Source of the DNA: Anaeromyxobacter dehalogenans 2CP-1
GTDB taxonomy: Bacteria > Myxococcota > Myxococcia > Myxococcales > Anaeromyxobacteraceae
Direction of reading: 5' to 3'
Assembly: GCF_000022145.1 (NCBI RefSeq)
Contig: NC_011891.1
Location: 1,426,001 to 1,490,000 of the forward strand
Length of the DNA stretch: 64,000 bases
The position numbers and the translations under genes are program-made. Position 1 is the first letter of the stretch; every line of letters begins with the position of its first letter. Shown piece by piece: positions 1 through 64,000 of the stretch. Under the pieces are notes generated by a model. The model had not been told where the DNA came from and ran no database searches. It saw nothing but the letters and a program-made list of their open reading frames with translations.

Positions 1-7
1 TGAGCGA

Positions 8-493
8 TCAGGCGGCGCCGCGCAGGCGCAGGAACAGGGCAGCGGCGTCGTAGAGGCTGAGCCGCGCGGCGCCCGCCTCGAGCACCACGCCCACCGGCAG
101 CGGCACCGGCTCGCGCCCGATCCGCACGCCCGCGAGGCGCGTGCCGTTCGACGAGCCCACGTCGCCCACCCGCCAGCGGGCCTCGCCGTCGCGCACCAGC
201 TCGAGGTGCACGCGCGACAGCGTCGGGTCGTCGATCACGATGTCGTTGCCGGCGGCCCGGCCCACCCGCAGCGGCGCGCCGTCGGCGGCCGGCTCCAGCA
301 CGATGGCGATCGGCTCCTTCGCCGTCGCGGCGAAGCGCACCTCCTCGGTGCGCAGCGTCTCGCGCCGGCGCGAGGGCGGCCGCCACGGGCCCGCCTCCCA
401 GACCAGCCAGTCCTGCGGGTGCTCGCGCACGAACGCCCGCAGGTCGCTGTCGCGGTACTGCCGCGCGAGCCACGTGAGCAGGTAGCCTCTCAA
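8..493 (-). CDS. FHA domain protein
   Basis: Small protein with a C-terminal forkhead-associated domain, which binds phosphothreonine peptides. The FHA signature is clear: LRVGRAAGNDIVIDD, then SRVHLEL, then GSSNG. The first ~60 residues are basic and carry no recognised domain. I start at the TTG at 493 because GGGGGAA lies 3 nt upstream; an in-frame TTG at 541 would add 16 residues. No kinase partner is visible nearby, so its target is unknown. No membrane segment is seen, so it is probably cytoplasmic. Confidence 0.8.
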   Translation of the reverse strand: MRGYLLTWLARQYRDSDLRAFVREHPQDWLVWEAGPWRPPSRRRETLRTEEVRFAATAKEPIAIVLEPAADGAPLRVGRAAGNDIVIDDPTLSRVHLELVRDGEARWRVGDVGSSNGTRLAGVRIGREPVPLPVGVVLEAGAARLSLYDAAALFLRLRGAA

Positions 494-593
494 CGCTTCC
501 CCCCGGAGACGGCCGGAGACGGCGACCGTCACCCGGAGCAAACCAGAACTCGCACCGGGTGTCGATGCGGGTCTCCCCGACCCCGTGCGGTGC

Positions 594-2294
594 TCAGCCG
601 CGGATCCCCGCCAGCACGACGGCGGGGAGGTCGCGCCAGCGGCCGCGGGTCTCGAGGCGGACCAGGCTGCGGCCGAGCGCGTCGGTGGTCGCGTGGCTGG
701 GGAAGTAGGGCGGCTTCGGGAACGTCCGCGCCGGGTGCCAGACGACGACCTTCTCCACGCCCTCCAGCATGACGGTGTTGTGCACGAAGCCGCGCCCGCT
801 CTGCACGTCCTCGAGCGTCGAGCCCGGGAACGCGCCCCAGGGCGCGGTGCCGAGGCCGTAGCCGTAGCCGGCCCAGGTGTTCACCGCGACGGTGCCGTAG
901 CGGAGCCGCCGGATGGCGCGCTGGAGCGCGGCCTCGAGCGACGGGTCGGCCAGGGTGCGAGGGTGGACGACGATGTGCGCCGCCAGCGTCCCCCAGAGCC
1001 GGTCGTTCGCGAACGCCACGGCCTGCTCCAGGAAGTCCACCGGATCCTCGGAGCCGACCGCCGTCTCGGACAGGATCGAGCAGAACGGCTCGGTGACGAA
1101 GGCCGGGTCCTCGGAGTCCGCGTCGAGCCCGGTCACGAGCGTCCACGGCAGCGCCCCCTCGCCCTGGCCCACCCTCCGCACCGCCGCGCGGCCCTCCGTG
1201 AGCGCGCGGTAGCGGTCGGCGGCGCCCGGGTACCAGGCCCGGCGCGCCGGCGAGAGCGCCATGAAGTGCTCGACCGCGGCGAGGAACGCATCGCGCCGCC
1301 GCCAGCCGCGCGGGAGCACCAGCATCTTGGCGGCGTTGCAGTTGAACGACGCGTTGTACGTCACCATGCCGGCGACGCTCTCCGCCTGGAAGCGCAGGGT
1401 GCCCGCGTCCCACGGGCCCGGCACCACCAGCACCGGCGAGACGTTGCCGAGCTCGCTCGTGATCTCCTTCGCGAGCAGCGGGGTCCCGCTGGACCGCCGC
1501 GCGTCGCGCTCGGGCCCGGGCGGCCCCCACACGATGGCGTCGTGCGTCCGGTCGGAGCCGGTGATGTGCACCTCGTCGACGCCGCGGTGGTGCGCGAGGT
1601 AGCTGCCCACCTCGGCGCCGCCGTACACGATCGCGAGCAGGCCGCGCGCGATGGCCGGGGAGAACGCGTCCTCGAGGATGGGCCCGAGGTAGGCGTTCAC
1701 CGGGTTCATCTTCAGGACGCAGACCTTCCCCTCGTTGAACAGCTTCCCGGCCACGTCCACCGCCGGGATGGAGTTGATGTTCCCGGCGCCCAGCACCAGG
1801 CACACCTTGCCCTGGTGGTCGGGCGCCTTGTGGAACCGGGCGCGCGTCTCGTGCAGGCGCTCCTCGGTCATGCCCTCCACCAGGTGGGCCTCGGCGCGGA
1901 CGCCGGCGAGGAGCAGCCTGTCCTGGCGCGTGAGCGGGAACACCTGCACCGAGAGGCGGCCATCGACCGTCTCCGAGAGCTTGCCCACCGGCGTGTTGCC
2001 GTTCCGCGCGAGCAGCGTCAGCGACCGCTCCAGCTGGCGCAGGATGCGGGCCGTCACGTAGGGACCGGAGAGCCACTCCTCGCCGGCCTGCGGCGCGTCG
2101 GACGGCAGCCCCTTCGCCGCGCAGGCCGCCTCCACGGCGCGGCGCGCGGTGCGCCCCACGCCCTCCAGCATGGCGCGCGCGAGCGCCGCACGCGCGGCGA
2201 GCGGGGCGGCGGCCCAGCCCGGCGCGGCCTCGCGCAGGCGGGCGACGGCCTCGTCGAGCGCTCGGGGTTCGGTCGGGGCAGGCGCGGCGGGCAT
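594..2294 (-). CDS. Aldehyde dehydrogenase family protein
   Basis: About 566-aa NAD(P)-dependent aldehyde dehydrogenase-type enzyme. The NAD-binding half contains VLGAGNINSIPAVD and VDEVHITGSD. The conserved Glu region reads SELGNVSPVLVV in place of the usual ELGG, and the likely catalytic Cys sits in NASFNCNAAK. It is longer than the common ~490-aa members, mostly through N-terminal and C-terminal extensions. The start at 2294 has GGGAG 5 nt upstream; the ATG at 2306 adds four residues. The substrate is unknown; its neighbours do not form an obvious pathway with it. Confidence 0.85.
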   Translation of the reverse strand: MPAAPAPTEPRALDEAVARLREAAPGWAAAPLAARAALARAMLEGVGRTARRAVEAACAAKGLPSDAPQAGEEWLSGPYVTARILRQLERSLTLLARNGNTPVGKLSETVDGRLSVQVFPLTRQDRLLLAGVRAEAHLVEGMTEERLHETRARFHKAPDHQGKVCLVLGAGNINSIPAVDVAGKLFNEGKVCVLKMNPVNAYLGPILEDAFSPAIARGLLAIVYGGAEVGSYLAHHRGVDEVHITGSDRTHDAIVWGPPGPERDARRSSGTPLLAKEITSELGNVSPVLVVPGPWDAGTLRFQAESVAGMVTYNASFNCNAAKMLVLPRGWRRRDAFLAAVEHFMALSPARRAWYPGAADRYRALTEGRAAVRRVGQGEGALPWTLVTGLDADSEDPAFVTEPFCSILSETAVGSEDPVDFLEQAVAFANDRLWGTLAAHIVVHPRTLADPSLEAALQRAIRRLRYGTVAVNTWAGYGYGLGTAPWGAFPGSTLEDVQSGRGFVHNTVMLEGVEKVVVWHPARTFPKPPYFPSHATTDALGRSLVRLETRGRWRDLPAVVLAGIRG

Positions 2295-2368
2295 CGAGGC
2301 TCCCATGCCGGCAGCCTACGCGAGATCCGGCCCCGCGCGCCCGTGCTCCGTGGGGCCCCGCGGCGCGG

Positions 2369-3217
2369 CTACGCCGGCTCGGCGCGGCGCAGGGTGGCGA
2401 GCGTGACCTCCGGGCTCGCGTTCACGCGCACCCGGATGCCCGACATGCCGATCCCGCGGTTCACGTACAGCTGAACGGCGCCGAGCTGGTAGCGCCCGCG
2501 CACGTACGGCTCGCGCGCGACGCTGGCGAGGAACAGCGGCGTGAGGATGGGGATGTTGATCTGGCCCCCGTGCGTGTGGCCGGAGAGGCAGACCATGGGG
2601 CGCTCCAGGTGGCGGAGCTTGTCCGCGGTGCGCGGCCCGTGCGCCAGCACCAGCGGCGCAGCGCCGGCCGGCAGCCCCTTCACGGCGCGTTGCACGTCGT
2701 CGCGGCGGGTGAGGTGGTCCCCCACGCCGACCACGTGCAGCGGCGCGCCGCGCAGCCGGATCGAGGTCCACCCGTTCTCGAGCACCTCGTAGCCGTGCCC
2801 CTTCAGCGCGCCGGCCGCGCCGTCCGGATCCACCCAGACGTCGTGGTTGCCGAGCACCGCGATGGTGGGGGCGACCAGGCCGCCGAGCAGGTCGCGCATC
2901 GCGGCGAGCTCGCGGCGGCTGTGCGAGAGGTAGTCGCCGGTCAGGACCACCAGGTCGGGCGCGAACGCGTTCGCGTCCTCGATGGCGGCGCGGACCGTGG
3001 CGGACGGCGTGCGCGGGCCGACGTGCAGGTCGGAGAGCTGCGCGATCCGCAGGCCGTCGTGGGCCGGATCGAGGCCGGGCACCTCGAACGTCACCGGATC
3101 GGTGTCCGGGAGGCGGGGCTCGGCGGCGCTCGAGGCGGCGGGCACCAGGCCGGCCGCCCCGGCCGCGCCCAGCAACGCCGCACCCTTCAGGAACTGTCGC
3201 CGTCCGAACCGATCCAT
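2369..3217 (-). CDS. Tat-exported metallophosphoesterase
   Basis: Calcineurin-like phosphoesterase (YaeI type, about 282 aa). The N-terminus has a twin-arginine motif, GRRQFLKG, followed by an Ala/Gly-rich hydrophobic stretch, so export in folded form is predicted. Metal-binding motifs appear in family order: QLSDLHVG, LTGDYLSH, LGNHDVW, VLAHGP and SGHTHGGQ. The start at 3217 is supported by GGGAGGAG 8 nt upstream and places the Tat motif at residue 5; upstream in-frame ATGs would bury it. Relatives hydrolyse phosphodiesters or lipid phosphates, but the substrate here cannot be told. Confidence 0.9.
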   Translation of the reverse strand: MDRFGRRQFLKGAALLGAAGAAGLVPAASSAAEPRLPDTDPVTFEVPGLDPAHDGLRIAQLSDLHVGPRTPSATVRAAIEDANAFAPDLVVLTGDYLSHSRRELAAMRDLLGGLVAPTIAVLGNHDVWVDPDGAAGALKGHGYEVLENGWTSIRLRGAPLHVVGVGDHLTRRDDVQRAVKGLPAGAAPLVLAHGPRTADKLRHLERPMVCLSGHTHGGQINIPILTPLFLASVAREPYVRGRYQLGAVQLYVNRGIGMSGIRVRVNASPEVTLATLRRAEPA

Positions 3218-3379
3218 CGAAGCCGCTCCTCCCGCCTTCGGCGGCTCCATGCCGCGCCGCGTGAAGGTTGGAACCTCCCGCCGCCGGAAGCGATTCCACG
3301 CCCGGGCACGTCGGCCACGTCGAGGGTCCCGCCTCGGAGCGACGCGCCGGGCCCGGCGGATCTTCAACGCCCCGCCGGA

Positions 3380-4288
3380 TCAGCGCTTTCGGGCGGCCAC
3401 CTTGCGCAGGTGCGCGAGCACCACCTCGTCGATGGTGCCGTCCTTGCGGGTGCGGCCCTCCAGGTTCTCCCAGCCCTGGAAGTCCTCCAGCGCCTGCTGG
3501 CTGGCCGCGTCCCACGCGCCGCCGCCCGGCGCGGCCGGCGCCTTCAGGAAGCCGAGCCGCAGCAGCGCGCCGCGCACCTCGCGCGCCACCTTCGCGTCGA
3601 GCGGGACCGCCCGGACCGTCTCGCCGAAGTAGAACTGGTGCACGTCGCGGTAGAGCCGGGTGAGCTCGGCGATGGGCTGCGGATGGTCGTCCACGCGCAG
3701 GTCCACCCAGACGTCGCCGGAGCCGCCGTACCCGCCGCCCGGCTTCACCACCAGCAACGCGGCGCTCTCCATGCCGCGCCGGTCGCCGCCCGCCGCCTGC
3801 CCGGCCGCGAGCGCCGCGAGGAGGCGCTCGGCGAGCGGCTTGCCGGCGTCGCGCGCCGCCTGGTAGGCGCGGGCCATCGCCTCCGGGACCGCGCGGCCGG
3901 CGAGGATGTTCCCCTGCACCGAGAAGCCCGGGCCGGTGACGTGGCTGGCGTGGTCGAAGCACCGCGCGCCGGTGTACGCGGCCGCGTCGCCCTTCGCGTC
4001 CACCAGCCCGATCTGCCGGTCGGCGGCCTGCGGGTCCGCCGCCACGAGCCGCTTCACCACCTCCTCCGCGGGCACGCCCGCGGCCAGCAGCCGCAGCGCC
4101 TCCGCGCGCCACGCCTCGTTGGCGAGCGCCTGCGTCGCGACGCCGCCGACGCCGGCGCGCGCGGCGGGGACGAGCGCGCCCACCGCCGGGAACTTGGACT
4201 GCACCGCCACGCCGATCTGGCCGGTGGCCGGATCGGCGGCGACGATGCTGAAGGTGCCGAGCGCGAGCGCGAGCAGGGGGGCGATCAC
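3380..4288 (-). CDS. DUF1028 protein with C-terminal peptidoglycan-binding-like domain
   Basis: 302-aa protein. The DUF1028 part begins almost at once (GTFSIVAADPATGQIGVAVQ) and continues through GNILAGRAV and GGGYGGSGDVWVDLRVDD, typical of this Ntn-hydrolase-like family. The last ~85 residues (LRLGFLKA, ALEDFQGWENLEGR) resemble the helical putative peptidoglycan-binding domain often joined to DUF1028. The GTG at 4288 is chosen because CTGGAGG lies just upstream; it leaves a short hydrophobic N-terminus that could be a signal sequence. Biochemical function is unknown for the family. Confidence 0.8.
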   Translation of the reverse strand: MIAPLLALALGTFSIVAADPATGQIGVAVQSKFPAVGALVPAARAGVGGVATQALANEAWRAEALRLLAAGVPAEEVVKRLVAADPQAADRQIGLVDAKGDAAAYTGARCFDHASHVTGPGFSVQGNILAGRAVPEAMARAYQAARDAGKPLAERLLAALAAGQAAGGDRRGMESAALLVVKPGGGYGGSGDVWVDLRVDDHPQPIAELTRLYRDVHQFYFGETVRAVPLDAKVAREVRGALLRLGFLKAPAAPGGGAWDAASQQALEDFQGWENLEGRTRKDGTIDEVVLAHLRKVAARKR

Positions 4289-4363
4289 CGTGACCTCCAG
4301 GGTTGACGCGCCGCCCGGCGGGGCCGAAGGTAGCGCTCCTCGGGACGCCGGGCGGGAGGGAAC

Positions 4364-4885
4364 GTGGCGAGGATCCTCGACAGGGCGCCGGACTTCAAGC
4401 TGCCGGCGGTGCGCGGACGGGGCGCGCCGGTGGAGGTCTCGCTGTCGGCGCTCGCCGGTCGCTGGGCGGTGCTGCTGTTCTACCCGCGCGACTTCACCGC
4501 CGTCTGCCCGACGGAGGTGCTGGAGCTCTCGAAGCGCATGCCGGAGCTGCGCGCGCTCGGCGCCGAGGCGATCGGCATCTCGGTGGACGACCTCGACACG
4601 CACCGTCGGTGGATCGAGGAGAAGCTGGGCGAGGTGGCGTTCCCGCTCGCGGCCGATCCGGACCGGGTGGTGTCGCGCGCGTACGGCGCGCTGCTGGAGC
4701 GGGAGGGCGTGGCGGCGCGGGCCACGTTCGTCGTCGATCCGGAGGGGGTGGTGCAGTACGCGGCGTTCCACAACCTCAGGGTGGGCCGCTCGATCTCGGA
4801 GATCGTCCGCGTGCTCGAGGCGCTGGAGACGGGCGAGAAGGCGCCGGCCGAGTGGAGGCCGGGCGCGCCGACGCTGGGACGTTGA
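4364..4885 (+). CDS. Peroxiredoxin, AhpC/TSA family
   Basis: 173-aa thiol peroxidase that reduces H2O2 or organic peroxides. The peroxidatic Cys is Cys48 in FTAVCPTE, and the downstream FVVDPEGVV and FHNLRVGRS match typical AhpC folds. It contains no second Cys, so the usual C-terminal resolving Cys is missing and it would need an outside thiol to resolve, as 1-Cys peroxiredoxins do. GTG start with GGGAGGGAAC upstream. It lies 0.4 kb from a second peroxiredoxin that uses UGA at the peroxidatic position (5312-5815), so this locus groups peroxide-handling genes. Confidence 0.9.
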   Translation: MARILDRAPDFKLPAVRGRGAPVEVSLSALAGRWAVLLFYPRDFTAVCPTEVLELSKRMPELRALGAEAIGISVDDLDTHRRWIEEKLGEVAFPLAADPDRVVSRAYGALLEREGVAARATFVVDPEGVVQYAAFHNLRVGRSISEIVRVLEALETGEKAPAEWRPGAPTLGR

Positions 4886-4958
4886 GGGTCGAGCGGCGGC
4901 GCCCGCGACGAGGCGGGGAGGGATGGGCCGGGGATCGGGGTGTCGGGCGGGGCCGGGT

Positions 4959-5168
4959 CTAGCGCCCGCCGAGCAGCGCGGCCGGCGGGACGCCGAGGGC
5001 CTTCGCCATCTTCTCGATGGTCTCGAGCGGCGGCGAGCGCTGCCCGCGCTCCAGCATCGAGACGTACGACACGGAGATCCCGACCTTGTCGGCCAGCGCC
5101 TTCTGCGAAAGGTTCTTCTTCGAGCGGAGGCGCCGCACGTTGCCGGCAAAGCGCGTCAGGAGATCCAT
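4959..5168 (-). CDS. XRE-family HTH transcriptional regulator
   Basis: 69-aa protein made almost entirely of a helix-turn-helix domain: [28 protein letters not shown], of which [12 protein letters not shown] is the core. No effector domain. The ATG at 5168 is preferred; an in-frame start at 5186 would add six residues. It is divergent from the selenoprotein operon starting at 5312, with a 143-bp shared intergenic region, so it may control that operon and itself. That is inferred from position only. Confidence 0.85.
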
Positions 5169-5311
5169 GGCGCGAACTGTTAGCAAAGGGGTCCCACCCC
5201 AGCAGCGTCCTTTTCGGGGCTGCCCCCGGTCGTTCTCGACCCACAGTGATGGCCCCAGCGCCCCGCCGTGAACATGATCAGCCTCCGATCCCCCACGGGA
5301 AGGAGCAGCAG

Positions 5312-5815
5312 ATGGCGAAGCCGATCTGGAAGGTCGAGGTGGGCGACGAGGCGCCCGACTTCGAGCTGATGGCGACGGGCGACACGGCCGGCAAGGGCGC
5401 GGCTCGACGCAAGGTGAAGCTCTCCGACTATCGCGGCAAGAAGAACGTGGTGCTGGCGTTCTACCCGGCCGCGTTCACCCCCGTCTGAACGGTGCAGATG
5501 CCGTCGTACGAGGAGGATCTCTCCGAGTTCGAGCGGCGCAATGCCCAGGTCCTGGGCATCTCCACCGATCAGGTGTTCACCAACGAGGCGTGGGCGAAGT
5601 CGATGGGCGGCCTGTCGTACCCGCTGCTCTCCGACCACTGGCCGCACGGGCACGTGAGCGCGACCTACGGCGTGCTGCGCGGCGACGACGGCCACCCCGA
5701 GCGCGCCATCTTCGTGATCGACCGGCAGGGCAAGGTCGCCTACGTGGACATCCACGACATCGGCGAGCAGCCGCCCACCGACAAGATCATGCAGGCGCTC
5801 GACAAGCTGAAGTAG
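5312..5815 (+). CDS. prxU: Selenocysteine-containing peroxiredoxin (PrxU type), in-frame UGA at 5486-5488
   Basis: Read through the TGA at codon 59, this gives a 167-aa peroxiredoxin. The upstream part ends ...FYPAAFTPV, then U, and the same frame continues [11 protein letters not shown], exactly where AhpC/TSA proteins have TPVC-T. The downstream half has normal motifs: [16 protein letters not shown] and [15 protein letters not shown]. Frame and codon bias are unbroken across the TGA, so this is not a frameshifted relic. Start: AAGGAG 6 nt before the ATG at 5312. Sec at the peroxidatic position is known for PrxU proteins and raises reactivity with peroxides. The next gene, also UGA-containing, follows after 15 nt. 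Confidence 0.9.
5489..5524 (+). promoter_or_regulatory. Candidate SECIS region of prxU
   Basis: Two small hairpins lie just after the UGA. One is ACGGT/GCCGT (5489-5504) with a GCAGAT loop, probably too close to the UGA. The other is GGAG/CTCC (5512-5524) with loop GATCT, whose first loop base is G and sits 27 nt after the UGA, within the usual bacterial range. Neither is as convincing as the element in the next gene. Confidence 0.4.
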
Positions 5816-5830
5816 CCGAGGAGGCCCGCC

Positions 5831-6529
5831 ATGGCGGACGACGCCGTCCCGAAGCCGCTCGAGCTGTCCCGCTACTGCGTGCCGTTCACGCCGTTCGCCG
5901 GCAAGCTGGAGGAGGCCAGCGTCTGCCTCGTCTCCACCGCGGCGGTGCGGCTCGCCGGCGACCGTCCGTTCGACACCGGCGGCGACACCACCTGGCGGGC
6001 CATCCCAGGCGACGCGGAGGCGAAGGACCTCCGCTACGACGACACGCACTACGACCACGCCTGCGTGGACGCGGACCTGAACTGCGTGTTCCCGATCGAC
6101 CGCGTCCGGGAGCTGGCGCGGGACGGGCGGGTGGGCGGGCTCACCGCCCGCCACTTCTCGCTCGGCTACAGCCAGGCGCTCCGCGAGCTGCGCGAGCGGA
6201 CCATCCCGGCGCTGGTCCGCGAGATCGACCGCGAGCGGCCGGGCGCGGTGCTGCTCACCGGCGGCTGACGCCTGTGCCACCGCACGGTGGTCACCGTGCA
6301 GCGCAGCATCGAGCTGGTGGGCATCCCGACGGTGGTGATCACGGTCGAGCCGGAGGAGACGCTGCAGGCGAGGCCGCCGCGGGCGCTGTGCCCGCGCGGC
6401 TTCGTCGCCGGCCACTCGCTGGGCCGGCCCGCCGACGCCGCGCTCCAGACGTGGATCCTCACCGACGCGCTCGGCCTGCTCACCGCCGAGCCGCGCCCGG
6501 GCCAGGTGATCGTGCGCGACTACGCGTGA
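5831..6529 (+). CDS. Selenoprotein of the glycine/sarcosine/betaine/D-proline reductase B family, in-frame UGA at 6266-6268
   Basis: Read through the TGA at codon 146, this encodes a 232-aa protein. Around the UGA the frame reads AVLLTGG-U-RLCHRTVVTVQRSIE, a UxxC redox motif like that of GrdB/PrdB. The downstream half continues VGIPTVVITVEPEE and ends LTAEPRPGQVIVRDYA with the same codon bias. It is much shorter than authentic GrdB (about 430 aa), so it belongs to the short GrdB-like family rather than a true glycine reductase subunit; no grdA, grdE or prd genes are nearby. SD GAGGAGG sits 6 nt before the ATG. The likely role is a thiol/selenol redox reaction tied to the PrxU gene upstream; the substrate is unknown. 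Confidence 0.88.
6282..6299 (+). promoter_or_regulatory. SECIS element of the GrdB-like selenoprotein gene
   Basis: Perfect 7-bp stem GCACGGT/ACCGTGC closed by a GGTC loop. The loop begins 20 nt after the UGA. In bacteria SelB binds a hairpin 16-37 nt after the UGA with G at the start of the loop; GGUC also occurs in the E. coli fdhF element. The hairpin lies within coding sequence, as bacterial SECIS elements do. Confidence 0.85.
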
Positions 6530-6609
6530 ACGTCCATCGTGGGGACGAGCGCACCGCACGCGCGCCCGCCCCGCGCCGGCGCGGGTCGCGGCGGCATGGA
6601 GCGCGGCCG

Positions 6610-8175
6610 TCACGGGCCCGCGTACACCGTCACGCCGCCGGCCCCGTACTTCAGGCTGGGCCCGTGCGCGATGTACACGATGCGCGGCGACGCCCACCGG
6701 TCGAACTGGATGCTCCGCACCGGGTTCCAGGCCATCTTCGGCGCGCCCTGCGGCACCGTCCCGGAGGCCTGCCACGCGCCGTCCTTGTAGCGCCCGAAGC
6801 CGCCCCACCCGAAGCCGACCCAGATCGACCCGTCCGACGGATCGCAGGCGATGGCGCTGGCCTGGTTGCCGGTGCCGGCGGGCAGGTCGATGCGCTGCAC
6901 CGAGAACGCGTTCGCCGGGTCCGTGACGGTCTTCGCCCGGTCGATGCCCACGCGCGCGATGCCCTTGCCGGCCGAGGCGACCCACAGCGTCCCGTCGCCG
7001 CAGAACGTGAGCCCGGAGACGTTGTCCCAGTACGTGTCGTCCGCCGGATCCCCGCCGAAGAACGTCGCGTGCGGCGTCACCGGCGCCATGCTGCCCCACC
7101 AGCCGTTCCAGCTCGGGCGGTTCATGGTCGCGTAGTCCGGCAGGCTCGCGGTCCGGACCTCGTTCGAGAACCAGGGCACGTTCGCCACCGGATCGAGCGC
7201 GAGGCCGGTGGACTCGCCGGTGAGGAAGCGGCCGTCGCTGCCGGTGATGGCGGGGTGCTCGTGCTCGAAGATCGCGAAGCTGTCGGCGAACGCCGCGTCG
7301 CCCTTGATGTAGTCGAGCCAGCCGCGCTGCTCCGGGTTGGCCGCCAGGATCGAGAGCACCGCGTGCGACGCGCCGAGGTAGACGTCGCCCTGCGAGAGCG
7401 GCCGGGTCGCGTCGTGGTTCACCACGATCCGGTGCACCACCCGGCCCTTGCCGCGCCGCCCGGACACCCAGGTCGAGTCGGACCAGGTCTCGCCGCAGAC
7501 GGAGTTCCACGGGACCTGGGGGTAGTTGGTGTTGTCCCAGTGCTCGCAGATGACGCCCGGGGGCGAGGCGATGAACACGTGGCGCTGCAGCGTCACCCGG
7601 GTCCCGTCGAAGGCGACCACGTCGGCGCCGCCGGAGCGCCGCGCCCACTCGGCGTCGTAGTCGTAGTCCGAGCCCACGCCCCGGTAGCCCACCACCGCCG
7701 CGCCCGCGGCCGCGCCCGCCACCGAGATGATGGGGCAGGGGACGGCCGGGCTCTGCGGCGCCTCCACCGCGATCTCCGCGGGGTCGTGGCAGTTCGCGGT
7801 GAGGCCGGCCGCGGCCGGGTCGACGCGGACGAAGTCGCGGTCGTCGCGGCGCTTCACGAACAGCGCCGACCCGCCCGCCACGTACACGTTCCCGCCCTCG
7901 TCCGCCGACGCGTCGCTCACGTCGGCGGTGAGCCCCTGCGCCTCGCCGTAGAAGGTGAACCCGCCCGCCGCGGCGGGCGGATCGACCGGCGGCGGCGGGG
8001 GAGGCGGCGGAGGAGGGCAGGTGATCTGCGGACAGCCCGGCGCCACCGGGCAGCTCCCGTCGCACACCGGGGCCGGGTCCGACGCCTTCGGCTTCGACGA
8101 CCCCGAACCGCACGCCGTCAAGGCGGCCAGCGCCGCGCCCGCCACCAGCCCCACCGCCAGCCAGAACCCTCGCAT
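6610..8175 (-). CDS. Lipoprotein with poly-proline linker and probable beta-propeller
   Basis: 521-aa predicted lipoprotein. The start at 8175 gives a short signal peptide ending in the lipobox ALTAC (Cys22). A Cys- and Pro-rich linker follows, including a run of about ten prolines. The rest has repeated segments of the type GNVYVAGGSALFV, GTLWVASAGKGIARV and GSIWVGFGWGGFGRY, like ligand-binding propeller blades. No catalytic motif is seen. It is probably anchored on the outer membrane or facing the periplasm. Convergent with the selenoprotein operon. Confidence 0.75.
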   Translation of the reverse strand: MRGFWLAVGLVAGAALAALTACGSGSSKPKASDPAPVCDGSCPVAPGCPQITCPPPPPPPPPPVDPPAAAGGFTFYGEAQGLTADVSDASADEGGNVYVAGGSALFVKRRDDRDFVRVDPAAAGLTANCHDPAEIAVEAPQSPAVPCPIISVAGAAAGAAVVGYRGVGSDYDYDAEWARRSGGADVVAFDGTRVTLQRHVFIASPPGVICEHWDNTNYPQVPWNSVCGETWSDSTWVSGRRGKGRVVHRIVVNHDATRPLSQGDVYLGASHAVLSILAANPEQRGWLDYIKGDAAFADSFAIFEHEHPAITGSDGRFLTGESTGLALDPVANVPWFSNEVRTASLPDYATMNRPSWNGWWGSMAPVTPHATFFGGDPADDTYWDNVSGLTFCGDGTLWVASAGKGIARVGIDRAKTVTDPANAFSVQRIDLPAGTGNQASAIACDPSDGSIWVGFGWGGFGRYKDGAWQASGTVPQGAPKMAWNPVRSIQFDRWASPRIVYIAHGPSLKYGAGGVTVYAGP

Positions 8176-8345
8176 GCCCCGCCCTCGCTCCGCGGCCCGA
8201 CGGCCGCTCGTACGCGCGCCGGGAAAGCTGGGCCGCGCCGCGAGGCGGGCCAAGCCGCGCGCCGGGGGAGGCCCCCTCTGCCGCCCGGGCCAGCGCGGGC
8301 GGCGGCGGGCTCGCCCCGCCCGGCGGGCCGTGCCAGAATCCGCCG

Positions 8346-9401
8346 GTGCTCCAGGGCGATCTCGCCACCTTCCCGCTTCCGGACCTCTTCCAGTGGCTCG
8401 ATCAGGGCCGCCGCGCCGGCGTGCTCGAGATCGACTCCGGCGACGGCGCGCGCTTCTGGCTGGAGGTGCAGGATCGTCGCATCCGGGCGGCCGCCCGCCC
8501 GCCCGGCGAGCACGCGGGGCTCGGCACGCTCGCCGGCTGGCACCACGCCGAGCCGCCCGAGGCGCTCTGGCCGGAGGCGTGCGCCGACCGCATCGTCGAC
8601 CTCTTCCTGGCGCCGCCCGGCGGCCGGTTCGCGCTGGTGGACGGCGCGGCCGGGTTCGAGGACGGCGTGCCGCTCGACCTCTCCGTCGGCCAGATGACGC
8701 TGGAGGGGCTGCGCCGGCTGGACGAGTGGCCCGACCTCGACCGCCGCTATCCGTCCGAGTCGGCGCTGCTGTGCGCCGACGGCGCCGGCGCGCCGCGCAC
8801 TCCCGGGCAGCGCGCCCTGCTGGAGGCAGCCCGGCGCCGGGTGTCGATCGCCGAGGCGCGCCTCGGGCTCCACCTCTCGCGCCCCGCGGCGCTCCGGCGC
8901 GTCGAGGCGCTCCGCGAGCTCGGGCTGGCCCACGTGGAGGGCGTGGCCCCGCACGCCGACCCGGTCTCCTCGCTCATCGACAAGGCGCAGCTGCTCGTGG
9001 GCGAGCGGCAGTTCGACGAGGCCGCCATCGTGTTCAGGAGCCTGCTCGCCGCGGATCCGTCGGACCGCCGCGTGCGGGCGCTGCTGCGCGAGGCGGAGCG
9101 CGAGCAGGTGGCGGCGCTCTACGAGGAGCTGTCGCCGGTGGCGGTGCCGGTCCTGCTCGGCGGCCCCGCCTCGCTGGACTCGCCCGCGGGGCGGCGGCTC
9201 GGGAGCATCGACCGCGAGGTCGCGTCCCGGGTGAACGGCGCGTGGGACGTGGCGAGCGTCGCCCTGTCCTGCCCGCTGCGCGAGGTCGAGACCCTGAAGG
9301 CGCTGCGGAAGCTCGTCCGGCTGGGGCTGGTGGACCTGCGCGACGGGGCCCCGGCTCCCGTCCGCTCGCCGCGCCGTGTCGGCACCCCCGGTCCGGCGTA
9401 G
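8346..9401 (+). CDS. DUF4388 (PATAN-type) domain protein
   Basis: 351-aa soluble protein. The first ~100 residues are a DUF4388 domain, starting LQGDLATFPLPDLFQWLDQGRRAGVLEI, whose core LPDLFQWL is diagnostic. The middle has a winged-helix-like stretch (RVSIAEARLGLHLS) and a short TPR-like segment (KAQLLVGERQFDEAAIVFRS). DUF4388 proteins are abundant in Myxococcota, often in signalling or motility clusters; an MglA-type GTPase lies 0.8 kb downstream. GTG start at 8346. Exact role unknown. Confidence 0.8.
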   Translation: MLQGDLATFPLPDLFQWLDQGRRAGVLEIDSGDGARFWLEVQDRRIRAAARPPGEHAGLGTLAGWHHAEPPEALWPEACADRIVDLFLAPPGGRFALVDGAAGFEDGVPLDLSVGQMTLEGLRRLDEWPDLDRRYPSESALLCADGAGAPRTPGQRALLEAARRRVSIAEARLGLHLSRPAALRRVEALRELGLAHVEGVAPHADPVSSLIDKAQLLVGERQFDEAAIVFRSLLAADPSDRRVRALLREAEREQVAALYEELSPVAVPVLLGGPASLDSPAGRRLGSIDREVASRVNGAWDVASVALSCPLREVETLKALRKLVRLGLVDLRDGAPAPVRSPRRVGTPGPA

Positions 9402-9479
9402 CGTCGGTGGGGTGCGGTGCGCGGCCGTGACACGCGCATGACGCGAGCGGCCTACTCCTGTTCCGGAGGGAGACGGCTC

Positions 9480-10139
9480 ATGGAACAGGTGATCGACCCG
9501 ACGGTGCGCCCCGGGAAGCCGCTGCTGCGTGGCGTCTCGCACGAGATCGCCGCCTCCATCTCGCTGGCCGCCTGGGTGGCGGTGGCGCTCACGGCCCCGC
9601 CGGGCCGGGCCAGCGTCGCCGCCCACGTCTACGGTGCCTCGCTCTTCACGCTGTTCGCGGTGAGCGCGCTCTACCACCGGCCCATGTGGCCGCCGGGGCC
9701 GCGGCTGCTGATGCGGCGCCTCGACCACTCCGCCATCTTCCTGCTCATCGCCGGCACCTACACGCCCATGTGCCTGCTGCTCGGCGAGAAGGGCACGCTG
9801 GTGCTGGCGCTGGTGTGGACCGGCGCGGTGCTCGGGATCTTCCGCGCGGTGCTCTGGCCGCGGGCGCCGCGGTGGCTCAGCGCGGCGCTGTACGTGCTGC
9901 TCGGCTGGCTCATCCTGCCGCTCCTGCCGGCGGTGGCCCGGGCCGCCGGCACCGGCGGGCTGGTGCTGCTCGGGCTCGGCGGCCTCGTGTACAGCCTCGG
10001 CGCGGTGGTCTACGCCACCAAGCGGCCCAACCCGTTCCCGGGCGTGTTCGGCTACCACGAGGTCTTCCACGCGATGGTGGTCGCGGCGGCCGCGCTGCAC
10101 TTCGCGGTGGTGCTGGGCGCGCTCCGCCGGATCGGCTGA
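9480..10139 (+). CDS. Hemolysin III family (YqfA/TrhA) membrane protein
   Basis: 219-aa integral membrane protein with about seven hydrophobic segments. Family motifs are the early GVSHEIAA, SALYHRPMW after the second segment, RLDHSAIFLLIAGTYTPM, and the C-terminal FGYHEVFHAMVV. These conserved His, Asp and Ser residues form the probable metal site of the PAQR/HlyIII superfamily. In bacteria, family members affect membrane energetics or lipid state; true haemolytic activity is doubtful. SD GGAGGG lies upstream of the ATG at 9480. Confidence 0.9.
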   Translation: MEQVIDPTVRPGKPLLRGVSHEIAASISLAAWVAVALTAPPGRASVAAHVYGASLFTLFAVSALYHRPMWPPGPRLLMRRLDHSAIFLLIAGTYTPMCLLLGEKGTLVLALVWTGAVLGIFRAVLWPRAPRWLSAALYVLLGWLILPLLPAVARAAGTGGLVLLGLGGLVYSLGAVVYATKRPNPFPGVFGYHEVFHAMVVAAAALHFAVVLGALRRIG

Positions 10140-10162
10140 CCCGCCCGCGGCGAGCGGGTCGC

Positions 10163-11230
10163 TCAGATCCGCTCGAGCTTCACCATCGCGGCGACGAGCA
10201 GGTGGAGCGCGAACAGCGCCTCCGGCTCGGTGACGGCCGCGTCCGGCTTCGCCGCGATCCGGCCCAGGCGCAGGAACTCGCGCCCGTCCAGCCCGAGCAG
10301 CGTGGCGCGCGCCGCGGGCGCGGCCTCGTCCACCCGCAGCCCGGCGAGCAGCTCCGCGATCGCCTCCGCGGCGCGGCGCGCCGCCGGCCCGTAGGAGCGC
10401 TCGCGGAGGTCGTGCTCCACGTCGGCGAGCGCGGCGCCGCGCCCCGGGAACATCCGCGCGAAGGACAGGCCCAGGAGCTGGCCGCGATCCCGGTACGCCT
10501 CGGGGGCGGACGCGTCGGGACGGGGCGCGGGCGGGCGGCCGGCGGGCGCGGCGGGCGGGGCGGGCGCCTCGGCCGCGGCGGAGATCCGGGAGGCCAGCTC
10601 CGAGCCGCCGCCGGACAGGATCTGGCGCGGGGCGGCGCGGTGCGGGTGGCGCGCGTCGAGGTCCTTCACCACCCGGCGCGTGATCTCCTTCAGCGCCGCG
10701 AGCAGCCCCTCGCCGCGGCTCGCCACCGTCTCGAAGTCCGGCGCGCCGAGCAGGTTCAGCTGGCGGCGCAGCTCGGCCACCGGCAGCACGCCGGGCAGGT
10801 CGCGCTTGTTGTACTGGATGACGTGCGGGAACGCGGGCAGGTCGATCCCCATCTCCGCCAGGTTCGACTCGAGGTTCGCGAACGACTCCAGGTTCGAGTC
10901 GAGCACCGACGCCTGCGAGTCGGCCACGAACACCACGCCGTCGGCGCCGTTCAGCACCAGCTTGCGGGTGGCGTCGTAGAAGACCTGGCCGGGCACCGTG
11001 TAGAGCTGCAGGCGCAGCGTGAGCCCGCGCACCTGCTCGGACTTGAGCGGCAGGAAGTCGAAGAACAGCGTCCGGTCACCCTCGGTGGAGAGGCTGACGA
11101 GCTGGCCCCGGCTCTCCGGGCGCACGCTCGCGTGGATCTGCTGCAGGCTGGTCGTCTTCCCGGACAGGCCGGGGCCGTAATAGACGATCTTGGCCGAGAT
11201 CTCGCGCGCGAGCGCGTTGACGGTGGACAC
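10163..11230 (-). CDS. MglA-like small GTPase with C-terminal extension
   Basis: 355-aa protein. Residues 1-195 form a Ras-like GTPase of the MglA type: P-loop YGPGLSGKTTS, switch II region LYTVPGQVFYDATR, base-recognition NKRD. The rest is an Ala/Pro-rich linker and a helical C-terminal domain not seen in MglA itself. GTG start at 11230 aligns with MglA N-termini (STVNALAREISAKIVYYG). In Myxococcota such GTPases set cell polarity and motility; a DUF4388 gene is nearby. MglA proper is ~195 aa, so this is a longer paralogue. Confidence 0.85.
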   Translation of the reverse strand: MSTVNALAREISAKIVYYGPGLSGKTTSLQQIHASVRPESRGQLVSLSTEGDRTLFFDFLPLKSEQVRGLTLRLQLYTVPGQVFYDATRKLVLNGADGVVFVADSQASVLDSNLESFANLESNLAEMGIDLPAFPHVIQYNKRDLPGVLPVAELRRQLNLLGAPDFETVASRGEGLLAALKEITRRVVKDLDARHPHRAAPRQILSGGGSELASRISAAAEAPAPPAAPAGRPPAPRPDASAPEAYRDRGQLLGLSFARMFPGRGAALADVEHDLRERSYGPAARRAAEAIAELLAGLRVDEAAPAARATLLGLDGREFLRLGRIAAKPDAAVTEPEALFALHLLVAAMVKLERI

Positions 11231-11334
11231 GGCCGCGCATTGTATCCGGCGCCCGGGGCTTCGCGAGGGCGCGAGCCCCGGGGGGCGCGCGCTCGGTGAA
11301 GGTGGAGGTGCGCAGGAGACGCCGGGCGGCGCCC

Positions 11335-12558
11335 TCACATGCGGAAGCCCACCACGAAGCTCGCCATCGGCGCCGGGGCGGTGGTGGACCACGCCACGTC
11401 CAGGCCGAGCGCGGGCAGCGCGACGTCGGCGACGTGCACCCGCAGGCCCACCCCCGGGGCGACGTACCGCGTCGTGTCGCTCCGCCAGCGGACGAGGCCG
11501 GCGTCGAGCAGCGCCACGCCGGTCGCGACGCCCCAGCGCGGCCGCCAGATCGGCACCGCGTACTCCAGGGCCGCGGTGCCGGCGCGCTCCGCCCACAGCC
11601 CGCCCGTCGGGAAGCCGCGCGCGCCCGGCGCGCCGCCCAGGCGGAGCGCGTCCACCGCGGCGTCGCCCTCGACGCCCTGGGCCGCCACCGCGATCGACCA
11701 GGCGTGGCCGAGCCGGTTCGCGCCGCCCCACGTCGCGCGCGCGTCGGCCTGGCGCAGGTCGCGCCCGCCCGCGAGCGCCGCGTCGGCGTGCCGGTAGCGC
11801 AGGCGCGCGGTGACGCCCCGCTCGTAGAAGAGGTGGAAGTCGCTCGCGTCGTACGCCACCGCCGCGACCGGGCCCCGGGCGGGCCCGACGCGCGCGGGCG
11901 GCGCCCAGCCGTCCTCGGCGCTCGCGTCCGACCACACGCCGAACCAGCCGGCGCTCACGGCCAACCGCTCGGTGAGCCGGCGGCCGATGGCGGCCGTCAG
12001 GTCGGTGCGGGCGTCGCGGTAGGCGTAGACCACGTCGCCGCCGCCGTCGGTCCGCTCGCGCCGCGCGTCCTGGCGCATCGCGAACGCGTCCGCGGTCCAG
12101 CGGGTGCCGGCCACCTCCCGATCCCAGTAGCCGGCCATCCCGGCCGCGCCGCGGGTCGAGAGCGTCCCGCCGGCCATGAGCTGCTTCCCCCATCCGAACA
12201 GGTTCGACTCCACCAGCAGCAGGCCGCCGCCGGTCTCCCCGCCCGAGGAGGTGAACATGGGGATGGGCAGGAGGGTCCAGCGCTCCTGGACGTCCACCTC
12301 CAGCGCCACGCCGCCCTCGCCGTCGGGGCGCGGGGTCACCCGGACGCCCTTGAACAGCCGGAGGTTGAGCAGGCGCTGCTCGAGCGCGGCGGCGTCGCCG
12401 TCGAACCGGTCGCCCACGTCCACCTCGAGCGCCTGCCGGACATAGGCGGTGGCGGTGCGCCGGTTGCCGGTGACCGAGATCTCGCGCACCACCGCTGGCC
12501 CGCCGCCCGCGGCGAGCTGGGCGCAGAGCAGGAACCAGAGCACCGGGGGCGCGGCCAT
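11335..12558 (-). CDS. Outer-membrane protein with POTRA domain and beta-barrel (BamA/surface-antigen type)
   Basis: 407-aa protein with an N-terminal signal sequence (VLWFLLCAQLAAGG), one POTRA-like domain (VVREISVTGNRRTATAYV to VTPRPDGE), and a C-terminal region of alternating hydrophobic strands. It contains GAPGARGFPTGGLW, like the RGF motif of Omp85 barrels, and ends in GFRM, near the usual terminal aromatic signal. It is shorter than BamA and has a single POTRA, so it is more like a patatin- or FhaC-related Omp85 protein. Role: insertion or secretion across the outer membrane, cargo unknown. Confidence 0.75.
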   Translation of the reverse strand: MAAPPVLWFLLCAQLAAGGGPAVVREISVTGNRRTATAYVRQALEVDVGDRFDGDAAALEQRLLNLRLFKGVRVTPRPDGEGGVALEVDVQERWTLLPIPMFTSSGGETGGGLLLVESNLFGWGKQLMAGGTLSTRGAAGMAGYWDREVAGTRWTADAFAMRQDARRERTDGGGDVVYAYRDARTDLTAAIGRRLTERLAVSAGWFGVWSDASAEDGWAPPARVGPARGPVAAVAYDASDFHLFYERGVTARLRYRHADAALAGGRDLRQADARATWGGANRLGHAWSIAVAAQGVEGDAAVDALRLGGAPGARGFPTGGLWAERAGTAALEYAVPIWRPRWGVATGVALLDAGLVRWRSDTTRYVAPGVGLRVHVADVALPALGLDVAWSTTAPAPMASFVVGFRM

Positions 12559-12668
12559 CGCGGGTTTCTAGTCGGGCGGCTCCCGGCCGTCCAGCGTCGC
12601 GCGGCGGCTCCGCGGCGGGCCGCCCCCGCGCGCAGCCGCGCTCCGCCGGGCGTGGTAAAGAGGCGCGC

Positions 12669-13988
12669 ATGGCGTCCACCTCCCTCACGTTCGCGACCCG
12701 GGCCGAGCACCGGGCCTGGCTCGAGTCCCGGTCCGCGCTGCCGGAGGGCTTCCGCATCGGCACCTGCGCGTTCGAGTTCGTGCCGGTGGAGGTCCCGAAG
12801 CCCGGCCGCATGCGCCTCACGCTCATCGCGCTCGACCGGCCCACCCCGGCGTTCGCGGCGAAGTTCACGCGCAACGCGTTCCCGGGCGCGCCGGTGCTGG
12901 TGGGGCGCCGCCGGCTGGACGGCGCGGCGCTCGGCGCGGTGGTGATCAACAACAAGGTGGCGAACGTGTGCGCGCCGGACGGCGTCGAGGCCGCCGAGCG
13001 CGTCTGCGCCGAGGCGGCGCGGCTGCTCGGGCTCGCGCCGGAGGAGGTCCTGCCGTCCTCGACCGGCGTCATCGGATGGCGGCTGCCGGTGGACCGGATG
13101 GTGGAGGCGCTGCCCGCCGCGGCGGCGGCGCTGCAGGGCGGCTCGGCGCTGCCCGCCGCCGAGGCGATCATGACCACCGACCTGTACCCGAAGCTGCGCC
13201 GGGCCGACGTGGGCGGCGGGAGCATCGTGGGCTTCGCGAAGGGTGCCGGGATGGTCGAGCCGAACCTGGCCACCATGCTGGTCTACCTCCTCACCGATCT
13301 CGACGTGCCCCGCGACGCGCTCCGCGCCGCGCTCGACCGGGCGGTGGAGGGCAGCTTCAACCGCATCTCGGTGGACTCCGACACCAGCACGTCCGACACC
13401 GTGGTGCTGCTCTCCTCGCGCCGGCGCCCGGCGCCGCCGGCCGCCGAGTTCGCGGCGGCGCTCGCGCGCGTGTGCGGCGACCTCGCCGAGGACGTGGTCC
13501 GGAACGGCGAGGGCGTGCACCACGTGGTGCGGGTGGCGGTCCGCGGGGCGCCGTCGGACGCGGTGGCGCACCGGGTGGGCAAGGCGGTCGTGAACTCGCC
13601 GCTGCTCAAGGCCGCGGTGAACGGGAACGACCCGAACGTCGGCCGGCTGCTGTGCGCGGTGGGCAAGGTGGCCGGCGCGGCCGGCATCGCGCTCGACCCG
13701 GCGCGCGCGGTGATGCGGGTGGGCGGCGAGGTGGTGCTGGAGGGCGGCGCCATGCGGCTCGACCCGGAGAAGGAGCGGCGGCTGGTGGCGCACATGAAGG
13801 CGGCGGAGCTGTACGCGAGCGCGCCGCCCGCCGACGGCGTCTTGTTCCGGCCCCCGATCGACCACCCGCCGCACGAGCGGCGGGTGGAGATCGAGATCGA
13901 CCTGGGCATGGGCGCCGGCGCCTGCGACGTGCTCGGCGGCGACCTCTCCCACGAGTACGTCACCGAGAACGCCGACTACCGGAGCTGA
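12669..13988 (+). CDS. argJ: Bifunctional ornithine acetyltransferase / N-acetylglutamate synthase
   Basis: 439-aa ArgJ, which moves the acetyl group from N-acetylornithine to glutamate in arginine synthesis. The autocleavage and active-site motif is KGAGMVEPNLATML, with nucleophile Thr202. Other conserved stretches are FTRNAFPGAPV, SSTGVIGW, MTTDLYPK, VDSDTSTSDT, GNDPNVGR and the C-terminal YVTENADYRS. Longer than the usual ~400 aa because of an N-terminal extension and an insertion near residue 395. No other arg gene is in the window. Divergent from the outer-membrane gene at 11335. Confidence 0.93.
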   Translation: MASTSLTFATRAEHRAWLESRSALPEGFRIGTCAFEFVPVEVPKPGRMRLTLIALDRPTPAFAAKFTRNAFPGAPVLVGRRRLDGAALGAVVINNKVANVCAPDGVEAAERVCAEAARLLGLAPEEVLPSSTGVIGWRLPVDRMVEALPAAAAALQGGSALPAAEAIMTTDLYPKLRRADVGGGSIVGFAKGAGMVEPNLATMLVYLLTDLDVPRDALRAALDRAVEGSFNRISVDSDTSTSDTVVLLSSRRRPAPPAAEFAAALARVCGDLAEDVVRNGEGVHHVVRVAVRGAPSDAVAHRVGKAVVNSPLLKAAVNGNDPNVGRLLCAVGKVAGAAGIALDPARAVMRVGGEVVLEGGAMRLDPEKERRLVAHMKAAELYASAPPADGVLFRPPIDHPPHERRVEIEIDLGMGAGACDVLGGDLSHEYVTENADYRS

Positions 13989-14019
13989 GCCCGTACGCGA
14001 ACCGCTCGCCCCCGAGCGT

Positions 14020-14043
14020 GTCGAGGGCGAGCGGAGGCTCGAC
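14020..14043. terminator. Inverted repeat between convergent genes
   Basis: GTCGAG and CTCGAC form a 6-bp stem with a 12-nt loop between the ends of argJ and the convergent gene at 14065, followed by a GGGCC-rich stretch. A shared terminator is plausible, but there is no T-run. Confidence 0.3.
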
Positions 14044-14064
14044 GGGGCCGGGCCCGAGGCCCGG

Positions 14065-15405
14065 TCAGCGGACGCCGACGGCCGGGCGCGGCGTGCCGTC
14101 GCGGCGGCAGCGCTCGGCGAGGCCGGGAAAGTCCTGCTCCCAGCCGCCGCAGCGGGGCGGCGGGGGCGCGGGCGTCCACGCGGTGGGGCGCCGCGCGTCG
14201 CCGGGGCCGGGCACCACCAGCGAGCCGACGAAGTCGCCCTTCTCGTAGACCCGCCGGATCTGCGCGGCGAGGCGCGCCACCTCGGCGTCGCCGATCCGGC
14301 CGGTCGCGGTCGCCTGGTAGAACTGCACCGTCACGCGCACCGGGAAGCGCGGGTCGCGCTCGACGGCGAGCCCGGCCAGCTCGGTGTACGGGCCGTCCAG
14401 CGCGCCGTGGCCCAGCACCGCCGTCTCGAGGTCCCGCTCCGGCGCGGCCATCGACTTCGCCTGCGGCGCCGGTGCGGCGGCCATGGGCGCCTGCCCGTAG
14501 GCCTCGGCGCGCCGCGGCGGCTCGCGGCGGCGGAGCGGCACCTGCACCAGCATGAGCACGTTCGCGTCGTCGCCCAGGTCGGAGGCGGCCTCGCCGTTCA
14601 GGGTGGTGCCGCGCCCGCGCACGTCGGAGAGGCGCTCGGCGATGAGCGGGGCGCGCTCGCCGCCCGCGTTGAAGAACAGCCGCTGCCCCCAGCTCGCGCC
14701 GCCCGAGACGGTGTCGCGCGCGTTGTCCACCACGGTGATCGAGGTGCCCTGGCGCGTCACCAGGATGGTGAGCACCGCGGGATCGCCCGCGGTCGACTGG
14801 TAGTTGAAGATCACCGGGTGGAACGTCGCGCGGCCCTGGCGCGGCACCGGCAGGAACGCCGCCTGCGCCGACACGAGCGCGTGCGTGTCGCGCGGCGCGA
14901 GCAGCGAGCCGCCGCGGACGGCGCCGTCGCGCGGCGAGGACAGCCAGCGCGCCGGATCGGCGAGCAGGTCGCGGAGCGTGATGACGCGCTCGCGCCCGTT
15001 CTCCCGCGCATTCCCCACCCGCAGCCAGATCCGGTCGAGCGGCACGTCGGCGGTGCGGTCGGTGAAGTTGGGGAAGCGGAGGACCGGCATGAGCGCGAGC
15101 TTGCGGGCGTCCCCGTCCTCGGACACGACCTCCAGCGTCACGTCGCTGATGTTCGGGCCGAGCGACGAGCCCTGCCAGCGGCCGGTGTCCTCCCAGGTGA
15201 CGTTCACGAGGTCGAGGCCGTGCGCCTGCGCGGCGCGCCGGGCGTCGGGATCCGAGACCATCCCTGCGACGCGCTGGACCACGGCCGGATAGGGCTCGGG
15301 GCGCGGGTCGCCGCGCCGCGCCGAGGCGGCGGCCGGCGGGAGCAGGAGCGCGAGGGCGGTCCCGAGTGCGAGGAGGCGGAAGGGCAGGGCGCGGCGTCGG
15401 GTCAT
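14065..15405 (-). CDS. Exported protein of unknown function
   Basis: 446 aa, no recognised domain. The N-terminus is a signal peptide (RRRALPFRLLALGTALALLL, cleavage likely after AAASA). The body is rich in beta-type segments (VTLEVVSEDGDARKLALM, ATFHPVIFNY, SITVVDNARDTVSGG) and ends with a Pro-rich stretch plus two Cys (PRCGGWEQDF, AERCRR). SD GGAGGAACGCC supports the ATG at 15405. Probably periplasmic or surface-exposed. It stands alone, convergent with argJ. Confidence 0.7.
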   Translation of the reverse strand: MTRRRALPFRLLALGTALALLLPPAAASARRGDPRPEPYPAVVQRVAGMVSDPDARRAAQAHGLDLVNVTWEDTGRWQGSSLGPNISDVTLEVVSEDGDARKLALMPVLRFPNFTDRTADVPLDRIWLRVGNARENGRERVITLRDLLADPARWLSSPRDGAVRGGSLLAPRDTHALVSAQAAFLPVPRQGRATFHPVIFNYQSTAGDPAVLTILVTRQGTSITVVDNARDTVSGGASWGQRLFFNAGGERAPLIAERLSDVRGRGTTLNGEAASDLGDDANVLMLVQVPLRRREPPRRAEAYGQAPMAAAPAPQAKSMAAPERDLETAVLGHGALDGPYTELAGLAVERDPRFPVRVTVQFYQATATGRIGDAEVARLAAQIRRVYEKGDFVGSLVVPGPGDARRPTAWTPAPPPPRCGGWEQDFPGLAERCRRDGTPRPAVGVR

Positions 15406-15647
15406 GGCGTTCCTCCGGGTGGTTCGCAGGGGTGAACGCACCTTCCTCGGGATGGATCTGCGAGCGCCCGTCCGGGCCGCGGACGGCGGCGGTCGCCGGG
15501 CGGACCGGGCGGAGCACGCCGCCGGCGGTTTCCCCGGAGACGAAGGGCGGTTGCGCACGGCGCGGTCGGCACCGGGGCTGCACCGGCGCCGGGCATGTCC
15601 ACGAACGAGAACGTCCTCCGGGGCGCGGCCGGCGCGCGGAGCGGCCG

Positions 15648-16364
15648 GTGATCGCCGCCGCGGAGCGAGGGCGCGCCGAGGCGCGGGAGGCGGCGGGACG
15701 GCGCGACGCGCGCGCCGCCGGTCAGCGGTTCGACGAGGCGCTGCAGCGCGCGAGGCGGGCCGACGAGCGCGGTCGGGCCGGCGCCGCGCAGGCGGTGCGG
15801 GCGGAGCGCGGGCGCGCGGACGCGGCGCGCGCGAGCGCGGGGGAGTCGGACGGAGACGAGCCGGGCGCCGGAGGAACGGCCCGCGCACCGTCGCCCGCGG
15901 CCAGCGCCGCGACCGACCGCGCGCACCGGGCCGGCGCCGGGGCGTTCGCGGACGCCGCCCCCCAGGCGCCGACGGCCGCGCCCACGCTTCCCGGCGCGTC
16001 CGCGTCCGCGCCCGCCCCCGCCGACGTCGCCGCCCTCCGGTCCGCCGTGCGCGCGCTGCCCGCCGCCATCGAGGTGGCGCAGCAGGCCGACGGGTCGGCG
16101 CTCACGCTCGCGTTCGGCTCCGCGCTCGGCGTGGACCTGCGCGCCGGCGCCGGAGGCATCGAGCTCACCCTCCGCCCCGCCGCCGCGCTCGCGCGCGCCG
16201 CACAGGCCGAGCTCCCCGGCCTCACCGCCGCGCTCCGCGCCCGCGGCCTGCGGGTCGCCCGCGCCGAGGTCCGCGCCCGCCCGGACGCCCGGGCTCCGGC
16301 CCGGGACGACGCCGCCGGGACGCCGTTCGCCGCCCGCGTTGACGGCGCAACGGGCCTCCTATAA
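15648..16364 (+). CDS. Ala/Arg-rich protein with FliK/type III secretion-like C-terminus
   Basis: 238-aa protein. Residues 1-120 are Ala- and Arg-rich and low in complexity. The last ~90 residues read as a small folded domain (GSALTLAFGSALGVDL, GIELTLRPA, ELPGLTAALRARGLRVARAEV), resembling the C-terminal domain of FliK/HpaP hook- or needle-length proteins; this match is weak. The GTG at 15648 overlaps the stop of an 18-codon reading frame beginning ATG 15595 (GTGA), which could be a leader peptide. It ends 15 nt before tRNA-Cys. Confidence 0.5.
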   Translation: MIAAAERGRAEAREAAGRRDARAAGQRFDEALQRARRADERGRAGAAQAVRAERGRADAARASAGESDGDEPGAGGTARAPSPAASAATDRAHRAGAGAFADAAPQAPTAAPTLPGASASAPAPADVAALRSAVRALPAAIEVAQQADGSALTLAFGSALGVDLRAGAGGIELTLRPAAALARAAQAELPGLTAALRARGLRVARAEVRARPDARAPARDDAAGTPFAARVDGATGLL

Positions 16365-16365
16365 A
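16339..16365 (+). promoter_or_regulatory. Candidate promoter of tRNA-Cys
   Basis: TTGACG (16339-16344) and TATAAA (16360-16365) with a 15-bp spacer, ending 13 nt before the tRNA. The spacer is short for a sigma-70 promoter. It overlaps the end of the upstream coding sequence. Confidence 0.45.
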
Positions 16366-16378
16366 AGGCTGACCCTAC

Positions 16379-16450
16379 GGCACCGTCGCCAAGTGGTAAG
16401 GCCCGGGTCTGCAAAACCCGTATTCGGCGGTTCGAATCCGCCCGGTGCCT
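16379..16450 (+). tRNA. tRNA-Cys (GCA)
   Basis: Full cloverleaf: acceptor GGCACCG/CGGTGCC, D-arm with AAGTGGTAAGG, anticodon stem CGGGT/ACCCG with loop CTGCAAA (anticodon GCA at 16411-16413), and T-arm GGCGG-TTCGAATC-CGCC. Discriminator base T; CCA is not encoded. Its 3' 42 nt are also the left attachment site of the prophage, and integration keeps the gene whole. Confidence 0.96.
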
Positions 16451-16453
16451 CTC
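16409..16453 (+). other. attL, left prophage attachment site
   Basis: 45 bp identical to 41099-41143. It runs from the anticodon loop of tRNA-Cys to 3 nt past the tRNA 3' end. The integrase gene starts 109 bp further in, as is usual for tRNA-targeting prophages. Confidence 0.93.
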
Positions 16454-16503
16454 AATAGTATCAAGGCCTTACGCCCGTACCGTGTACCTCCGGACATTTG
16501 CCG

Positions 16504-16543
16504 GTTACCGGTAACGGCGACCCCCTCCTTAGGGGTAGTCGCC
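16504..16543 (+). promoter_or_regulatory. Palindrome and hairpin in the integrase leader
   Basis: GTTACCGGTAAC (16504-16515) is a perfect 12-bp palindrome. It directly abuts a hairpin: GGCGAC-CCCCT, loop CCTT, AGGGG, bulge TA, GTCGCC (16516-16543). The integrase ATG follows after 18 nt. The palindrome could be an operator or recombinase arm site, and the hairpin could limit integrase expression; both are inferences. Confidence 0.55.
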
Positions 16544-16561
16544 TTACCAGGAGACCGACAA

Positions 16562-17500
16562 ATGGCTTGGGAGAGATGGAGCGGTGGCAGGATCTGGGTA
16601 TCGGAGAAGACCGGCAGGCGGACCTTCTACGGGGAGGTCAACGGCCGGATGGTCTCCACCCACAGAGAGAACGAGCAGGATGCGCTGATCGCCCTGCTCA
16701 GGATGAACACGGGCGGCGGCTCCGGACCGCAGCCTCCCCTCAACGACATCTGGGTCGAGGAGTACCTCGCCGACTGCGGCCGGCGGGGCATCGACCCACA
16801 GTCGATCAACACGAAGCGCCGGCACCTCGCCGAGTGGAACCGGCGCATCGGCCCGCAGCGGATCACGCTCCCCGTCCTGAACAAGGCCGTGAAGAGGCTC
16901 GGCGGCGCCCGGAACAAGGTCGCCACGATCAAGGCATACTTCACCTGGCTCAGGCAGCAGGGGCGGGTGCGGCGGCAGGACGACCCGACGCTCGACCTGG
17001 CGAAACCCTCGGCCCCACCGTGCGAGTGGGACCGGCTCGTCCCCATCGACCACCACCGGAAGGTCGTGGCCGAGCTTGAGCCGCGCTGGGGGGACCTGCT
17101 CGTCGTGTTGTCGGGCACGGGCTGGCACCTGTCGGAGCTGCTCCGGTTCGCCCGGTCCGGATCGATCGACGGCAACGTGCTCGTCTGCCCACGGCACAAG
17201 AGCGGGGAGCCGCACCGCACGATGGTCTCGGACGCCGTTCTCGGCGCCGCCCAGCGGTCACGGGAGCGTGGGGGCTTCAGCCCGTCGCTGCTCTACCGGA
17301 CCGTGGCCGCCACCTGCGACAGGCTGTGCATCCCGAGGTTCGGGGTCGGCGGATACCGGCACACCGTGGCCACGAACGCGGTCAGGAGCGGGGCATCGCC
17401 TGAGGAGGTGGCCCACTTCCTCGGCCACAAGGGCAGCTACATGGTGAAGGCGATCTACGCCAAGGTCGCCGTGCCGAAGAAGATCCCGACGCTCCAGTGA
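16562..17500 (+). CDS. int: Tyrosine recombinase (prophage integrase)
   Basis: 312-aa site-specific recombinase expected to insert and excise the prophage at tRNA-Cys. The N-terminal part has a core-binding domain (IWVEEYLADCGRRG, KVATIKAYFTWLRQQG). The catalytic domain shows the beta-hairpin Lys (CPRHKSGEPHRTMV), GYRHTVATNAVRSG, HFLGHKGS, and the nucleophile Tyr in KAIYAKV. Two usually invariant positions differ: the first catalytic Arg is His in GTGWHLSELLRF, and the His of HxxR is Gly (GGYR). The ATG at 16562 has AGGAGA 8 nt upstream; an earlier in-frame start at 16445 would lie inside the tRNA. Confidence 0.92.
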   Translation: MAWERWSGGRIWVSEKTGRRTFYGEVNGRMVSTHRENEQDALIALLRMNTGGGSGPQPPLNDIWVEEYLADCGRRGIDPQSINTKRRHLAEWNRRIGPQRITLPVLNKAVKRLGGARNKVATIKAYFTWLRQQGRVRRQDDPTLDLAKPSAPPCEWDRLVPIDHHRKVVAELEPRWGDLLVVLSGTGWHLSELLRFARSGSIDGNVLVCPRHKSGEPHRTMVSDAVLGAAQRSRERGGFSPSLLYRTVAATCDRLCIPRFGVGGYRHTVATNAVRSGASPEEVAHFLGHKGSYMVKAIYAKVAVPKKIPTLQ

Positions 17501-17586
17501 CGGCGCTCCAGGGCCGCTGAAGGAAGTGGCGGGGCTGGCTGGCACCTCGCCATCGAAGCACCACTCCCGCGTGATCAGACCTACGA

Positions 17587-17621
17587 GGCGTTCACTTATG
17601 TGAACGCCCTCAGGTTTTTTT
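17587..17621 (+). terminator. Intrinsic terminator after int
   Basis: GGCGTTCAC and GTGAACGCC form a perfect 9-bp stem with loop TTAT, followed by CTCAGG and seven Ts. It lies 86 nt past the integrase stop. The minus-strand gene at 17610 ends just before it, so it can serve both directions. Confidence 0.85.
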
Positions 17622-17936
17622 GAGCAGCATGATGCCAAGTGACATCACGGCGTCTTTTTTTTGGGAGCGTGCGCGGGCGGAGTGTTGCGGCCGTCCCGTT
17701 GGCACGGAACTTTCGCCGGCGATCGCCGCACGCAGGTTTTTTTTCGAGAGCTGCCGGCAGATGGCGATGACTCCCGCCACCATGAGCGCGAACTCGCCGA
17801 GCTCCCGGACGTTCGTGATCCCGAGCAGATCGCAGGCGCCCCTGGCCGTCGCGAAGATCTGTTGGGCCGGGATTGTCACAGCCTGGCAGCCTAGCAGCGT
17901 CCCCTGACACTGCGGCTCATCGGCCCTCGATGTCAC
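17610..17936 (-). CDS. Small protein of unknown function, three A-tracts in its gene
   Basis: 108 aa if started at the GTG at 17936; an alternative GTG at 17879 gives 89. The middle (PAQQIFATARGACDLLGITN, ELGEFALMVAGVIAICRQL) has strong coding bias and one probable membrane or buried helix. Three runs of 7-8 A (in the mRNA sense) encode KK pairs at SKKN, SQKKD and LKKT, just before the stop. Such runs are very rare in this genome and invite ribosomal or polymerase slippage. No homologue recognised. Runs towards the integrase terminator. Confidence 0.55.
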   Translation of the reverse strand: MTSRADEPQCQGTLLGCQAVTIPAQQIFATARGACDLLGITNVRELGEFALMVAGVIAICRQLSKKNLRAAIAGESSVPTGRPQHSARARSQKKDAVMSLGIMLLKKT

Positions 17937-17974
17937 ACATCGCCCCGCCTGGCGCCATCGCCGTGTGGCGTCAG

Positions 17975-17994
17975 AGTCACGCAGGCATGTGACT
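17975..17994. promoter_or_regulatory. Inverted repeat AGTCAC-N8-GTGACT
   Basis: 6-bp inverted repeat with an 8-nt spacer, between the divergent genes 17610 and 18121. The same geometry (GGTCAC-N8-GTGACC) appears before the portal gene at 26031-26050, so both may bind one regulator. Confidence 0.4.
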
Positions 17995-18120
17995 TGGCGC
18001 GTACATCACCGAGAGCGAAGGTCCAGTGCCGGTTGCCCACCGTGAGCGATGCCGGCCGCGTGTCCGCCCTGAGCGTACGCTCGGGCAGGACGCGTGACGG
18101 CCGTCCGGGAGGGAGTGCTC

Positions 18121-19530
18121 ATGTCGGTGCTGGACCTGTTCCTCGTCGCCGCGCTTTCGCTCGTCTCGGGGCTCGCCGTGTACGCCCTCCTGAGGCTCAG
18201 GGAGATGCGGGCGAGGTACGCCCCCATCCTGGATGTCGACGGTGAGGTCGAGCGGACGAAGCGCGAGCTGACGAGGCTGGCCAAGGACAGGGAGGCATTC
18301 GAAGCCGCCGAGGCGAAGCGGCGGACGGACCTGGCCACCCAGTACGCCGAGGCGAAGGCGCTCTACGATCACCTCCGGTCCGAGGTGGCACTCCTCGAGG
18401 AGAACATCGAGGACATGTCGTTCGGCCTCTATCGGCCGCACTACTCCTTCACCACGTCGGACCAGTTCAAGGGGAAGTTGAACGACGTCTACGACCAGAA
18501 GAAGGGGATGATCCGCGCAGGGACCGCCGCGCGCTGTCCCGTGGAGTGGACGGTCAACAACAGCAAGCGCGAGGGCGCGCGCATGACCAAGCAGAACATC
18601 AAGGTCATGCTGCGGGCGTTCAACGGCGAGGTGGACGCCGCGGTCGCGAAGGTCACGTGGAACAACGTGACCCGCATGGAGGAACGGATCAAGCGGGCCT
18701 TCGAGGCCATCAACGCCTCGGGCACCTCTAGCCAGATCACCATCTCGCCCGAGTACCGGGACCTGGCGCTCGCGGAGCTGCGCCTCACCCACGAGCTCGA
18801 GGTCAAGCTGCACGACGAGAAGGAGGAGCAGCGCCAGATCCGCGAGAGGATCCGGGAGGAGGAGCGCGCACAGCGCGAGTTTGAGAAAGCCAAGGCAGAT
18901 GCCGAGGCGGAGGAGGCCCGCTACCAGAAGGCCCTTGAGAAGGCACGGGCCGACGTGGAGAAGGCGAAGGGCGCCGAACTCGACAAGGTGAACGCGAAGG
19001 TCGGCGAACTGGAGGCGCGGCTGGCTGAGGCCCACGCGAAGCTGCAGAAGGCCACCTCGATGGCGCAGCTCACGAAGAGCGGGAACGTGTACGTCATCTC
19101 GAACATCGGGTCCTTCGGGTCGGAGACGATGTTCAAGATCGGCATGACCCGGCGGTTGGATCCGATGGAGCGGATCTACGAACTGGGCGACGCATCGGTG
19201 CCCTTCGACTTCGATGTCCACGCGATGATCTACTCGGAGAACGCGCCTGGGCTCGAGAACGCCTTCCACCGGGAGTTCGCCGAGAAGCGGGTGAACCTCG
19301 TCAACATGAGGAAGGAGTACTTCAACGTGACGCTGGGCGAGATCGAGGCCTTCGCGAAGTCGCAGGGCGTCGAGGTGCAGTTCACGAAGCTGGCCGAGGC
19401 GCGCGAGTACCGGGAGACGTTGGCCGTGCGCGATGCCAAGAAGAACGGTCAAGCGGTGACCACGGCGCCGGCGGAAGGCGCCCCGCTGCCCGAGTCCCTG
19501 TTCACCGAGGTGGCCGAGCGCCTCGGCTAG
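18121..19530 (+). CDS. DUF4041 / T5orf172 (GIY-YIG-type) domain protein
   Basis: 469-aa protein. Residues 5-25 form a membrane helix (LFLVAALSLVSGLAVYALL). A coiled-coil region follows, then DUF4041 (HYSFTTSDQFKGKL, KREGARMTKQNIKVMLRAFNGE), a second long coiled coil (EKEEQRQIRERIREEERAQ), and a C-terminal T5orf172/MUG113 domain (GNVYVISNIGSFGSETMFKIGMTRRLDPMER, of which FKIGMTRR is the key motif). Proteins of this layout are common in phages and mobile elements; the C-terminal domain is related to GIY-YIG nucleases. With a membrane anchor it could act at the cell envelope, for example in superinfection exclusion, but that is speculation. SD GGGAGGGAG precedes the ATG at 18121. Its stop overlaps the convergent stop of the next gene (CTAG). 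Confidence 0.85.
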   Translation: MSVLDLFLVAALSLVSGLAVYALLRLREMRARYAPILDVDGEVERTKRELTRLAKDREAFEAAEAKRRTDLATQYAEAKALYDHLRSEVALLEENIEDMSFGLYRPHYSFTTSDQFKGKLNDVYDQKKGMIRAGTAARCPVEWTVNNSKREGARMTKQNIKVMLRAFNGEVDAAVAKVTWNNVTRMEERIKRAFEAINASGTSSQITISPEYRDLALAELRLTHELEVKLHDEKEEQRQIRERIREEERAQREFEKAKADAEAEEARYQKALEKARADVEKAKGAELDKVNAKVGELEARLAEAHAKLQKATSMAQLTKSGNVYVISNIGSFGSETMFKIGMTRRLDPMERIYELGDASVPFDFDVHAMIYSENAPGLENAFHREFAEKRVNLVNMRKEYFNVTLGEIEAFAKSQGVEVQFTKLAEAREYRETLAVRDAKKNGQAVTTAPAEGAPLPESLFTEVAERLG

Positions 19531-19973
19531 CTCTCGATCGTCCGCTCCATGAAGACGATGATCTCCTGGCGCATGCCGCCGCCCAGCGAGCCGAACCACG
19601 TCCCGACGTCGGCCGACGTGATCCCGACGACGCGCCACCCCTCCGCAGCGTAGAAGTTCACCGCCTCCTCCAGCCGCTCGGGGCTGAACTTCCCCATGAA
19701 CCACCGGTCACGCTGCGTCATTACCTTGTACTCGTGGGTCCCGCGCCTCGGGGCGGCCTTTACCTCGGGGACGACCCCGCCGGCCGGGACGAACCTCTCG
19801 TCCCTCCACCAGACCTCCTTGCCGGTGGCGTCGGCCTGGGCCTGATACTTCCGTCGCTCCTCCTCCTTCTCCGTCTCGCGCCGCTCAGCCTCGGTCGGCG
19901 GCTCGCAGCGCGGCCCCGGCGTGCCGTCGGCGCCCATGTAGTGCCAAGCCCCGTCCCAGAAGACCTTCCTCAT
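19527..19973 (-). CDS. DUF4177-like protein
   Basis: 148 aa. The C-terminal ~65 residues match DUF4177 (YKVMTQRDRWFMGKFSPE, LEEAVNFYAAEGWRVVGITS, RQEIIVFMER), a small alpha-beta domain of unknown function. The N-terminus has FWDGAWHYMG and a charged segment. Its ATG overlaps the stop of the 52-aa gene upstream (ATGA), so the two are translated together. Confidence 0.75.
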   Translation of the reverse strand: MRKVFWDGAWHYMGADGTPGPRCEPPTEAERRETEKEEERRKYQAQADATGKEVWWRDERFVPAGGVVPEVKAAPRRGTHEYKVMTQRDRWFMGKFSPERLEEAVNFYAAEGWRVVGITSADVGTWFGSLGGGMRQEIIVFMERTIES

Positions 19974-20128
19974 GCCCTGACCTCCTCACACTTCCGCTCC
20001 GGATCCTCGAGGAGCATCCAGAACGGGAACAGGTCCCAACCCTTCGACCGCGATTCGTCAAGGAGGGCCAGGACGGCCCCCTCGATGTGGTCTGTGTCAG
20101 CCCCTTCGTCCGTGCGCCCATCCACCAT
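19970..20128 (-). CDS. 52-aa protein, probably from a leaderless transcript
   Basis: MVDGRTDEGADTDHIEGAVL... to ...PERKCEEVRA, acidic, with strong third-position G/C bias and no recognised family. Its TGA overlaps the ATG of the DUF4177 gene. No ribosome binding site precedes the ATG at 20128; instead a TATAAT box ends 6 nt before it, so the message probably begins at the start codon. Confidence 0.65.
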   Translation of the reverse strand: MVDGRTDEGADTDHIEGAVLALLDESRSKGWDLFPFWMLLEDPERKCEEVRA

Positions 20129-20129
20129 T

Positions 20130-20142
20130 GGTAAATTATACC
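20130..20142 (-). promoter_or_regulatory. TATAAT promoter with overlapping palindrome
   Basis: On the minus strand GGTATAATTTACC contains a perfect -10 box (20135-20140) inside an inverted repeat GGTA/TACC, a likely operator. A weak -35 (TAAACA) lies 18 bp upstream. The 52-aa gene starts where the transcript would begin. Confidence 0.65.
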
Positions 20143-20145
20143 ACC

Positions 20146-20451
20146 TCACCCACCGTGTTGTTTAACCCCGGGGGCCGGGTCCCTTCCTCGCGGACCGGCG
20201 ACTCCGGTGGTCCGCCAGCGCCTGAGGCAGGTGAGGTCACAGACGGCACGGCCGAAGACCCGCATACCGCAACCCAGGCACCACCGCGGCTCGCCTGGCG
20301 GGGACCGTGGCTGCTGGTCCTCGGTCAGCGGGGGAAGCGGCCTGGTCCCGCGGTGGAGCGAGTGCGGCACCCGATGGCCCGGGCGCGCCCTCACACCGTC
20401 GACCGTCCTCACGATGCCGCCCCTCCCCGGGAGCGTGATCCGACCGCCCAC
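20146..20451 (-). CDS. Small protein with a CxxC-CxxxC motif
   Basis: 101 aa, basic, Pro- and Arg-rich. A zinc-ribbon-like motif sits near residues 62-80: WCLGCG, then CDLTC. The GTG at 20451 follows the stop of the HNH gene by 1 nt and has GGAGG about 10 nt upstream, so it is the last gene of a four-cistron set. Codon bias supports translation. Family unknown; it could bind DNA or RNA. Confidence 0.55.
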   Translation of the reverse strand: MGGRITLPGRGGIVRTVDGVRARPGHRVPHSLHRGTRPLPPLTEDQQPRSPPGEPRWCLGCGMRVFGRAVCDLTCLRRWRTTGVAGPRGRDPAPGVKQHGG

Positions 20452-20452
20452 G

Positions 20453-20803
20453 TCACGCCGCCCTCCTGCTGTTCCGCCGGCGCCCGCGGTTGATCCCGCT
20501 GGGCAGCGACCGCAGGTTGGACCGCCGGTTGTCGAGGCTGTCGAAGTTGATGTGGTCAACGTCGTGGCCCGCCTGCGCCTCACAGAGGAGGCCGTGCACC
20601 TTCACCGTCCGCCCGCCGACCTTCACACCGAGGTATGGCGTGGTGAGGCAGTTCCCGGTGATGTGCAGCCGGTCGAGCGGCAGTCTCTCGGCGGCGTCGC
20701 GATCGAGCCTCGCGGTGAAGTTCCCGTGCTTGTTCCTGATGTGGACGACGATCGTGTCACCGTCGAACACGATCGTCCGCTCCACGCTCCTTCGTCCGGA
20801 CAT
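20453..20803 (-). CDS. HNH endonuclease (HNH_3 / AP2-associated type)
   Basis: 116 aa. The HNH core is VDHINFDSLDNRRSNLR, preceded by TTPYLGVKVGGRTVKVHGLL, as in homing-type HNH proteins of phages. Lacks an obvious AP2 domain. The ATG overlaps the TGA of the upstream gene (TGATG). Role: a free-standing nuclease, perhaps mobile or used in phage DNA processing. Confidence 0.82.
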   Translation of the reverse strand: MSGRRSVERTIVFDGDTIVVHIRNKHGNFTARLDRDAAERLPLDRLHITGNCLTTPYLGVKVGGRTVKVHGLLCEAQAGHDVDHINFDSLDNRRSNLRSLPSGINRGRRRNSRRAA

Positions 20804-21039
20804 CACCGCGTGCCCCCGTGCTGCCTGGCCTCGATGCGGTCGAGCGTGGCGTTGGTCCGGGCCAGTGACTCCCTGACCTCGGCCATCAGGACCTCGAGGC
20901 GCTCCTTGATGGTCCGACGCCGGACGGTCCGCTCCCGTCGGCAGTCGTCGCAGTAACGTCGGTGCATGCCGACGGGCTGCTCGCGTTCGTAGGTGAACGT
21001 CTCGCCGCAGGTCCTGCAGATGCTGGTGAATGTGAACAT
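20803..21039 (-). CDS. Small zinc-ribbon protein with C-terminal coiled coil
   Basis: 78 aa. Two Cys pairs, SICRTCGETF and RYCDDCRRERT, suggest one bound zinc. The rest is a charged helix (KERLEVLMAEVRESLARTNATLDRIEA) likely to form a coiled coil. SD AGGAGG lies 8 nt before the ATG at 21039. First gene of the minus-strand set, directly below a promoter-like motif at 21058-21086. Confidence 0.75.
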   Translation of the reverse strand: MFTFTSICRTCGETFTYEREQPVGMHRRYCDDCRRERTVRRRTIKERLEVLMAEVRESLARTNATLDRIEARQHGGTR

Positions 21040-21057
21040 CGGTGTGGCCTCCTGGAG

Positions 21058-21086
21058 TACGTAGGGCGGGCCACAACAAATCGACC
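21058..21086 (-). promoter_or_regulatory. Prophage promoter-like motif, copy 1 (minus strand)
   Basis: GGTCGATTT, 14 nt, TACGTA. The start of the first block is 23 nt from the TA box, the distance between canonical -35 and -10 starts. A purine follows 5 nt after the box, then the AGGAGG and ATG of the gene at 21039. Confidence 0.6.
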
Positions 21087-21110
21087 GAGGAGCGGCGATT
21101 TCTTTTTGCG

Positions 21111-21139
21111 GGTCGCTTTTGAGACCGGGCGACTACCTA
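21111..21139 (+). promoter_or_regulatory. Prophage promoter-like motif, copy 2 (plus strand)
   Basis: GGTCGCTTT, 14 nt, TACCTA; same spacing as copy 1 and back-to-back with it, 24 bp apart. It would drive transcription to the right across 21236-21400. Confidence 0.6.
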
Positions 21140-21235
21140 GGACAGCGGAGTAACCGCCGAAGCCGAGTCGGGTGGGACCCAGGATCGTCGATAGGGCCAC
21201 CGCGGTGAAACGACGCCGGGAGTCGAAGGCTCCCC

Positions 21236-21400
21236 GTGGACACTGGATCGAAACAGCAGACCGTGGGCAAGCGACGCATGCTGGCCCCGCCGAGAGCTGG
21301 TCCGAGTAGATCGCAGTGGTCGCGCCGCCGGGCGGTGAGCCGGCAGATCAACTTCGAGGGGCACCGGGGCTTCTACCCTCTTCACCCGGTGACGGCCTGA
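21236..21400 (+). CDS. Possible 54-aa protein
   Basis: GTG start with GAAGG 6 nt upstream; reads VDTGSKQQTVGKRR... to ...FEGHRGFYPLHPVTA. It is the only reasonable reading frame downstream of promoter-like copy 2. Basic, no known family, moderate codon bias. The rest of 21040-21541 holds the two promoter motifs, a hairpin (CTCTTCCG/CGGAAGAG, 21421-21441) and the terminator below. Confidence 0.3.
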   Translation: MDTGSKQQTVGKRRMLAPPRAGPSRSQWSRRRAVSRQINFEGHRGFYPLHPVTA

Positions 21401-21494
21401 GCCGTGGTCCGTGGGACCCGCTCTTCCGAACTTCGGAAGAGGGGGCCTGGGCGGAGGATGCTGGATGGTGCAGGGCAGGGAGCGGGACCACCGA

Positions 21495-21533
21495 GGGGGA
21501 GCCGACGGCTGGAGGAAGAACGTCGGCTCCCCC
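21495..21533. terminator. Strong 13-bp inverted repeat, bidirectional terminator
   Basis: GGGGGAGCCGACG and CGTCGGCTCCCCC form a perfect 13-bp stem with a 13-nt loop. It ends 8 nt from the stop of the minus-strand gene at 21542 and is downstream of the plus-strand unit from 21111. Confidence 0.75.
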
Positions 21534-21541
21534 AGACTTTC

Positions 21542-21865
21542 TCAGCCGCCCTCGACCGTCACCCGCATCCCGTCCGGCGTGTCCAGGGCGTCGGTGTCCA
21601 CCGCGGTCCCCGCGATCAGCTCGACCAGCCGCACCTTGGGCACGTACCGCCTCCCCTTCAGCCTGAACGCGGACTCGGCACGGTCGGGGTCACGCCGCCA
21701 CCAGCCCCGCAGCACGGCGGCCCGGCTCGCCTCGTACACCTCCCGCAGCTGCGCCTGCCGGCCGGTGAACATCGGGTCCCTCCTCGCCTCCTCGTAGAGC
21801 GCGTCCCAGTAGTCCAGCGCGTACCGGACGTCGCGCGGGATGATCAGCCTCCTCCGCGTGCCCAC
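21542..21865 (-). CDS. Small protein of unknown function
   Basis: 107 aa from GTG 21865. Rich in charged helices (VRYALDYWDALYEEARRDPM, QLREVYEASRAAVLRGWWRR), with a more beta-like C-terminus ending VTVEGG. Coding bias is good. The GTG lies 2 nt after the stop of the upstream gene, so they form an operon. No family recognised. Confidence 0.65.
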   Translation of the reverse strand: MGTRRRLIIPRDVRYALDYWDALYEEARRDPMFTGRQAQLREVYEASRAAVLRGWWRRDPDRAESAFRLKGRRYVPKVRLVELIAGTAVDTDALDTPDGMRVTVEGG

Positions 21866-21867
21866 GA

Positions 21868-22158
21868 CTACGTCGGCCCCCGGTCCGCCACGCAGGCCCG
21901 CTCCTCGGCGTACTGCCAGCCCGTGAGGATCCGGTCGACGGTCAGCGACGCCGGCCACACGAGGACGTTCGTCATGCCGCAGGCCGGGCACGTGATCCTG
22001 AGGACGACCGGGATGTTCCCGGGGAGCGCGTGGTGGCCCTCGTCCAGGATCCCATCGAACAGCTCCTCGGTGACCGCGTTCACCTCGGGGCGGCACGCGC
22101 ACAGCTCGAGGCGCGCGATCCGCCCGTCCTTCTCGACCTTCCTGACCCTGTCGCTCAT
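21868..22158 (-). CDS. Small Cys-motif protein of unknown function
   Basis: 96 aa. Has LCACRPEVN near the N-terminus and ITCPACGMTNVLVW in the middle; the four Cys may bind a zinc. GGAGAA 5-6 nt before the ATG at 22158 supports this start; an ATG at 22170 would add four residues. Precedes and is coupled to the gene at 21542. Confidence 0.65.
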   Translation of the reverse strand: MSDRVRKVEKDGRIARLELCACRPEVNAVTEELFDGILDEGHHALPGNIPVVLRITCPACGMTNVLVWPASLTVDRILTGWQYAEERACVADRGPT

Positions 22159-22293
22159 CACGTTCTCCATCGGCGTCGCCGGGTTGGTCCAGCGTGGCGA
22201 CGTGCGGAGATCATCGTCATCCCGGGGTTCACCCTCCGTGGTATGAACGGTGGCATGAACGGTGACAAAAACGGATCGCGTAGGATCGTCCGG

Positions 22294-22614
22294 ATGGCGC
22301 CGCCCTGTCCGAACTGCGGATGCACCCGTCAGCGCAGGGAGCTGAGGTCGTACCGGCCGGACGCGATCGATCCGAGGCTGCGTGGCGTCGAGCCGGACGC
22401 CCGCGGGTTCATCACGCGGTGCCCCGCCTGCGGGGCCCAGGGGCTGGTGGATACGAAGGAGTGCAAGGCCTGCGGCGACACCTTCGAGTACGTCGTCTCC
22501 GCCTGGAACTGCCGTCCACGCCGGTTCTGCGAGGACCCCGACTGCCGCCGCGAGCGCCACCGGGTCACGATGCAGAGGTGGCGTGTCGACCAGGCTCGTC
22601 GAAACGGGAGGTAG
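22294..22614 (+). CDS. Multi-zinc-ribbon protein
   Basis: 106 aa with four Cys pairs: CPNCGC, CPACGAQG, CKACGDTFEY and FCEDPDCRRERH. That is enough for two zinc ribbons, so nucleic-acid binding is likely. I start at the ATG at 22294; in-frame ATGs at 22243 and 22255 lie in a short repeat (atgaacggtg twice) and lack an SD. Divergent from the operon at 22158, upstream of the HNH gene. Confidence 0.65.
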   Translation: MAPPCPNCGCTRQRRELRSYRPDAIDPRLRGVEPDARGFITRCPACGAQGLVDTKECKACGDTFEYVVSAWNCRPRRFCEDPDCRRERHRVTMQRWRVDQARRNGR

Positions 22615-22615
22615 C

Positions 22616-22644
22616 CGGCCCGTTCCCAGCTCAGCCGCTACCTA
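22616..22644 (+). promoter_or_regulatory. Prophage promoter-like motif, copy 3
   Basis: CGGCCCGTT, 14 nt, TACCTA, then TCGG and the ATG of the HNH gene at 22649. The first block is the weakest match of the set. No SD precedes this ATG. Confidence 0.45.
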
Positions 22645-22648
22645 TCGG

Positions 22649-23002
22649 ATGCGACCGTGCCTCGCCCCGAACTGCCCCGCCCTCGTCCGTCCACCCGAGA
22701 ACCGCTGCCCACGGCACCGTGCCGAGGCCGACGCCCGGTGGACCCGGACCGTCGAGATGCGGCGGGCCGAGCAGGGATGGCGGGCCTTCTACCGGACCGA
22801 TGCGTGGCGCCGCCGCCGGACCGAGCAGCTGGCCCATGAGCCGACGTGCCGGTCATGCGGGACGGACCGCCAGCTCCAGGCGGCGCACGTCGGCGTGACG
22901 CCCAAGGAGTGGGAGGCGTTCATCACGGCCCCGCTCCAGACGCTGTGCATCCGGTGCCACGCCCGGAGCCGCGCCGCCGAGAACTGGAGGGGCGGGGGGT
23001 GA
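22649..23002 (+). CDS. HNH endonuclease next to terminase
   Basis: 117 aa. Cys pairs CLAPNC/RCPRH at the N-terminus, then FYRTDAWRRRRTEQL, CRSCGTDRQLQAAHVGVT and LQTLCIRCHARSR, the layout of HNH nucleases beside phage terminases. In HK97-like phages this protein helps terminase cut and package DNA. Start codon is 4 nt past a TACCTA box, with no SD, suggesting a leaderless message. Its stop is 1 nt from the stop of the convergent gene at 23004. Confidence 0.85.
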   Translation: MRPCLAPNCPALVRPPENRCPRHRAEADARWTRTVEMRRAEQGWRAFYRTDAWRRRRTEQLAHEPTCRSCGTDRQLQAAHVGVTPKEWEAFITAPLQTLCIRCHARSRAAENWRGGG

Positions 23003-23003
23003 G

Positions 23004-23681
23004 CTACCCGTGGCCTGCGGGCCGCGTCGCCTCGGCGTAGAACTCCTCGGCGGAGATCGAGTGCTCGATGCCGCCGTGCTTCCCGAACAGGTGGAACTGC
23101 CACTTCCGGCCGAGCGTCTCCGGCGACATGTGCCAGTGGCCGTTGAAGAAGCGGCAGAAGTAGCGGCGGCCGATCTTGATCGGCGAGCGTTCGTAGTCGG
23201 CGGCCCGCTCCGGTTCGAGGACATCTTCGTCGCATGCCGATCGGGCGACCATCACCAGGTAGGCAGTCTCGAGCTCGGTCTCCCGCTTGACGGCCCGACC
23301 CTCATGACGGACGGGCTCAAGGCGGTACACGAGGCCCCAGGGCTGAGCCTCCGTAGCCAGGCCCGGGAAGGACACCTCGTAGTGCCCCTCGTGCTCCAGG
23401 AACCTGATGAACCGGTCCATCAGTTCCCGCTCCTCGTCGATCTGGGCGCGTCTCAGGATGATGCCCTCGACCCTCCTCCCGAAGTGAAGCGCCAGGAGCA
23501 GGAAGACCACACCGCCGAGGATCTCGGCGATCAGGTTACCCCTCATTCCCACGAGCGGTTCTTCGTGGAACCAGACGAAGGCGATCGACCCGATGAGGAG
23601 CACCACGGCCGCGATCAGCGACCAGGACCGCCGCGCCGCCCAGAGCCTCACGTCCAGGTACAGCCGCCTCCAGAGTCGCAT
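23004..23681 (-). CDS. Membrane protein of unknown function (possible lysogenic-conversion gene)
   Basis: 225 aa with two membrane helices (SWSLIAAVVLLIGSIAFVWF and LIAEILGGVVFLLLALHFG) and a ~150-residue cytoplasmic part containing RRAQIDEERELMDRFIRFLE and two Cys-bearing segments. It is the only gene on this strand between the HNH and terminase genes, a typical place for a 'moron' that serves the lysogen, for example in exclusion of other phages. No family recognised; start at 23681 chosen, GTG at 23696 possible. Confidence 0.7.
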   Translation of the reverse strand: MRLWRRLYLDVRLWAARRSWSLIAAVVLLIGSIAFVWFHEEPLVGMRGNLIAEILGGVVFLLLALHFGRRVEGIILRRAQIDEERELMDRFIRFLEHEGHYEVSFPGLATEAQPWGLVYRLEPVRHEGRAVKRETELETAYLVMVARSACDEDVLEPERAADYERSPIKIGRRYFCRFFNGHWHMSPETLGRKWQFHLFGKHGGIEHSISAEEFYAEATRPAGHG

Positions 23682-23730
23682 CTCGGCATCATGCACCGTC
23701 AGTCCGACACGGCAGCCACGGGGTGCGGGC

Positions 23731-23767
23731 GACGATCGGAGTGACCCGGGCCGCAGGCCATGGGGAA
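23731..23767. repeat. Intergenic repeat, copy A
   Basis: Begins with GACGATCGGAGTGACCCGG and continues to GGCCATGGGGAA. Nearly identical to 40945-40982, with the core CGGAGTGACCCGG-nn-CCGCnGGCC again at 34022. Lies in the gap between the minus-strand membrane gene and the terminase. Confidence 0.7.
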
Positions 23768-23899
23768 CCAAGGCCTGGGCCGTCTGGGAGGATCGGCGGG
23801 CAGCGTGGTGATTCGAGGGGGCATCCAGCGGCCCATCCAAAATGACGGCGACCGGATTCTGGACCCCGCGCTAGGTCGGGCGTCGGCGCTTACACTTCG

Positions 23900-23928
23900 A
23901 GTCAAGAACAGGACCGACCGCCTACCTA
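23900..23928 (+). promoter_or_regulatory. Prophage promoter-like motif, copy 4
   Basis: AGTCAAGAA, 14 nt, TACCTA, then CTCG and the GTG of the small terminase gene at 23933. No SD. Confidence 0.5.
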
Positions 23929-23932
23929 CTCG

Positions 23933-24346
23933 GTGCCGGCACGTCGGGTTCCCACCGAGATCAAGCGCAGGACCGGGACGGTCAACGTCACCCGCGAGGG
24001 CAGGCGGCCGCCGGAGCCCGCCGTCGCCTGGGTCCCGATGCCGGATCCGCCCGACGGCTCAGACGACGACAGCAGTCGTGTCTGGTCCGACCTGAAGACC
24101 GTGGTCGATGCGCTCGGCGCCGCCGCCCAGAGCGACGTCCCCGCCTTCAGGAACCTGGTCCGCCTCCAGCTGCTCCTCACGCAGGCCTATGCCGCCATCC
24201 CCGTCGACGCCGACCTGGTGCTCCGCATCCAGGCCCGGGTCGACAGGCTCATGGCCGAGTTCGGCCTCACCCCAGCCAGCCGCACGAGGCTGGCCGCGCT
24301 GAAGACCCCCGAGGCGACCTCGGCGCTCGCGAGGCTCTTCAACTGA
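23933..24346 (+). CDS. Phage terminase small subunit (P27-like)
   Basis: 137 aa. Assigned by position (directly before the large subunit, TGATG overlap) and by a P27-like layout: basic N-terminus with RRVPTEIKRRTGT, Pro-rich linker, helical segments (VWSDLKTVVDALG, NLVRLQLLLTQAYAAI), and SRTRLAALKTPEAT at the end. It would recognise packaging-start DNA and bring it to TerL. GTG start 4 nt after a TACCTA box. Confidence 0.85.
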   Translation: MPARRVPTEIKRRTGTVNVTREGRRPPEPAVAWVPMPDPPDGSDDDSSRVWSDLKTVVDALGAAAQSDVPAFRNLVRLQLLLTQAYAAIPVDADLVLRIQARVDRLMAEFGLTPASRTRLAALKTPEATSALARLFN

Positions 24347-26016
24347 TGTCGGCGCCGAGGCGCAGGAACTGGGTCCGGCTCGCCGAGCGGTACGCGCAGG
24401 ACGTGGTCGATGGGACCGTCCCCGCGTGCCCCGAGGTGCTCCAGGCGTGCCGCCGGTTCCAGCGCGACCTCACGAACCCCGAGTTCAGGCTCGACCGCGA
24501 TGCAGCCAGTCGAGCGTGCACCTTCGTGAACCTCTTCCTCGAGGTCCTCCCGTGGGAGGCCTTCCTCATCGTCAACGTCTTCGGCTTTCGCCGGAGGGAC
24601 ACCGGGCACCGTCGCTTTACGTTCGTCAACGTCTGGATCGGCAAGGGGAACGGGAAGTCGGCTTTGGCAGCGGCCCTCGGCCTCTACCTCGCGTTCATGG
24701 ACGGGGAGCAGGACGCCGAGGTGCTCACCTACGCCTTCAGTCGGGAGAACACGCGGCACGTCTGGGAGACGGCCAAGCAGATGCTCCGCAGGAAGCAGGG
24801 CACCGAGCTGGACGTGGCCAAGGAGTACGAGATCGAGCTGAACGCGGTGACGCTGTACCAGGCCCGGACCAACTCGGTCTTCAAGGCCAACAGCTCCAAC
24901 CCCGACGCCCAGCACGGCAGCCGGCCGTCGGCGCTGATCATCGACGAGCTGCACACGGTCCGCGATGAGCTGTGGGACACGCTCAAGGGCGCGATCGTCA
25001 AGCGCGCGAACAGCCTCATGCTGACGCTCTCGACGGGCGGCTTCGACATCTCGTCCAAGGGCTTCAAGGTCTACGAGTACGACCGGAACATCCTGGCCGG
25101 CGTCGAGCAGGACGACGACACGTTCGTCCTCATCTACACGGCGCCGACCGACGATATCTCCGACGAGGCCAACTGGCGGAAGGCCAACCCGTCGCTCGAG
25201 GCCGGGATCATCGACATCAGGAAGTTCCGGGCCACCGCCCGACAGGCCCTCAGCGTGCCCGGTCAGCGGGGCCAGTTCCTCGCCCTGCACATGAACCGCT
25301 GGACGGGGGCCGCCGAGGGCTTCATCGACGTGGCCCGATGGGATGCGCTGCCCAGGACCACGGTGCAGGACTGCATCGATCGCGGGCTTCCGTGCGTGGT
25401 CGGCATGGACCCGGCCGACACGAACGACATCTTCGGGGTGGCGATCGTGTTCTTCGAGGAGCCGGCGCCGATGCAGCGCCGTTACCACGTCTTCTTCCAG
25501 AACCACCTCTCAGAGAGCGGCGTGCAGAGGCACCCGCGCTCCTCCCTGCTCCGGGACTGGGCCGCGGCCGGCCACCTCACGATCCACCCCGGCCACAGCC
25601 TCAGGATCGAGGAGGTCGTCCACCCGCTGGTCGACCTCTGGCGGACTCTCCCCCAGGCCGAGTTCATCTGGGACCCGAAGTTCGCCAAGGCCGGCGTCGA
25701 CAGCCTGCTACGGATGGAGGGCGTCCCCGAGGAGCAGTCGGTCCAGCAGCCGATGACGCCCGCCGAGATGACCGTCCCGCTGCGGGAGATGGGCGCCGCT
25801 GTGAACGAGGGCCGCCTGCTCCACGACGGGAACCCGTGCGTCTCCTGGCAGGTCGGCAACCTCCTCGTGGAGAGCCGCGGGGCGATCCTCAAGCCGGTGA
25901 AGCAGTCGGACACGGCCAAGATCGACGCGCCGATGGCCCTGGTGACGGCGTTGAAGCGGGCCTCGGTGATCCCAGTCGGCCACGACGACGGCCCCTTCCT
26001 GGCGACCTGGGCCTGA
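24346..26016 (+). CDS. terL: Phage terminase large subunit (Terminase_1 family)
   Basis: 556-aa packaging motor and nuclease. ATPase: Walker A WIGKGNGKSAL (about residues 97-106), Walker B ALIIDELHTV (about 197-206), and a coupling motif LMLTLSTGG. Nuclease: GMDPADTNDIFG (about 351) and later acidic residues in EFIWDPKFAKAGVD. Full length for the family. Starts inside the TGA of the small subunit gene. Cuts concatemers and drives DNA into the prohead through the portal. Confidence 0.95.
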   Translation: MSAPRRRNWVRLAERYAQDVVDGTVPACPEVLQACRRFQRDLTNPEFRLDRDAASRACTFVNLFLEVLPWEAFLIVNVFGFRRRDTGHRRFTFVNVWIGKGNGKSALAAALGLYLAFMDGEQDAEVLTYAFSRENTRHVWETAKQMLRRKQGTELDVAKEYEIELNAVTLYQARTNSVFKANSSNPDAQHGSRPSALIIDELHTVRDELWDTLKGAIVKRANSLMLTLSTGGFDISSKGFKVYEYDRNILAGVEQDDDTFVLIYTAPTDDISDEANWRKANPSLEAGIIDIRKFRATARQALSVPGQRGQFLALHMNRWTGAAEGFIDVARWDALPRTTVQDCIDRGLPCVVGMDPADTNDIFGVAIVFFEEPAPMQRRYHVFFQNHLSESGVQRHPRSSLLRDWAAAGHLTIHPGHSLRIEEVVHPLVDLWRTLPQAEFIWDPKFAKAGVDSLLRMEGVPEEQSVQQPMTPAEMTVPLREMGAAVNEGRLLHDGNPCVSWQVGNLLVESRGAILKPVKQSDTAKIDAPMALVTALKRASVIPVGHDDGPFLATWA

Positions 26017-26030
26017 TCGTCACGCGATCC

Positions 26031-26059
26031 GGTCACTTTCGTCGGTGACCGCCTATCTA
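26031..26059 (+). promoter_or_regulatory. Prophage promoter-like motif, copy 5
   Basis: GGTCACTTT, 14 nt, TATCTA, then CCCT and the GTG of the portal gene at 26064. The first block is also half of an inverted repeat, GGTCAC-N8-GTGACC (26031-26050). Confidence 0.6.
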
Positions 26060-26063
26060 CCCT

Positions 26064-27377
26064 GTGAAGAAGGCCCCCCGTGCACGCTCGGCCAGGTCGA
26101 GGCGCAGTGGCTCCCGCTCCGCCCCGCGATCGAACCGCCTCTACGTCGGACCCCACGACGTCTTCCTGCGGGGCCACGACCTCGCCCTCGCCAACCGGAC
26201 CCTCGGTGTCCCGCTCGACATCAAGGAGCCGACGCTGGAGCAGGCGAAGTCGGTCTCCACCGTCTGGGCATGCATCCGTTTCATCGCCGAGAACCTCGCC
26301 TCCGAGCCGCTCCGGGTCGTCCGCTGGGATGCCGCTGGCCGCAAGGAGATCCTGGATGACCACGCCCTGGTCCGGTTGCTGAACGAGCGGGCCAACCCCT
26401 GGACGCCGGCGGCCACCCTCCGTGAGGCCCAGGTCGACCAGGCCCTCACCCACGGTAACGGCTTCTGGCAGATCGTCAGGTCGCAGTCGGGCCGGATCGT
26501 CGAGCTCCGCATGCTCCGGTCCGAGTGGATGGCGTACCGCGACCTCGCCGACGGCTCCCGCGTCTACGTCTACAGGCCCGGAGCCGACGAGGTGGTCCTC
26601 GCGCCCGCCGACGTCGTTCACATCTACGGTCCATCCGAGGACGGCCTGTGGGGCGTCGGCATCATGAGGCGGGCCTGGCGGGCCATCGTCAACGCGTACA
26701 CCGCCGAGACGTACACCCTGATGCTCTACGCACAGGGCGTGAACGTCGGCGGGATCATCACCCCAGCCCGCAAGCTCGACACGGACGAGAGAGAGGCGTT
26801 CGTCCGCTCGCTCCGAGCCCGGAGCCAGGGCACGGAGAACAGCCACTCCTGGCTGCTGCTGCCGCCGGGCGCCGAGGCGAAGGAGTGGAGCCCGCCCGAC
26901 GCCGAGAGGATGCAGATGGTCGAGGCGCAGAACTTTCTCGTCCAGGAGCTGGCCCGCTACTTCCGTGTGCCGCTGCACATCGTCCAGGTCGTCGCGGCGA
27001 GCCAGGGCTGGGGCAAGAACCTCTCCGAGCTGAACACCAGCGTCGTCAGGAACCTGCTCTATCCGTGGAAGGTCCGCATCGAGCAGGAGATGACGGCGAA
27101 GCTGCTCTCCCCACAGGAGATCGAGCAGGGCACGTACGTTGAGCTGGACCTCGCCCGCCTCGAACGCGGCGACGGCAAGTCGTTGGTCGACCAGCTGGCC
27201 GTCGAACTGGACCGCGGGGTCATCACCGTCAACGAGTGGCGCGAGGCGACCGGCCGCAACGACATCGGCCCGGCCGGTGACGTGCACCAGGTCCGCGCCG
27301 CGCCGACCTCTCCGCCCGCCGCTGGCGACAGGGCCGACGGACCGGAGGAGGAGACCGATGAAGATCAACCGGAGTGA
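26064..27377 (+). CDS. Phage portal protein (HK97 family)
   Basis: 437 aa. Matches HK97-type portals: VWACIRFIAENLASEPLRVV, DHALVRLLNERANPW, ALTHGNGFWQIVR, VVHIYGPSEDGLWGVG and the C-terminal TVNEWREATGRND. Forms the dodecameric ring at one head vertex through which DNA passes. GTG start, no SD, 4 nt after a TATCTA box. The N-terminal ~20 residues are basic. Overlaps the protease gene by 20 nt. Confidence 0.95.
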   Translation: MKKAPRARSARSRRSGSRSAPRSNRLYVGPHDVFLRGHDLALANRTLGVPLDIKEPTLEQAKSVSTVWACIRFIAENLASEPLRVVRWDAAGRKEILDDHALVRLLNERANPWTPAATLREAQVDQALTHGNGFWQIVRSQSGRIVELRMLRSEWMAYRDLADGSRVYVYRPGADEVVLAPADVVHIYGPSEDGLWGVGIMRRAWRAIVNAYTAETYTLMLYAQGVNVGGIITPARKLDTDEREAFVRSLRARSQGTENSHSWLLLPPGAEAKEWSPPDAERMQMVEAQNFLVQELARYFRVPLHIVQVVAASQGWGKNLSELNTSVVRNLLYPWKVRIEQEMTAKLLSPQEIEQGTYVELDLARLERGDGKSLVDQLAVELDRGVITVNEWREATGRNDIGPAGDVHQVRAAPTSPPAAGDRADGPEEETDEDQPE

Positions 27378-28140
27378 CCTGAGCGCTGCCTTCCCGTGGA
27401 TGGCCGATCCCCGGGTCGCGGCTCGGCTGTCGACGCTGTCCAGGGTCGACGCCAGGGTCGACAAGAAGGCCGAGGTCGTGGACGTCTACCTCTACGACGT
27501 CATCGTGACGCCCGAAATCGAGGCGCTGTTCGGCGTCGGCATCTCCGCCCAGGGCTTCCGCGAGCAGCTCAAGCAGGCCGACGGCGCCCGCCGAGTGAAC
27601 GTACACATCAACTCCCCGGGCGGCGACGTTGACCAGGGGAAGGCGATGCTCAGCGGCCTCCGGTCGCTGCGCGCGGGTGAGAAGGTGGCCGTGGTCGAGG
27701 GCCTGGCGGCCTCCGCCGCGACGGTCGTGGCCATGGGCGCCGACCGCGTCGTGATGGAGCCCGAGGCCGTCTTCATGATCCACGAGGCGAGCGGCGGGAT
27801 GTGGGGCTCGGCCGCCGACCACGAGAAGTTTGCCGAGATCCTCCGGATGGACAACGCGGCCGTCCGTGCCCTTTACGCCAAGAAGACGGGCCTCGACGAC
27901 GGCCGAATCGCGGAGCTGATGGCCGCCCAGGAGCCGGGCGGCACCGTCCCGGGCACGTACATGGACGCGGCCCGTGCCAGGGAGCTCGGCTTCGCGGATG
28001 AGGTCCTCGCCCCACCGACCAAGGAGGCCGCCGCGGCGTTCAGGGCGACCGCCTCCGTCGCCACCCCGAACCAGATCGCCGTGAAGCTGGCCTTCGCCCG
28101 CTCACGGCAGCAGCACCCGCCGGCGGACCGCCGCGGCTAA
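27358..28140 (+). CDS. ClpP-like prohead maturation protease
   Basis: 260 aa, S14 family. HINSPGGDVDQGKAM, catalytic Ser119 in GLAASAATVVAMGADR, catalytic His in FMIHEASGGMWG, and a later conserved Asp. Cleaves scaffold and capsid precursor during head assembly. SD GGAGGAGGAG sits before the ATG at 27358, inside the end of the portal gene. The C-terminal tail is Ala- and Arg-rich. Confidence 0.93.
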   Translation: MKINRSDLSAAFPWMADPRVAARLSTLSRVDARVDKKAEVVDVYLYDVIVTPEIEALFGVGISAQGFREQLKQADGARRVNVHINSPGGDVDQGKAMLSGLRSLRAGEKVAVVEGLAASAATVVAMGADRVVMEPEAVFMIHEASGGMWGSAADHEKFAEILRMDNAAVRALYAKKTGLDDGRIAELMAAQEPGGTVPGTYMDAARARELGFADEVLAPPTKEAAAAFRATASVATPNQIAVKLAFARSRQQHPPADRRG

Positions 28141-28162
28141 CCACAAGCAAGGAGCAGGAAGC

Positions 28163-29473
28163 ATGGACATCATCGCAACGCTCCGCAGCCGCCAGAACGA
28201 GATCGAGGCGCGCCTGTCGGAGTTCACAAAGCAGCTCACGGAGGGGACCGTCCTCTCCGACGAGCAGCTCAAGGAGGTCGACGACCTCAAGGCGGAGTTC
28301 GACCGCAACGCGGCCCAGGTCCGCGCGGCCGACATCGCGGCCAACGTGCAGGTCCAAGCCGCGGCGCCGACCTACAAGGTCAGCGTGGCCTCCGCCGGAC
28401 AGGCCCCGGCGTTCGTCCGGGGCGCCAAGGCCTTCAAGGGCCTCGGTGACATGGCCATGGCGATCTTCCGCCAGCGGACCAATACGGCCTCGCCGGCCGA
28501 GGTCCAGCGCCTCGCCGACGAGCACGGTCGAAAGCTCGAGTCGTGGAGGCGGGAGAACGCGCTCGACGGCGGCATCAACATCGGCACCGACTCCCAGGGC
28601 GGCTACGCCGTCCCCGGCGAGTATGACACCACCGTCGATCGCCTCGTCCTGAACGACCAGTCGCTCCTGCCGCTCTGCCGGCAGCGGCCGATGAGCCAGG
28701 ACGTGGCCAAGGTGCCCACGAACGACGTCTACCCGTGGGCGGTCTACTCCGGCACGGATGGCCCGGCCGTCGTGTCCGAGGGCGGGACGTACACCTCGGC
28801 ATCGATCGTCCTCGGCCAGGCGACCCTGACGCTGTCCAAGGTCGGTCACATCGTGCCCTTCACCCTGGAGGCCGCGAAGTTCGGGGCCGTCACGGCGGCG
28901 GACCTCATGGACGGCGCGCAGCTGGCCCTGACCTACAAGGTCAACCAGACCATCGTGGCGGGCCTCACCGGCGCGGCCGGGGCCCACGTCGTCCCCTCCG
29001 GCTCCACGGCCTCCGGCTCGTTCACCTACGACGACAGCGTGGCGATGTACAACCGCCTCCCGTCGGAGTGGATCGGCCCCTCGACCCGCTGGGTCATCAA
29101 CCCGGACATGCGCGAGAAGTTCCAGAAGTTTGCGCTCTCCGGCACCCAGGGCTTCGTCCCCGTCTACCTCCCGGCCAACGCGCAGCTCGCGCCGTTCGGC
29201 TCCGTGCTCCACGGGATCCCCGTCCAGCCGTTCTTCGGCATGCGCCCCATCGGCACGCAGGGTGACGTCCTCCTCTGCGACTTCAGCAAGGTCTGGGCGG
29301 GCACCGCCGGGCCGGTCCTCCTGGACTACGACGCCTACGCCGGCTTCGAGAACGGCAAGGGCGCGTTCCGCTGGACCTACTTCCTCGGCGTCACGCCTCG
29401 CCTCACGACCAAGCCGCAGCCGCCCAACGGCCAGGCGCTCTCCGCATACGTCGTCAAGGCGTCCCGCAGCTGA
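28163..29473 (+). CDS. Major capsid protein (HK97 fold)
   Basis: 436 aa. Residues 1-60 are a coiled-coil delta/scaffold domain (ATLRSRQNEIEARLSEFTKQ), likely removed by the protease. The capsid body starts near residue 130 (NIGTDSQGGYAVP) and includes QRPMSQDVAKVPTNDV, FTLEAAKFGAVTAADLMDG, RWVINPDMREKFQ and LLCDFSKVW. Forms the icosahedral shell. SD AGGAGCAGGAAGC. An inverted repeat follows the stop. Confidence 0.94.
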   Translation: MDIIATLRSRQNEIEARLSEFTKQLTEGTVLSDEQLKEVDDLKAEFDRNAAQVRAADIAANVQVQAAAPTYKVSVASAGQAPAFVRGAKAFKGLGDMAMAIFRQRTNTASPAEVQRLADEHGRKLESWRRENALDGGINIGTDSQGGYAVPGEYDTTVDRLVLNDQSLLPLCRQRPMSQDVAKVPTNDVYPWAVYSGTDGPAVVSEGGTYTSASIVLGQATLTLSKVGHIVPFTLEAAKFGAVTAADLMDGAQLALTYKVNQTIVAGLTGAAGAHVVPSGSTASGSFTYDDSVAMYNRLPSEWIGPSTRWVINPDMREKFQKFALSGTQGFVPVYLPANAQLAPFGSVLHGIPVQPFFGMRPIGTQGDVLLCDFSKVWAGTAGPVLLDYDAYAGFENGKGAFRWTYFLGVTPRLTTKPQPPNGQALSAYVVKASRS

Positions 29474-29492
29474 TCCGCTGGTGGCCTGAACG

Positions 29493-29516
29493 GGAGCGGC
29501 TCCCCGGAGCCACTCC
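29493..29516 (+). terminator. Hairpin after the capsid gene
   Basis: GGAG-C-GGCTCC pairs with GGAGCC-A-CTCC (one C/A mismatch), 20 nt past the capsid stop. No T-run, so it may be a partial terminator that leaves capsid message more abundant than downstream genes. Confidence 0.55.
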
Positions 29517-29535
29517 TCCTTGAGGCAACTAGACC

Positions 29536-30081
29536 ATGGCGACGCTCGCTTCACTGACCGACCTGAAGGGCTACCTCGGCATCACGGCCGCGGCCGAGGA
29601 TGCCCTGCTGTCCCGGCTGCTGACCGGCTCCTCGGACTTCCTCGAGAAGGCGACCGGCCGCACGTTCGCGGCCGAGGGCCACACCGGCACCTTCGACGGG
29701 GACGACTCCCGACTGCTCTTCCCCACGCACACGCCGATCCTGTCGGTGACCTCGCTCACCGTGGACGGCCGGACCATCACGGAGCGCGGGTCGTGGGACG
29801 CCGAGGGGTTCGTGGTGCGACCGTACTACCTCGAACTGTCTTCCGGCCTGTGCTTCACCCGTGGACTGGCGAACGTTGGCCTCCAGTACTCGGCCGGCTT
29901 CGAGACCGTGCCCGGTGACGTGCAGCAGGCCGTCATCACCCTCTCGGCGCTGGCATACAAGGAGCGCACCCGGGTCGGCGTCCTGAGCAACACCGTCCAG
30001 GGCGAGGCCTTCAGCTACCAGACCCTCACGCTGCCGCAGTCGGTGCAGTCGGTGGTCGACGCGTGGAGGGTGCTCCTCTGA
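29536..30081 (+). CDS. Head-tail connector (gp6-like)
   Basis: 181 aa. The start SLTDLKGYLGITAAAEDALLSRLL and EKATGRTF are typical of phage gp6-like connectors that sit below the portal. Then beta-rich middle (ILSVTSLTVDGRTI) and helix VPGDVQQAVITLSALAYKER. Its stop overlaps the next start (TGATG). Confidence 0.85.
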   Translation: MATLASLTDLKGYLGITAAAEDALLSRLLTGSSDFLEKATGRTFAAEGHTGTFDGDDSRLLFPTHTPILSVTSLTVDGRTITERGSWDAEGFVVRPYYLELSSGLCFTRGLANVGLQYSAGFETVPGDVQQAVITLSALAYKERTRVGVLSNTVQGEAFSYQTLTLPQSVQSVVDAWRVLL

Positions 30082-30491
30082 TGGCGGGCAGGGTCACCGT
30101 CAACGGAGGGTGGATCGATGCGGAGCGGCACCTCCTCCGCGTCCCGTCCGAGCTCGTCGCGCAGACCAAGGAGTTGGTCGGCACCGAGATGCGGGCGGCA
30201 GCCGGCGACATGCTCGCCAACGTCACCGGCGGTGTGCTCAAGACGGTGAGCGGCAGCCTCGCGGCATCCGTGAAGGGGACCGCCCGCGTCCGGCAGGGCT
30301 ACACCGTCAGCGGACGCGCCGGCAGCCGGTACTTCATCGGTCGATTCTGGGATGACGGCTTCACCCGCCACGGACGCCGCTACCGGCGTCCCTGGGCCGA
30401 GCCGGTCGTCAACGCCCGGGCCCAGGCCATCGCCGACAACATCGAGCGGCTGATCGACCGCGTCTACACGGATGGGGGCTACGGCCGGTGA
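30081..30491 (+). CDS. Head-tail joining / HK97 gp10-like protein
   Basis: 136 aa. The order, length and segments such as ELVGTEMRAAAGDML, GRAGSRYFIGRFWDDGFTRHGRRY and RPWAEPVVNARAQAIADNI fit HK97 gp10-type tail-completion proteins. Starts at ATG 30081, inside the TGA of the previous gene. Overlaps the next start (GTGA). Confidence 0.75.
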   Translation: MAGRVTVNGGWIDAERHLLRVPSELVAQTKELVGTEMRAAAGDMLANVTGGVLKTVSGSLAASVKGTARVRQGYTVSGRAGSRYFIGRFWDDGFTRHGRRYRRPWAEPVVNARAQAIADNIERLIDRVYTDGGYGR

Positions 30492-30910
30492 CGAACTCGC
30501 ACGAGCAGATCTTCGCGGCCGTGTTTGCCCGCCTCTCGGGCGCGCTGACCGGGGCCGTGACTTCGGGGCGCCGGGTGAGGAGCTGGGAGGAGGTCGGCCC
30601 CGAGGCGCAGCCGGCGTTCTTCCTCGAGCAGCTCGGCGCGACGCTGGAGAACGCTCCGCCCGGCCCGAGCCGCCAGACGGTGCGCGCCAGCGCCCTGTTC
30701 TACGTCCACTCGGACACGGCGGACGGGCCGATGCCGCTGTTGAACTCGCTGGTCGCGATCGCGACCGGCAGCCTCGTTGAGGCGAGGGGGATCCCTACGA
30801 CGCTCGGCGGGCTCGTGGCGTCTGCCCGGCCGACCGACATCACGTACGGCGGCGGCAACCTCGGGGCCCAGGGCATCGCCGCAATCACGATCGAGATGAG
30901 GACGGCCTGA
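30488..30910 (+). CDS. Probable tail terminator protein
   Basis: 140 aa from GTG 30488. The position between gp10-like and tail-tube genes, the length, and the layout (HEQIFAAVFARLSGAL, FFLEQLGATLENAPPGPSRQTVRASALFYVHS, IAAITIEM at the end) match gpU-type tail terminators that cap the tail at the head-proximal end. Sequence evidence alone is modest. Confidence 0.65.
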   Translation: MTNSHEQIFAAVFARLSGALTGAVTSGRRVRSWEEVGPEAQPAFFLEQLGATLENAPPGPSRQTVRASALFYVHSDTADGPMPLLNSLVAIATGSLVEARGIPTTLGGLVASARPTDITYGGGNLGAQGIAAITIEMRTA

Positions 30911-30937
30911 CCCGGAACGGGCCGACACCGCTAGTTA
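30909..30937 (+). promoter_or_regulatory. Prophage promoter-like motif, copy 6
   Basis: GACCCGGAA, 14 nt, TAGTTA, before the tail-tube gene. First block identical to copy 7. The gene it precedes has a normal SD (AAGGAGA), so this message would have a 5' leader. Confidence 0.5.
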
Positions 30938-30968
30938 AGACGCCAACGACGGCAAGGAGACACGACAC

Positions 30969-31679
30969 ATGGCTTCGATCACATACGGCTCGGGCAAGCT
31001 GTTCTTCAAGAACCCGACCACCTCCCAGGTCTACCAGGTGATGGAGATGACCGACGTGGAGCTGAGCTACGAGGGCTCCACGAAGGAGTACTACGGCTCG
31101 CGGCAGTTCCCGATCCTGAGCGTGACCGGACAGAAGAAGGTCAGCGGGAAGGCGGGGACGGCATTCATCGACGGCCGGCTGCTTTCGGTCATCCTGAGCG
31201 GAACGACCACGGCCGGCCGTGAGGTGCTGAACGAGGTCAGCGCCACCGGCTCCTCGGCGACGGTCTCGCCGACGGGGACTTCCTTCGCCGCCGACTACGG
31301 CGTCGTGGACGCGGCCCGGAACCCGATGAACATCACGTCCTCGGCCCCGGCCGTCGGCGCGTACGCCGTGAACACCGGGTCCGGCATGTACACGTTCAAC
31401 GCCGCGGAACCCGACACGAAGACGATCACCTACGCCTACAACACGGGCTCCGGCTCAACCTTCACGATGAAGAACGCGCTCCAGGGCGTGCAGACTGGGT
31501 TCACCCTCTTCCTGCAGCAGCGCGGATCCGACGGCGAGCTGTTCGGCGTGAAGCTGAACTCGGTCGTCATCCCCGGGCTGTCGTTCGCGTTCAAGGCAGA
31601 GGACTTCTCGGTCACGAACCTCGACTTCGTGGCGCAGGTCGATGCGGCGGGCGACCTCGGTAAGGCCTTCACGGAGTGA
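30969..31679 (+). CDS. Major tail tube protein
   Basis: 236 aa. Begins SITYGSGKLFFKNPTTSQVYQVMEMTDVELSY with KEYYGSRQFPILS, a pattern seen in siphovirus tube proteins, and has beta-rich repeats throughout; no enzymatic motif. The placement between terminator and chaperone genes supports it. SD AAGGAGA 9 nt before ATG. The next gene begins in its last codons. Confidence 0.85.
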   Translation: MASITYGSGKLFFKNPTTSQVYQVMEMTDVELSYEGSTKEYYGSRQFPILSVTGQKKVSGKAGTAFIDGRLLSVILSGTTTAGREVLNEVSATGSSATVSPTGTSFAADYGVVDAARNPMNITSSAPAVGAYAVNTGSGMYTFNAAEPDTKTITYAYNTGSGSTFTMKNALQGVQTGFTLFLQQRGSDGELFGVKLNSVVIPGLSFAFKAEDFSVTNLDFVAQVDAAGDLGKAFTE

Positions 31680-31993
31680 CCGCGATGCTCGATGCCGTGA
31701 TGATCGGCGGTCGCGAGCTGCGGCCCGCGCCCCTGACGTTGAGGGGGATCCATGCGCTGATGAAGGCGGGCCACGTCTCCAAGCTGCCCGGGTACGCGGA
31801 GCTGCCCGATCACGAGCAGCTCGTGCTGATGGTCGGGTTCGTGGCGGCCGCGCTCGGCGTCGAGGAGTCATGGCTCTGGGACAACGTCGGCGTCGCCGAC
31901 TTCGATGCGCTCCGACGCCTATTCGAGGGCGTACTGCTGGCGAGCAGGCTGGTGGGGGAGAAGCCCGAACCGGGGGAAGCGGTGAGCCGCTGA
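31676..31993 (+). CDS. Tail assembly chaperone, upstream frame (gpG-like)
   Basis: 105 aa from GTG 31676. Lies between tail tube and tape measure, the fixed place of G/GT-type chaperones. Ends ...SRLVGEKPEPGEAVSR. Two G-GGG-GA sites (31954-31960 and 31972-31978) allow a -1 shift into the frame that continues to 32190. Chaperones of this type bind the tape measure before the tube polymerises. Confidence 0.8.
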   Translation: MTAMLDAVMIGGRELRPAPLTLRGIHALMKAGHVSKLPGYAELPDHEQLVLMVGFVAAALGVEESWLWDNVGVADFDALRRLFEGVLLASRLVGEKPEPGEAVSR

Positions 31994-32190
31994 CCGAGGA
32001 CGGGTTGGCGGCGCTGATCGTGATGCTCATGGCCGACCTCCATTTCACGTGGGACCGGGCGTGGGAGTTGACCTGGCCGGACGTGCTCCTCATCGACCAG
32101 GGCAATCGGTACCGGAGCAGGGCGACGGAGCGGGCTCCTAGGGCGGACAAGAGGAGTCACGCAGAGTTTATGAAGTTCATCGGGGGCTGA
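31972..32190 (+). CDS. Tail assembly chaperone, -1 frameshift extension (gpT-like)
   Basis: Reads GGSGEPLTEDGLAALIVMLM to ...KRSHAEFMKFIGG. The frame lacks a start with SD near its beginning and is open upstream through the end of the gene at 31676, so it is best read as the T part of a G-T fusion. DLHFTWDRAWELTWPDVLLI resembles small tail-chaperone extension domains. An internal start at GTG/ATG near 32020 is the alternative. Confidence 0.7.
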   Translation, partial: GGSGEPLTEDGLAALIVMLMADLHFTWDRAWELTWPDVLLIDQGNRYRSRATERAPRADKRSHAEFMKFIGG

Positions 32191-32194
32191 GCAC

Positions 32195-33613
32195 ATGGCG
32201 AAGCAGATCGGCCTCGGCGTCGTCATCGACTTCGCCGACGCGAAGCGTGGCCTGGAGCAGGTCAGGGGCGGGATGGAGAAGGCCCGGTCCTCCGCCCAGA
32301 CCTTCGGAAACGCGCTCGGCTCGCTCAGCTCGGAGCTAGGCTCGGCCGGCCGTGCGTTCGGCGGGCTCGCGTCGATGCTGGCGGCCGGGTCGCTGGCAGG
32401 TGCGGCGTCGGCGGCCTTCATGACCATCATCGGTTACCTGAAGGACGTCCAGAGGGAGACGGCCGAGACCGCCAAGGCGTTCGATGAGAAGCTGAAGGGG
32501 AGCCTCGAAAAGCTCACGGGCTACGTCGATGTGGCCCGTGCCGCGCGGCAGGAAGCCCAGGGGATGGACCCGAAGCTGATCGAGTTCGGGAGGGAGCTGG
32601 TCGCCGTCCAGCAGAAGATGCAGGCGATCAGGAAGCTCGCCGGCGAGAAGCAGGGCGGCAACCTGTTCCCCGAGCAGTTCCGCGAGATGGAGGAGCTCCG
32701 GAAGCAGTACGACCGGGTCATCGAGACCCGCCGTCAGTACGTGCAGGAGACCGCGGCGGGAGCCTCGGCCAAGGCGGCCACGAAGGCCGCCCAGGACGCC
32801 CGGCGGGCCGGCCAGGACGCCACGAGGGATGCCGCGCGGCAGGAGGAGGAACGCGCCCGGCAGGGACAGGCCGCGCTCGATGCCCGGGCCCGCTCCTACG
32901 AGAGAGCGCAGAAGCAGCGCCTGGACGATGCCAGGCGGCAGGCGCTCGCCGAGGCGGAGGCGATGACGGGCTACGAGGAGGATGGTGCCCGGGCCCCCGA
33001 GTACCAAGACCTCAAGTCCAAGGACTTCGCCGCCGACCAGCGGAGGTACAACGACGAACTGACGCGGAGCGTCGCCCTGAGCCAGCAGTGGGGCTCGACG
33101 CTCGGTGACGTGTTCGGCCAGCTCGTGGCGGGCCAGATGAACGCCGCCCAGGCGGTCGCCGCGGTCGGGCAGCAGATCATCCAGACGGTCACCCAGACGG
33201 CGATCGCGTCGATCACCGCGGACGCCTCCCGAGCCGCGGCCGGAGCCGCCGCGTCGCAGGCGGGCATCCCAGTGGTCGGTCCGGCGCTGGCGGTCTCGGC
33301 CATGGGCGCGATGCTGGCCGCCGTCCTCGGCCTGCTCGGTAACATCGGTGCGAGGGCCAAGGGCGGACCCGTCTTCTCACGGTCCCCGTACGTCGTCGGC
33401 GAGCGCGGCCCCGAGCTGTTCGTCCCGAGCATGGGCGGGACCATCGTGCCGAACGGAGCGCTCGCCGCAGCCGGCGCCGGTGCTGGGCCCTCGGTCGTCA
33501 ACAACTACGTCATCCAAGCCATGGACACGCGGTCGTTCTACTCGGCCCTCAAGAGCAACGACGGCCAGCTGATCCGGGTGCTGAACGAGGCGGCCAAGGA
33601 CGGGAGGTTCTGA
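32195..33613 (+). CDS. Tape measure protein
   Basis: 472 aa. N-terminal half: helical with IDFADAKRGLEQVRGGMEK and a hydrophobic patch (GGLASMLAAGSLAGAASAAF). Middle: long charged coiled coil. C-terminal half: membrane-like stretch (VVGPALAVSAMGAMLAAVLG), then GGPVFSRSPYVVGERGPELF and GGTIVPNGAL, a classic tape-measure end motif. By the usual relation of ~1.5 A per residue the tail would be about 70 nm, short for a siphovirus. Confidence 0.9.
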   Translation: MAKQIGLGVVIDFADAKRGLEQVRGGMEKARSSAQTFGNALGSLSSELGSAGRAFGGLASMLAAGSLAGAASAAFMTIIGYLKDVQRETAETAKAFDEKLKGSLEKLTGYVDVARAARQEAQGMDPKLIEFGRELVAVQQKMQAIRKLAGEKQGGNLFPEQFREMEELRKQYDRVIETRRQYVQETAAGASAKAATKAAQDARRAGQDATRDAARQEEERARQGQAALDARARSYERAQKQRLDDARRQALAEAEAMTGYEEDGARAPEYQDLKSKDFAADQRRYNDELTRSVALSQQWGSTLGDVFGQLVAGQMNAAQAVAAVGQQIIQTVTQTAIASITADASRAAAGAAASQAGIPVVGPALAVSAMGAMLAAVLGLLGNIGARAKGGPVFSRSPYVVGERGPELFVPSMGGTIVPNGALAAAGAGAGPSVVNNYVIQAMDTRSFYSALKSNDGQLIRVLNEAAKDGRF

Positions 33614-33616
33614 TCG

Positions 33617-34000
33617 ATGTCCAACGACGTGTTCCCCGACCTGCCGGGCCTGGACGTTGAGGTCGATCGGACGACGCTCTACCGGACCAGCACCTACGAG
33701 ACAGTCGGAGGCCGTGAGCAGCGGGCCGCCTGGTGGTCGTCGCCGAGGTACCGGTACCGGCTCCGCTGGAACCTCCTCCGCGCCGACGTCGCGGCACCGG
33801 CCCCGTGGGCGGCGTACAGCGAGGCGGCCGCAGTCCAGCGGTTCTTCGACGTCCACCTCGGCGCCTGGGACTCGTTCCTGATGGTCGATCCGTACTCGGC
33901 CGCCCAGGTCCGCGTCCGCTTCGTCGAGGACAGCCTGCGGTTCACCCGGGAGGTCCCCGGAGTCTGGGCGGCGCAGGCCGAGGTCATCTCGGTGAAGTGA
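33617..34000 (+). CDS. DUF2460-like distal tail protein
   Basis: 127 aa. GREQRAAWWSSPRYRYRL and FFDVHLGAWDSFLMVDPYSA resemble DUF2460/distal tail proteins and GTA gp12. It would cap the tube and attach the tip. The stop codon lies in the loop of the 15-bp inverted repeat below. Confidence 0.75.
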   Translation: MSNDVFPDLPGLDVEVDRTTLYRTSTYETVGGREQRAAWWSSPRYRYRLRWNLLRADVAAPAPWAAYSEAAAVQRFFDVHLGAWDSFLMVDPYSAAQVRVRFVEDSLRFTREVPGVWAAQAEVISVK

Positions 34001-34024
34001 CTCGGTCACCCGAGATGACCTCGG
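33978..34024 (+). terminator. 15-bp inverted repeat spanning a stop codon
   Basis: CCGAGGTCATCTCGG (33978-33992) and its exact complement CCGAGATGACCTCGG (34010-34024) with a 17-nt loop that holds the stop of the DUF2460 gene. No T-run. Directly followed by promoter-like copy 7, so one unit would end and the next begin here. Confidence 0.7.
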
Positions 34025-34027
34025 AGT

Positions 34028-34056
34028 GACCCGGAACCGCAGGCCGCAGCTACCTA
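34028..34056 (+). promoter_or_regulatory. Prophage promoter-like motif, copy 7
   Basis: GACCCGGAA, 14 nt, TACCTA, then TTAC and a GTG (34061) in frame with the next gene, though that gene has a better start at 34103. Confidence 0.55.
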
Positions 34057-34102
34057 TTACGTGCACGCTCCGTCACATCGGAGCCCATCGGAGGAGCCCA
34101 GG

Positions 34103-34969
34103 ATGAAGTCCATCGGTGTCGAGCTGCAGCCGGTCCTCTACGGTGCGGACGTCCACCTCATGGCGGAGCTGTTCACGTTCGAGTTCAGGGAGGGGACGCA
34201 GCGCTGGACCTCGGCGGACACTGACGTCGTCTCCGGCTCCGCCACCTGGTCCTGCTCAGGACCGATCATCACGAAGGGGAAGTCGAGGACACAGTCCGGC
34301 CTGCAGGTGGACACGCTCGACGTGACCCTGGTCCCGGGCACCGGGGCGCTCGGCGGAACGCCGATGCTCCAGGCGGCGCTCCAGGGCTCATTCGATGACG
34401 TCCGGATCCTCGTGCAGCGGGCCTTCTTCTCCGGCAGCTGGGGATCCCTGGCCGGCATGGTCACCGACTTCGACGGGCGGGTCGTCAACGTGGAGCCCGC
34501 GTCCACCCGGATCGAGCTGACCGTGAAGTCCCTGATGGCCTCGATGTCCCGGGCCTTCCCTCCCCGGGCCAACCAGGCCCAGTGTCCGTACATCCTCGGC
34601 GACGGCCGGTGCGGTGTGAGCATGTACCCGCACACCTTCGGTCTGGCGGCCTCGTCTGGCTCGACCACGACGGTGGTCCGGGTCGGCTCATCGACCTTCC
34701 CCGTGGATGACCTCAAGATCGGAACGCTCTCGGTGGTCTCGGGCCCGATGAGCGGGAGCGTCAGGACCATCGTCAGGAACTCCCAGGTGGCCACCGGCAT
34801 CACGGCCGTCGAGGTCACCCCGGCACTGCCGCAGGTCCCGGTCTCGGGCACATCCCTGGTGCTCAGTCGTGGCTGCGACCACACCCGGGTCAAGTGCCAC
34901 TACACCTTCTCAAACATCGCCCGTTTCGGCGGCTTCCCGGACGCCCCGAGCACGGACGCAGGACGCTGA
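34103..34969 (+). CDS. DUF2163 / BR0599-type tail protein
   Basis: 288 aa. The N-terminal part fits DUF2163 (LMAELFTFEF, ITKGKSRTQSGLQVDTLDV). The C-terminal 85 residues are a BR0599-type domain: RGCDHTRVKCHYTFSNIA then RFGGFPDAP. Equivalent to GTA gp13, part of the tail hub. SD GGAGGAG 7 nt before ATG 34103 makes this the start rather than GTG 34061. Confidence 0.82.
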   Translation: MKSIGVELQPVLYGADVHLMAELFTFEFREGTQRWTSADTDVVSGSATWSCSGPIITKGKSRTQSGLQVDTLDVTLVPGTGALGGTPMLQAALQGSFDDVRILVQRAFFSGSWGSLAGMVTDFDGRVVNVEPASTRIELTVKSLMASMSRAFPPRANQAQCPYILGDGRCGVSMYPHTFGLAASSGSTTTVVRVGSSTFPVDDLKIGTLSVVSGPMSGSVRTIVRNSQVATGITAVEVTPALPQVPVSGTSLVLSRGCDHTRVKCHYTFSNIARFGGFPDAPSTDAGR

Positions 34970-34972
34970 CGC

Positions 34973-37900
34973 ATGGCAACGAGGTTCGATCCAGACAGAC
35001 CGTCGGTCCCGGGAATCGATGAGCCGAGGGAACAGTGGCCGGGTCCCCGGCCGCCGGCGCCTCCGCAGACCAAGCTCGGCGATCCGATCCCGAAGGTCTA
35101 TGGCTCTGCTCGGGTGACGGGGCGGGCGGTCGTCGCCAACTCACGGACGGCCGGGACGCTCCAACCATCCGGCCAGGTGCCGACGCTCTACAGCGGCAAC
35201 TACAGGGGCCAGACGCTCGCCATGGTCTGGGCCATCTGCGAGGCCCCGGTGGTCGGCGTCAGCCACGCCTACCGCGACGGCGACTACGCCCAGCTCTTCC
35301 ACCTCGTGGCAGAGGAGGGCTGGTACGAGGTCATCACGGGGAGCGTCGCCCCGACGTGCAGCTTCGCCCCGTACGCCTCCGGACCCGGCCAGACGTTCGT
35401 CGGCACGGTCCAGTTCCGGTCAAACATGTTCGGCACGCCGGAGGGGAAGATCCCGAACGTCGAGTTCGTGGTCATCGGCGCGCTCAGCCACCCGGCCGAC
35501 GTCCTGGTGGACATCCTGCTCTCGGGTTCCAGCCTCACGGCCGTCCAGATCGAGACCGGGTCGTACCGGGCCTACTGCGATGCCATGGGGTTCACGCGGG
35601 TGGACCGGGGCATCGATGACGCGACCACCGCAGCCGACCTCGTGGACGAGCTGCTTCGGGACACCGACAGCACGATCGTGTGGTCGAACGGTCGGCTGAG
35701 GGTCATCCCGAACGGCACCTTCGCCACGGGCTCGTATGTCCCGCCGACGAGCAGCGTCAGCATCGACCAGGATGAGCTGCTGTGGATCGATGGCGAGGAT
35801 CCCGTGACCGTGGTCCGGGTGCCCGATGACGAGGTCTTCAACGAGTACCCGATCAGCATCCAGAACGGCGATGCCAACGGCTCGACGGACACCTACTCGC
35901 TACCCGACGCCGGGCACCAGGCCATCCATGGCCAGCTCCGGGCGCCGACGGTCACGAGCGGCTGGATCAAGCGGCCGGCCCATGCCCTGACGCTCAGCGG
36001 CCTCATGGCGCAGCGGTCGATCACGCGACGCAACAGGTACCGGTTCCGCCTCGGGCCGCGGTGGGCGGCCCTCGAGCCCGGCGACCTCGTCGGACTGTCG
36101 GAGCCGACCTTCGGCCTGGTGGACCGGACGGTCCGGATCACATCGATCGAGGAGGACGAGGACGGGAGCCTGAAGTTCGAGGCCATGGAGTGGCCGCACG
36201 TTGCCGCGGTCGATGTCACCCCGCAGCCCCACGACGGCTTCGATGACGGGCTGGTCAGGCTCTACGCCCCGTTGGTCGTGGAGAACGTCTCCGTCACGGC
36301 GAGCGCGGCCCTCAGCACCGGGACAGTGGCCCTCGGCAGCGCCTCGGTCGCACACGCCTCGGCGAGCCAGGCGTTCACGACGGCCTCATGGGCGCTGGCC
36401 ACCGGCACCGTCGCCCTCAGCAGCGCGACGGTCGCGTTCAACACGGCCTCGATCGCCCTGACCTCGGCCTCCCGTGCCCAGGCGACCGCCTCCAACGCGC
36501 TCGCCACCGGCTCGGCGGCGCTCACCAGCGCCTCCCTCGCGTTCACCACCGCCTCGTGGGCCCTGGGGACCGGCACCGTGGCCCTGAACAGCGCCTCCCA
36601 GGCCCATGCGACGGCCAGCCAGGCATTCACCTCGGCATCCGCGGCGCTTTCCGGCCTCGCCGGGAAGGTCAGCACTGACCTCGGCAACCTGCCGCCGGGC
36701 ACGATCACCGGCATCCACGTGGCGTCGGGGACGCTGAGCGGGACGCACGTCGCGGCCGCGACGATCCAAGGCACCCACATCTCGGGCTCGACCATCACCG
36801 GTGAGAACATCGTGGCCGGTACCATCAGCGGGACGCACGTCGCCTTCAGCACGCTGACGGGCCAGCACGTCCAGGCTGCCAGCATCAGCGGGAGCGACAT
36901 CGCGGCAGCTACCATCTCCGGGTCCAACATCGCCGCCGGAACCATCCTGGGTACCCACATCTCCGGCGCGACCATCACCGGCGGGCACATCCAGGCCGGC
37001 ACGATCTCGGGCACGCACATCGCGGCGGCAACCATCAGCGGCACGGACATCGCCGCCGGTACGATCTCGGGCAGCCACGTCGCGGTCGGCACCTTGACCG
37101 GCGATCACATCAGGGCGGGCACCGTCTCCGGGACGGAGATCGCGGCCGGGACGCTCACGGCCAGCCACCTCGCCGCGAACATCATCAGGACGAGCAACTA
37201 CCTGGAGGCGACCGGGACGCTCTACCCGGCCGGAACGACCGGGGCCTACGCGAAGTCCGGGTCGATGATTTTCAACAACTCCAGCACCCCGATGCGCATC
37301 GCCGCGGGTGGTGCCTACGTCGGTCAGTGGCTGCTGGACGAGGTGGCGGTGCGGTCGGTCAACGCGATCGACTTCGATCCGACCAAGGCCGCCTCGTTCT
37401 ACCGCGGGGAGAGCCGCGCCGCGCCGGTCATCTACGATGCGACGAACGGGGACCGGCTCACGGTCTACCAGCGGGGCGGGCTCTGGGACGGCACCGTGCT
37501 CCACAACCAGGCCACGTGGGACTTCGTGCTCCAGCCGAAATCGGGCTCGGACGGATTCGACGGCCTCCGATACCTCGAGGTCACGGTCTACAACAGCGCC
37601 CCCAACAACATGGGCACCGTCTACGTGCCCATCCCGGACCGGAAGTACCAGAACGCCACCCTGACGTCGGCCGACAACGCGATCAGGGTCACGTACACGT
37701 TCCACAAGCACACCGACGGCAACCAGTACGTCTACAGCGCCGCGCCCAACAACTGGAACGGCTACCTGAGGGTCAAGCTGCACAACGTCTACGGCTACTC
37801 GCCCACGCGGGACTTCCAGTCCACGAACACCGCGGGCGGTGCGATGACGGCAGGTCTGTACTCGCTCGGTGGATCGACGGGGTCGGGCGGTGGCGGCGAC

Positions 37901-38320
37901 AGCTCCGGCGACCCGATCGGCTGCCCGGTCCCAGAGACCCCGGTCCGTCTGTGGGACGGGAGGCTGAAGCCAGCCGGACAGGTCGAGGTCGGTGACCTCC
38001 TCTGGTCGTTCTCGGAGGAGCGGGGCGCATACGACGCATTCCCGGTCGTCTTCACGGGACGCGGAGAGCTGGACCTCTATCGCCTGGACACGGAGGACGG
38101 CCGTTCGCTCCGCGTCTCGGTCGGCCACAGGTTCATGACGCCGTCGGGCTGGCGGCTCGTGCAGGACCTCAAGCCGGGAGAGCGGGTCCTGGGACAGCCG
38201 GACGGGGTGGTCGCGGACGTGGGACCGGATGGGCGTGGCGAGACCTGCCGGATCACGGTCCGCGACGCACACACGTACCTGACCGAGGGCCTGCTCAGCC
38301 ACAACGCGACGAAGCTGTGA
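34973..38320 (+). CDS. Tail tip/central fibre protein with repeat region and C-terminal Hint domain
   Basis: 1115 aa. Residues 1-440: tail-hub region like GTA gp15/J proteins (QTKLGDPIPKVYGSARV, LDDELLRDTDST-like helix, RWAALEPGDLVGLSEPTFG). Residues ~440-565: Ala/Ser/Thr repeats (TGTVALSSATVAFNTAS type). Residues ~575-740: ten-residue repeats of the form GTISGTHIAA, probably a beta-helix stalk. Residues ~740-960: globular, likely receptor-binding. Residues 984-1115: Hint/intein-like domain beginning CPVPETPVRLWDGRLKP, with SVGHRFMTPSGW and VRDAHTYLTEGLLSHN, then only ATKL. The Hint part may cleave itself from the fibre. Confidence 0.9.
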   Translation: MATRFDPDRPSVPGIDEPREQWPGPRPPAPPQTKLGDPIPKVYGSARVTGRAVVANSRTAGTLQPSGQVPTLYSGNYRGQTLAMVWAICEAPVVGVSHAYRDGDYAQLFHLVAEEGWYEVITGSVAPTCSFAPYASGPGQTFVGTVQFRSNMFGTPEGKIPNVEFVVIGALSHPADVLVDILLSGSSLTAVQIETGSYRAYCDAMGFTRVDRGIDDATTAADLVDELLRDTDSTIVWSNGRLRVIPNGTFATGSYVPPTSSVSIDQDELLWIDGEDPVTVVRVPDDEVFNEYPISIQNGDANGSTDTYSLPDAGHQAIHGQLRAPTVTSGWIKRPAHALTLSGLMAQRSITRRNRYRFRLGPRWAALEPGDLVGLSEPTFGLVDRTVRITSIEEDEDGSLKFEAMEWPHVAAVDVTPQPHDGFDDGLVRLYAPLVVENVSVTASAALSTGTVALGSASVAHASASQAFTTASWALATGTVALSSATVAFNTASIALTSASRAQATASNALATGSAALTSASLAFTTASWALGTGTVALNSASQAHATASQAFTSASAALSGLAGKVSTDLGNLPPGTITGIHVASGTLSGTHVAAATIQGTHISGSTITGENIVAGTISGTHVAFSTLTGQHVQAASISGSDIAAATISGSNIAAGTILGTHISGATITGGHIQAGTISGTHIAAATISGTDIAAGTISGSHVAVGTLTGDHIRAGTVSGTEIAAGTLTASHLAANIIRTSNYLEATGTLYPAGTTGAYAKSGSMIFNNSSTPMRIAAGGAYVGQWLLDEVAVRSVNAIDFDPTKAASFYRGESRAAPVIYDATNGDRLTVYQRGGLWDGTVLHNQATWDFVLQPKSGSDGFDGLRYLEVTVYNSAPNNMGTVYVPIPDRKYQNATLTSADNAIRVTYTFHKHTDGNQYVYSAAPNNWNGYLRVKLHNVYGYSPTRDFQSTNTAGGAMTAGLYSLGGSTGSGGGGDSSGDPIGCPVPETPVRLWDGRLKPAGQVEVGDLLWSFSEERGAYDAFPVVFTGRGELDLYRLDTEDGRSLRVSVGHRFMTPSGWRLVQDLKPGERVLGQPDGVVADVGPDGRGETCRITVRDAHTYLTEGLLSHNATKL

Positions 38321-38334
38321 GGAGAGACTGAACG

Positions 38335-38580
38335 ATGGGAACGATCTACCGGGTCAGCTGGATGGCCCGCCAGGAGGACCAGATCCAGTTGCAGGTCGAC
38401 GTGGTGGATGACGTTACCTCGGAGGTGATCGTCCGGGACTGGATCTACGTCCCCCTCACGGCCACGCAGGAGGAGGCGGCCGTGGCGGTGTCCTCCGCGG
38501 CACAGCGGGCCTTCCAACTCGACCAGGAGCGTCGGAACGCCGAGGCCCTGTTCATGGGCCTGTCCGGCAGCATCGCGTGA
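38335..38580 (+). CDS. Small phage protein of unknown function
   Basis: 81 aa, beta-rich start (YRVSWMARQEDQIQLQVDVV) and helical end (AQRAFQLDQERRNAEALFMG). SD GAGGAGAG, 14 nt after the tail gene. Could be a tail-fibre helper by position only. Confidence 0.6.
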   Translation: MGTIYRVSWMARQEDQIQLQVDVVDDVTSEVIVRDWIYVPLTATQEEAAVAVSSAAQRAFQLDQERRNAEALFMGLSGSIA

Positions 38581-38593
38581 GGGCGGCCGCGTG

Positions 38594-38983
38594 ATGTCCG
38601 AGGACTTCCTCATCCGGTTCGTCACCGAGAACCCGGCCCTCAGCGCCGCGGTCGCCGCCGTCGGCCTGCACCTGTACCGGATCCGGCGGCAGCTGCTCTC
38701 CGATCGGCGGGAGGACACCCAGGCCCGGCGCGAGCAGCTGCACGAGGACCTGAAGCTCTTCTTCGGCAACGGGGGAGGGGAGCTCATCCGCCGGATCGTG
38801 CGGGACGAGAACGCCAAGCAGACCGAGGGCCAGGCGGAGGCGGTCCGCGTCGCCATCCGGGAGCACGAGGAGCGGACCGACCTCAGGATCATGCGGTCGG
38901 TGGAGGACCTCCGGCTCCAGGTGAACGACCTCGAGGACCGGATCGACGCCCTGGACCGTCCTCGGGTGGCCTCTCAGAGGTGA
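38594..38983 (+). CDS. Coiled-coil protein of unknown function
   Basis: 129 aa. A weakly hydrophobic segment (NPALSAAVAAVGLHLYRI) is followed by charged helices (EDTQARREQLHEDLKLFF, VEDLRLQVNDLEDRIDAL). A place after tail genes and a membrane-coil layout occur in phage holin or spanin-like proteins, but the hydrophobic part is short. GTG at 38591 is a possible alternative start. Its end overlaps the next gene (GTGA). Confidence 0.55.
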   Translation: MSEDFLIRFVTENPALSAAVAAVGLHLYRIRRQLLSDRREDTQARREQLHEDLKLFFGNGGGELIRRIVRDENAKQTEGQAEAVRVAIREHEERTDLRIMRSVEDLRLQVNDLEDRIDALDRPRVASQR

Positions 38984-39630
38984 CGGCGGGCCCGCCGATG
39001 GGCGCCTTTACCTTGGGCGAGGGGAGACCATGGCTGGCGGCCCTGGTCCTTCCGATACTCCAGAGCATCGTGACCTTCAACGAACAAGTGCTCATCGAAG
39101 CGATCAAGGGCCTCACCACGATTTCAGCGGTGCTGCTCGGCGGCTGGTACGTCAGCCGGGCGCTGGAGAAGTTCAAGGCGGAGCAGATGGTCACCGTCGA
39201 GATGCGAAAGCGGCAATACGACGCCCTGGTTCACGTCTATGGAGCGCTTGGGAAGGTGGAACGGCTGTTGTTCGAGATGGACGAGCGAAGTGCGGGAATC
39301 CGGGATTACGAGGCAGAGAGTGCCCGAGCCAGGGGCGCGATTAGCGCGGCGAGCCTTCTACTCGGCGTTGATCTCACGTGGGCATGCACTCGTCTTCTCG
39401 ACCTTTACCACCAGCATGCGGCCGGTATCGCGGACGGTGAGATGAAGCCGTTCCACGAGAGTTCTTGGGAGATTTGGCGTCAGATCGATGCATGGAAGGA
39501 GCCTCTCATGGCGTTCCTGGCTCCGCTCCGACCTCAACAGGAACTGCCGGAAGAGTGGATCACCGACGTTGAGTATGGCCGCCGGACTCCGAAGACAGCT
39601 CAGGCCCCAGGGCCGGGGCCCGGGGCCTGA
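38980..39630 (+). CDS. Membrane protein of unknown function
   Basis: 216 aa. One or two hydrophobic segments near the N-terminus (WLAALVLPILQSIV, LTTISAVLLGGWYVSRAL), then a helical soluble region with EMRKRQYDALVHVYGAL. Starts GTG 38980 within the previous gene's stop; ATG 38998 is also possible. Less GC-biased codons than the tail genes, so it may be a later addition. Could be exclusion- or lysis-related; not established. Confidence 0.6.
   Translation: MTAGPPMGAFTLGEGRPWLAALVLPILQSIVTFNEQVLIEAIKGLTTISAVLLGGWYVSRALEKFKAEQMVTVEMRKRQYDALVHVYGALGKVERLLFEMDERSAGIRDYEAESARARGAISAASLLLGVDLTWACTRLLDLYHQHAAGIADGEMKPFHESSWEIWRQIDAWKEPLMAFLAPLRPQQELPEEWITDVEYGRRTPKTAQAPGPGPGA
39600..39630. terminator. 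GC-rich inverted repeat at end of late operon
   Basis: TCAGGCCCC-a-GGGCC pairs with GGCCC-GGGGCCTGA over 14 bp with a single bulged A. It overlaps the last codons and stop of the gene at 38980 and faces the convergent gene at 39648. Confidence 0.55.
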
Positions 39631-39647
39631 CCTGGCGGTGCGGTTCG

Positions 39648-40097
39648 CTACCTCAGCTCGGCGACGGCAGCCCTCACCACGTCCCGGATGATCGCGTCCG
39701 TCTGCCGGTCCAGCCAGAGGATGCCCCGCACCGACCCGAGGTGCCGACGCTTCGCGTCGGCCTCGGAGATGGGCTCGACGCCCCCGTGCTTCAGTTCGAA
39801 GCCGGAGAGGTGGACCTGCGGGCTCTTCACTCCGACGTAGAGGCGGCGCTTTTCCTTGCCGGCCACCTTGTGCCACGAGGTCTTCCTCTCGACCTTGAGG
39901 CCGGCGTCCTTGATCAGCCGCAGGACCGTCTCCCTGGAGCGCTCGACCTGCTCCTGGATGTCCGTGCGCTCGGCCTCGTTCGCCGGGGTCTTGGGCGGCC
40001 TGCCCTCCTTTGCCGCGGGCTTACCGGCAGGCTTCGTCTCGACGGTTCCCCTCGACTGCGTCGTCTGCCTGATCCGCTTCATCGTCTTGGTCGCCAT
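39648..40097 (-). CDS. Basic protein of unknown function, possible DNA-binding
   Basis: 149 aa. Lys/Arg-rich N-terminal 50 residues without structure, then helical DIQEQVERSRETVLRLIKDAG and a small alpha-beta domain (KEKRRLYVGVKSPQVHLSGFEL, RGILWLDRQTDAIIRDVVRAA). SD GGAGAAGGAC before ATG 40097. Alone on its strand at the right end with an inverted repeat upstream, so a regulatory role is possible. Confidence 0.65.
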   Translation of the reverse strand: MATKTMKRIRQTTQSRGTVETKPAGKPAAKEGRPPKTPANEAERTDIQEQVERSRETVLRLIKDAGLKVERKTSWHKVAGKEKRRLYVGVKSPQVHLSGFELKHGGVEPISEADAKRRHLGSVRGILWLDRQTDAIIRDVVRAAVAELR

Positions 40098-40115
40098 GTC
40101 CTTCTCCGTGCCCAC

Positions 40116-40130
40116 TTGACTGTGGGTCAA
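40116..40130. promoter_or_regulatory. Inverted repeat TTGAC-N5-GTCAA
   Basis: Perfect 5-bp inverted repeat, 18 bp upstream of the gene at 40097; each half resembles a -35 box. The 40098-40346 gap also holds an A/T-rich patch (CCTATAAAAATC at 40246) before the rightward genes at 40347. Confidence 0.45.
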
Positions 40131-40346
40131 GACGCACCATAAGTGGAATCACGGAGCTCGTACACCCGAACGGGATGTCACACTCTTGAAAACGGTCGTT
40201 CACGACATGTCTGCCGTGGGCAGTGGGGCGGGCGTGTCGTTGGCGCCTATAAAAATCAGCATGTTATGGCCTGGTGGCATCGGTGTCAGACCATCGCTCT
40301 AGACCTGTAGTGGATCGGGGATGGACCCGAGAAACGGAGGCGGACG

Positions 40347-40613
40347 ATGGTCTACATCACTGCGGTGCACATGGAAGGTGGGGAGCGGCACGAGCACATC
40401 GCGAGCGTGCGCTGGAGCAACCCCGCCGATGGCAAGTCGGATGTCTCCACGCGGGCGACTATGGTCGATTGGATCAAGAAGGGCGGTGACGCCCGCGTGA
40501 CCGATGGGCGGAACGAGGTGCAGGTCGGCGTGGTGGACGCGAATCCGCCGTATCTCCGCACGTTCGCGGACGGGAAGCCGACGGACAACCTGCTGGCCCT
40601 GCCGAGGTTCTAG
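40347..40613 (+). CDS. DUF3892 protein
   Basis: 88 aa. Matches DUF3892: YITAVHMEGGERHEHIASVRW, MVDWIKKGGDARV and VDANPPYLRTFADG. Family function unknown, common on mobile elements and in firmicutes and proteobacteria. SD GGAGGCGGACG. Followed 9 nt later by a zinc-ribbon gene. Confidence 0.82.
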   Translation: MVYITAVHMEGGERHEHIASVRWSNPADGKSDVSTRATMVDWIKKGGDARVTDGRNEVQVGVVDANPPYLRTFADGKPTDNLLALPRF

Positions 40614-40622
40614 GAGGACGTG

Positions 40623-40877
40623 ATGGCTCGTCCCACGTGCCCAGCGTGTCAGAGTACCCGATTCGAGGCCGTGAACTTCGAGCCGAGCGGCTCGAAGTTC
40701 AAGCTAGTGTCGGTTCAGTGCGCCAGCTGCGGTGCCGTCGTCGGCGTCATGGACTTCACGAACATCGGGGTCGAGCTGGGTACCCTCAGGAAGCAGATGA
40801 AGCAGCTCTCGGAGGAGGTCGGCCGGGTCGAGGGCTACGTCCTCGGTCTCCCCGCTGCGATCCAGCGTCGATCGTGA
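40623..40877 (+). CDS. Small zinc-ribbon protein
   Basis: 84 aa. CPACQS and QCASCGAVVG, about 27 residues apart, form a zinc ribbon; the C-terminal half is a helix (LGTLRKQMKQLSEEVGRVEG). SD AGGAGG 5 nt before ATG 40623. Same general layout as the gene at 20803. Last gene before attR. Confidence 0.75.
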   Translation: MARPTCPACQSTRFEAVNFEPSGSKFKLVSVQCASCGAVVGVMDFTNIGVELGTLRKQMKQLSEEVGRVEGYVLGLPAAIQRRS

Positions 40878-40944
40878 CATCCGGCTCCCGGTCCACGGAC
40901 AGGATGGGAGGGGACCGTGGGGGCCGGCCTCCGATGCACTACGT

Positions 40945-40982
40945 GACGATCGGAGTGACCCGGTGCCGCCGGCCATGGGGAA
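40945..40982. repeat. Intergenic repeat, copy B
   Basis: Same 37-38-nt sequence as 23731-23767 with one indel and one mismatch. Lies between the last prophage gene and attR; 40878-41098 holds no other feature I can support. Confidence 0.7.
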
Positions 40983-41098
40983 ACCCATCCCCGGCCGCCG
41001 GGGGGCTCCGAGGGCATCGGAGGGACCCGGGCCCGGAGACTGTGTAACGGTGTAACCGGCCTGGCCCAAGCCATGGACATCCTTGGCGTGGCAGGTGC

Positions 41099-41143
41099 CT
41101 GCAAAACCCGTATTCGGCGGTTCGAATCCGCCCGGTGCCTCTC
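41099..41143 (+). other. attR, right prophage attachment site
   Basis: 45 bp identical to attL: 3' part of tRNA-Cys only, so not a functional tRNA. Host sequence resumes after it. Confidence 0.93.
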
Positions 41144-41268
41144 GAGGAGAGGCGTTCAGCGTCAGCCGGTTCCGAAGGGCGTTCGACCAGGACAGGGTCG
41201 GGCGCCCTTCGTCCGTCTGGGAGCGATCCGGCGGTGCTCGGCGAGGCGCGCGAGGACGGAGCAGACCC

Positions 41269-42078
41269 ATGGCCGAGAACAGGTACGACGACGCCGTCGT
41301 GTTCACGAACTACAGCCAGCTGGCCCGGTCCGTCGGAGGCCTGGCGGAGGCCGGCGAGTGGTCCGCCTTCCGCTCGCTGCTGCCGGACCTCCGGGGCAAG
41401 CGGGTGCTCGACCTCGGCTGCGGCTTCGGGTGGCACTGCCGCCACGCCTGCGAGCAGGGCGCTCGCTCGGTGGTCGGCGTGGACCTCTCGGAGAAGATGC
41501 TCGAGCGCGCGCGGGCGCTGGGCTCCGACGCCCGGCTCACGTACGTGAGGTCGGCCATCGAGGACGTCGAGCTCGCGCCCGCGACGTTCGACGTGGTGAT
41601 CAGCTCCCTCGCGCTCCACTACGTGGCCGACCTCGCGAAGGTCCTCGCGAACGTCCGCGCGTGCCTTCGCCCGGGAGGCGCCCTGGTGTTCTCGGTGGAG
41701 CACCCGATCTTCACCGCTCGCGCCGAGCAGGACTGGTGCCTGGGCCCTGACGGCGAGCGGCGGCACTGGCCGGTGGACGGCTACCAGGACGAGGGTCCGC
41801 GCACGACCAGGTGGATGGGGGCGGCCGTCGTGAAGCACCACCGGACCGTCGCCACCTGGGTGGACTCGGTGCTCGACGCCGGGTTCCGCCTCGAGCGGCT
41901 GGTCGAGCCCGAGCCGCCTCCGGAGCTTCTGGAGGCACACCCGGACTGGAAGGACGAGCGCCGGCGCCCGATGATGCTGCTCGTGTCGAGCCGCGCCGAC
42001 CCCGGGCTCGCGCCCCCGACCGCGAGCGGCGGGACCGGCCGCTCGACGGCGGGCGTGACGAGGGGCCGCGCACCATGA
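41269..42078 (+). CDS. Class I SAM-dependent methyltransferase
   Basis: 269 aa. SAM-binding motif VLDLGCGFGWHC, then VVGVDLSEKMLERA, FDVVISSLALHYVADLAKVL and LRPGGALVFSVEHPIF. Family of small-molecule methyltransferases (Methyltransf_11); substrate unknown. ATG 41269 has GGAG 8 nt upstream. The last ~25 residues look like low-complexity run-on. A degenerate copy of its 3' part follows at 42081. Confidence 0.88.
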   Translation: MAENRYDDAVVFTNYSQLARSVGGLAEAGEWSAFRSLLPDLRGKRVLDLGCGFGWHCRHACEQGARSVVGVDLSEKMLERARALGSDARLTYVRSAIEDVELAPATFDVVISSLALHYVADLAKVLANVRACLRPGGALVFSVEHPIFTARAEQDWCLGPDGERRHWPVDGYQDEGPRTTRWMGAAVVKHHRTVATWVDSVLDAGFRLERLVEPEPPPELLEAHPDWKDERRRPMMLLVSSRADPGLAPPTASGGTGRSTAGVTRGRAP

Positions 42079-42080
42079 GT

Positions 42081-42240
42081 GGATGCGCGCGGAGGTCGTG
42101 AAGCACCCGGGCCGTCGCCACCTGGGTGAGCGCGCCGCTCCGAGCCGGGTTCCGCCTCGTGCGGCTGCTCGAGCGCTGGCCGCCGCCGGAGCGCCTCCTC
42201 CGCGCCTCGGAGGGACGAGATCCGGCGCCCGATGATGCGC
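42081..42240 (+). pseudogene. Degenerate copy of methyltransferase 3' part
   Basis: Matches 41813-41980 with many substitutions and small indels; runs such as GTCGTGAAGCAC, CGTCGCCACCTGGGTG, CCGGGTTCCGCCTCG and CGGCGCCCGATGATG are shared. No open frame. The remaining 42241-42515 before the chemotaxis gene shows nothing I can support. Confidence 0.75.
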
Positions 42241-42515
42241 CCGGGTGACGGACGGCCGGACGGGATCGCGCTTCGCCGCGCGGACGGCCTTTCACCCAGC
42301 GTATCGAGGCCCTGCCTGCGGCAGCCGACCGCGCCCGGGAGGAACGCGGACGTCGCCGGGTCGCCGGCGGCCGCTCACACCGGGGCCGGCGGCGCACATC
42401 GCCGGTCGCCCTCGGGCGCTCCGGTGGCCGAGTTGGGGCATCGACACGCTTCCTGCATGAGGCCACGCGCGGGGGCCGGTGGACCGCACGACGAGGCTCC
42501 TCACGGGATACCGAC

Positions 42516-44132
42516 ATGCTCGCCAACCTCAGGATCCGCACCAAGCTCGCCCTCCTCGTGGTCGTGGGCTCCCTCGCCCTCCTCGCCGTGGCCTCCGCCG
42601 CGCTGATGCAGGGGCGCGCGAGCGACGCCACCATCGCCCGCATGGCCGGCAGCGACCTCGAGCTCCTGGTCGGCTTCGAGTCCATGTACTCGGCGGGCCT
42701 GCAGACCGGGCAGGCGACCCGCAACGTCCTGCTCGACCCCCAGGACCGCACGGCGAAGAAGAACTACCGGGACGCGCACGAGGCGTTCTCGACGACCCTC
42801 GAGCAAGCGCGGAAGCTCGCGCCTCCCGAGCTGAAGTCGCGGCTGCAGGAGGTGGACCGCCTCTGGGCCGCGGACCACGTGCTCAAGCAGGAGGTGATGA
42901 GCCTCTCCGAGGCCGGCCGCCGCGACGAGGCGGTCGCGGTCCTCGTCAGCAAGGAGACCCCGGTGTGGCGCGCGGTGAAGCAGGTCATCCTCGAGCTCCG
43001 CGACGAGCAGCGGCGCGCCTTCTCGAGGAGCGAGGCGTCCGCCCTCCGCGACACGGCCCTCGTCAGGCGGGTGGTGCTCGGCACGATCGTGGTGGCCGCC
43101 GCGGTCTTCGTGCTCCTCTCCGTGGTCCTCGCGCGGAGCATCACCGCTCCGCTCCGGGAGGCGATCCGGGTCGCGGCGGCGATCTCGCGCGGCGATCTGA
43201 CCGCGACCGTCGCGGCGGGACGTCGCGACGAGGTCGGTCGGCTCCAGGCGGAGCTGGGCGCGATGGCGCAGAAGCTGGCGCAGGTGATCGGCGAGGTCCG
43301 GAGCGGCGCCGAGGCGCTCGCCGGCGCCTCGCAGCAGGTCTCGGCGACGTCCCAGGCCCTGTCGCAGGGCACCGGCGAGCAGGCCAGCAGCGTGGAGGAG
43401 ACGACCGCTTCGCTCGAGCAGATGAGCGCGTCGATCGAGCAGAACGCGGAGAGCTCCCGCGCGACGGAGGCCGCCTCGAAGGAGAGCGCCGCGAACGCGG
43501 AGGAGGGCGGGAAGTCGGTCCGGCAGACCGTCGCCGCGATGAAGGCGATCGTGGAGAAGATCTCGATCATCGAGGAGATCGCCTACCAGACGAACCTGCT
43601 CGCGCTGAACGCGGCGATCGAGGCCGCGCGGGCGGGAGCGCACGGCCGCGGGTTCGCGGTGGTGGCGGCAGAGGTCCGGAAGCTCGCCGAGCGCTCGCAG
43701 AAGGCTGCGCAGGACATCGGCGGGCTGGCCGGCTCGAGCGTCGCGGCCGCCGAGCGCTCGGGCGAGCTCATCGAGCGGCTCGTGCCCGCGATCCGCAGGA
43801 CGGCGGCGCTGGTCCACGAGGTGGCGGCGGCGTCCCAGGAGCAGTCCTCCGGCGTCGGCCAGGTCTCGAAGGCGATGGCGCTCGTCGATCAGGTCACCCA
43901 GCGGACCGCGTCCGCGGCCGAGGAGCTCAGCGCCACCGCAGAGGAGATGGCCTCGCAGGCGGAGGGGCTGCAGCAGCTCATCTCGTTCTTCCACCTGGAG
44001 GGCCAGGGCGCTCGCGTCGCGCGCACCGCGCAGCCGCCGCACGCGGCGGGGGCGTTCGCGCGCCCCCAGGACGCGGGCCTGGCGGGGGTCGCCGGCGGCA
44101 AGGCCGGGAGCGCGGGAGTCCGGCCGAGCTAG
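42516..44132 (+). CDS. Methyl-accepting chemotaxis protein
   Basis: 538 aa. TM1 [20 protein letters not shown], a ~150-aa four-helix-bundle periplasmic sensor, TM2 [24 protein letters not shown] ([19 protein letters not shown]), then the signalling domain with the hairpin [20 protein letters not shown]. Adaptation sites are likely in the flanking Q/E-rich helices. No CheA or CheW gene nearby, so it is an orphan receptor. The C-terminal ~50 residues are disordered, with no pentapeptide tether. Confidence 0.93.
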
Positions 44133-44373
44133 CGATCCGGAGGACCTCGACGAGGCGCTCGCGGGCGCCTCCGGAGGGAAGCGCGCGGTCGAAGCTGCGT
44201 GCGGAGGCGGGTGGGAAGCCCCGGGCGCAGGGGGAGCAAGAAGTGGCTGGGGGGTTGCCTGCAACTCGCAGAGCCCCTGCGCGCCGGGAGGTCGAGAACC
44301 TAGTTTACTGACCGTCTTTGCGCAAGGATTCGCGCGCGCGGCCGCGAACATTCTCGTGGAGCACACGCGCATA

Positions 44374-44406
44374 CATCACGGTGCGTGACGATCACCGCGC
44401 GTGATG
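44374..44406. other. Intergenic hairpin
   Basis: CATCACG and CGTGATG with inner GTG/CAC complementarity. It is the only structured element in the 44133-44461 gap between the chemotaxis receptor and the convergent alcohol dehydrogenase gene; possible shared terminator. Confidence 0.35.
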
Positions 44407-44461
44407 GCCGGGCGCCGGCGCACCGGGGCGCCGCTGGCCGCCGGTGCGCGCGCCCGCGCGG

Positions 44462-45505
44462 CTACAGCGACGCGAGGTCGATGACGAACCGGTACCGCAC
44501 GTCGCCGCGGATCATCCGCTCGTAGGCCTCGTTGATCTTCTCGATGGGGATGACCTCCACGTCCGAGACGACCTGCTTCTCGGCGCAGAAGTCCAGCATC
44601 TCCTGCGTCTCGGCGATGCCGCCGATGAGCGAGCCGGCCAGGGTGCGGCGGCCGCCGATGAGCGAGTGCGCGTGCAGCGGGATGCGCTCGGGCGGCACGC
44701 CCACCAGCACCATGGCCCCGTCCACCTTCACCATGCCCAGGTACCGGTCGTAGTCGTGCGGCGCCGAGATGGTGTCGAGGATGAAGTCGAAGCGGTTGCG
44801 CAGGCGGCGGAAGGTGGCGTCGTCGCTGGTGAGCGCGAAGCCGCTCGCGCCCAGGCGGCGCGCGTCGGCCTCCTTGCGCGGGGAGGTGCTGAGCATCGTG
44901 ACCTCCGCGCCCATGGCGGCGGCGAGCTTCACCGCCATGTGGCCGAGGCCGCCCAGGCCCACCACGCCGACCTGCTGGCCCGGGCCCACCTTCCAGTGGC
45001 GGAGCGGCGAGTAGGTGGTGATGCCGGCGCAGAGCAGCGGCGCGGCGGCGGCGAGGTCGAGCGAGGGCGCCACCTTCAGCGCGAAGTCCTCGGTCACGAC
45101 CACCTGCTTCGAGTAGCCGCCGTGCGTGGGCGTGCGGCGGTCCATCTCGGTGCTGTTGTAGGTCCAGGCCGGACCGCGCTCGCAGAACTGCTCGAGATCG
45201 CGCCGGCACGGATCGCAGGTGCGGCACGAGTCCACCAGGCAGCCGACGCCGGCGTGATCGCCGGGCCGGAAGCGCGTGACCTTCGCGCCGACGCGGGCGA
45301 CGCGGCCGACGATCTCGTGGCCGGGCACCATGGGGAAGGCGGCGCCGCCCCACTCGTCGCGCGCCTGGTGGATGTCCGAGTGGCAGACGCCGCAGTAGGC
45401 GATGTCGATGAGGACGTCGCGCTCGCCGACGTCGCGGCGCTCGATGGTGTGGGGGACGAGGGGCGCGCCGGCGGCCGGCGCAGCCCAGGCCTTGACCTGG
45501 GTCAT
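44462..45505 (-). CDS. Zinc-dependent NAD(P)-alcohol dehydrogenase (CAD/YahK family)
   Basis: 347-aa medium-chain dehydrogenase. Catalytic zinc: CGVCHSD and GHEIVG. Structural zinc: CRTCDPCRRDLEQFC. Cofactor fold: VGVVGLGGLGHMAVKLA. Cinnamyl-alcohol-type relatives reduce a wide range of aldehydes using NADPH, with STSPRK fitting NADP preference. Stands alone, divergent from 45688. Confidence 0.92.
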   Translation of the reverse strand: MTQVKAWAAPAAGAPLVPHTIERRDVGERDVLIDIAYCGVCHSDIHQARDEWGGAAFPMVPGHEIVGRVARVGAKVTRFRPGDHAGVGCLVDSCRTCDPCRRDLEQFCERGPAWTYNSTEMDRRTPTHGGYSKQVVVTEDFALKVAPSLDLAAAAPLLCAGITTYSPLRHWKVGPGQQVGVVGLGGLGHMAVKLAAAMGAEVTMLSTSPRKEADARRLGASGFALTSDDATFRRLRNRFDFILDTISAPHDYDRYLGMVKVDGAMVLVGVPPERIPLHAHSLIGGRRTLAGSLIGGIAETQEMLDFCAEKQVVSDVEVIPIEKINEAYERMIRGDVRYRFVIDLASL

Positions 45506-45687
45506 GGTGATGCCTCCTGTTGACGATGTCGAGGGGGGAGGAATCTAGCGGCTGGTGGCGCCGCCGCAGCGGAATCCGCGCGCCGCCGCGGCCGGCCCGG
45601 CGGGCTCGCCCGTCCGCGTGCGGCCGGCGGCCGCGCCTCGCGGCCGGGACGCTGGCCGGCGCGAGGACGCTGCATTAGACGACCAGG

Positions 45688-46002
45688 ATGGCCACCGAGC
45701 TGTGCCAGTACTGCGGCGTCGATCTGGACGAGGTGCCGCCCGCGCAGGAGACCGGCTGGCTGTACGGGGTGGAGTGCAGCCGCTGCCCGCCGGATCGCCG
45801 CCGCTCGCTGGTGCTGCCCCGCCGCGAGCGCGTGCCCGAGCTGACGTGCCCGGGGTGCGGCGCCCGGCTCGCGCCCGCCGAGGAGCACCCGGACGTGCTC
45901 GTGGTGAAGGAGGTGACCTACGAGATCTGCGCCGCCTGCGGCGAGCGCTGCGGAGTGGCCGCCATCCGCAAGGTGCGCGACGTGAGCGGCGGCACGATGT
46001 AG
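45688..46002 (+). CDS. Small Cys-rich protein
   Basis: 104 aa with four Cys pairs (CQYCGV, CSRCPP, CPGCGA, CAACGERC), enough for two zinc ribbons. No further domain. Overlaps no neighbour; convergent with the lipid gene cluster. Function unknown. Confidence 0.65.
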   Translation: MATELCQYCGVDLDEVPPAQETGWLYGVECSRCPPDRRRSLVLPRRERVPELTCPGCGARLAPAEEHPDVLVVKEVTYEICAACGERCGVAAIRKVRDVSGGTM

Positions 46003-46022
46003 CACGCGCGCGGCGCGCGCGA

Positions 46023-47041
46023 TCACCGCCCGCGGACCAGCTCCGCCACGGTCTCCGGCGCGTTGCGCGCGCGCACGTGCTGCTCCAGCCAGCGGACGGT
46101 CTCGAACAGCGTCTCCTGCGGATCGCGCGCCGAGAACCCGAGCGCCTCCTCCGCCTTGCGCGAGTCGCAGTACCAGAAGTGCTCGCCCATCTCGACCGAC
46201 GGCGCGTCGATGGGCGCCTCGGCGCCGCGCCACCCGGAGAGCTTCTCCAGAAGCCGCGCGCCGGCGACGTTCAGGCCGCCGGGCAGCGCCACCCGCGGCG
46301 CCGCCACGCCCGAGAGCCGCTCCAGCCGGCCGAAGAAGTCCCGGAAGCTCAGGTTCGCGCCGCCGAGCAGGTAGCGCTCGCCGGGCCGCCCGCGCTCCAG
46401 CGCCGCCGCGAACGCGCGCGCCGCGTCGCGCACGTCCACGAAGGAGAGGCCGCCGGTGGGCATGGCCGGGATGCGCCGCTCCAGGAACTTGAACACCACG
46501 TCGGTGGAGGAGAGGCGGGCGTCCCCCGGTCCGAGCAGCAGCGACGGGTTCAGCACCACCACCGGCAGGCCGGTGTCGCGGTGGATCCGCAGCGCCGCCT
46601 TCTCCTGGAAGATCTTGGAGAGGTAGTAGGGCCAGCCCGCCACCGCGGCGATGGGGTAGGGGTCGGCCTCGGTGGCGACCCGCTCCTCCTTCGAGACCGC
46701 GATGGTGCCCGAGGTGGAGGCGAGGATCACGCGCCGCACGCCCGCGGCGACGCACGCCTCGAGGAGCCGCCGGGTGCCCTGCACGTGCAGCTCGTACAGG
46801 CGCGCGGGCTCGGCGGGATCGAAGTCCACCTGGCCGGCCAGGTGGAACACCGCGTCCACCCCGTCGAGCGCGGCCCGGACCGCCTCGGCGTCCTCGAGCC
46901 CGGCCCGGCGCACGTCGGCGCCGAGCGCCTCCGCCTCCGGCGCCGCCGAGCGCTGCAGCAGCCGCAGTCGGTGGCCGGCCCGGGCGAGCAGCGGGACGAG
47001 CGCGGCGCCGAGGAAGCCGGTGCCGCCGGTGACGAGCAGGT

Positions 47042-47045
<4 letters not shown>
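46023..47045 (-). CDS. NAD-dependent epimerase/dehydratase (extended SDR), ether-lipid cluster
   Basis: 340 aa. Rossmann start LLVTGGTGFLGAALV, VFHLAGQVDFDP, ASTSGTIAVSK and the catalytic YYLSKIFQEKAAL, with Tyr and Lys (YxxxK). Related to 3-beta-HSD/dihydroflavonol reductases that act on lipid or small-molecule carbonyls. GTG start overlaps the upstream stop by 4 nt (GTGA), so it is co-translated with the 1538-aa enzyme. In the M. xanthus elb locus a similar gene ends the operon (elbE); assignment inferred. Confidence 0.85.
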
Positions 47046-51658
<4,613 letters not shown>

Positions 51659-51661
51659 CGC

Positions 51662-53275
51662 TCAGCCCAGGTTCTGCGTCATGACGATGGGCGGGTGGTG
51701 CATCATCGTGACCTGGGCGCCCCGCCCGTGCTCGGAGCGCGCCATGTCGATGGCCTCGGAGAGCGTCTCGGCCGTGTCCCAGCCCATCAGCCGCGGCACC
51801 TGCGCGTTGTCCGCGCCCACCGCGATGATGCGCCCCATGTGCTGGCGCCCGTTCTCGCCCCAGTACCACATGAAGAACGGGTGGGCCCCGTGGTACGCGT
51901 GGCCGGTCCGGTACAGGTGGACGTAGGTCGGGTTCTCGGCGAACTCGCGCTCGTACTTCGCCTCGAGCACCTTCGCGTCGCGGGTCTCGGGCAGCAGCCG
52001 GTGGAAGAACTCGATGTAGCTCGGGTGCGCCACCGGGTCGAACACGTCGGAGCAGGGGTGCGTGAGGATGAGCGTGCCGCCCGGCTTGAGCAGCGGCTTG
52101 CCGCGGTAGAAGTTGAAGAAGTAGCCGCAGGCCATCACCTGGACCAGCAGCGGGTTCAGGATCGAGTTCACGTTGTACGGGGAGACGAACGGGATCCCGT
52201 ACACCAGCACGTCGGCCTGGTAGTCCACGTCCACCGCGTACTGGGCCCAGCTCGCCTTCAGGATCTTCGCGTGGGTGGGCTCGGTGACGCCGGCGGCCAC
52301 CGCGATGACGTCGTAGGCGGCGGGCACCGCCTGGAAGATCTTCCGCTTGGCCGCGGCGGGCAGCCCCTTCAGCGCGGCGCGCATCGCCGCGAGCTTCAGC
52401 CGGTCGGTTTCGCCGTACGCCTCCTCGCGCTTCATGAGGAAGTCGAGCGGGCCGTCGAACATGCGGTTGTTGACGGTGGTCTCGACGTGGAAGACCTTCA
52501 GCGACCGGTCGATGTAGCGCCCGATGCGGTCCACCGAGCGGTGCATCTCGGAGCGCTCGGGGTCCATGTACGAGTGGCTCTTGCGGATGTGGTGCGGCGT
52601 GTGGTGCGCCTTCACGCCCTCGTAGTTGGTGAGCCCGGTGCCGACCGACTTGTGCCCGCCGTCCATGGGCACGAAGTTCACGTTCACGTAGATGAGCAGG
52701 TCGGACTCGGCGGCGCGCCGGTTGATGATGACCTTCTCGCCGTGCTCGGTGGTGCCGAGCGTCACCAGGCCGTCGGGATCCTCGGCGTCGTGGTTGTAGT
52801 AGCGGTCCGGGTAGAACGCGTCGAAGATCTCCGCGCCCACCATCCGCTTCATCTCCGCCTCGGTCATGTGGCGGTGCAGCGCCACCGCGACGACGAGGTG
52901 CACGTCGTCCACGCCGGACTCCGCCAGCAGCGGCAGGATGACCTCGAGCACCTGCTGGCGCACGTCGGGCGTGCGCATGGGCGGCAGCGGCAGCGAGATG
53001 TCGTCGAGCGCGATGGTGACCTTCATGCCGGGCCGCAGCATGGCGTGGAGCGGCTCGCACCCCTCCGGCCGGTTGATGGCGCTCCGGATGGCCGCCTTCA
53101 CGTTGGGCAGCCCCTCCACCGGCGGCTTCGGGTAGATCACCCGGGTCCCGACCGGCAGGTCCTCCACCAGCAGGTCCTCGCCGGAGAAGAGCACGCGCGG
53201 CGGCGAGTCGCGGTCGATGGTGACGATCTGCTCGGTCGCCTCGTAGAAGCGGGAGAGGCTCCGCGGCTCGCGCAT
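51662..53275 (-). CDS. DUF2088 (LarA-like N-terminal) protein, ether-lipid cluster
   Basis: 537 aa. Contains the DUF2088 region ([70 protein letters not shown]), related to the N-terminal part of lactate racemase LarA. The C-terminal half differs from LarA and has no obvious nickel-pincer Lys. Role in lipid synthesis unknown; the gene is conserved in type and position with the third gene of the M. xanthus elb locus (inference). 4 nt before the elbD gene. Confidence 0.8.
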
Positions 53276-53281
53276 GGTGTC

Positions 53282-53959
53282 TCAATCCTCCGTGGTGCGC
53301 AGGACGGGCCACTCGTACGCCCGGGCGACGCGGGCGAGCCGCGCGTCCGGGTTGACCGCCGCGGGGTGGCCCACCACCGCGAGCATGGGATAGTCGGAGA
53401 AGGAGTCCGAGTAGGCGAAGCTCTTCTCGAGCGCGACGCCGTTCCGCACGCACCAGTCGCGGATCACGAGCGCCTTGTGCGCGCCCTCGATGATGGGCGG
53501 CATCACGCGCCCGGTGGCGACGCCCTGCACGAAGCGCATCCGGTTCGCGATGAGGTCGTCGGCGCCGAGGTGGTCCGCGAGGCGCCGCACGGTGAAGTCG
53601 AGCGCGCCGGTGACGAACACCACCCGGCACCCCGCGCGCCGCGCCTCGTCCACCAGGCGCCGCGAGCCGGGGTGGACCGCCGGCCTCAGCACGTCCTCGA
53701 ACAGCTCGGCCGCGAGCGTCTCGAGCCGGTCCTCGCTCTGGCCGCGGTAGTACCCGTAGAACAGCTCGTTGAACGCCTTCCGGTTCACCCGGTCCGCGGC
53801 CATGAAGAGGGGCACGGAGAGGAGGGTGCGGGCGGTCTGCCAGGCGGTGCCGAGGATCGTCCCCTGGTTCATCGCGTAGAACGCGAACGCGTGCACGATG
53901 TTCGTGCGCACGAGCGTCCCATCGATGTCGAAGAACGCGGCCTTGCCGGGATCCGCCAT
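53282..53959 (-). CDS. HAD-superfamily hydrolase (subfamily IB), ether-lipid cluster
   Basis: 225 aa. HAD motifs: FFDIDGTLVRTN (nucleophile Asp), FVTGALDFTV, K in GAHKALVIRD, and YSDSFSDYPML (motif IV). IB-type members include phosphoserine phosphatase-like and lysophospholipid-related phosphatases; substrate here is probably a phospholipid intermediate. ATG 53959 puts motif I at residue 8. Followed by the DUF2088 gene after 6 nt. Confidence 0.88.
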   Translation of the reverse strand: MADPGKAAFFDIDGTLVRTNIVHAFAFYAMNQGTILGTAWQTARTLLSVPLFMAADRVNRKAFNELFYGYYRGQSEDRLETLAAELFEDVLRPAVHPGSRRLVDEARRAGCRVVFVTGALDFTVRRLADHLGADDLIANRMRFVQGVATGRVMPPIIEGAHKALVIRDWCVRNGVALEKSFAYSDSFSDYPMLAVVGHPAAVNPDARLARVARAYEWPVLRTTED

Positions 53960-54022
53960 GACCCGCGAGGCATACGCAATGGACGACCCGGTTGGCAAGG
54001 GCGTAGCGGGGGCTTCGGCGGC

Positions 54023-54985
54023 CTACAGCCAGCCGGCGGCGCGGTACCAGGCGGCAGCGCGGGCCATCGACGCGGCGAGTGAAGTCGTCGCCTCGAAGCC
54101 GAGCCGCTCGCGCGCCTTCGAGGCATCGCACACCCAGCCCGGCGCGAGCACCTGCGCCACCAGCTTCGATCCGACCGGCAGCCGTCTCCCCAGCGCGCGG
54201 CCCGCCGCGTCACCGGCGCGCCCGATCCCGCGCAGCAGCGCCTCCGGGACCGGCAGCCGGCGCGCCCGCACCCCGAGCGCCCGCGCCGCCTCCTCCATCA
54301 GCCCTCGCGCGGTGACCGGCTCCGGCGCCGCCAGGAAGAACGCCTCCCCGCGCGCCGCGTCCCGATCGCCGAGCAGCAGCAGCGCGCGGGCGCAGTCGTC
54401 CACGTCGATCCAGGACAGCGGGCGGTCGCCCAGGTCGAGCGCGAGCCTGGCCCGCGCGATCCTGAAGAACAGCAGGTTCTCGCGGTCGCCGGGGCCCATG
54501 ATCCGGGGCGGGCGCGCGATCGCCACCGGGACCTGCGCCGCGAACGACAGCGCCACGCGCTCCGCCTCGGCCTTGGACGCGCCGTACGGCTCCACCGGCG
54601 CGAGCGGCGCGTCCTCGCGGATGGGCTCGCGCGACGGCGCGCAGGCGGCGCGCGAGCCGGCGAGCACGAAGCGCCGGAGCCCGGGCGCGCGCTCCACGCA
54701 GGCCTCCAGCGCGAGCCGGGTCGAGCCGGCGTTCACCCGCAGGAACTCCTCCGGATCGGCGGCGCGCCGCACGCCGGCGAGGTGGAACACCAGCTCCTGC
54801 CCGGCCACGGCGGCGCGGAGCGCGCGCGGATCGGTGGCGTCCCCGACCATCACCTCGGCGCCGGCCTGGGCGAGCGCCTCCGACGGGCGACGGACCAGCG
54901 CGCGCACGCGGTCGCCGCGGGCGGCCAGCGCGCGCACCAGCGCCATGCCGAGGAAGCCGCCGGCGCCGGTGACGAGGGCTCGCAT
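54023..54985 (-). CDS. NAD-dependent epimerase/dehydratase (extended SDR), first gene of ether-lipid cluster
   Basis: 320 aa. ALVTGAGGFLGMALVRAL, VFHLAGVRRAADPEEF, LAGSRAACAPS and YGASKAEAERVAL (YxxxK), then WIDVDDCARALLLLGD. Belongs to the same broad family as the gene at 46023. ATG 54985 begins right at the Rossmann fold; ATG 55006 adds seven residues. 63 nt separate it from the HAD gene, the largest gap in the cluster, so a second promoter is possible. Confidence 0.85.
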   Translation of the reverse strand: MRALVTGAGGFLGMALVRALAARGDRVRALVRRPSEALAQAGAEVMVGDATDPRALRAAVAGQELVFHLAGVRRAADPEEFLRVNAGSTRLALEACVERAPGLRRFVLAGSRAACAPSREPIREDAPLAPVEPYGASKAEAERVALSFAAQVPVAIARPPRIMGPGDRENLLFFRIARARLALDLGDRPLSWIDVDDCARALLLLGDRDAARGEAFFLAAPEPVTARGLMEEAARALGVRARRLPVPEALLRGIGRAGDAAGRALGRRLPVGSKLVAQVLAPGWVCDASKARERLGFEATTSLAASMARAAAWYRAAGWL

Positions 54986-55129
54986 GGACGCCCGGATGTG
55001 AACCATGCGATCCGGCGCCCGTCAACCCGGCCGAGGGCCGGCGCCGCCCCCTTGTCCCCCGCTGGTCCCGGGCCACAGCTTGATCCGAACCCGGACGGGA
55101 GGTCCGCCGGGACAGGAGGGGGGAAGGCG

Positions 55130-55546
55130 ATGAGATACCTGAGGGCCCTGGTGGCGGTGGTGGCGCTGGCGGTGGGCGCCCAGGCAGCGAGGGCGGACGA
55201 CGTGTACGTCCGGCGGCACGCCAACCCGGTAGGAACGGTGGCGCGCGACACCATCGCGGGCGGCGTGGCCGGCTCGGCGGTGGCGGGCGGGATCATCCTC
55301 TACAACATGGGGATCGACGGGAACGACGACTACGACTGGGGCCGCACGCTGGCCTGGGGCGCGCTCATCGGCGCCGGCGTCGGCCTGGTGTGGGGCATCG
55401 TGGACGTGGCCACCGCCCCGGACTACGCGATGCGCACGGCGGCGATGCGCAAGCCGGTGCGGGACGGGCAGTCCTTCACGATGGACCTCCGCCGGCGCGA
55501 CCAGTCGCGGCAGGAGACGTTCTCGCTCGTGGCCGGGAGGTTCTGA
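55130..55546 (+). CDS. Small exported protein
   Basis: 138 aa. Signal peptide RYLRALVAVVALAVGAQA, cleaved before or after ARADD. A Gly/Ala-rich segment (DTIAGGVAGSAVAGGIILYNMG, AWGALIGAGVGLVWGIV) looks like one hydrophobic hairpin, as in glycine-zipper envelope proteins. SD GAGGGGGGAAGG. Divergent from the lipid cluster. Confidence 0.7.
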   Translation: MRYLRALVAVVALAVGAQAARADDVYVRRHANPVGTVARDTIAGGVAGSAVAGGIILYNMGIDGNDDYDWGRTLAWGALIGAGVGLVWGIVDVATAPDYAMRTAAMRKPVRDGQSFTMDLRRRDQSRQETFSLVAGRF

Positions 55547-55677
55547 GGCGGCTGCGTCGGGCGCGGGGGACGGAGGTGGGCGCCCCCGCGCCCGGCGCGC
55601 GATCCGCCGCCCCGTCGCACGACGGGCCGCAGGACGGGTCGCGCCGCCGGCGGGCGTCGATTATCCTCGCGCACGCC

Positions 55678-57681
55678 ATGCCCTCGCTCGCACGCTCCGT
55701 CTGCCCGTTCGACTGTCCCGACGCCTGCGGCCTGCTCGTCGAGGTCGAAGACGGGCGCGCGGCGAAGGTCCGGGGCGACCCCGAGCACCCGTACTCGCAG
55801 GGCACCCTCTGCCCGAAGATGAACGGCTACGACCGGACGGTGCACTCGCCCGACCGGCTCACCCATCCTCTGATCCGGACCGGGCCGAAGGGCGCCGGGG
55901 CGTTCCGGCGCGCGACCTGGGACGAGGCCGTCGCGCGGGTGGCCTCGCGCTGGAAGGAGATCCTGGCCGCCGACGGCGGCGAGGCGATCCTGCCCTACTC
56001 GTACGCGGGCTCCATGGGCCTGGTGCAGCGCAACGCCGGCTACCCGTTCTTCCATCGCCTGGGCGCGACGAAGCTGGCGCGCACCATCTGCACGCCGGCC
56101 CAGGACGCCGGCTGGACCGCGGTGATGGGCGCCACCCCCGGGCCGGACCCGGACACGGTGCTCGGCTCGGACCTGGTGGTGCTGTGGGGCATCAACGCGG
56201 TCGCCACCAGCATCCACTTCGCCCAGCGGGCCCGGGAGGCGCGGCGCCGCGGCGCCAGGGTGCTGCTGGTGGACACCTACCGGAACGACACCGCCGCCCT
56301 GGCGGACGAGGTGATCCTGGTCCGGCCCGGCTCCGACGGCATGCTCGCGCTCGGCCTCGTCCACGTGCTCGCGCGCGAGGGGCTGGCCGACGAGGCGTTC
56401 CTGGCGAGCGAGACGGCCGGGTGGCCGGAGCTGAAGGCGGTCGCGCTGGCGGAGTGCCCGCCGGACGCGGTCGCGGCCGCGACCGGGCTCGCGCCGGAGG
56501 CGATCGTGGCGCTGGCGCGGACGCTGGCGCGCGCGCGCGCGCCGTTCTTCCGGATCGGCGGCGGGCCGTCGCGCTACGGCAACGGCGCCATGACCGTCCG
56601 GAGCGTGGTCGCGCTCGCGGCGGTGCTGGGCGCGTTCGGCCGCGAGGGCGGCGGCTGCCTCACCTCGGCCGCCTCGTCGCAGGCGTTCGACCTCTCCCCG
56701 GTCCGCCGCGAGGACCTGCTCGCGCGCCCGGTGCGCGAGGTGAACATGAACCGGCTGGGCTGGGCGCTGAACGAGCTGCGCGATCCGCCCATCCGCTCGA
56801 TGTACGTGTGGTGCTCGAACCCGGCCGCGGTCGCGCCGGACCAGAACGCGGTGCTGCGCGGCCTCTCGCGCGAGGACCTGTTCCTGGTGGTGCACGAGCG
56901 CTTCCTCACCGACACCGCGCGCCACGCGGACGTGGTGCTGCCGGCGACCACCTCGCTCGAGCACCTCGACGTCTACCGCTCGTACGGCCACTACACGGTC
57001 CAGCGCGCCGCCGCGGTGATCCCGCCGCTGGGCGAGGCGAAGCCGAACTGGGAGGTCTTCCAGCTCCTCGCCGCCGCCATGGGCTTCGACGAGCCGGTGT
57101 TCCGGACCAGCGCCGCCGAGATGGCGGACCAGCTGCTCGCGCAGCGATCGGCGTGGTGGGACGCGGTGGACCGCTCGCGGCTCGCGGAGGGGAAGGCGGT
57201 CCGCATCGCGCCGCCGCCCGGCCCGCGCTGGCGCACCGCCTCCGGCCGCATCGAGCTCGTGAACCCGGCGCTGCGCGAGCCGGTGCCGCGGCCGCTCCCT
57301 GCCCACGCGGACCGCGATCCGCTGCCGCTCAGGCTCGTCACCGCGCCCGCGCTGTACACGCTCAACTCCACCTTCCAGGAGCGGCCCGAGCTGCGCGCCA
57401 AGGCCGGCGGCATGCAGCTCCAGCTCGCGCCGTCCGAGGCCGCCGCGCGCGGGCTCTCCGACGGCCAGCGGGTGGTGGCCTTCAACGGTCTCGGCGAGGC
57501 GGCGTTCGTGCTGCGCGTCGCCGAGGGCGTCCCGGCGGGCGTGGCGGTGGCGGAGGGCGTGTTCTGGCTGGCGCACGCCCCGGGCGCACGGAACGTGAAT
57601 GCGCTCACCTCCCAGCGGCTCACCGACGAGGCGGGCGGCTCCACGTTCTACGACAACCGCGTGGACGTCCGGGCGGCGTAG
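55678..57681 (+). CDS. Molybdopterin-dependent oxidoreductase (DMSO reductase family)
   Basis: 667 aa. [4Fe-4S] motif Cys9, Cys13, Cys17 and Cys45 (CPFDCPDAC... GTLCPKM). Cofactor-binding segments LWGINAVATSIHF, VLLVDTYRNDTAALAD, IGGGPSRYGNGA, VWCSNPAAVAPDQ and DVVLPATTSLEH, with the C-terminal lobe GGMQLQLAPSEAAARGL. No Tat signal, so cytoplasmic. Subgroup often called formate dehydrogenase-like or thiosulfate reductase-like; substrate not known. No electron-transfer subunit beside it. Confidence 0.88.
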   Translation: MPSLARSVCPFDCPDACGLLVEVEDGRAAKVRGDPEHPYSQGTLCPKMNGYDRTVHSPDRLTHPLIRTGPKGAGAFRRATWDEAVARVASRWKEILAADGGEAILPYSYAGSMGLVQRNAGYPFFHRLGATKLARTICTPAQDAGWTAVMGATPGPDPDTVLGSDLVVLWGINAVATSIHFAQRAREARRRGARVLLVDTYRNDTAALADEVILVRPGSDGMLALGLVHVLAREGLADEAFLASETAGWPELKAVALAECPPDAVAAATGLAPEAIVALARTLARARAPFFRIGGGPSRYGNGAMTVRSVVALAAVLGAFGREGGGCLTSAASSQAFDLSPVRREDLLARPVREVNMNRLGWALNELRDPPIRSMYVWCSNPAAVAPDQNAVLRGLSREDLFLVVHERFLTDTARHADVVLPATTSLEHLDVYRSYGHYTVQRAAAVIPPLGEAKPNWEVFQLLAAAMGFDEPVFRTSAAEMADQLLAQRSAWWDAVDRSRLAEGKAVRIAPPPGPRWRTASGRIELVNPALREPVPRPLPAHADRDPLPLRLVTAPALYTLNSTFQERPELRAKAGGMQLQLAPSEAAARGLSDGQRVVAFNGLGEAAFVLRVAEGVPAGVAVAEGVFWLAHAPGARNVNALTSQRLTDEAGGSTFYDNRVDVRAA

Positions 57682-57858
57682 GCCGCCCGGGGCCGCGGCC
57701 CCGTCCCGAACCGTTCCGCTCCCCCGCCGGCTCCCGCCCGGACGGGCGAGCCGTGCCCGGCGAGGGATCGTGCGGGGGCGAGACCTTGGGCCGCGGATGT
57801 TCTCGCCGGCCTTTGTGGTTTCATGAACGGCACCAGGAAGGGTAGAGGCTCCCCATTT

Positions 57859-57888
57859 TTGCCGATCGGACGCCCTCTCCTGTATCTT
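57859..57888 (+). promoter_or_regulatory. Candidate promoter of the cco operon
   Basis: TTGCCG (57859-57864), 18 bp, TATCTT (57883-57888), 40 nt before ccoN. Four of six consensus bases in each box. I see no FNR-type TTGAT-N4-ATCAA in the gap. Confidence 0.4.
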
Positions 57889-57900
57889 GCGCGCGATCAT

Positions 57901-57917
57901 TTCCCGTTTCTCGGGAA
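57901..57917 (+). promoter_or_regulatory. Hairpin overlapping the ccoN ribosome binding site
   Basis: TTCCCG and CGGGAA, loop TTTCT. The right arm runs into the AAGGA that serves ccoN (ATG 57929). Folding would partly hide the site. Confidence 0.4.
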
Positions 57918-57928
57918 GGAATGGGCAC

Positions 57929-59350
57929 ATGAACGACTATCGGTACGACTACCAGACCGTCCAGGGGTTCATCCTCTCGGCGATGTTCTGGGGCGTCGTC
58001 GGGATCCTGCTCGGGCTCCTCATCAGCGTGCAGCTGTGGGCGCCCGCCGCGAACTTCGCGCCGTACCTGACCTACGGCCGGCTGCGCCCGGTGCACACCA
58101 ACGGCCTGATCTTCGGCCTGGGCGCGGGCGCCATCTTCGGCCTCTTCTATTACATCACCATGCGGCTCTGTAAGCGGCCGCTGCTGTTCCCGCGCCTGGC
58201 GCGCGTGCAGCTGTGGCTCTTCAACGTCGGCATCGTCGCCGCCGCGGTCACGCTGCTGCTCGGCCAGACCCAGTCGCTCGAGTACGCCGAGCTGGAGTGG
58301 CCGCTCGACCTCGCCATCGTGGTGCTGTGGGTGATGCTGGCGGTGAACGTCTTCGGGACGATCCTGAAGCGGCGCGAGGAGCAGATGTACGTGTCGCTCT
58401 GGTACATCGTTGCGACGGTCATCACCATCGCGATCCTCTACGTCGTCAACAACCTCGCGGTGCCGGTGAGCCTGGGCAAGAGCTACCCGCTGTTCGCCGG
58501 GGTGAACTCCGCCAACGTGCAGTGGTGGTACGGGCACAACGCGGTCGGCTTCCTGCTCACCACGCCGATCCTGGCGATGTTCTACTACTTCCTCCCGAAG
58601 TCCACCGGGCTGCCCATCTACAGCCACCGGCTCTCCATCGTCGCGTTCTGGTCGCTGATCTTCGCGTACCTGTGGACCGGCGCGCACCACCTCGTCTACA
58701 CGCCGCTGCCGGACTGGATCCAGACGCTCGCCATCGTGTTCACGATGTTCCTCATCGCGCCGTCGTGGGGCTCGGTCGTGAACGGCTACTACACGGTGGG
58801 CCAGGACTGGACGAAGGTGCGGTCGAACTACCTGACCAAGTTCTTCATCCTGGGCATCACGTTCTACGGCCTGCAGACGGTGCAGGGGCCGACGCAGGGG
58901 CTCCGCGTCGTGTCGCAGCTCATCCACTACACCGACTGGGTCCCCGGCCACGTGCACATGGGCACGATGGGCTGGGTGACCATGATCATCTGCGCGTCGA
59001 TCTACTACGTGGTGCCGCGCATCAACGGCACCGAGCTGTACTCGGAGAAGCTCGCCAACGTGCACTTCTGGCTGGTGCTCGTCGGCCAGCTCCTGTTCTC
59101 GATCACGATGTGGATCACCGGCATCCGGCAGGGCTGGATGTGGAAGGCCACCGACGAGGCCGGCAAGCTCCAGTACACGTTCATGGACGGGGTGATCGGG
59201 AACTATCCGTACTGGCACACGCGCACGCTGGCCGGGATCATCTTCGCCGCGGGCATGGTGGTGTTCGTCTACAACGTGCTCATGACCATCCGGAAGGGGA
59301 AGGTGGCGCAGGCGCAGGCCGGCGCGACCCCGACCACGGTGGCGGCGTAG
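57929..59350 (+). CDS. ccoN: cbb3-type cytochrome c oxidase subunit I
   Basis: 473 aa, 12 predicted membrane helices. Low-spin heme His56 in RLRPVHTNGLIFG, CuB region WWYGHNAVGF, HHLVYTPLPDW, and the heme-ligand pair in WVPGHVHMGTMGW. Reduces O2 to water and pumps protons, with high O2 affinity for microaerobic growth. Normal length. SD AAGGA, 10 nt before ATG 57929. Confidence 0.96.
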   Translation: MNDYRYDYQTVQGFILSAMFWGVVGILLGLLISVQLWAPAANFAPYLTYGRLRPVHTNGLIFGLGAGAIFGLFYYITMRLCKRPLLFPRLARVQLWLFNVGIVAAAVTLLLGQTQSLEYAELEWPLDLAIVVLWVMLAVNVFGTILKRREEQMYVSLWYIVATVITIAILYVVNNLAVPVSLGKSYPLFAGVNSANVQWWYGHNAVGFLLTTPILAMFYYFLPKSTGLPIYSHRLSIVAFWSLIFAYLWTGAHHLVYTPLPDWIQTLAIVFTMFLIAPSWGSVVNGYYTVGQDWTKVRSNYLTKFFILGITFYGLQTVQGPTQGLRVVSQLIHYTDWVPGHVHMGTMGWVTMIICASIYYVVPRINGTELYSEKLANVHFWLVLVGQLLFSITMWITGIRQGWMWKATDEAGKLQYTFMDGVIGNYPYWHTRTLAGIIFAAGMVVFVYNVLMTIRKGKVAQAQAGATPTTVAA

Positions 59351-59362
59351 GAGGGGATGACC

Positions 59363-60382
59363 ATGAGTGAATCCAGCATCTACCGGAAGCCGGTGGCGTT
59401 CGCGGCGCTCGCGACGGTCGTGGTCCTCGCCGGCACCATCGCCACCATGGCGTACCCCATGCTCCGCCCCGACCTGCACCCGAAGGTCGAGGGGCTGAAG
59501 CCGCTCTCGCCGCTCGAGCTGGCGGGGCGCGACGTCTACCAGCGCGAGGGCTGCGTGAACTGCCACACGCAGACCGTCCGGCCGCTCAAGAGCGAGGTGG
59601 TCCGCTACAAGGGCAACCGCGCGCCGGAGCCGTCCGGCCAGTACTCGCTGGCGGGCGAGTTCGCCTACGACCACCCGTTCCTGTGGGGCTCGAAGCGCAC
59701 CGGCCCGGACCTCGCGTTCGAGGGCTGGATCAAGCCGTCGAAGGACTGGCACTACGCCCACTTCGCCGACCCGCAGAAGGTGGTGCCGCGCTCCAACATG
59801 CCGAGGTACGCGTTCCTGGGCGGCAACGCGCTCGAGGCCGCGAAGGTCCAGGCCAGCATGCGCGGGCTGCGCACGCTCGGCGTGCCGTACGGCGACGCGG
59901 ACCTCGCGGCGGTGCCCGCCGCGGTCGAGGGCAAGACCGAGCTGGACGCGCTGGTCGCGTATACCGTCTCGCTGGGCAAGGCGGTGAACCGCGCCGCGGC
60001 CGGCGGCGGCGAGGTGGACCTCGAGGCGCCGAACCCGTTCGCGACCGACGTGGCCGCGATCGCGAAGGGGAAGGCGCTGTTCGACGCGAACGCCTGCTCC
60101 GCCTGCCACGGCGACGAGGCGCAGGGGCAGGAGGGCGTGGCCCCGAACCTCATCGACGACAAGTTCCTGGGCGTCTCGCCCGACCTGCCCGACGCGGCGT
60201 ACTTCGCCATGATCAAGGGCGGCAGCGACGCGAAGAAGGCGCTGGGACGGCCCGGCGTGCCGGACGGCGGCATGGCCGCGTTCGGCGGCGACCTGTCCGA
60301 CGACGACATCTGGGCGATCGTCGCGTGGCTCCGGAACCAGAAGGCGCACGAGGCGGCCGAGGGCCACCCCGGCGGCCACTAG
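59363..60382 (+). CDS. ccoO: cbb3 oxidase subunit II with extra cytochrome c domain (CcoO-CcoP-type fusion)
   Basis: 339 aa, about 130 more than usual CcoO. N-terminal anchor (FAALATVVVLAGTIATM), first heme c motif Cys64-x2-Cys67-His68 in REGCVNCHTQTVRPL (CcoO signature), then from ~230 a second class I cytochrome c, Cys245-x2-Cys248-His249 in NACSACHGDEAQGQ, with GGMAAFGGDLSDDDIWAIVAWL at the end as in CcoP. ATG 59363 is 6 nt after AGGAGGGG; the ATG at 59357 is too close. Carries electrons from soluble cytochrome c to CcoN. Confidence 0.93.
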   Translation: MSESSIYRKPVAFAALATVVVLAGTIATMAYPMLRPDLHPKVEGLKPLSPLELAGRDVYQREGCVNCHTQTVRPLKSEVVRYKGNRAPEPSGQYSLAGEFAYDHPFLWGSKRTGPDLAFEGWIKPSKDWHYAHFADPQKVVPRSNMPRYAFLGGNALEAAKVQASMRGLRTLGVPYGDADLAAVPAAVEGKTELDALVAYTVSLGKAVNRAAAGGGEVDLEAPNPFATDVAAIAKGKALFDANACSACHGDEAQGQEGVAPNLIDDKFLGVSPDLPDAAYFAMIKGGSDAKKALGRPGVPDGGMAAFGGDLSDDDIWAIVAWLRNQKAHEAAEGHPGGH

Positions 60383-60392
60383 GAGATCCACC

Positions 60393-60671
60393 ATGTCCGA
60401 AGAGCTCGACGACCTGACGAAGTTCGAGGCGAAGGACACCTCCCACACGCTGCCGGTGGGCTGGCTGGCGCTGTTCTGGGGCCTGATCGTCTTCGGCGCC
60501 TACTACTACTGGGCGTACACCCCGGCGCTGGGCGGCTGGTCGCAGGCGAAGGACCTGGAGACGGGCGGCGCCAGCGCCGGCGCGAACCTGCTCTGGACCA
60601 TCGCCTTCACCGCCGTCCCGGCGCTGGTGGCGATCTGGATGGGCCTCACGCAGAAGAAGAAGGCGCGGTAG
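60393..60671 (+). CDS. ccoP: Heme-less CcoP N-terminal (FixP_N) membrane anchor
   Basis: 92 aa. Matches only the N-terminal part of CcoP: HTLPVGWLALFWGLIVFGAYYYW and YTPALGGWSQ. A second hydrophobic segment (NLLWTIAFTAVPALVAIWMG) follows. It has no CxxCH, so both cytochrome domains of normal CcoP are gone and one appears in CcoO upstream. Confidence 0.88.
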   Translation: MSEELDDLTKFEAKDTSHTLPVGWLALFWGLIVFGAYYYWAYTPALGGWSQAKDLETGGASAGANLLWTIAFTAVPALVAIWMGLTQKKKAR

Positions 60672-60681
60672 CGGAGGCCCG

Positions 60682-60828
60682 ATGGGAAGCCAGGAGCTCG
60701 CCTACGCGATCTTCGGCGGCACGATGTGCGTGGCGCTGCTGGGGATCATCGTCTTCTACTACTCGCGCAGGCGGAAGGACCGGGTGGAGGAGGCGAAGTA
60801 CAAGATGCTCGAGGATGACGACGACTAG
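60682..60828 (+). CDS. ccoQ: Small CcoQ-like membrane protein
   Basis: 48 aa: MGSQELAYAIFGGTMC..., one helix (GTMCVALLGIIVFYYSRRRK), acidic tail EDDDD. Length, topology and place in the operon fit CcoQ, which stabilises the oxidase. Its last codons overlap the ccoG start. Confidence 0.75.
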   Translation: MGSQELAYAIFGGTMCVALLGIIVFYYSRRRKDRVEEAKYKMLEDDDD

Positions 60829-62044
60829 GCGGTTCCAGAGGTGGCGGCGCATCGCGGGGGCAGCCCAGGCACTCATCGTGCTGGGGCTGCCCTTCGTCTC
60901 CGTCGGCGGCGAGAGCGCGCTGCGCCTCGACGTGCCGGCGGGCCGCCTCCACGCGTTCGGCGCGTCGTACGCGGTGGACGAGATGTTCGTGGTGCTCGCC
61001 GCCACGCTCGCGCTCACCGCCGCGCTCCTGCTCGTGACGCTGCTGTTCGGCCGCGTGTGGTGCGGCTGGTCCTGCCCGCAGACGCTGCTCGGCGATCTCA
61101 CCGCCTGGGTGGAGCCGGAGCGCCGCAAGCGCCCGCGCCGGTGGCGCCGGCCGCTCGGCTTCGCGGCGGTGGCGGTCGTGTCGGCGGTCGCCTCGGCCAA
61201 CCTGGTCTGGTACTTCGTGCCGCCCGTCGAGTTCTTCCGGCGGCTCGCGGCGGGGGCCCTCGGCCCGGTGGTGGCCGGCTCGTGGGCGGCCGGCTTCGCG
61301 GTGCTGTTCCTCGACCTGGCCGTGCTGCGCCAGCGCTTCTGCGCCACCGCCTGCCCGTACGCGAAGCTGCAGGGGGTGCTGTTCGACCGCAGCACGCTGG
61401 TGGTCGCGTACGACGCGCGGCGCGCCCAGGACTGCGTGGACTGCGGCGCCTGCGTGCGGGTGTGCCCCACCGGCATCGACATCCGGCACGGGCTGCAGAT
61501 GGAGTGCATCGCCTGCGCGGCCTGCATCGACGCCTGCGAGCCGGTGATGCGCAAGCTGCGCCGCGCGCCGGATCTCATCGGCTACTCCTACGGCGAGCCG
61601 GGCGGGCGGCCGCGCCTGGCGCGCCCCGCCGCGCTGGTGCTCGCCGGCGTCACGGCGGTCACGCTGGCGGTGCTGGTCGCCACCGTCGCCGGCCGGGCGC
61701 CGCTCGGGCTCACCGTGCTCGGCGACGAGGCCTACGCGCCCCGCCGCACGCCCGACGGCCGCGTGCTGAACACGCTCTCGGTCGGGCTCGAGAACCGCGG
61801 CCGGCGGCCGGTGGAGGTGGACCTGGCGCTCGAGCCGGGCGCCGGCGGCGAGGCCGAGCTCCGCCCGGCGCGCGTCGCGCTCGCGGGCGGCGAGCGCCGC
61901 CGGGTCCGCGTGCTCGCCGCCGTGCGCGGGCTGCCGGAGGGGCGCAGCGCCGCCCGCGTCGTCGCGCGCCCGCGGCCGGACGGCGAGGCGCCCGGCGAGG
62001 CCGCCTCCGCCGCCGTCTCCCTCGTCGCACCGGAGGTGAAGTGA
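60815..62044 (+). CDS. ccoG: Cytochrome oxidase accessory protein CcoG/FixG
   Basis: 409 aa. Membrane part with GRVWCGWSCPQTLLGDL and FCATACPYAKLQGVLFD, two ferredoxin motifs (CVDCGACVRVCPTGIDI and CIACAACIDACEPVM), and a C-terminal Ig-like domain (NTLSVGLENRGRRPVEV). CcoG is a Cu(II) reductase that supports copper delivery to cbb3 oxidase. Starts within ccoQ. Confidence 0.95.
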   Translation: MTTTRRFQRWRRIAGAAQALIVLGLPFVSVGGESALRLDVPAGRLHAFGASYAVDEMFVVLAATLALTAALLLVTLLFGRVWCGWSCPQTLLGDLTAWVEPERRKRPRRWRRPLGFAAVAVVSAVASANLVWYFVPPVEFFRRLAAGALGPVVAGSWAAGFAVLFLDLAVLRQRFCATACPYAKLQGVLFDRSTLVVAYDARRAQDCVDCGACVRVCPTGIDIRHGLQMECIACAACIDACEPVMRKLRRAPDLIGYSYGEPGGRPRLARPAALVLAGVTAVTLAVLVATVAGRAPLGLTVLGDEAYAPRRTPDGRVLNTLSVGLENRGRRPVEVDLALEPGAGGEAELRPARVALAGGERRRVRVLAAVRGLPEGRSAARVVARPRPDGEAPGEAASAAVSLVAPEVK

Positions 62045-62841
62045 AGCCCGTCATCGCCCTCGCCGTCCTGGCCGCGCTCGGCGCGGTGGGCGGCACCATC
62101 TGGATCGGCAGCCTGGTCCGCGAGGACACCGTGGTGGCCCAGCCCTACGAGGAGGGGCTGGAGTACGACCGCGAGCGGCGCGGGCGCGAGGCGCTCGGCT
62201 GGAGCGTGGAGGTGGCGCCTGCCGCGGCAGGCGCGGGCGCGCTCGCGTTCGCGATCCGCGACGGCGCCGGGCGTCCGCTGGACGGCGCCGAGGTCGCGCT
62301 CACGGTGGGCCGGCCCGACAGCGGGCGCGGGCAGTGGACCGCCGCCGCGCGGCCGCGCGAGCGCGGCGGCTACGCCGCGGACCTCGCCTTCCCGGCACCC
62401 GGGCCGTGGGAGATCCGCTTCGACGTGCGCCGCGGCGCCGATCGCGTGCGCCTGACGCGCACGGTGGACGTGCCCGCCGCCGCGGCGGCCTGCGATCTCG
62501 CCGCGGGGCCGTGCACCGTCGAGGTCGGCGGCGCGGCGGTGACGCTGGAGCTCTCGCCGCGCCCCCCGCGCGCGCTCACGGAGCTCGGGGTCGCCGCCGA
62601 GGTCCGCGCCGGCGGCGCGCCGGTGGACGGCGCCGAGCTCTCGGTGCGCTTCGGCATGAAGGGCATGGAGATGTTCCCGGCCGAGGCGCGGCTCGCGCCG
62701 GTCGGCCCGGGCCGCTACCAGGGCAAGGCGGTGCTGGTCCGGTGCCCGAGCGGCCGCACCGACTGGACCGCCACCGTGTCGGTCGCCCGCCCGGGCGCGC
62801 CGGGCGCCACCGCCGAGCTGGGGTTCAAGGCCGCCGAGTGA
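62041..62841 (+). CDS. ccoH: FixH/CcoH-related assembly protein
   Basis: 266 aa, longer than usual CcoH (~160). TM PVIALAVLAALGAVGGTIWI, then the FixH signature region (VVAQPYEEGLEYDRERRGRE, LGWSVEV), followed by a second beta-rich domain with FGMKGMEMFPAEARL, a Met-rich segment that might bind copper. GTG start overlaps ccoG by 4 nt. Confidence 0.85.
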   Translation: MKPVIALAVLAALGAVGGTIWIGSLVREDTVVAQPYEEGLEYDRERRGREALGWSVEVAPAAAGAGALAFAIRDGAGRPLDGAEVALTVGRPDSGRGQWTAAARPRERGGYAADLAFPAPGPWEIRFDVRRGADRVRLTRTVDVPAAAAACDLAAGPCTVEVGGAAVTLELSPRPPRALTELGVAAEVRAGGAPVDGAELSVRFGMKGMEMFPAEARLAPVGPGRYQGKAVLVRCPSGRTDWTATVSVARPGAPGATAELGFKAAE

Positions 62842-63509
62842 CCGCCGCGCTCGCCACCGCGCTCGCCACCGGGCTCCTGGGCGGCTTCGGCCACTGCCTG
62901 GGCATGTGCGGGCCGCTGGTGGGCGCGTTCGCGCTCGCCGCCGGGCCGCGCGGCACCGGGCGCGCGCTGCAGGGGCAGCTCGCGTACCACGCCGGCCGCA
63001 TCACCACCTACGCGCTGGTGGGCGCGGTGATGGGGCTCACCGGCTCGTTCGTGAACCTGGCCGGGCGGCTCGCCGGCGTGGCCGCGGTGGCCTCGGTGAT
63101 CGCCGGCGCGCTCATGATCGCCATGGGCCTGGGCGCCGCGGGGCTGAGCCTGGCGGTGAAGCGCCTCGAGGCGCGCGCCGCGGGGCGGGTGGCGGCGCTG
63201 GCGCGCGGGCTGCTCGAGGGCGGCGGCGCGGGGCGGCTCTACCCGGTGGGCCTGGTGCTGGGGCTGTTGCCCTGCGGGCTCTCCTGGTCGCTGTTCGTGG
63301 GCGCGGCCGGCACCGGCAGCGCGGGGCAGGGATTCCTGCTCGCGCTCGCGTTCGGGGTGGCGACGCTCCCGGCGCTGCTGCTGGCCGGCGCGGCGGCGAC
63401 GCTGGTCGGCGCGCGCGCCCGCGGCGTGCTCTACCGCGCCGGGGGCGTGCTGGTGATCGCGCTCGGCGTCCTCTTCCTGCTGCGCGGGCTCGGCGTCGAT
63501 GCGCTGTGA
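62838..63509 (+). CDS. Sulfite exporter TauE/SafE family protein (cco-linked)
   Basis: 223 aa, six helices. GGFGHCLGMCGPLVGAF and GLLPCGLSWSLFVGA are hallmark segments; the paired Cys suit metal or thiol handling. Such genes commonly lie in cco/copper operons and may act in copper transport or maturation. GTG start overlaps ccoH by 4 nt; overlaps the next gene by 11. Confidence 0.85.
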   Translation: MTAALATALATGLLGGFGHCLGMCGPLVGAFALAAGPRGTGRALQGQLAYHAGRITTYALVGAVMGLTGSFVNLAGRLAGVAAVASVIAGALMIAMGLGAAGLSLAVKRLEARAAGRVAALARGLLEGGGAGRLYPVGLVLGLLPCGLSWSLFVGAAGTGSAGQGFLLALAFGVATLPALLLAGAAATLVGARARGVLYRAGGVLVIALGVLFLLRGLGVDAL

Positions 63510-64000
63510 CCACTGCCTGCTCGAGTTCCCGGAGCGCGAGGCGGTGCGCGCCGAGGTGGCCGGGGCGCCGAAGGTGTTCTGCTGCGCCGGGTGTCGCGGC
63601 GTGTTCGAGCTGATCCAGGGCGAGGGGCTGGGCGCCTACTACGACAGCCGGCGCTGGACCGAGGTGGGCCCGCAGGCCGCGGCCGCGCTCGACCTGGCCG
63701 CGTTCCGCGAGGCGGTGCGCGAGGGGCATGGCGCGGCCGAGCTGGACGTGGCCATCGACGGGATCCGCTGCGCGTCCTGCGTCTGGCTAAACGAGAAGCT
63801 GCTGCAGCGCACGCCGGGCGTGCTCTCGGCCCGGGTGAACTACGCCACGCACCGGGCGCGCATCCGCTTCGATCCCGCGGCGGTCGGCCTGGAGCGCGTG
63901 CTCGGGCGCATCCAGGCGGCCGGCTACCAGCCCAAGCCGTGGTCGGACGCGGAGCAGCTCCGGGCGCGACGCGCCGAGGCGAAGGACCTGCTCGTCCGGC
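63499..64000 (+). CDS. ccoI: Copper-translocating P-type ATPase CcoI/FixI (cut by window end)
   Basis: N-terminal 167 residues seen. RCDHCLLEF plus FCCAGCRGVFELIQ form the YHS-like metal-binding N-terminus of CcoI-type ATPases; then a heavy-metal-associated domain DGIRCASCVWLNEKLL with CxxC. The ATPase core is beyond 64000. Provides copper for CcoN. Confidence 0.9.
   Translation, partial: MRCDHCLLEFPEREAVRAEVAGAPKVFCCAGCRGVFELIQGEGLGAYYDSRRWTEVGPQAAAALDLAAFREAVREGHGAAELDVAIDGIRCASCVWLNEKLLQRTPGVLSARVNYATHRARIRFDPAAVGLERVLGRIQAAGYQPKPWSDAEQLRARRAEAKDLLVR

Follow-up and report, generated by a model that had tools for sequence, protein, structure and literature searches.

Small Cys-pair genes in a replaced block of an Anaeromyxobacter prophage: a possible early control region

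Based on comparison with related prophages we found that a 2.2-kb block in the region of small Cys-pair genes of an Anaeromyxobacter dehalogenans 2CP-1 prophage is replaced as a unit in a close relative. Because this block swap resembles a heteroimmunity region, control of early transcription is the best reading of the cluster. By analogy, the cluster may be a block for early control in a small temperate Anaeromyxobacter phage of the HK97 type, whose fingers would control early transcription, a tentative view to which we give somewhat less than an even chance. Phages often carry unnamed genes for small zinc-finger proteins, and a set that is kept at the control slot by class and not by sequence offers a compact test system (three prophages, two strains). 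If the fingers replace the repressor, this would be a type of lysogeny switch not built on HTH proteins; at present the result is mainly a well-bounded annotation. None of these genes was found in the portions consulted of the published literature on Anaeromyxobacter prophages, zinc ribbons and immunity repressors.

Prophage layout

All positions refer to the window, the whole stretch of 64,000 nucleotides that was analysed (NC_011891.1, 1,426,001 to 1,490,000). The 24.7-kb prophage (16409-41143) is inserted in the tRNA-Cys (16379-16451) of this soil bacterium between 45-bp att repeats, with the attL core (16409..16453, + strand) forming the 3' half of the tRNA and the second copy of the direct repeat, the attR core, at 41099..41143 (+). 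The tRNA was the sole match in an Rfam search, which gave none for the non-coding stretch at 21040..21541. The tyrosine integrase (16445..17500, +; likely start 16562) is 96% identical to its counterpart in prophage 1 of Anaeromyxobacter sp. PSR-1 and matches PF00589 with an E of 3e-5, slightly below the cut-off. With the small and large terminase subunits (23933..26016, +; phrog_83), tblastn against 1913 phage records gave about 30% identity among the best 20, and a terminase scan of the genome-contig collection with two short patterns returned only two PSR-1 prophages.

A replaced block at the position of a control region

PSR-1 prophage 1 shares 89% DNA identity with the window over 16556-20466 and 84% from 22635 on. 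Between these, block 20467-22634 is replaced as a unit by L011 4569-6310, with the joints at gene borders. Such replacement between otherwise similar phages is one trait of an immunity region, and it was observed here in one pair only. The replacement block encodes a finger of the 20803 type (L011 5281-5451) and another Cys-rich protein (L011 5858-6118), and three 12-bp repeats lie in its long non-coding stretch (L011 5615-5650; 1 of 500 shuffles); no evident rightward gene was seen at the 22294 slot of this prophage. PSR-1 prophage 2 is far more distant (terminase 44%). Its first leftward gene is again a 20803-type finger, and opposite to it lies a divergent gene for a 55-aa zinc ribbon (L014 9156-9323). 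This prophage has two further Cys-pair proteins and a separate HTH protein (L014 10721-10981; HTH_7, E 1.8e-7), which could be its regulator. That the related prophages hold the same kind of protein at this slot with different sequences hints at a regulatory job.

In the window, five genes form a translationally coupled leftward operon starting from a long non-coding stretch: the 20803 finger (20803..21039, -), an HNH_3-like endonuclease (20453..20803, -; phrog_99, E 5.6e-7; PF13392, E 3e-5, slightly below the cut-off), the 20146 finger (20146..20451, -), a 59-aa protein (19970..20149, -; pN/pS 0.23 against PSR-1) and, last, a DUF4177 protein (19527..19973, -; PF13783, E 1e-11). The starts are coupled at a TGATG junction, where the 20803 and HNH genes overlap by 1 nt, at a GTGA overlap between the 20146 and 19970 genes, and at an ATGA overlap of the DUF4177 gene with the gene before it. 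The upstream stretch of about 500 nt (21040..21541) contains hairpins, and none of its ORFs has a convincing coding score. On either side of a divergent gap lie the rightward gene 22294 and a second leftward pair, a short one consisting of 21868 and the 107-aa protein that follows it (21542..21865, -; coding score 48.9; no match in Pfam, PHROGs or NCBIfam). Three 12-bp direct repeats in this gap (22240..22275, +; TRF score 47) are possible binding sites. When the gap alone was shuffled, 2 of 500 sequences reached this score, as did 24 of 500 when the shuffling covered the whole block. The repeats also fall within sequence that may extend the 22294 ORF upstream. No sigma-70-like promoter was seen in 20400-24000, in a scan that tells little at this GC content.

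We propose that early transcription is regulated by the zinc-finger proteins, small regulators that would bind DNA or RNA polymerase. The fingers would bind zinc and dock on nucleic acid or on polymerase, while in 20803 the long helix may pair the protein with another copy of itself or with a partner. The CI/Cro region of HK97-type temperate phages such as Variovorax VarioGold and Acidovorax Aval likewise lies between a leftward operon on the integrase side and the genes for packaging, is laid out divergently and is replaced as a block between close relatives. In these two phages the matching slot, that of the first leftward gene towards the packaging genes, is occupied by an HTH/CI-like repressor, whereas the window prophage has zinc-finger proteins there and no recognised HTH repressor. 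Pfam, PHROGs and NCBIfam profiles gave no match to an HTH family among the early proteins of the window. The original prediction that repressor and replication genes are missing agrees with our scan, in which none was recognised among the prophage genes covered. The place of the cluster and its replacement as a block are compatible with a role in control. The more ambitious proposal, that zinc-finger proteins replace HTH repressors in the lysogeny switch and in superinfection immunity, each phage with its own fingers and short repeats as a swappable heteroimmune cassette, seems to us rather improbable.

Alternative functions of the fingers

Among the points against transcription control are the small set of only three prophages from two strains and the fact that block replacement is also typical of moron cargo. 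The fingers could be anti-host or anti-defence accessory proteins comparable to Lar (restriction alleviation) or to a gyrase inhibitor of the YacG type, with the block serving as a cargo slot; we consider this unlikely. Besides the block-wise replacement, this explanation can draw on faint Pfam (E 0.045) and NCBIfam (E 0.031) similarities between 40623 and Lar models, and on YacG in complex with gyrase, a weak Foldseek match of 20803 (E 3.5). However, the Lar and YacG matches are all far below cut-offs, and the same protein class occupies the same slot in all three prophages, more than one would expect of random cargo. Membership of 40623 in the Lar family was rejected at 14.4 of 28.6 bits in Pfam and 14.6 of 39.6 bits in NCBIfam. 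An anti-host or exclusion role had been suggested as one possibility for the five Cys-pair proteins, and it found no backing in PADLOC, which matched none of them. By sequence, the named exclusion gene of the prophage is another one, outside the cluster: 18094 (18094..19530, +; Pfam DUF4041 and T5orf172/MUG113) encodes a PD-Lambda-1-like anti-phage exclusion protein that matches the PADLOC profile with an E of 4.9e-163 over residues 57-453, most of its length.

A similarly doubtful explanation links the fingers to HNH/EndoVII-type (homing) endonucleases, of which they would be either DNA-binding parts that stand alone or decayed remnants; acting with the HNH of the operon, they would help the block to move. 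The 1-nt overlap of 20803 with the HNH gene, the place of 20146 directly after it, and an HNH adjoining the 9780 finger in PSR-1 prophage 2 are consistent with this, as are the weak PHROGs matches that link 20803 with portions of HNH and endonuclease VII families (E 0.002-0.009), and a weak match of L011 5281 to HNH_5 (E 8e-4). HNH/EndoVII-like nucleases are also counted among the treble-clef members in the part of PMC4999995 consulted. On the other hand, the operon HNH has no match in PSR-1 prophage 1, which keeps a 20803-type finger and a 20146 ortholog. Additionally, 20146 is under purifying selection and not decaying, and the fold predicted for 20803 is complete in itself.

Reality and conservation of the Cys-pair genes

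The five small Cys-pair genes of the original prediction (20146, 20803, 21868, 22294 and 40623) exist, and several of their spans needed correction. On sequence evidence at least four are real, because a comparison of two prophages shows purifying selection on 20146 and on 40623, 20803 keeps its Cys quartet and 22294 has a finger homologous to that of 20803. The 145-aa ORF at 20146 extends into the HNH gene in another frame, and the likely gene (20451-20146) has a GTG start and encodes a 101-aa small zinc-finger protein (CLGC..CDLTC). It is 84% identical to its PSR-1 ortholog (L011 4249-4554), with a pN/pS of 0.24 and 37 of the 54 differences at codon position 3; a weaker relative is L014 9780-9974 in PSR-1 prophage 2. 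Its profile matched 3 of 195 Myxococcota genomes (everything that the phylum search returned), one match being partial with a stop.

The gene 40623 (40623..40877, +; GTG at 40620), which lies outside the cluster at the attR end of the prophage, encodes an 84-85-aa zinc ribbon plus helix with two CxxC. It is 72% identical to its ortholog (L015 4735-4989; pN/pS 0.44) and was matched in 2 of the 195 genomes, with no match in the phage collection at E 0.1 and none in the viral contigs. It resembles the zinc ribbons of phrog_9414 (E 1.3e-6) and ECs_2282 (E 2.8e-5), the latter also resembled by L014 9156-9323 (E 2.9e-6). The ECs_2282 matches are below the NCBIfam cut-off, and neither family has an assigned function.

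The 230-aa ORF at 21868 is too long, and the likely gene, the first leftward one of the divergent gap (22158-21868, -), encodes 96 aa (CAC..CPAC). Its coding score (48.7) is what argues for a gene. Matches were found in 2 of the 195 genomes, one of them partial with a stop. The first rightward gene, 22294 (22294..22614, +), encodes 106 aa with four Cys pairs, in which three finger or ribbon modules can be distinguished by eye; AF2 of this protein alone gave no usable model (pLDDT 47.6). It was matched in 6 of the 195 genomes, 5 of these matches being partial with E 6e-5 or above, and the phage collection gave one partial match. In the viral contigs both 21868 and 22294 were matched only in the window's own record. 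The predicted conservation in related prophages therefore holds for the orthologs of 20146 and 40623 and the relatives of 20803, and not for 21868 and 22294, for which the viral-contig and Myxococcota genome searches, and for 22294 the phage collection as well, gave no full-length relative. That lack and the weak coding score of 22294 (14.1) could mean that these two ORFs are untranslated and their Cys pairs a chance product of GC-rich sequence. We consider this very unlikely, as 22294 shares with 20803 a homologous finger, which is C-terminal in 22294 (none of 2000 Cys-fixed shuffles reached the score in either of two sets) and 21868 has a third-position GC of 0.99 with its coding score of about 48. 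The idea that all fingers are paralogues was dropped, since 21868, 40623 and 20146 show no convincing relation to 20803.

The 20803 family

The only family definable here is that of 20803, a 78-aa protein modelled as a treble-clef-like finger with a long C-terminal helix. Homologues occur in the two further prophages, with all four Cys (C8/C11/C30/C33) invariant in 3 of 3, and the family was found only in these three Anaeromyxobacter prophages. The phage collection had no match at E 0.1, and the viral contigs had only the three known prophages. The profile matched 4 of the 195 Myxococcota genomes, two being the strains already known and the others G010 and G082; reading the ORF identified the G010 match as a host MJ0042-like protein.

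A treble-clef finger has a knuckle CxxC in a beta hairpin and the second CxxC at a helix start. The AF2 model of 20803 (pLDDT 90, pTM 0.49, built on 3 sequences) has strands at 2-7 and 14-19 and a helix at 31-74, which in this metal-free prediction places C8/C11 between the strands and C30/C33 at the helix start. Foldseek gave no DNA-binding match, an absence that proves nothing (best E 2.2 in PDB, 0.026 among viral models). Similarly, a VIA structure search gave no clear relative (best Z 4.1, on the helix), and the best match of the profile among PDB sequences was thymidine kinase (E 0.0077).

The C4 zinc finger of TraR/DksA has the spacing C-x2-C-x17-C-x2-C. With C-x2-C-x18-C-x2-C followed by a helix, small size and a phage- or plasmid-borne kind, 20803 bears some likeness to these proteins (Pfam zf-dskA_traR E 0.001, NCBIfam DksA_like E 0.029), but that it enters the RNA polymerase secondary channel like them is a most remote prospect, because it is below both cut-offs (19.5 of 24.9 and 14.6 of 105 bits, respectively) and has only 7 residues before the first Cys (residue 8), of which residues 2-7 are a strand in the model, in place of the functional N-terminal DxxDxA helix with which TraR reaches the polymerase active site (PMC9239242, seen in part). 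Membership in the TraR family was dropped.

Counts of Cys-pair genes and the HNH genes

Under a strict rule (a small gene with at least two pairs of CxxC or CxxxxC), 3 of 19 small prophage genes qualified, compared to 2 of 78 small host genes from 20 genome stretches (one-sided Fisher about 0.05). One of the three is an HNH, and the two host genes encode, by eye, a secreted and a cytochrome-like protein. By this rule 20146 and 21868 have one pair each, the second being CxxxC or CxC. Five HK97-type phages (193 kb) had 0-2 strict-rule non-HNH genes each, in total 7, or 8 with a 209-aa membrane protein included. From these, 0.9 would be expected in 24.7 kb, where the prophage has 3 (Poisson about 0.06). 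The counts against host genes and HK97-type phages suggest that the Cys-pair genes, real as they appear, are mildly and not dramatically enriched. Together with two HNH nucleases they were said to dominate the non-structural genes, but the Cys-pair genes are only 5 of about 17.

The two HNH nucleases that had been made part of the puzzle are both present, and one of them, 22649 (22649..23002, +), is an ordinary packaging HNH of the HK97 type. Kala et al. 2014 reportedly dealt with the packaging HNH. GP74 of HK97 stimulates cos cleavage by TerL, according to the part of PMC9410871 consulted. 22649 is like it without notable difference, in its match to phrog_144 (E 1.1e-17) and its place directly before the small terminase region, with one ORF (23004, -) in between. 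An HNH is found beside the small terminase in 4 of the 5 HK97-type phages, two of them across record ends, and QHHSV-1 has an annotated HNH 3 kb away from it.

Conservation and predicted fold of the Cys-pair proteins

The small Cys-pair proteins, named by their window start (20146, 20803, 21868, 22294 and 40623), turned out to be real, with borders that had to be corrected, and are conserved as a class and mildly enriched; we infer their function, the most economical reading being that small finger proteins would control early transcription from a swappable control block. The nearest relatives found were two prophages of Anaeromyxobacter sp. PSR-1, in which 20146, 40623 and 20803 have relatives, as the original prediction requires. 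In prophage 1, 20146 has an ortholog with 84% identity and a pN/pS of 0.24 (9 differences in first, 8 in second and 37 in third codon positions) and 40623 one with about 73% identity and a pN/pS of 0.44. Three proteins make up the 20803 family; in their alignment 14 columns are invariant, C8, C11, C30 and C33 among them. The family's prophage 1 member (L011 5281-5451) is a finger that has no helix tail; a short ORF of its own (match L011 4580-4672) resembles this tail at 48%, and another gene lies in between. The C-terminal finger of 22294 is homologous to 20803 (score 75; 0/2000 and 0/2000 Cys-fixed shuffles). No full-length relatives of 21868 or 22294 were found in 195 Myxococcota genomes or viral contigs, nor any of 22294 in phage records.

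The AF2 model of 20803, built from the three-sequence alignment, gave a beta hairpin and one helix (residues 31-74; pLDDT 90.4, pTM 0.49), and the cysteines of the model are arranged as in a treble clef. Structure searches gave no convincing relative. TraR/DksA membership of 20803 was rejected because the DxxDxA helix is missing.

Against host DNA (20 of 20 control stretches, 400 kb, 341 called genes, 78 small), at least two strict Cys pairs occurred in 2/78 small genes, compared to 3/19 small called genes of the prophage, one of the three being an HNH; owing to a late start call, 40623 counted here with a single pair. Five HK97-type phages (193 kb) held 7 small non-HNH two-pair genes, or 8 with a 209-aa membrane protein, and by the same rule the prophage held three in 24.7 kb (20803, 22294, 40623). 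The excess is mild (p ~0.05-0.06, uncorrected for the choice of this cluster).

Early region and block replacement

The leftward operon comprises 20803 (finger), 20453 (HNH), 20146 (finger), 19970 and 19527, the successive junctions being TGATG, a gap of 1 nt, GTGA and ATGA. Upstream of the operon, about 500 nt show no clear sign of coding; beyond them come two leftward genes (21868 and 21542) as a short pair, the divergent gap, 22294 pointing rightward, the packaging HNH (22649), ORF 23004 on the leftward strand and then the terminases. By eye, non-coding stretch 21422-21541 has two strong hairpins, CTCTTCCGAACTTCGGAAGAG and one immediately past the 21542 stop, with no Rfam match.

The DNA of 16556-20466 is 89% identical to PSR-1 prophage 1 and that of 22635-25976 84%, and nothing aligns between 20466 and 22635; one joint falls at the 20146/HNH border, the other past the 22294 stop. 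In prophage 1 the genes in this place are the short tail ORF, one for a protein of 194 aa, the 5281 finger and one for a Cys-rich protein (5858). PSR-1 prophage 2 has the same plan with different sequences: the 9571 finger leftward and a zinc ribbon (L014 9156-9323) rightward, after these the 9780 finger, an HNH, a Cys-pair protein (10500) and then an HTH protein. Its zinc ribbon and 40623 tend to the ECs_2282 zinc-binding family, below its cut-off. All three early regions thus have three or four Cys-pair proteins, most of which are not related to one another in sequence. The 12-bp repeats at 22240-22275 (score reached by 2/500 shuffles of the gap and 24/500 of the whole block) and at L011 5615-5650 in prophage 1 (1/500 and 5/500) are possible sites. 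Place, operon layout, block replacement and these repeats together point to a putative role in early transcription control.

Alternatively, the fingers may be partners or remnants of HNH nucleases, one of which lies in the 20803 operon; the other nuclease grouped with the cluster in the original prediction, 22649, is an ordinary packaging HNH. Cos cleavage is stimulated by HK97 GP74, a packaging HNH, according to PMC9410871. The fingers may instead be anti-host cargo; phage exclusion by this prophage is better assigned to 18094-19530 (+), a PD-Lambda-1 anti-phage gene (PADLOC, E 4.9e-163) adjoining the integrase. This gene has a 95% identical counterpart in PSR-1 prophage 1 and is likely the superinfection-exclusion gene of the prophage. 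The slot beside the prophage 2 integrase holds a different gene (L014 11649-12191), which by eye only looks like a GIY-YIG protein.

Prophage borders and gene content

The window (C1:1426001-1490000 of a single-contig, 5,029,329-bp genome) holds a prophage of about 24.7 kb bounded by 45-bp direct repeats, one carried by tRNA-Cys (16379-16451) and the second at 41099-41143. It encodes an integrase, an HK97-type packaging/head set (terminases, portal, protease, capsid, adaptor) and a tail set. As predicted for the repressor and replication genes, scans with Pfam, PHROGs and NCBIfam, which covered all but the small ORF 32005-32190 and in which libraries differed from protein to protein, recognised neither an HTH repressor nor any gene for replication or lysis. 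In Aval and VarioGold, two annotated HK97-type phages with similar packaging genes, an HTH/CI-like repressor is the first leftward gene at the place of the replaced block.

A DUF3892 protein (40347-40613 (+), E 1.5e-13) occurred in 2/8 Anaeromyxobacter-group genomes searched, each time within this prophage type. The phage tail protein at 34973-38320 (+) (Phage-tail_3, E 4.5e-18) has an intein/Hint-like C-terminal end, starting CPVPETPV and ending HN-ATKL (Intein_splicing match weak, E 0.019), which is perhaps a self-cleaving, BIL-type domain. An intergenic repeat, GATCGGAGTGACCCGG, lies at 23734, 34019 and 40948 (and 41015), two copies being followed by a further common stretch; the two exact copies genome-wide are both inside this prophage, and the repeat also occurs in PSR-1 prophage 1 (L011 7418 and 17991; L015 3128). 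It could be a phage promoter or a packaging/att-arm site.

Follow-up and report, generated by a model that had tools for sequence, protein, structure and literature searches.

Seven short sites in a prophage of Anaeromyxobacter dehalogenans 2CP-1 share a first sequence block, a 14-nt spacer and a box of the form TANNTA, which raises the question of whether they are promoters of a class peculiar to the phage and, if they are, what reads them. In the 64,000-nt stretch of DNA analysed here (the window), TANNTA occurs only at these seven sites, all of them inside a 24.7-kb prophage at tRNA-Cys that has a GC content of 68.3% versus 74–76% in its flanks. On sequence evidence, we regard the sites as phage-specific lytic promoters, probably used by host RNA polymerase together with a phage-encoded factor, and place the probability of this reading at roughly three in four.

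Seven sites in a tRNA-Cys prophage

The prophage and the sites have the following coordinates in the window.
Prophage, 16409–41143, unstranded: 45-bp att repeats, the 3′ part of tRNA-Cys at 16409–16453 and its copy at 41099–41143
Site m, 21058–21086, minus strand: first block GGTCGATTT (21086–21078), N14, box TACGTA (21063–21058)
Site a, 21111–21139, plus strand: GGTCGCTTT, N14, TACCTA; divergent from site m; predicted start about 21144
Site b, 22616–22644, plus strand: CGGCCCGTT (weak), N14, TACCTA; HNH gene ATG at 22649, 4 nt past the box
Site c, 23900–23928, plus strand: AGTCAAGAA, N14, TACCTA; terS GTG at 23933, 4 nt past the box
Site d, 26031–26059, plus strand: GGTCACTTT, N14, TATCTA; portal GTG at 26064, 4 nt past the box
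Site e, 30909–30937, plus strand: GACCCGGAA, N14, TAGTTA; ATG of a probable tail-tube gene at 30969, Shine–Dalgarno sequence present
Site f, 34028–34056, plus strand: GACCCGGAA, N14, TACCTA; upstream of a tail-assembly gene

An initial annotation had reported the seven sites at these positions, with a constant 23 nt between block starts and a purine 5 nt past each box, and this was confirmed at all seven; the first block of site b is indeed weak. The first block is degenerate and has two spellings, and most boxes read TAYCTA. The same annotation placed every site just upstream of a transcription unit. This holds for six of the seven boxes, each within the 45 nt that precede a gene start (5.8% of the prophage lies in such zones; P = 2.5 × 10−7), but not for site a, which is followed by no recognizable gene and only by a non-coding stretch (21145–21545) that matches no Rfam family and folds no better than shuffled sequences. 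Site m heads a leftward operon that contains a zinc-ribbon gene, and the Shine–Dalgarno sequence AGGAGG begins 5 nt past its box. At site f, the downstream gene may start either at a GTG (34061) 4 nt past the box or at an alternative ATG (34104) with a Shine–Dalgarno sequence.

Conservation and distribution of the motif

We compared three prophages from two strains: the window prophage and two in strain PSR-1, prophage 1 (c332) and a third, divergent one (c333). Searches with terL, capsid and tail proteins across viral contigs, GTDB genomes and 195 genomes of the phylum returned no close relatives beyond the two PSR-1 prophages, as well as distant ones at 28–32% identity for terL and 26–32% for tail proteins. 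All six TANNTA boxes of PSR-1 prophage 1 precede the same genes as sites m, b, c, d, e and f, with equal block spacing, and there is no TANNTA at the place of site a. The counterpart of site m lies before the zinc-ribbon gene (c332 5473, minus strand), that of site c (c332 7597) reads GGTCAAGAA N14 TATCTA N4 GTG, and site b keeps its box and N4-RTG in both PSR-1 prophages (c332 6316; c333 48719, minus strand). Before the portal gene, the site reads GGCCTGGAA N14 TATCTA in c332 and GGCCTGAAA N14 TAGATA in c333. Site e is found at c332 14901, with a relative shifted by 1 nt in c333 (38263, minus strand), and site f is retained in both (c332 18022; c333 34990, minus strand). The third prophage has the motif ahead of its HNH, portal, tube and tail genes. 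A spacing of exactly 14 nt, as first annotated, applies to the window prophage and PSR-1 prophage 1; in the third prophage it shifts by about 1 nt.

The TA box is the most conserved part of the sites: between the window prophage and PSR-1 prophage 1 the two central bases vary (TACGTA to TATGTA, TACCTA to TATCTA), whereas the TA..TA frame is invariant. Conservation of sites c, e and f in PSR-1 prophage 1 stems in part from common descent of their flanks; even so, the box precedes the same genes where a flank or the downstream gene has been replaced. The portal site persists in c332 despite replacement of the portal–capsid module, in which portal, protease and capsid proteins are only 29–38% identical to those of the window prophage.

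The motif is nearly absent from host DNA. As the initial annotation had anticipated, a genome search for GGTCRCTTT-N14-TANNTA with at most one mismatch gave three matches, all in the prophage, and across the genus (about 46 Mb) 11 of 21 motif matches fall in the three prophages (about 77 kb). Reversed-pattern controls yielded 4 matches in one search, as many as the pattern itself, and 1 versus 8 in another. When a matrix was built from the seven sites with the box left out, its top score in c333 fell one base off a TANNTA box, and some true c333 sites ranked poorly. Only one strict match came from another species (G005 2069507); it precedes a host gene for a long protein with repeated CxxCH motifs, in a region with no recognized prophage. 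In its restriction to phage DNA and its position ahead of phage operons, the motif behaves as a phage-specific promoter class is expected to. Its presence in three prophages and scarcity in the host suggest a virus-made factor that redirects the host transcription machinery.

Proposed promoter architecture and candidate regulators

We propose that one promoter class serves the lytic programme of a small family of temperate phages. Upstream of the TANNTA box, each promoter would carry a 9-nt block, GRYCNNKWW, at a distance of 23 nt and, farther out at about 35 nt, an AGAT-like element, three elements in all. Transcription would most likely start about 5 nt past the box, with predicted starts at about 21053 (minus strand), 22649, 23933, 26064, 30942 and 34061, and thus on the start codon itself (HNH, terS and portal genes) or just before the Shine–Dalgarno sequence (zinc-ribbon gene). 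The start codons of the HNH, terS and portal genes lie exactly 4 nt past the box, which implies leaderless messages; TANNTA-N4-RTG occurs 4, 3 and 4 times in the three prophages, versus 0.15, 0.15 and 0.75 in shuffles. Three features are new here: the AGAT-like third element, 12 nt upstream of the first block; the start codons fixed at 4 nt; and an unusual box unsuited to sigma-70, as TANNTA contains no A with a fixed T 4 nt later and so does not provide the A−11/T−7 spacing. We did not find such promoters described in the literature searched on Anaeromyxobacter prophages and myxophage promoters.

The proposal that the sites form a prophage-specific promoter class is supported, at the level of sequence, by the motif preceding the same genes in two other prophages and by its fixed distances to start codons and Shine–Dalgarno sequences. 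The further suggestion that an unusual sigma factor or activator may be needed gains indirect support from the misfit of TANNTA to the −10 spacing, from the want of a comparable host set and from the absence of sigma-70-like promoters in the region (no TTGACA-like −35 with a TANNNT −10 at 16–18 nt in 20500–35200). Host RNA polymerase would carry out transcription, and a small phage-encoded activator or sigma-like protein would confer specificity; domain scans of the non-structural prophage proteins recognized no phage sigma factor. Two candidate regulators are retained in all three prophages.
Zinc-ribbon protein, 20803–21039, minus strand: 78 aa, long C-terminal helix; candidate regulator, predicted to be transcribed from site m
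160-aa protein, 39648–40130, minus strand: candidate DNA-binding activator with a modelled MotA-CTD-like or DUF5655-like fold

The zinc-ribbon relatives in the PSR-1 prophages are 36–38% identical, with four invariant cysteines. The structural model (pLDDT 90.8) has no significant fold match, the DksA/TraR zinc finger matches only below the curated cut-off, and Pfam and PHROGs give no Ogr match. Relatives of the 160-aa protein in the PSR-1 prophages are 79% and 32% identical, and others occur on chromosomes of other Myxococcota outside recognized phages. Its model is moderate in quality (pLDDT 69.5) and shows three helices and six strands. The top Foldseek matches in the PDB are to the DNA-binding domain of T4 MotA (E = 0.11, probability 0.90; not significant), and a viral structure library gave a DUF5655 protein (E = 0.013); sequence searches gave no match to MotA.

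The short list of two candidates opens the way to a direct test. Promoter classes specific to phages have repeatedly brought to light novel means of redirecting bacterial RNA polymerase, and this one, if confirmed, would offer a compact, host-silent pair of promoter and activator for bacteria with few genetic tools.

Alternative readings and known systems

That the sites are chance A+T-rich words in the A+T-richer gaps between phage genes is almost certainly wrong. Every A+T-rich word is commoner in the prophage by a composition count, and the number of TANNTA boxes (7 versus 3.0 in dinucleotide shuffles of the prophage, p = 0.035; p = 0.115 in the second prophage tested) is only mildly unusual because the prophage is richer in A+T than its flanks. 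The spaced motif GRYC-N3-WW-N14-TANNTA, however, occurs five times in the window prophage, far more often than in shuffled DNA (0.01 expected, and never more than 1 across 200 shuffles), and four times against 0.01 in the second prophage tested; it is also conserved in three prophages where flanks were replaced. The sites could instead be operators, bound by a phage repressor or activator and overlapping ordinary host-type promoters, without a box of their own. All lytic genes could then be switched by a single such protein, no other repressor was recognized in the prophage when the domains of its non-structural proteins were scanned, and site d and the PSR-1 counterpart of site c carry the inverted repeat GGTC-N12-GACC. 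Yet most sites lack this repeat, there is no TTGACA/TANNNT promoter in 20500–35200 for an operator to overlap, and it is the TA box that is most conserved; as the distance from box to start codon or Shine–Dalgarno sequence is fixed, promoters are favoured, and we consider operators improbable. It is also unlikely that a host alternative sigma factor, whose consensus the phage took over, reads the sites. Members of this phylum are expected to have many sigma factors, and the failure of domain scans to recognize one in the phage fits this idea, but a sigma factor of the host would be expected to have targets there, and 46 Mb of host DNA hold almost no matches; the sole host match shared by three strains (G000 2611160) coincides in part with an ordinary promoter-like sequence containing TTGACT. 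An ECF-type GGAAC −35 element was considered, as CGGAAC is found in several sites, and rejected: its spacing to the box was reckoned too short, and it is absent from most sites.

A specific form of the preferred reading, promoters served by a phage-encoded factor, is the T4 middle type, in which the 160-aa protein would be a MotA-like activator acting on the 9-nt block near −30 and replacing the −35 contact of host sigma. The MotA box (consensus WWWTGCTTtA, centred on GCTT, with ACTT and GATT as described variants) is itself centred at −30, 12 ± 1 bp from the −10 element (PMC2988021), and the position of the block and its distance to the box are similar. In T4, and as proposed here, a phage-specific block of 9–10 bp takes the place of the −35 element about 12–14 nt before the box, and a small phage protein, here a candidate, may bind it (PMC2988021, PMC6755090). 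GCTTT, ACTTT or GATTT is present at sites a, d and m only; elsewhere there is mostly GAA in place of CTT, or GTT, and the block consensus is GRYCNNKWW. The 160-aa protein is common to all three prophages, and its helices and strands are as described for MotA-CTD, but the relation to MotA is a weak fold match only, with chromosomal relatives outside phages. Moreover, TANNTA is not a good sigma-70 −10 element (TAtaaT) and lacks the spacing that T4 middle promoters require, and domain-level scans of the non-structural proteins recognized no AsiA relative. We consider this form unlikely. Slightly less likely still is the fuller picture of an approximately 25-kb temperate phage of Myxococcota, devoid of a recognizable sigma factor, repressor or replication module, whose MotA-like double-wing protein (39648–40130) reads a three-part promoter class of lytic genes; if true, it would bring control of the sigma-appropriation type to a temperate phage of small size, in which packaging genes have leaderless messages.

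Other phages offer partial parallels. T4 late promoters, TATAAATA, are read by gp55 and consist of a phage-specific −10-like box with a start a few nucleotides after it and no upstream block. Their last six bases, TAAATA, fit TANNTA, and the predicted starts here are likewise a few nucleotides past the box; the sites differ in having two conserved upstream elements and boxes that are mostly TAYCTA, and no gp55 relative was recognized. Late promoters of P2 and P4 serve several late operons through the small zinc-binding activators Ogr and Delta. The prophage resembles them in its several late operons and in the candidate zinc-binding activator, a comparison that concerns the activator protein alone and that lacks an Ogr family match. 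Messages of Thermus phage P23-45 are leaderless, as predicted here. That phage redirects host RNA polymerase to promoters without use of a −35 element (PMC7403470), a further likeness to what is proposed here, but its promoters are of the extended −10 type, used by host sigma-A with gp39, and no gp39-like protein was recognized in the prophage. Mu middle and late promoters retain a −10 hexamer and have dyad-symmetric sites for the activators Mor and C; the present sites have no general dyad, GGTC-N12-GACC being absent from e, f and b, and the prophage no Mor or C relative. Common to Mu (PMC4287176) and to the class proposed here are several late promoters per phage, a poor −35 element and an activator site adjoining RNA polymerase on its upstream side.

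Prophage-specific sites with an unusual box

From sequence evidence, we consider real a putative promoter class that is specific to prophage, with an unusual box (TANNTA), near-leaderless starts and conservation in three prophages. For the first of these, the initial annotation had proposed a prophage-specific promoter class. The kind of promoter is already known; its consensus is new. All seven annotated sites were found in the window with a 9-nt first block (GRYC-N3-WW-like), a 14-nt spacer, the box and a purine 5 nt past it: m (21058-21086, minus strand) and, on the plus strand, a (21111), b (22616, HNH), c (23900, terS), d (26031, portal), e (30909, probable tail tube) and f (34028, tail assembly). 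TANNTA occurs in the window at these sites only, and 660 kb of host sequence contains 15. Because the prophage is lower in GC than its flanks and every A+T-rich word is enriched in it, shuffled prophage sequence is the fair comparison. The box occurs 7 times versus 3.0 in shuffles (p=0.035) and the spaced motif GRYC-N3-WW-N14-TANNTA 5 times versus 0.01, which is far from the equal frequency that would count against such a class.

The whole-genome search suggested by the initial annotation placed all three matches to GGTCRCTTT-N14-TANNTA (up to one mismatch) in the prophage. Across nine Anaeromyxobacter genomes (~46 Mb), seven of the eight matches to GRYC-N3-WW-N13-M-TAYCTA fall in the three prophages (~77 kb), as do 11 of the 21 matches to the looser GRYC-N3-WW-N14-TANNTA. 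The reversed patterns matched once and 19 times, respectively, a harsh control because ATNNAT, the box in reverse, is the more frequent word. A host sequence, GGTCCATTA-N14-TACGTA (G000:C1:2611160, on a contig of the genomes searched; near 11160 of extracted stretch L028), is near-identical in two further Anaeromyxobacter genomes and overlaps promoter-like sequence containing TTGACT.

Conservation in the PSR-1 prophages

For much of its length, prophage 1 of Anaeromyxobacter sp. PSR-1 (contig C332) is 80-89% identical to the window prophage. All six of its TANNTA boxes precede counterparts of the genes behind every window site but a, with NN varying and TA..TA constant, and the 28 kb of host sequence flanking it contains none. 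Its portal, protease and capsid genes form another module (29-38% amino-acid identity), but the portal gene still has the site ahead of it (GGTCACTTT-N14-TATCTA in the window, GGCCTGGAA-N14-TATCTA in C332); the difference is a module swap, bounded by the putative promoter at site d. The module spans 26064-29473 in the window and 9748-13340 in L008 (a stretch of C332), and elsewhere the two prophages are largely 80-95% identical.

In the second PSR-1 prophage (contig C333), whose terL is 43-45% identical, the portal gene is preceded by GGCCTGAAA-N14-TAGATA, the tail gene by GGCCCAAAA-N14-TACCTA and HNH by a TACCTA box. When a weight matrix built from the seven sites minus the box was run over C333, its best score lay one base off a TANNTA box, which is within an open reading frame. 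The best full-matrix match in C333 (region 51638-52190; L013 11638-12190) is TACCTA-N4-GTG, immediately 5' of a GIY-YIG-like homing endonuclease gene.

Column statistics over 15 sites, with near-copies of one another left out, point to a further element. Upstream of the box, the column at -35 ranks first in significance (T in 11 of 15 sites) and falls within AGAT-like sequence 12 nt 5' of the first block. Block columns G, G, Y, W and W and the C immediately before the box come next; out-of-register site sets reached these values rarely or never. The AGAT-like element is new, being absent from the initial annotation.

Placement and predicted transcription starts

Although all sites had been described as just upstream of transcription units, this holds for six of the seven boxes, which lie within 45 nt 5' of a start (P=2.5e-7), the exception being site a. 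The start codons behind b (ATG), c (GTG) and d (GTG) each begin exactly 4 nt past the box, with no Shine-Dalgarno sequence ahead of them, and the same gap without Shine-Dalgarno sequence recurs at HNH and the GIY-YIG-like gene (51648) of C333. The three prophages contain 4, 3 and 4 copies of TANNTA-N4-RTG, versus 0.15, 0.15 and 0.75 in shuffles. The Shine-Dalgarno AGGAGG behind m and behind its counterpart in PSR-1 starts at the fifth base past the box. A predicted transcription start at about that base would suit b, c, d, m and the C333 genes. Site f has two possible start codons, GTG 34061 and ATG 34104.

Site a is followed by ~400 nt (21145-21545) without a recognisable gene, possibly a small phage RNA, ending in a strong hairpin (21504-21540) where an opposing gene also ends. 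The equivalent stretch of the PSR-1 prophages is likewise non-coding but differs in sequence.

Candidate readers and prophage gene content

The A (-11) and T (-7) that sigma-70 requires are four positions apart, those of TANNTA three, and a search of the region around the sites yielded no sigma-70-like promoter. An alternative sigma factor of the host would be expected to have host targets, yet host matches are nearly absent. Together these points make a phage factor the likeliest reader. All three prophages share two small proteins that may have DNA-binding features:

20803-21039, minus strand: zinc-ribbon protein, a candidate regulator, with site m as its predicted promoter
39648-40130, minus strand: MotA-like candidate of 160 amino acids, modelled with three helices and six strands

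The second is a lead as a MotA-like reader of the sites. The best PDB matches of its model are to the T4 MotA DNA-binding domain, although weakly (E=0.11, probability 0.90). Three helices and six strands also make up MotA-CTD, and T4 middle promoters carry a MotA box 12 +/- 1 bp ahead of the -10 element (PMC2988021). However, the protein has no sequence similarity to MotA, a DUF5655 phage protein is its better match in a viral library, and relatives are present on chromosomes of other Myxococcota.

In the window prophage, which lies in a genome of 5,029,329 bp, an integrase gene follows tRNA-Cys; 45-bp tRNA-end repeats at 16409-16453 and 41099-41143 give the prophage a length of ~24.7 kb. Its genes include those for terS, terL, portal, protease, capsid, adaptors, tape measure and tail proteins; none was recognisable as a replication gene, a CI-like repressor or a sigma factor. 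All three prophages (16409-41143; stretches L008-L009 and L011-L013) are ~25 kb, and in none could genes for replication, a repressor or a sigma factor be recognised; they may be phage satellites or depend on a helper. Adjoining the integrase gene, 18094-19527 encodes a DUF4041/T5orf172 (GIY-YIG-like) protein that is 95% identical in PSR-1 prophage 1, and 22249-22614, immediately 5' of site b, encodes a 121-aa protein with several CxxC pairs.
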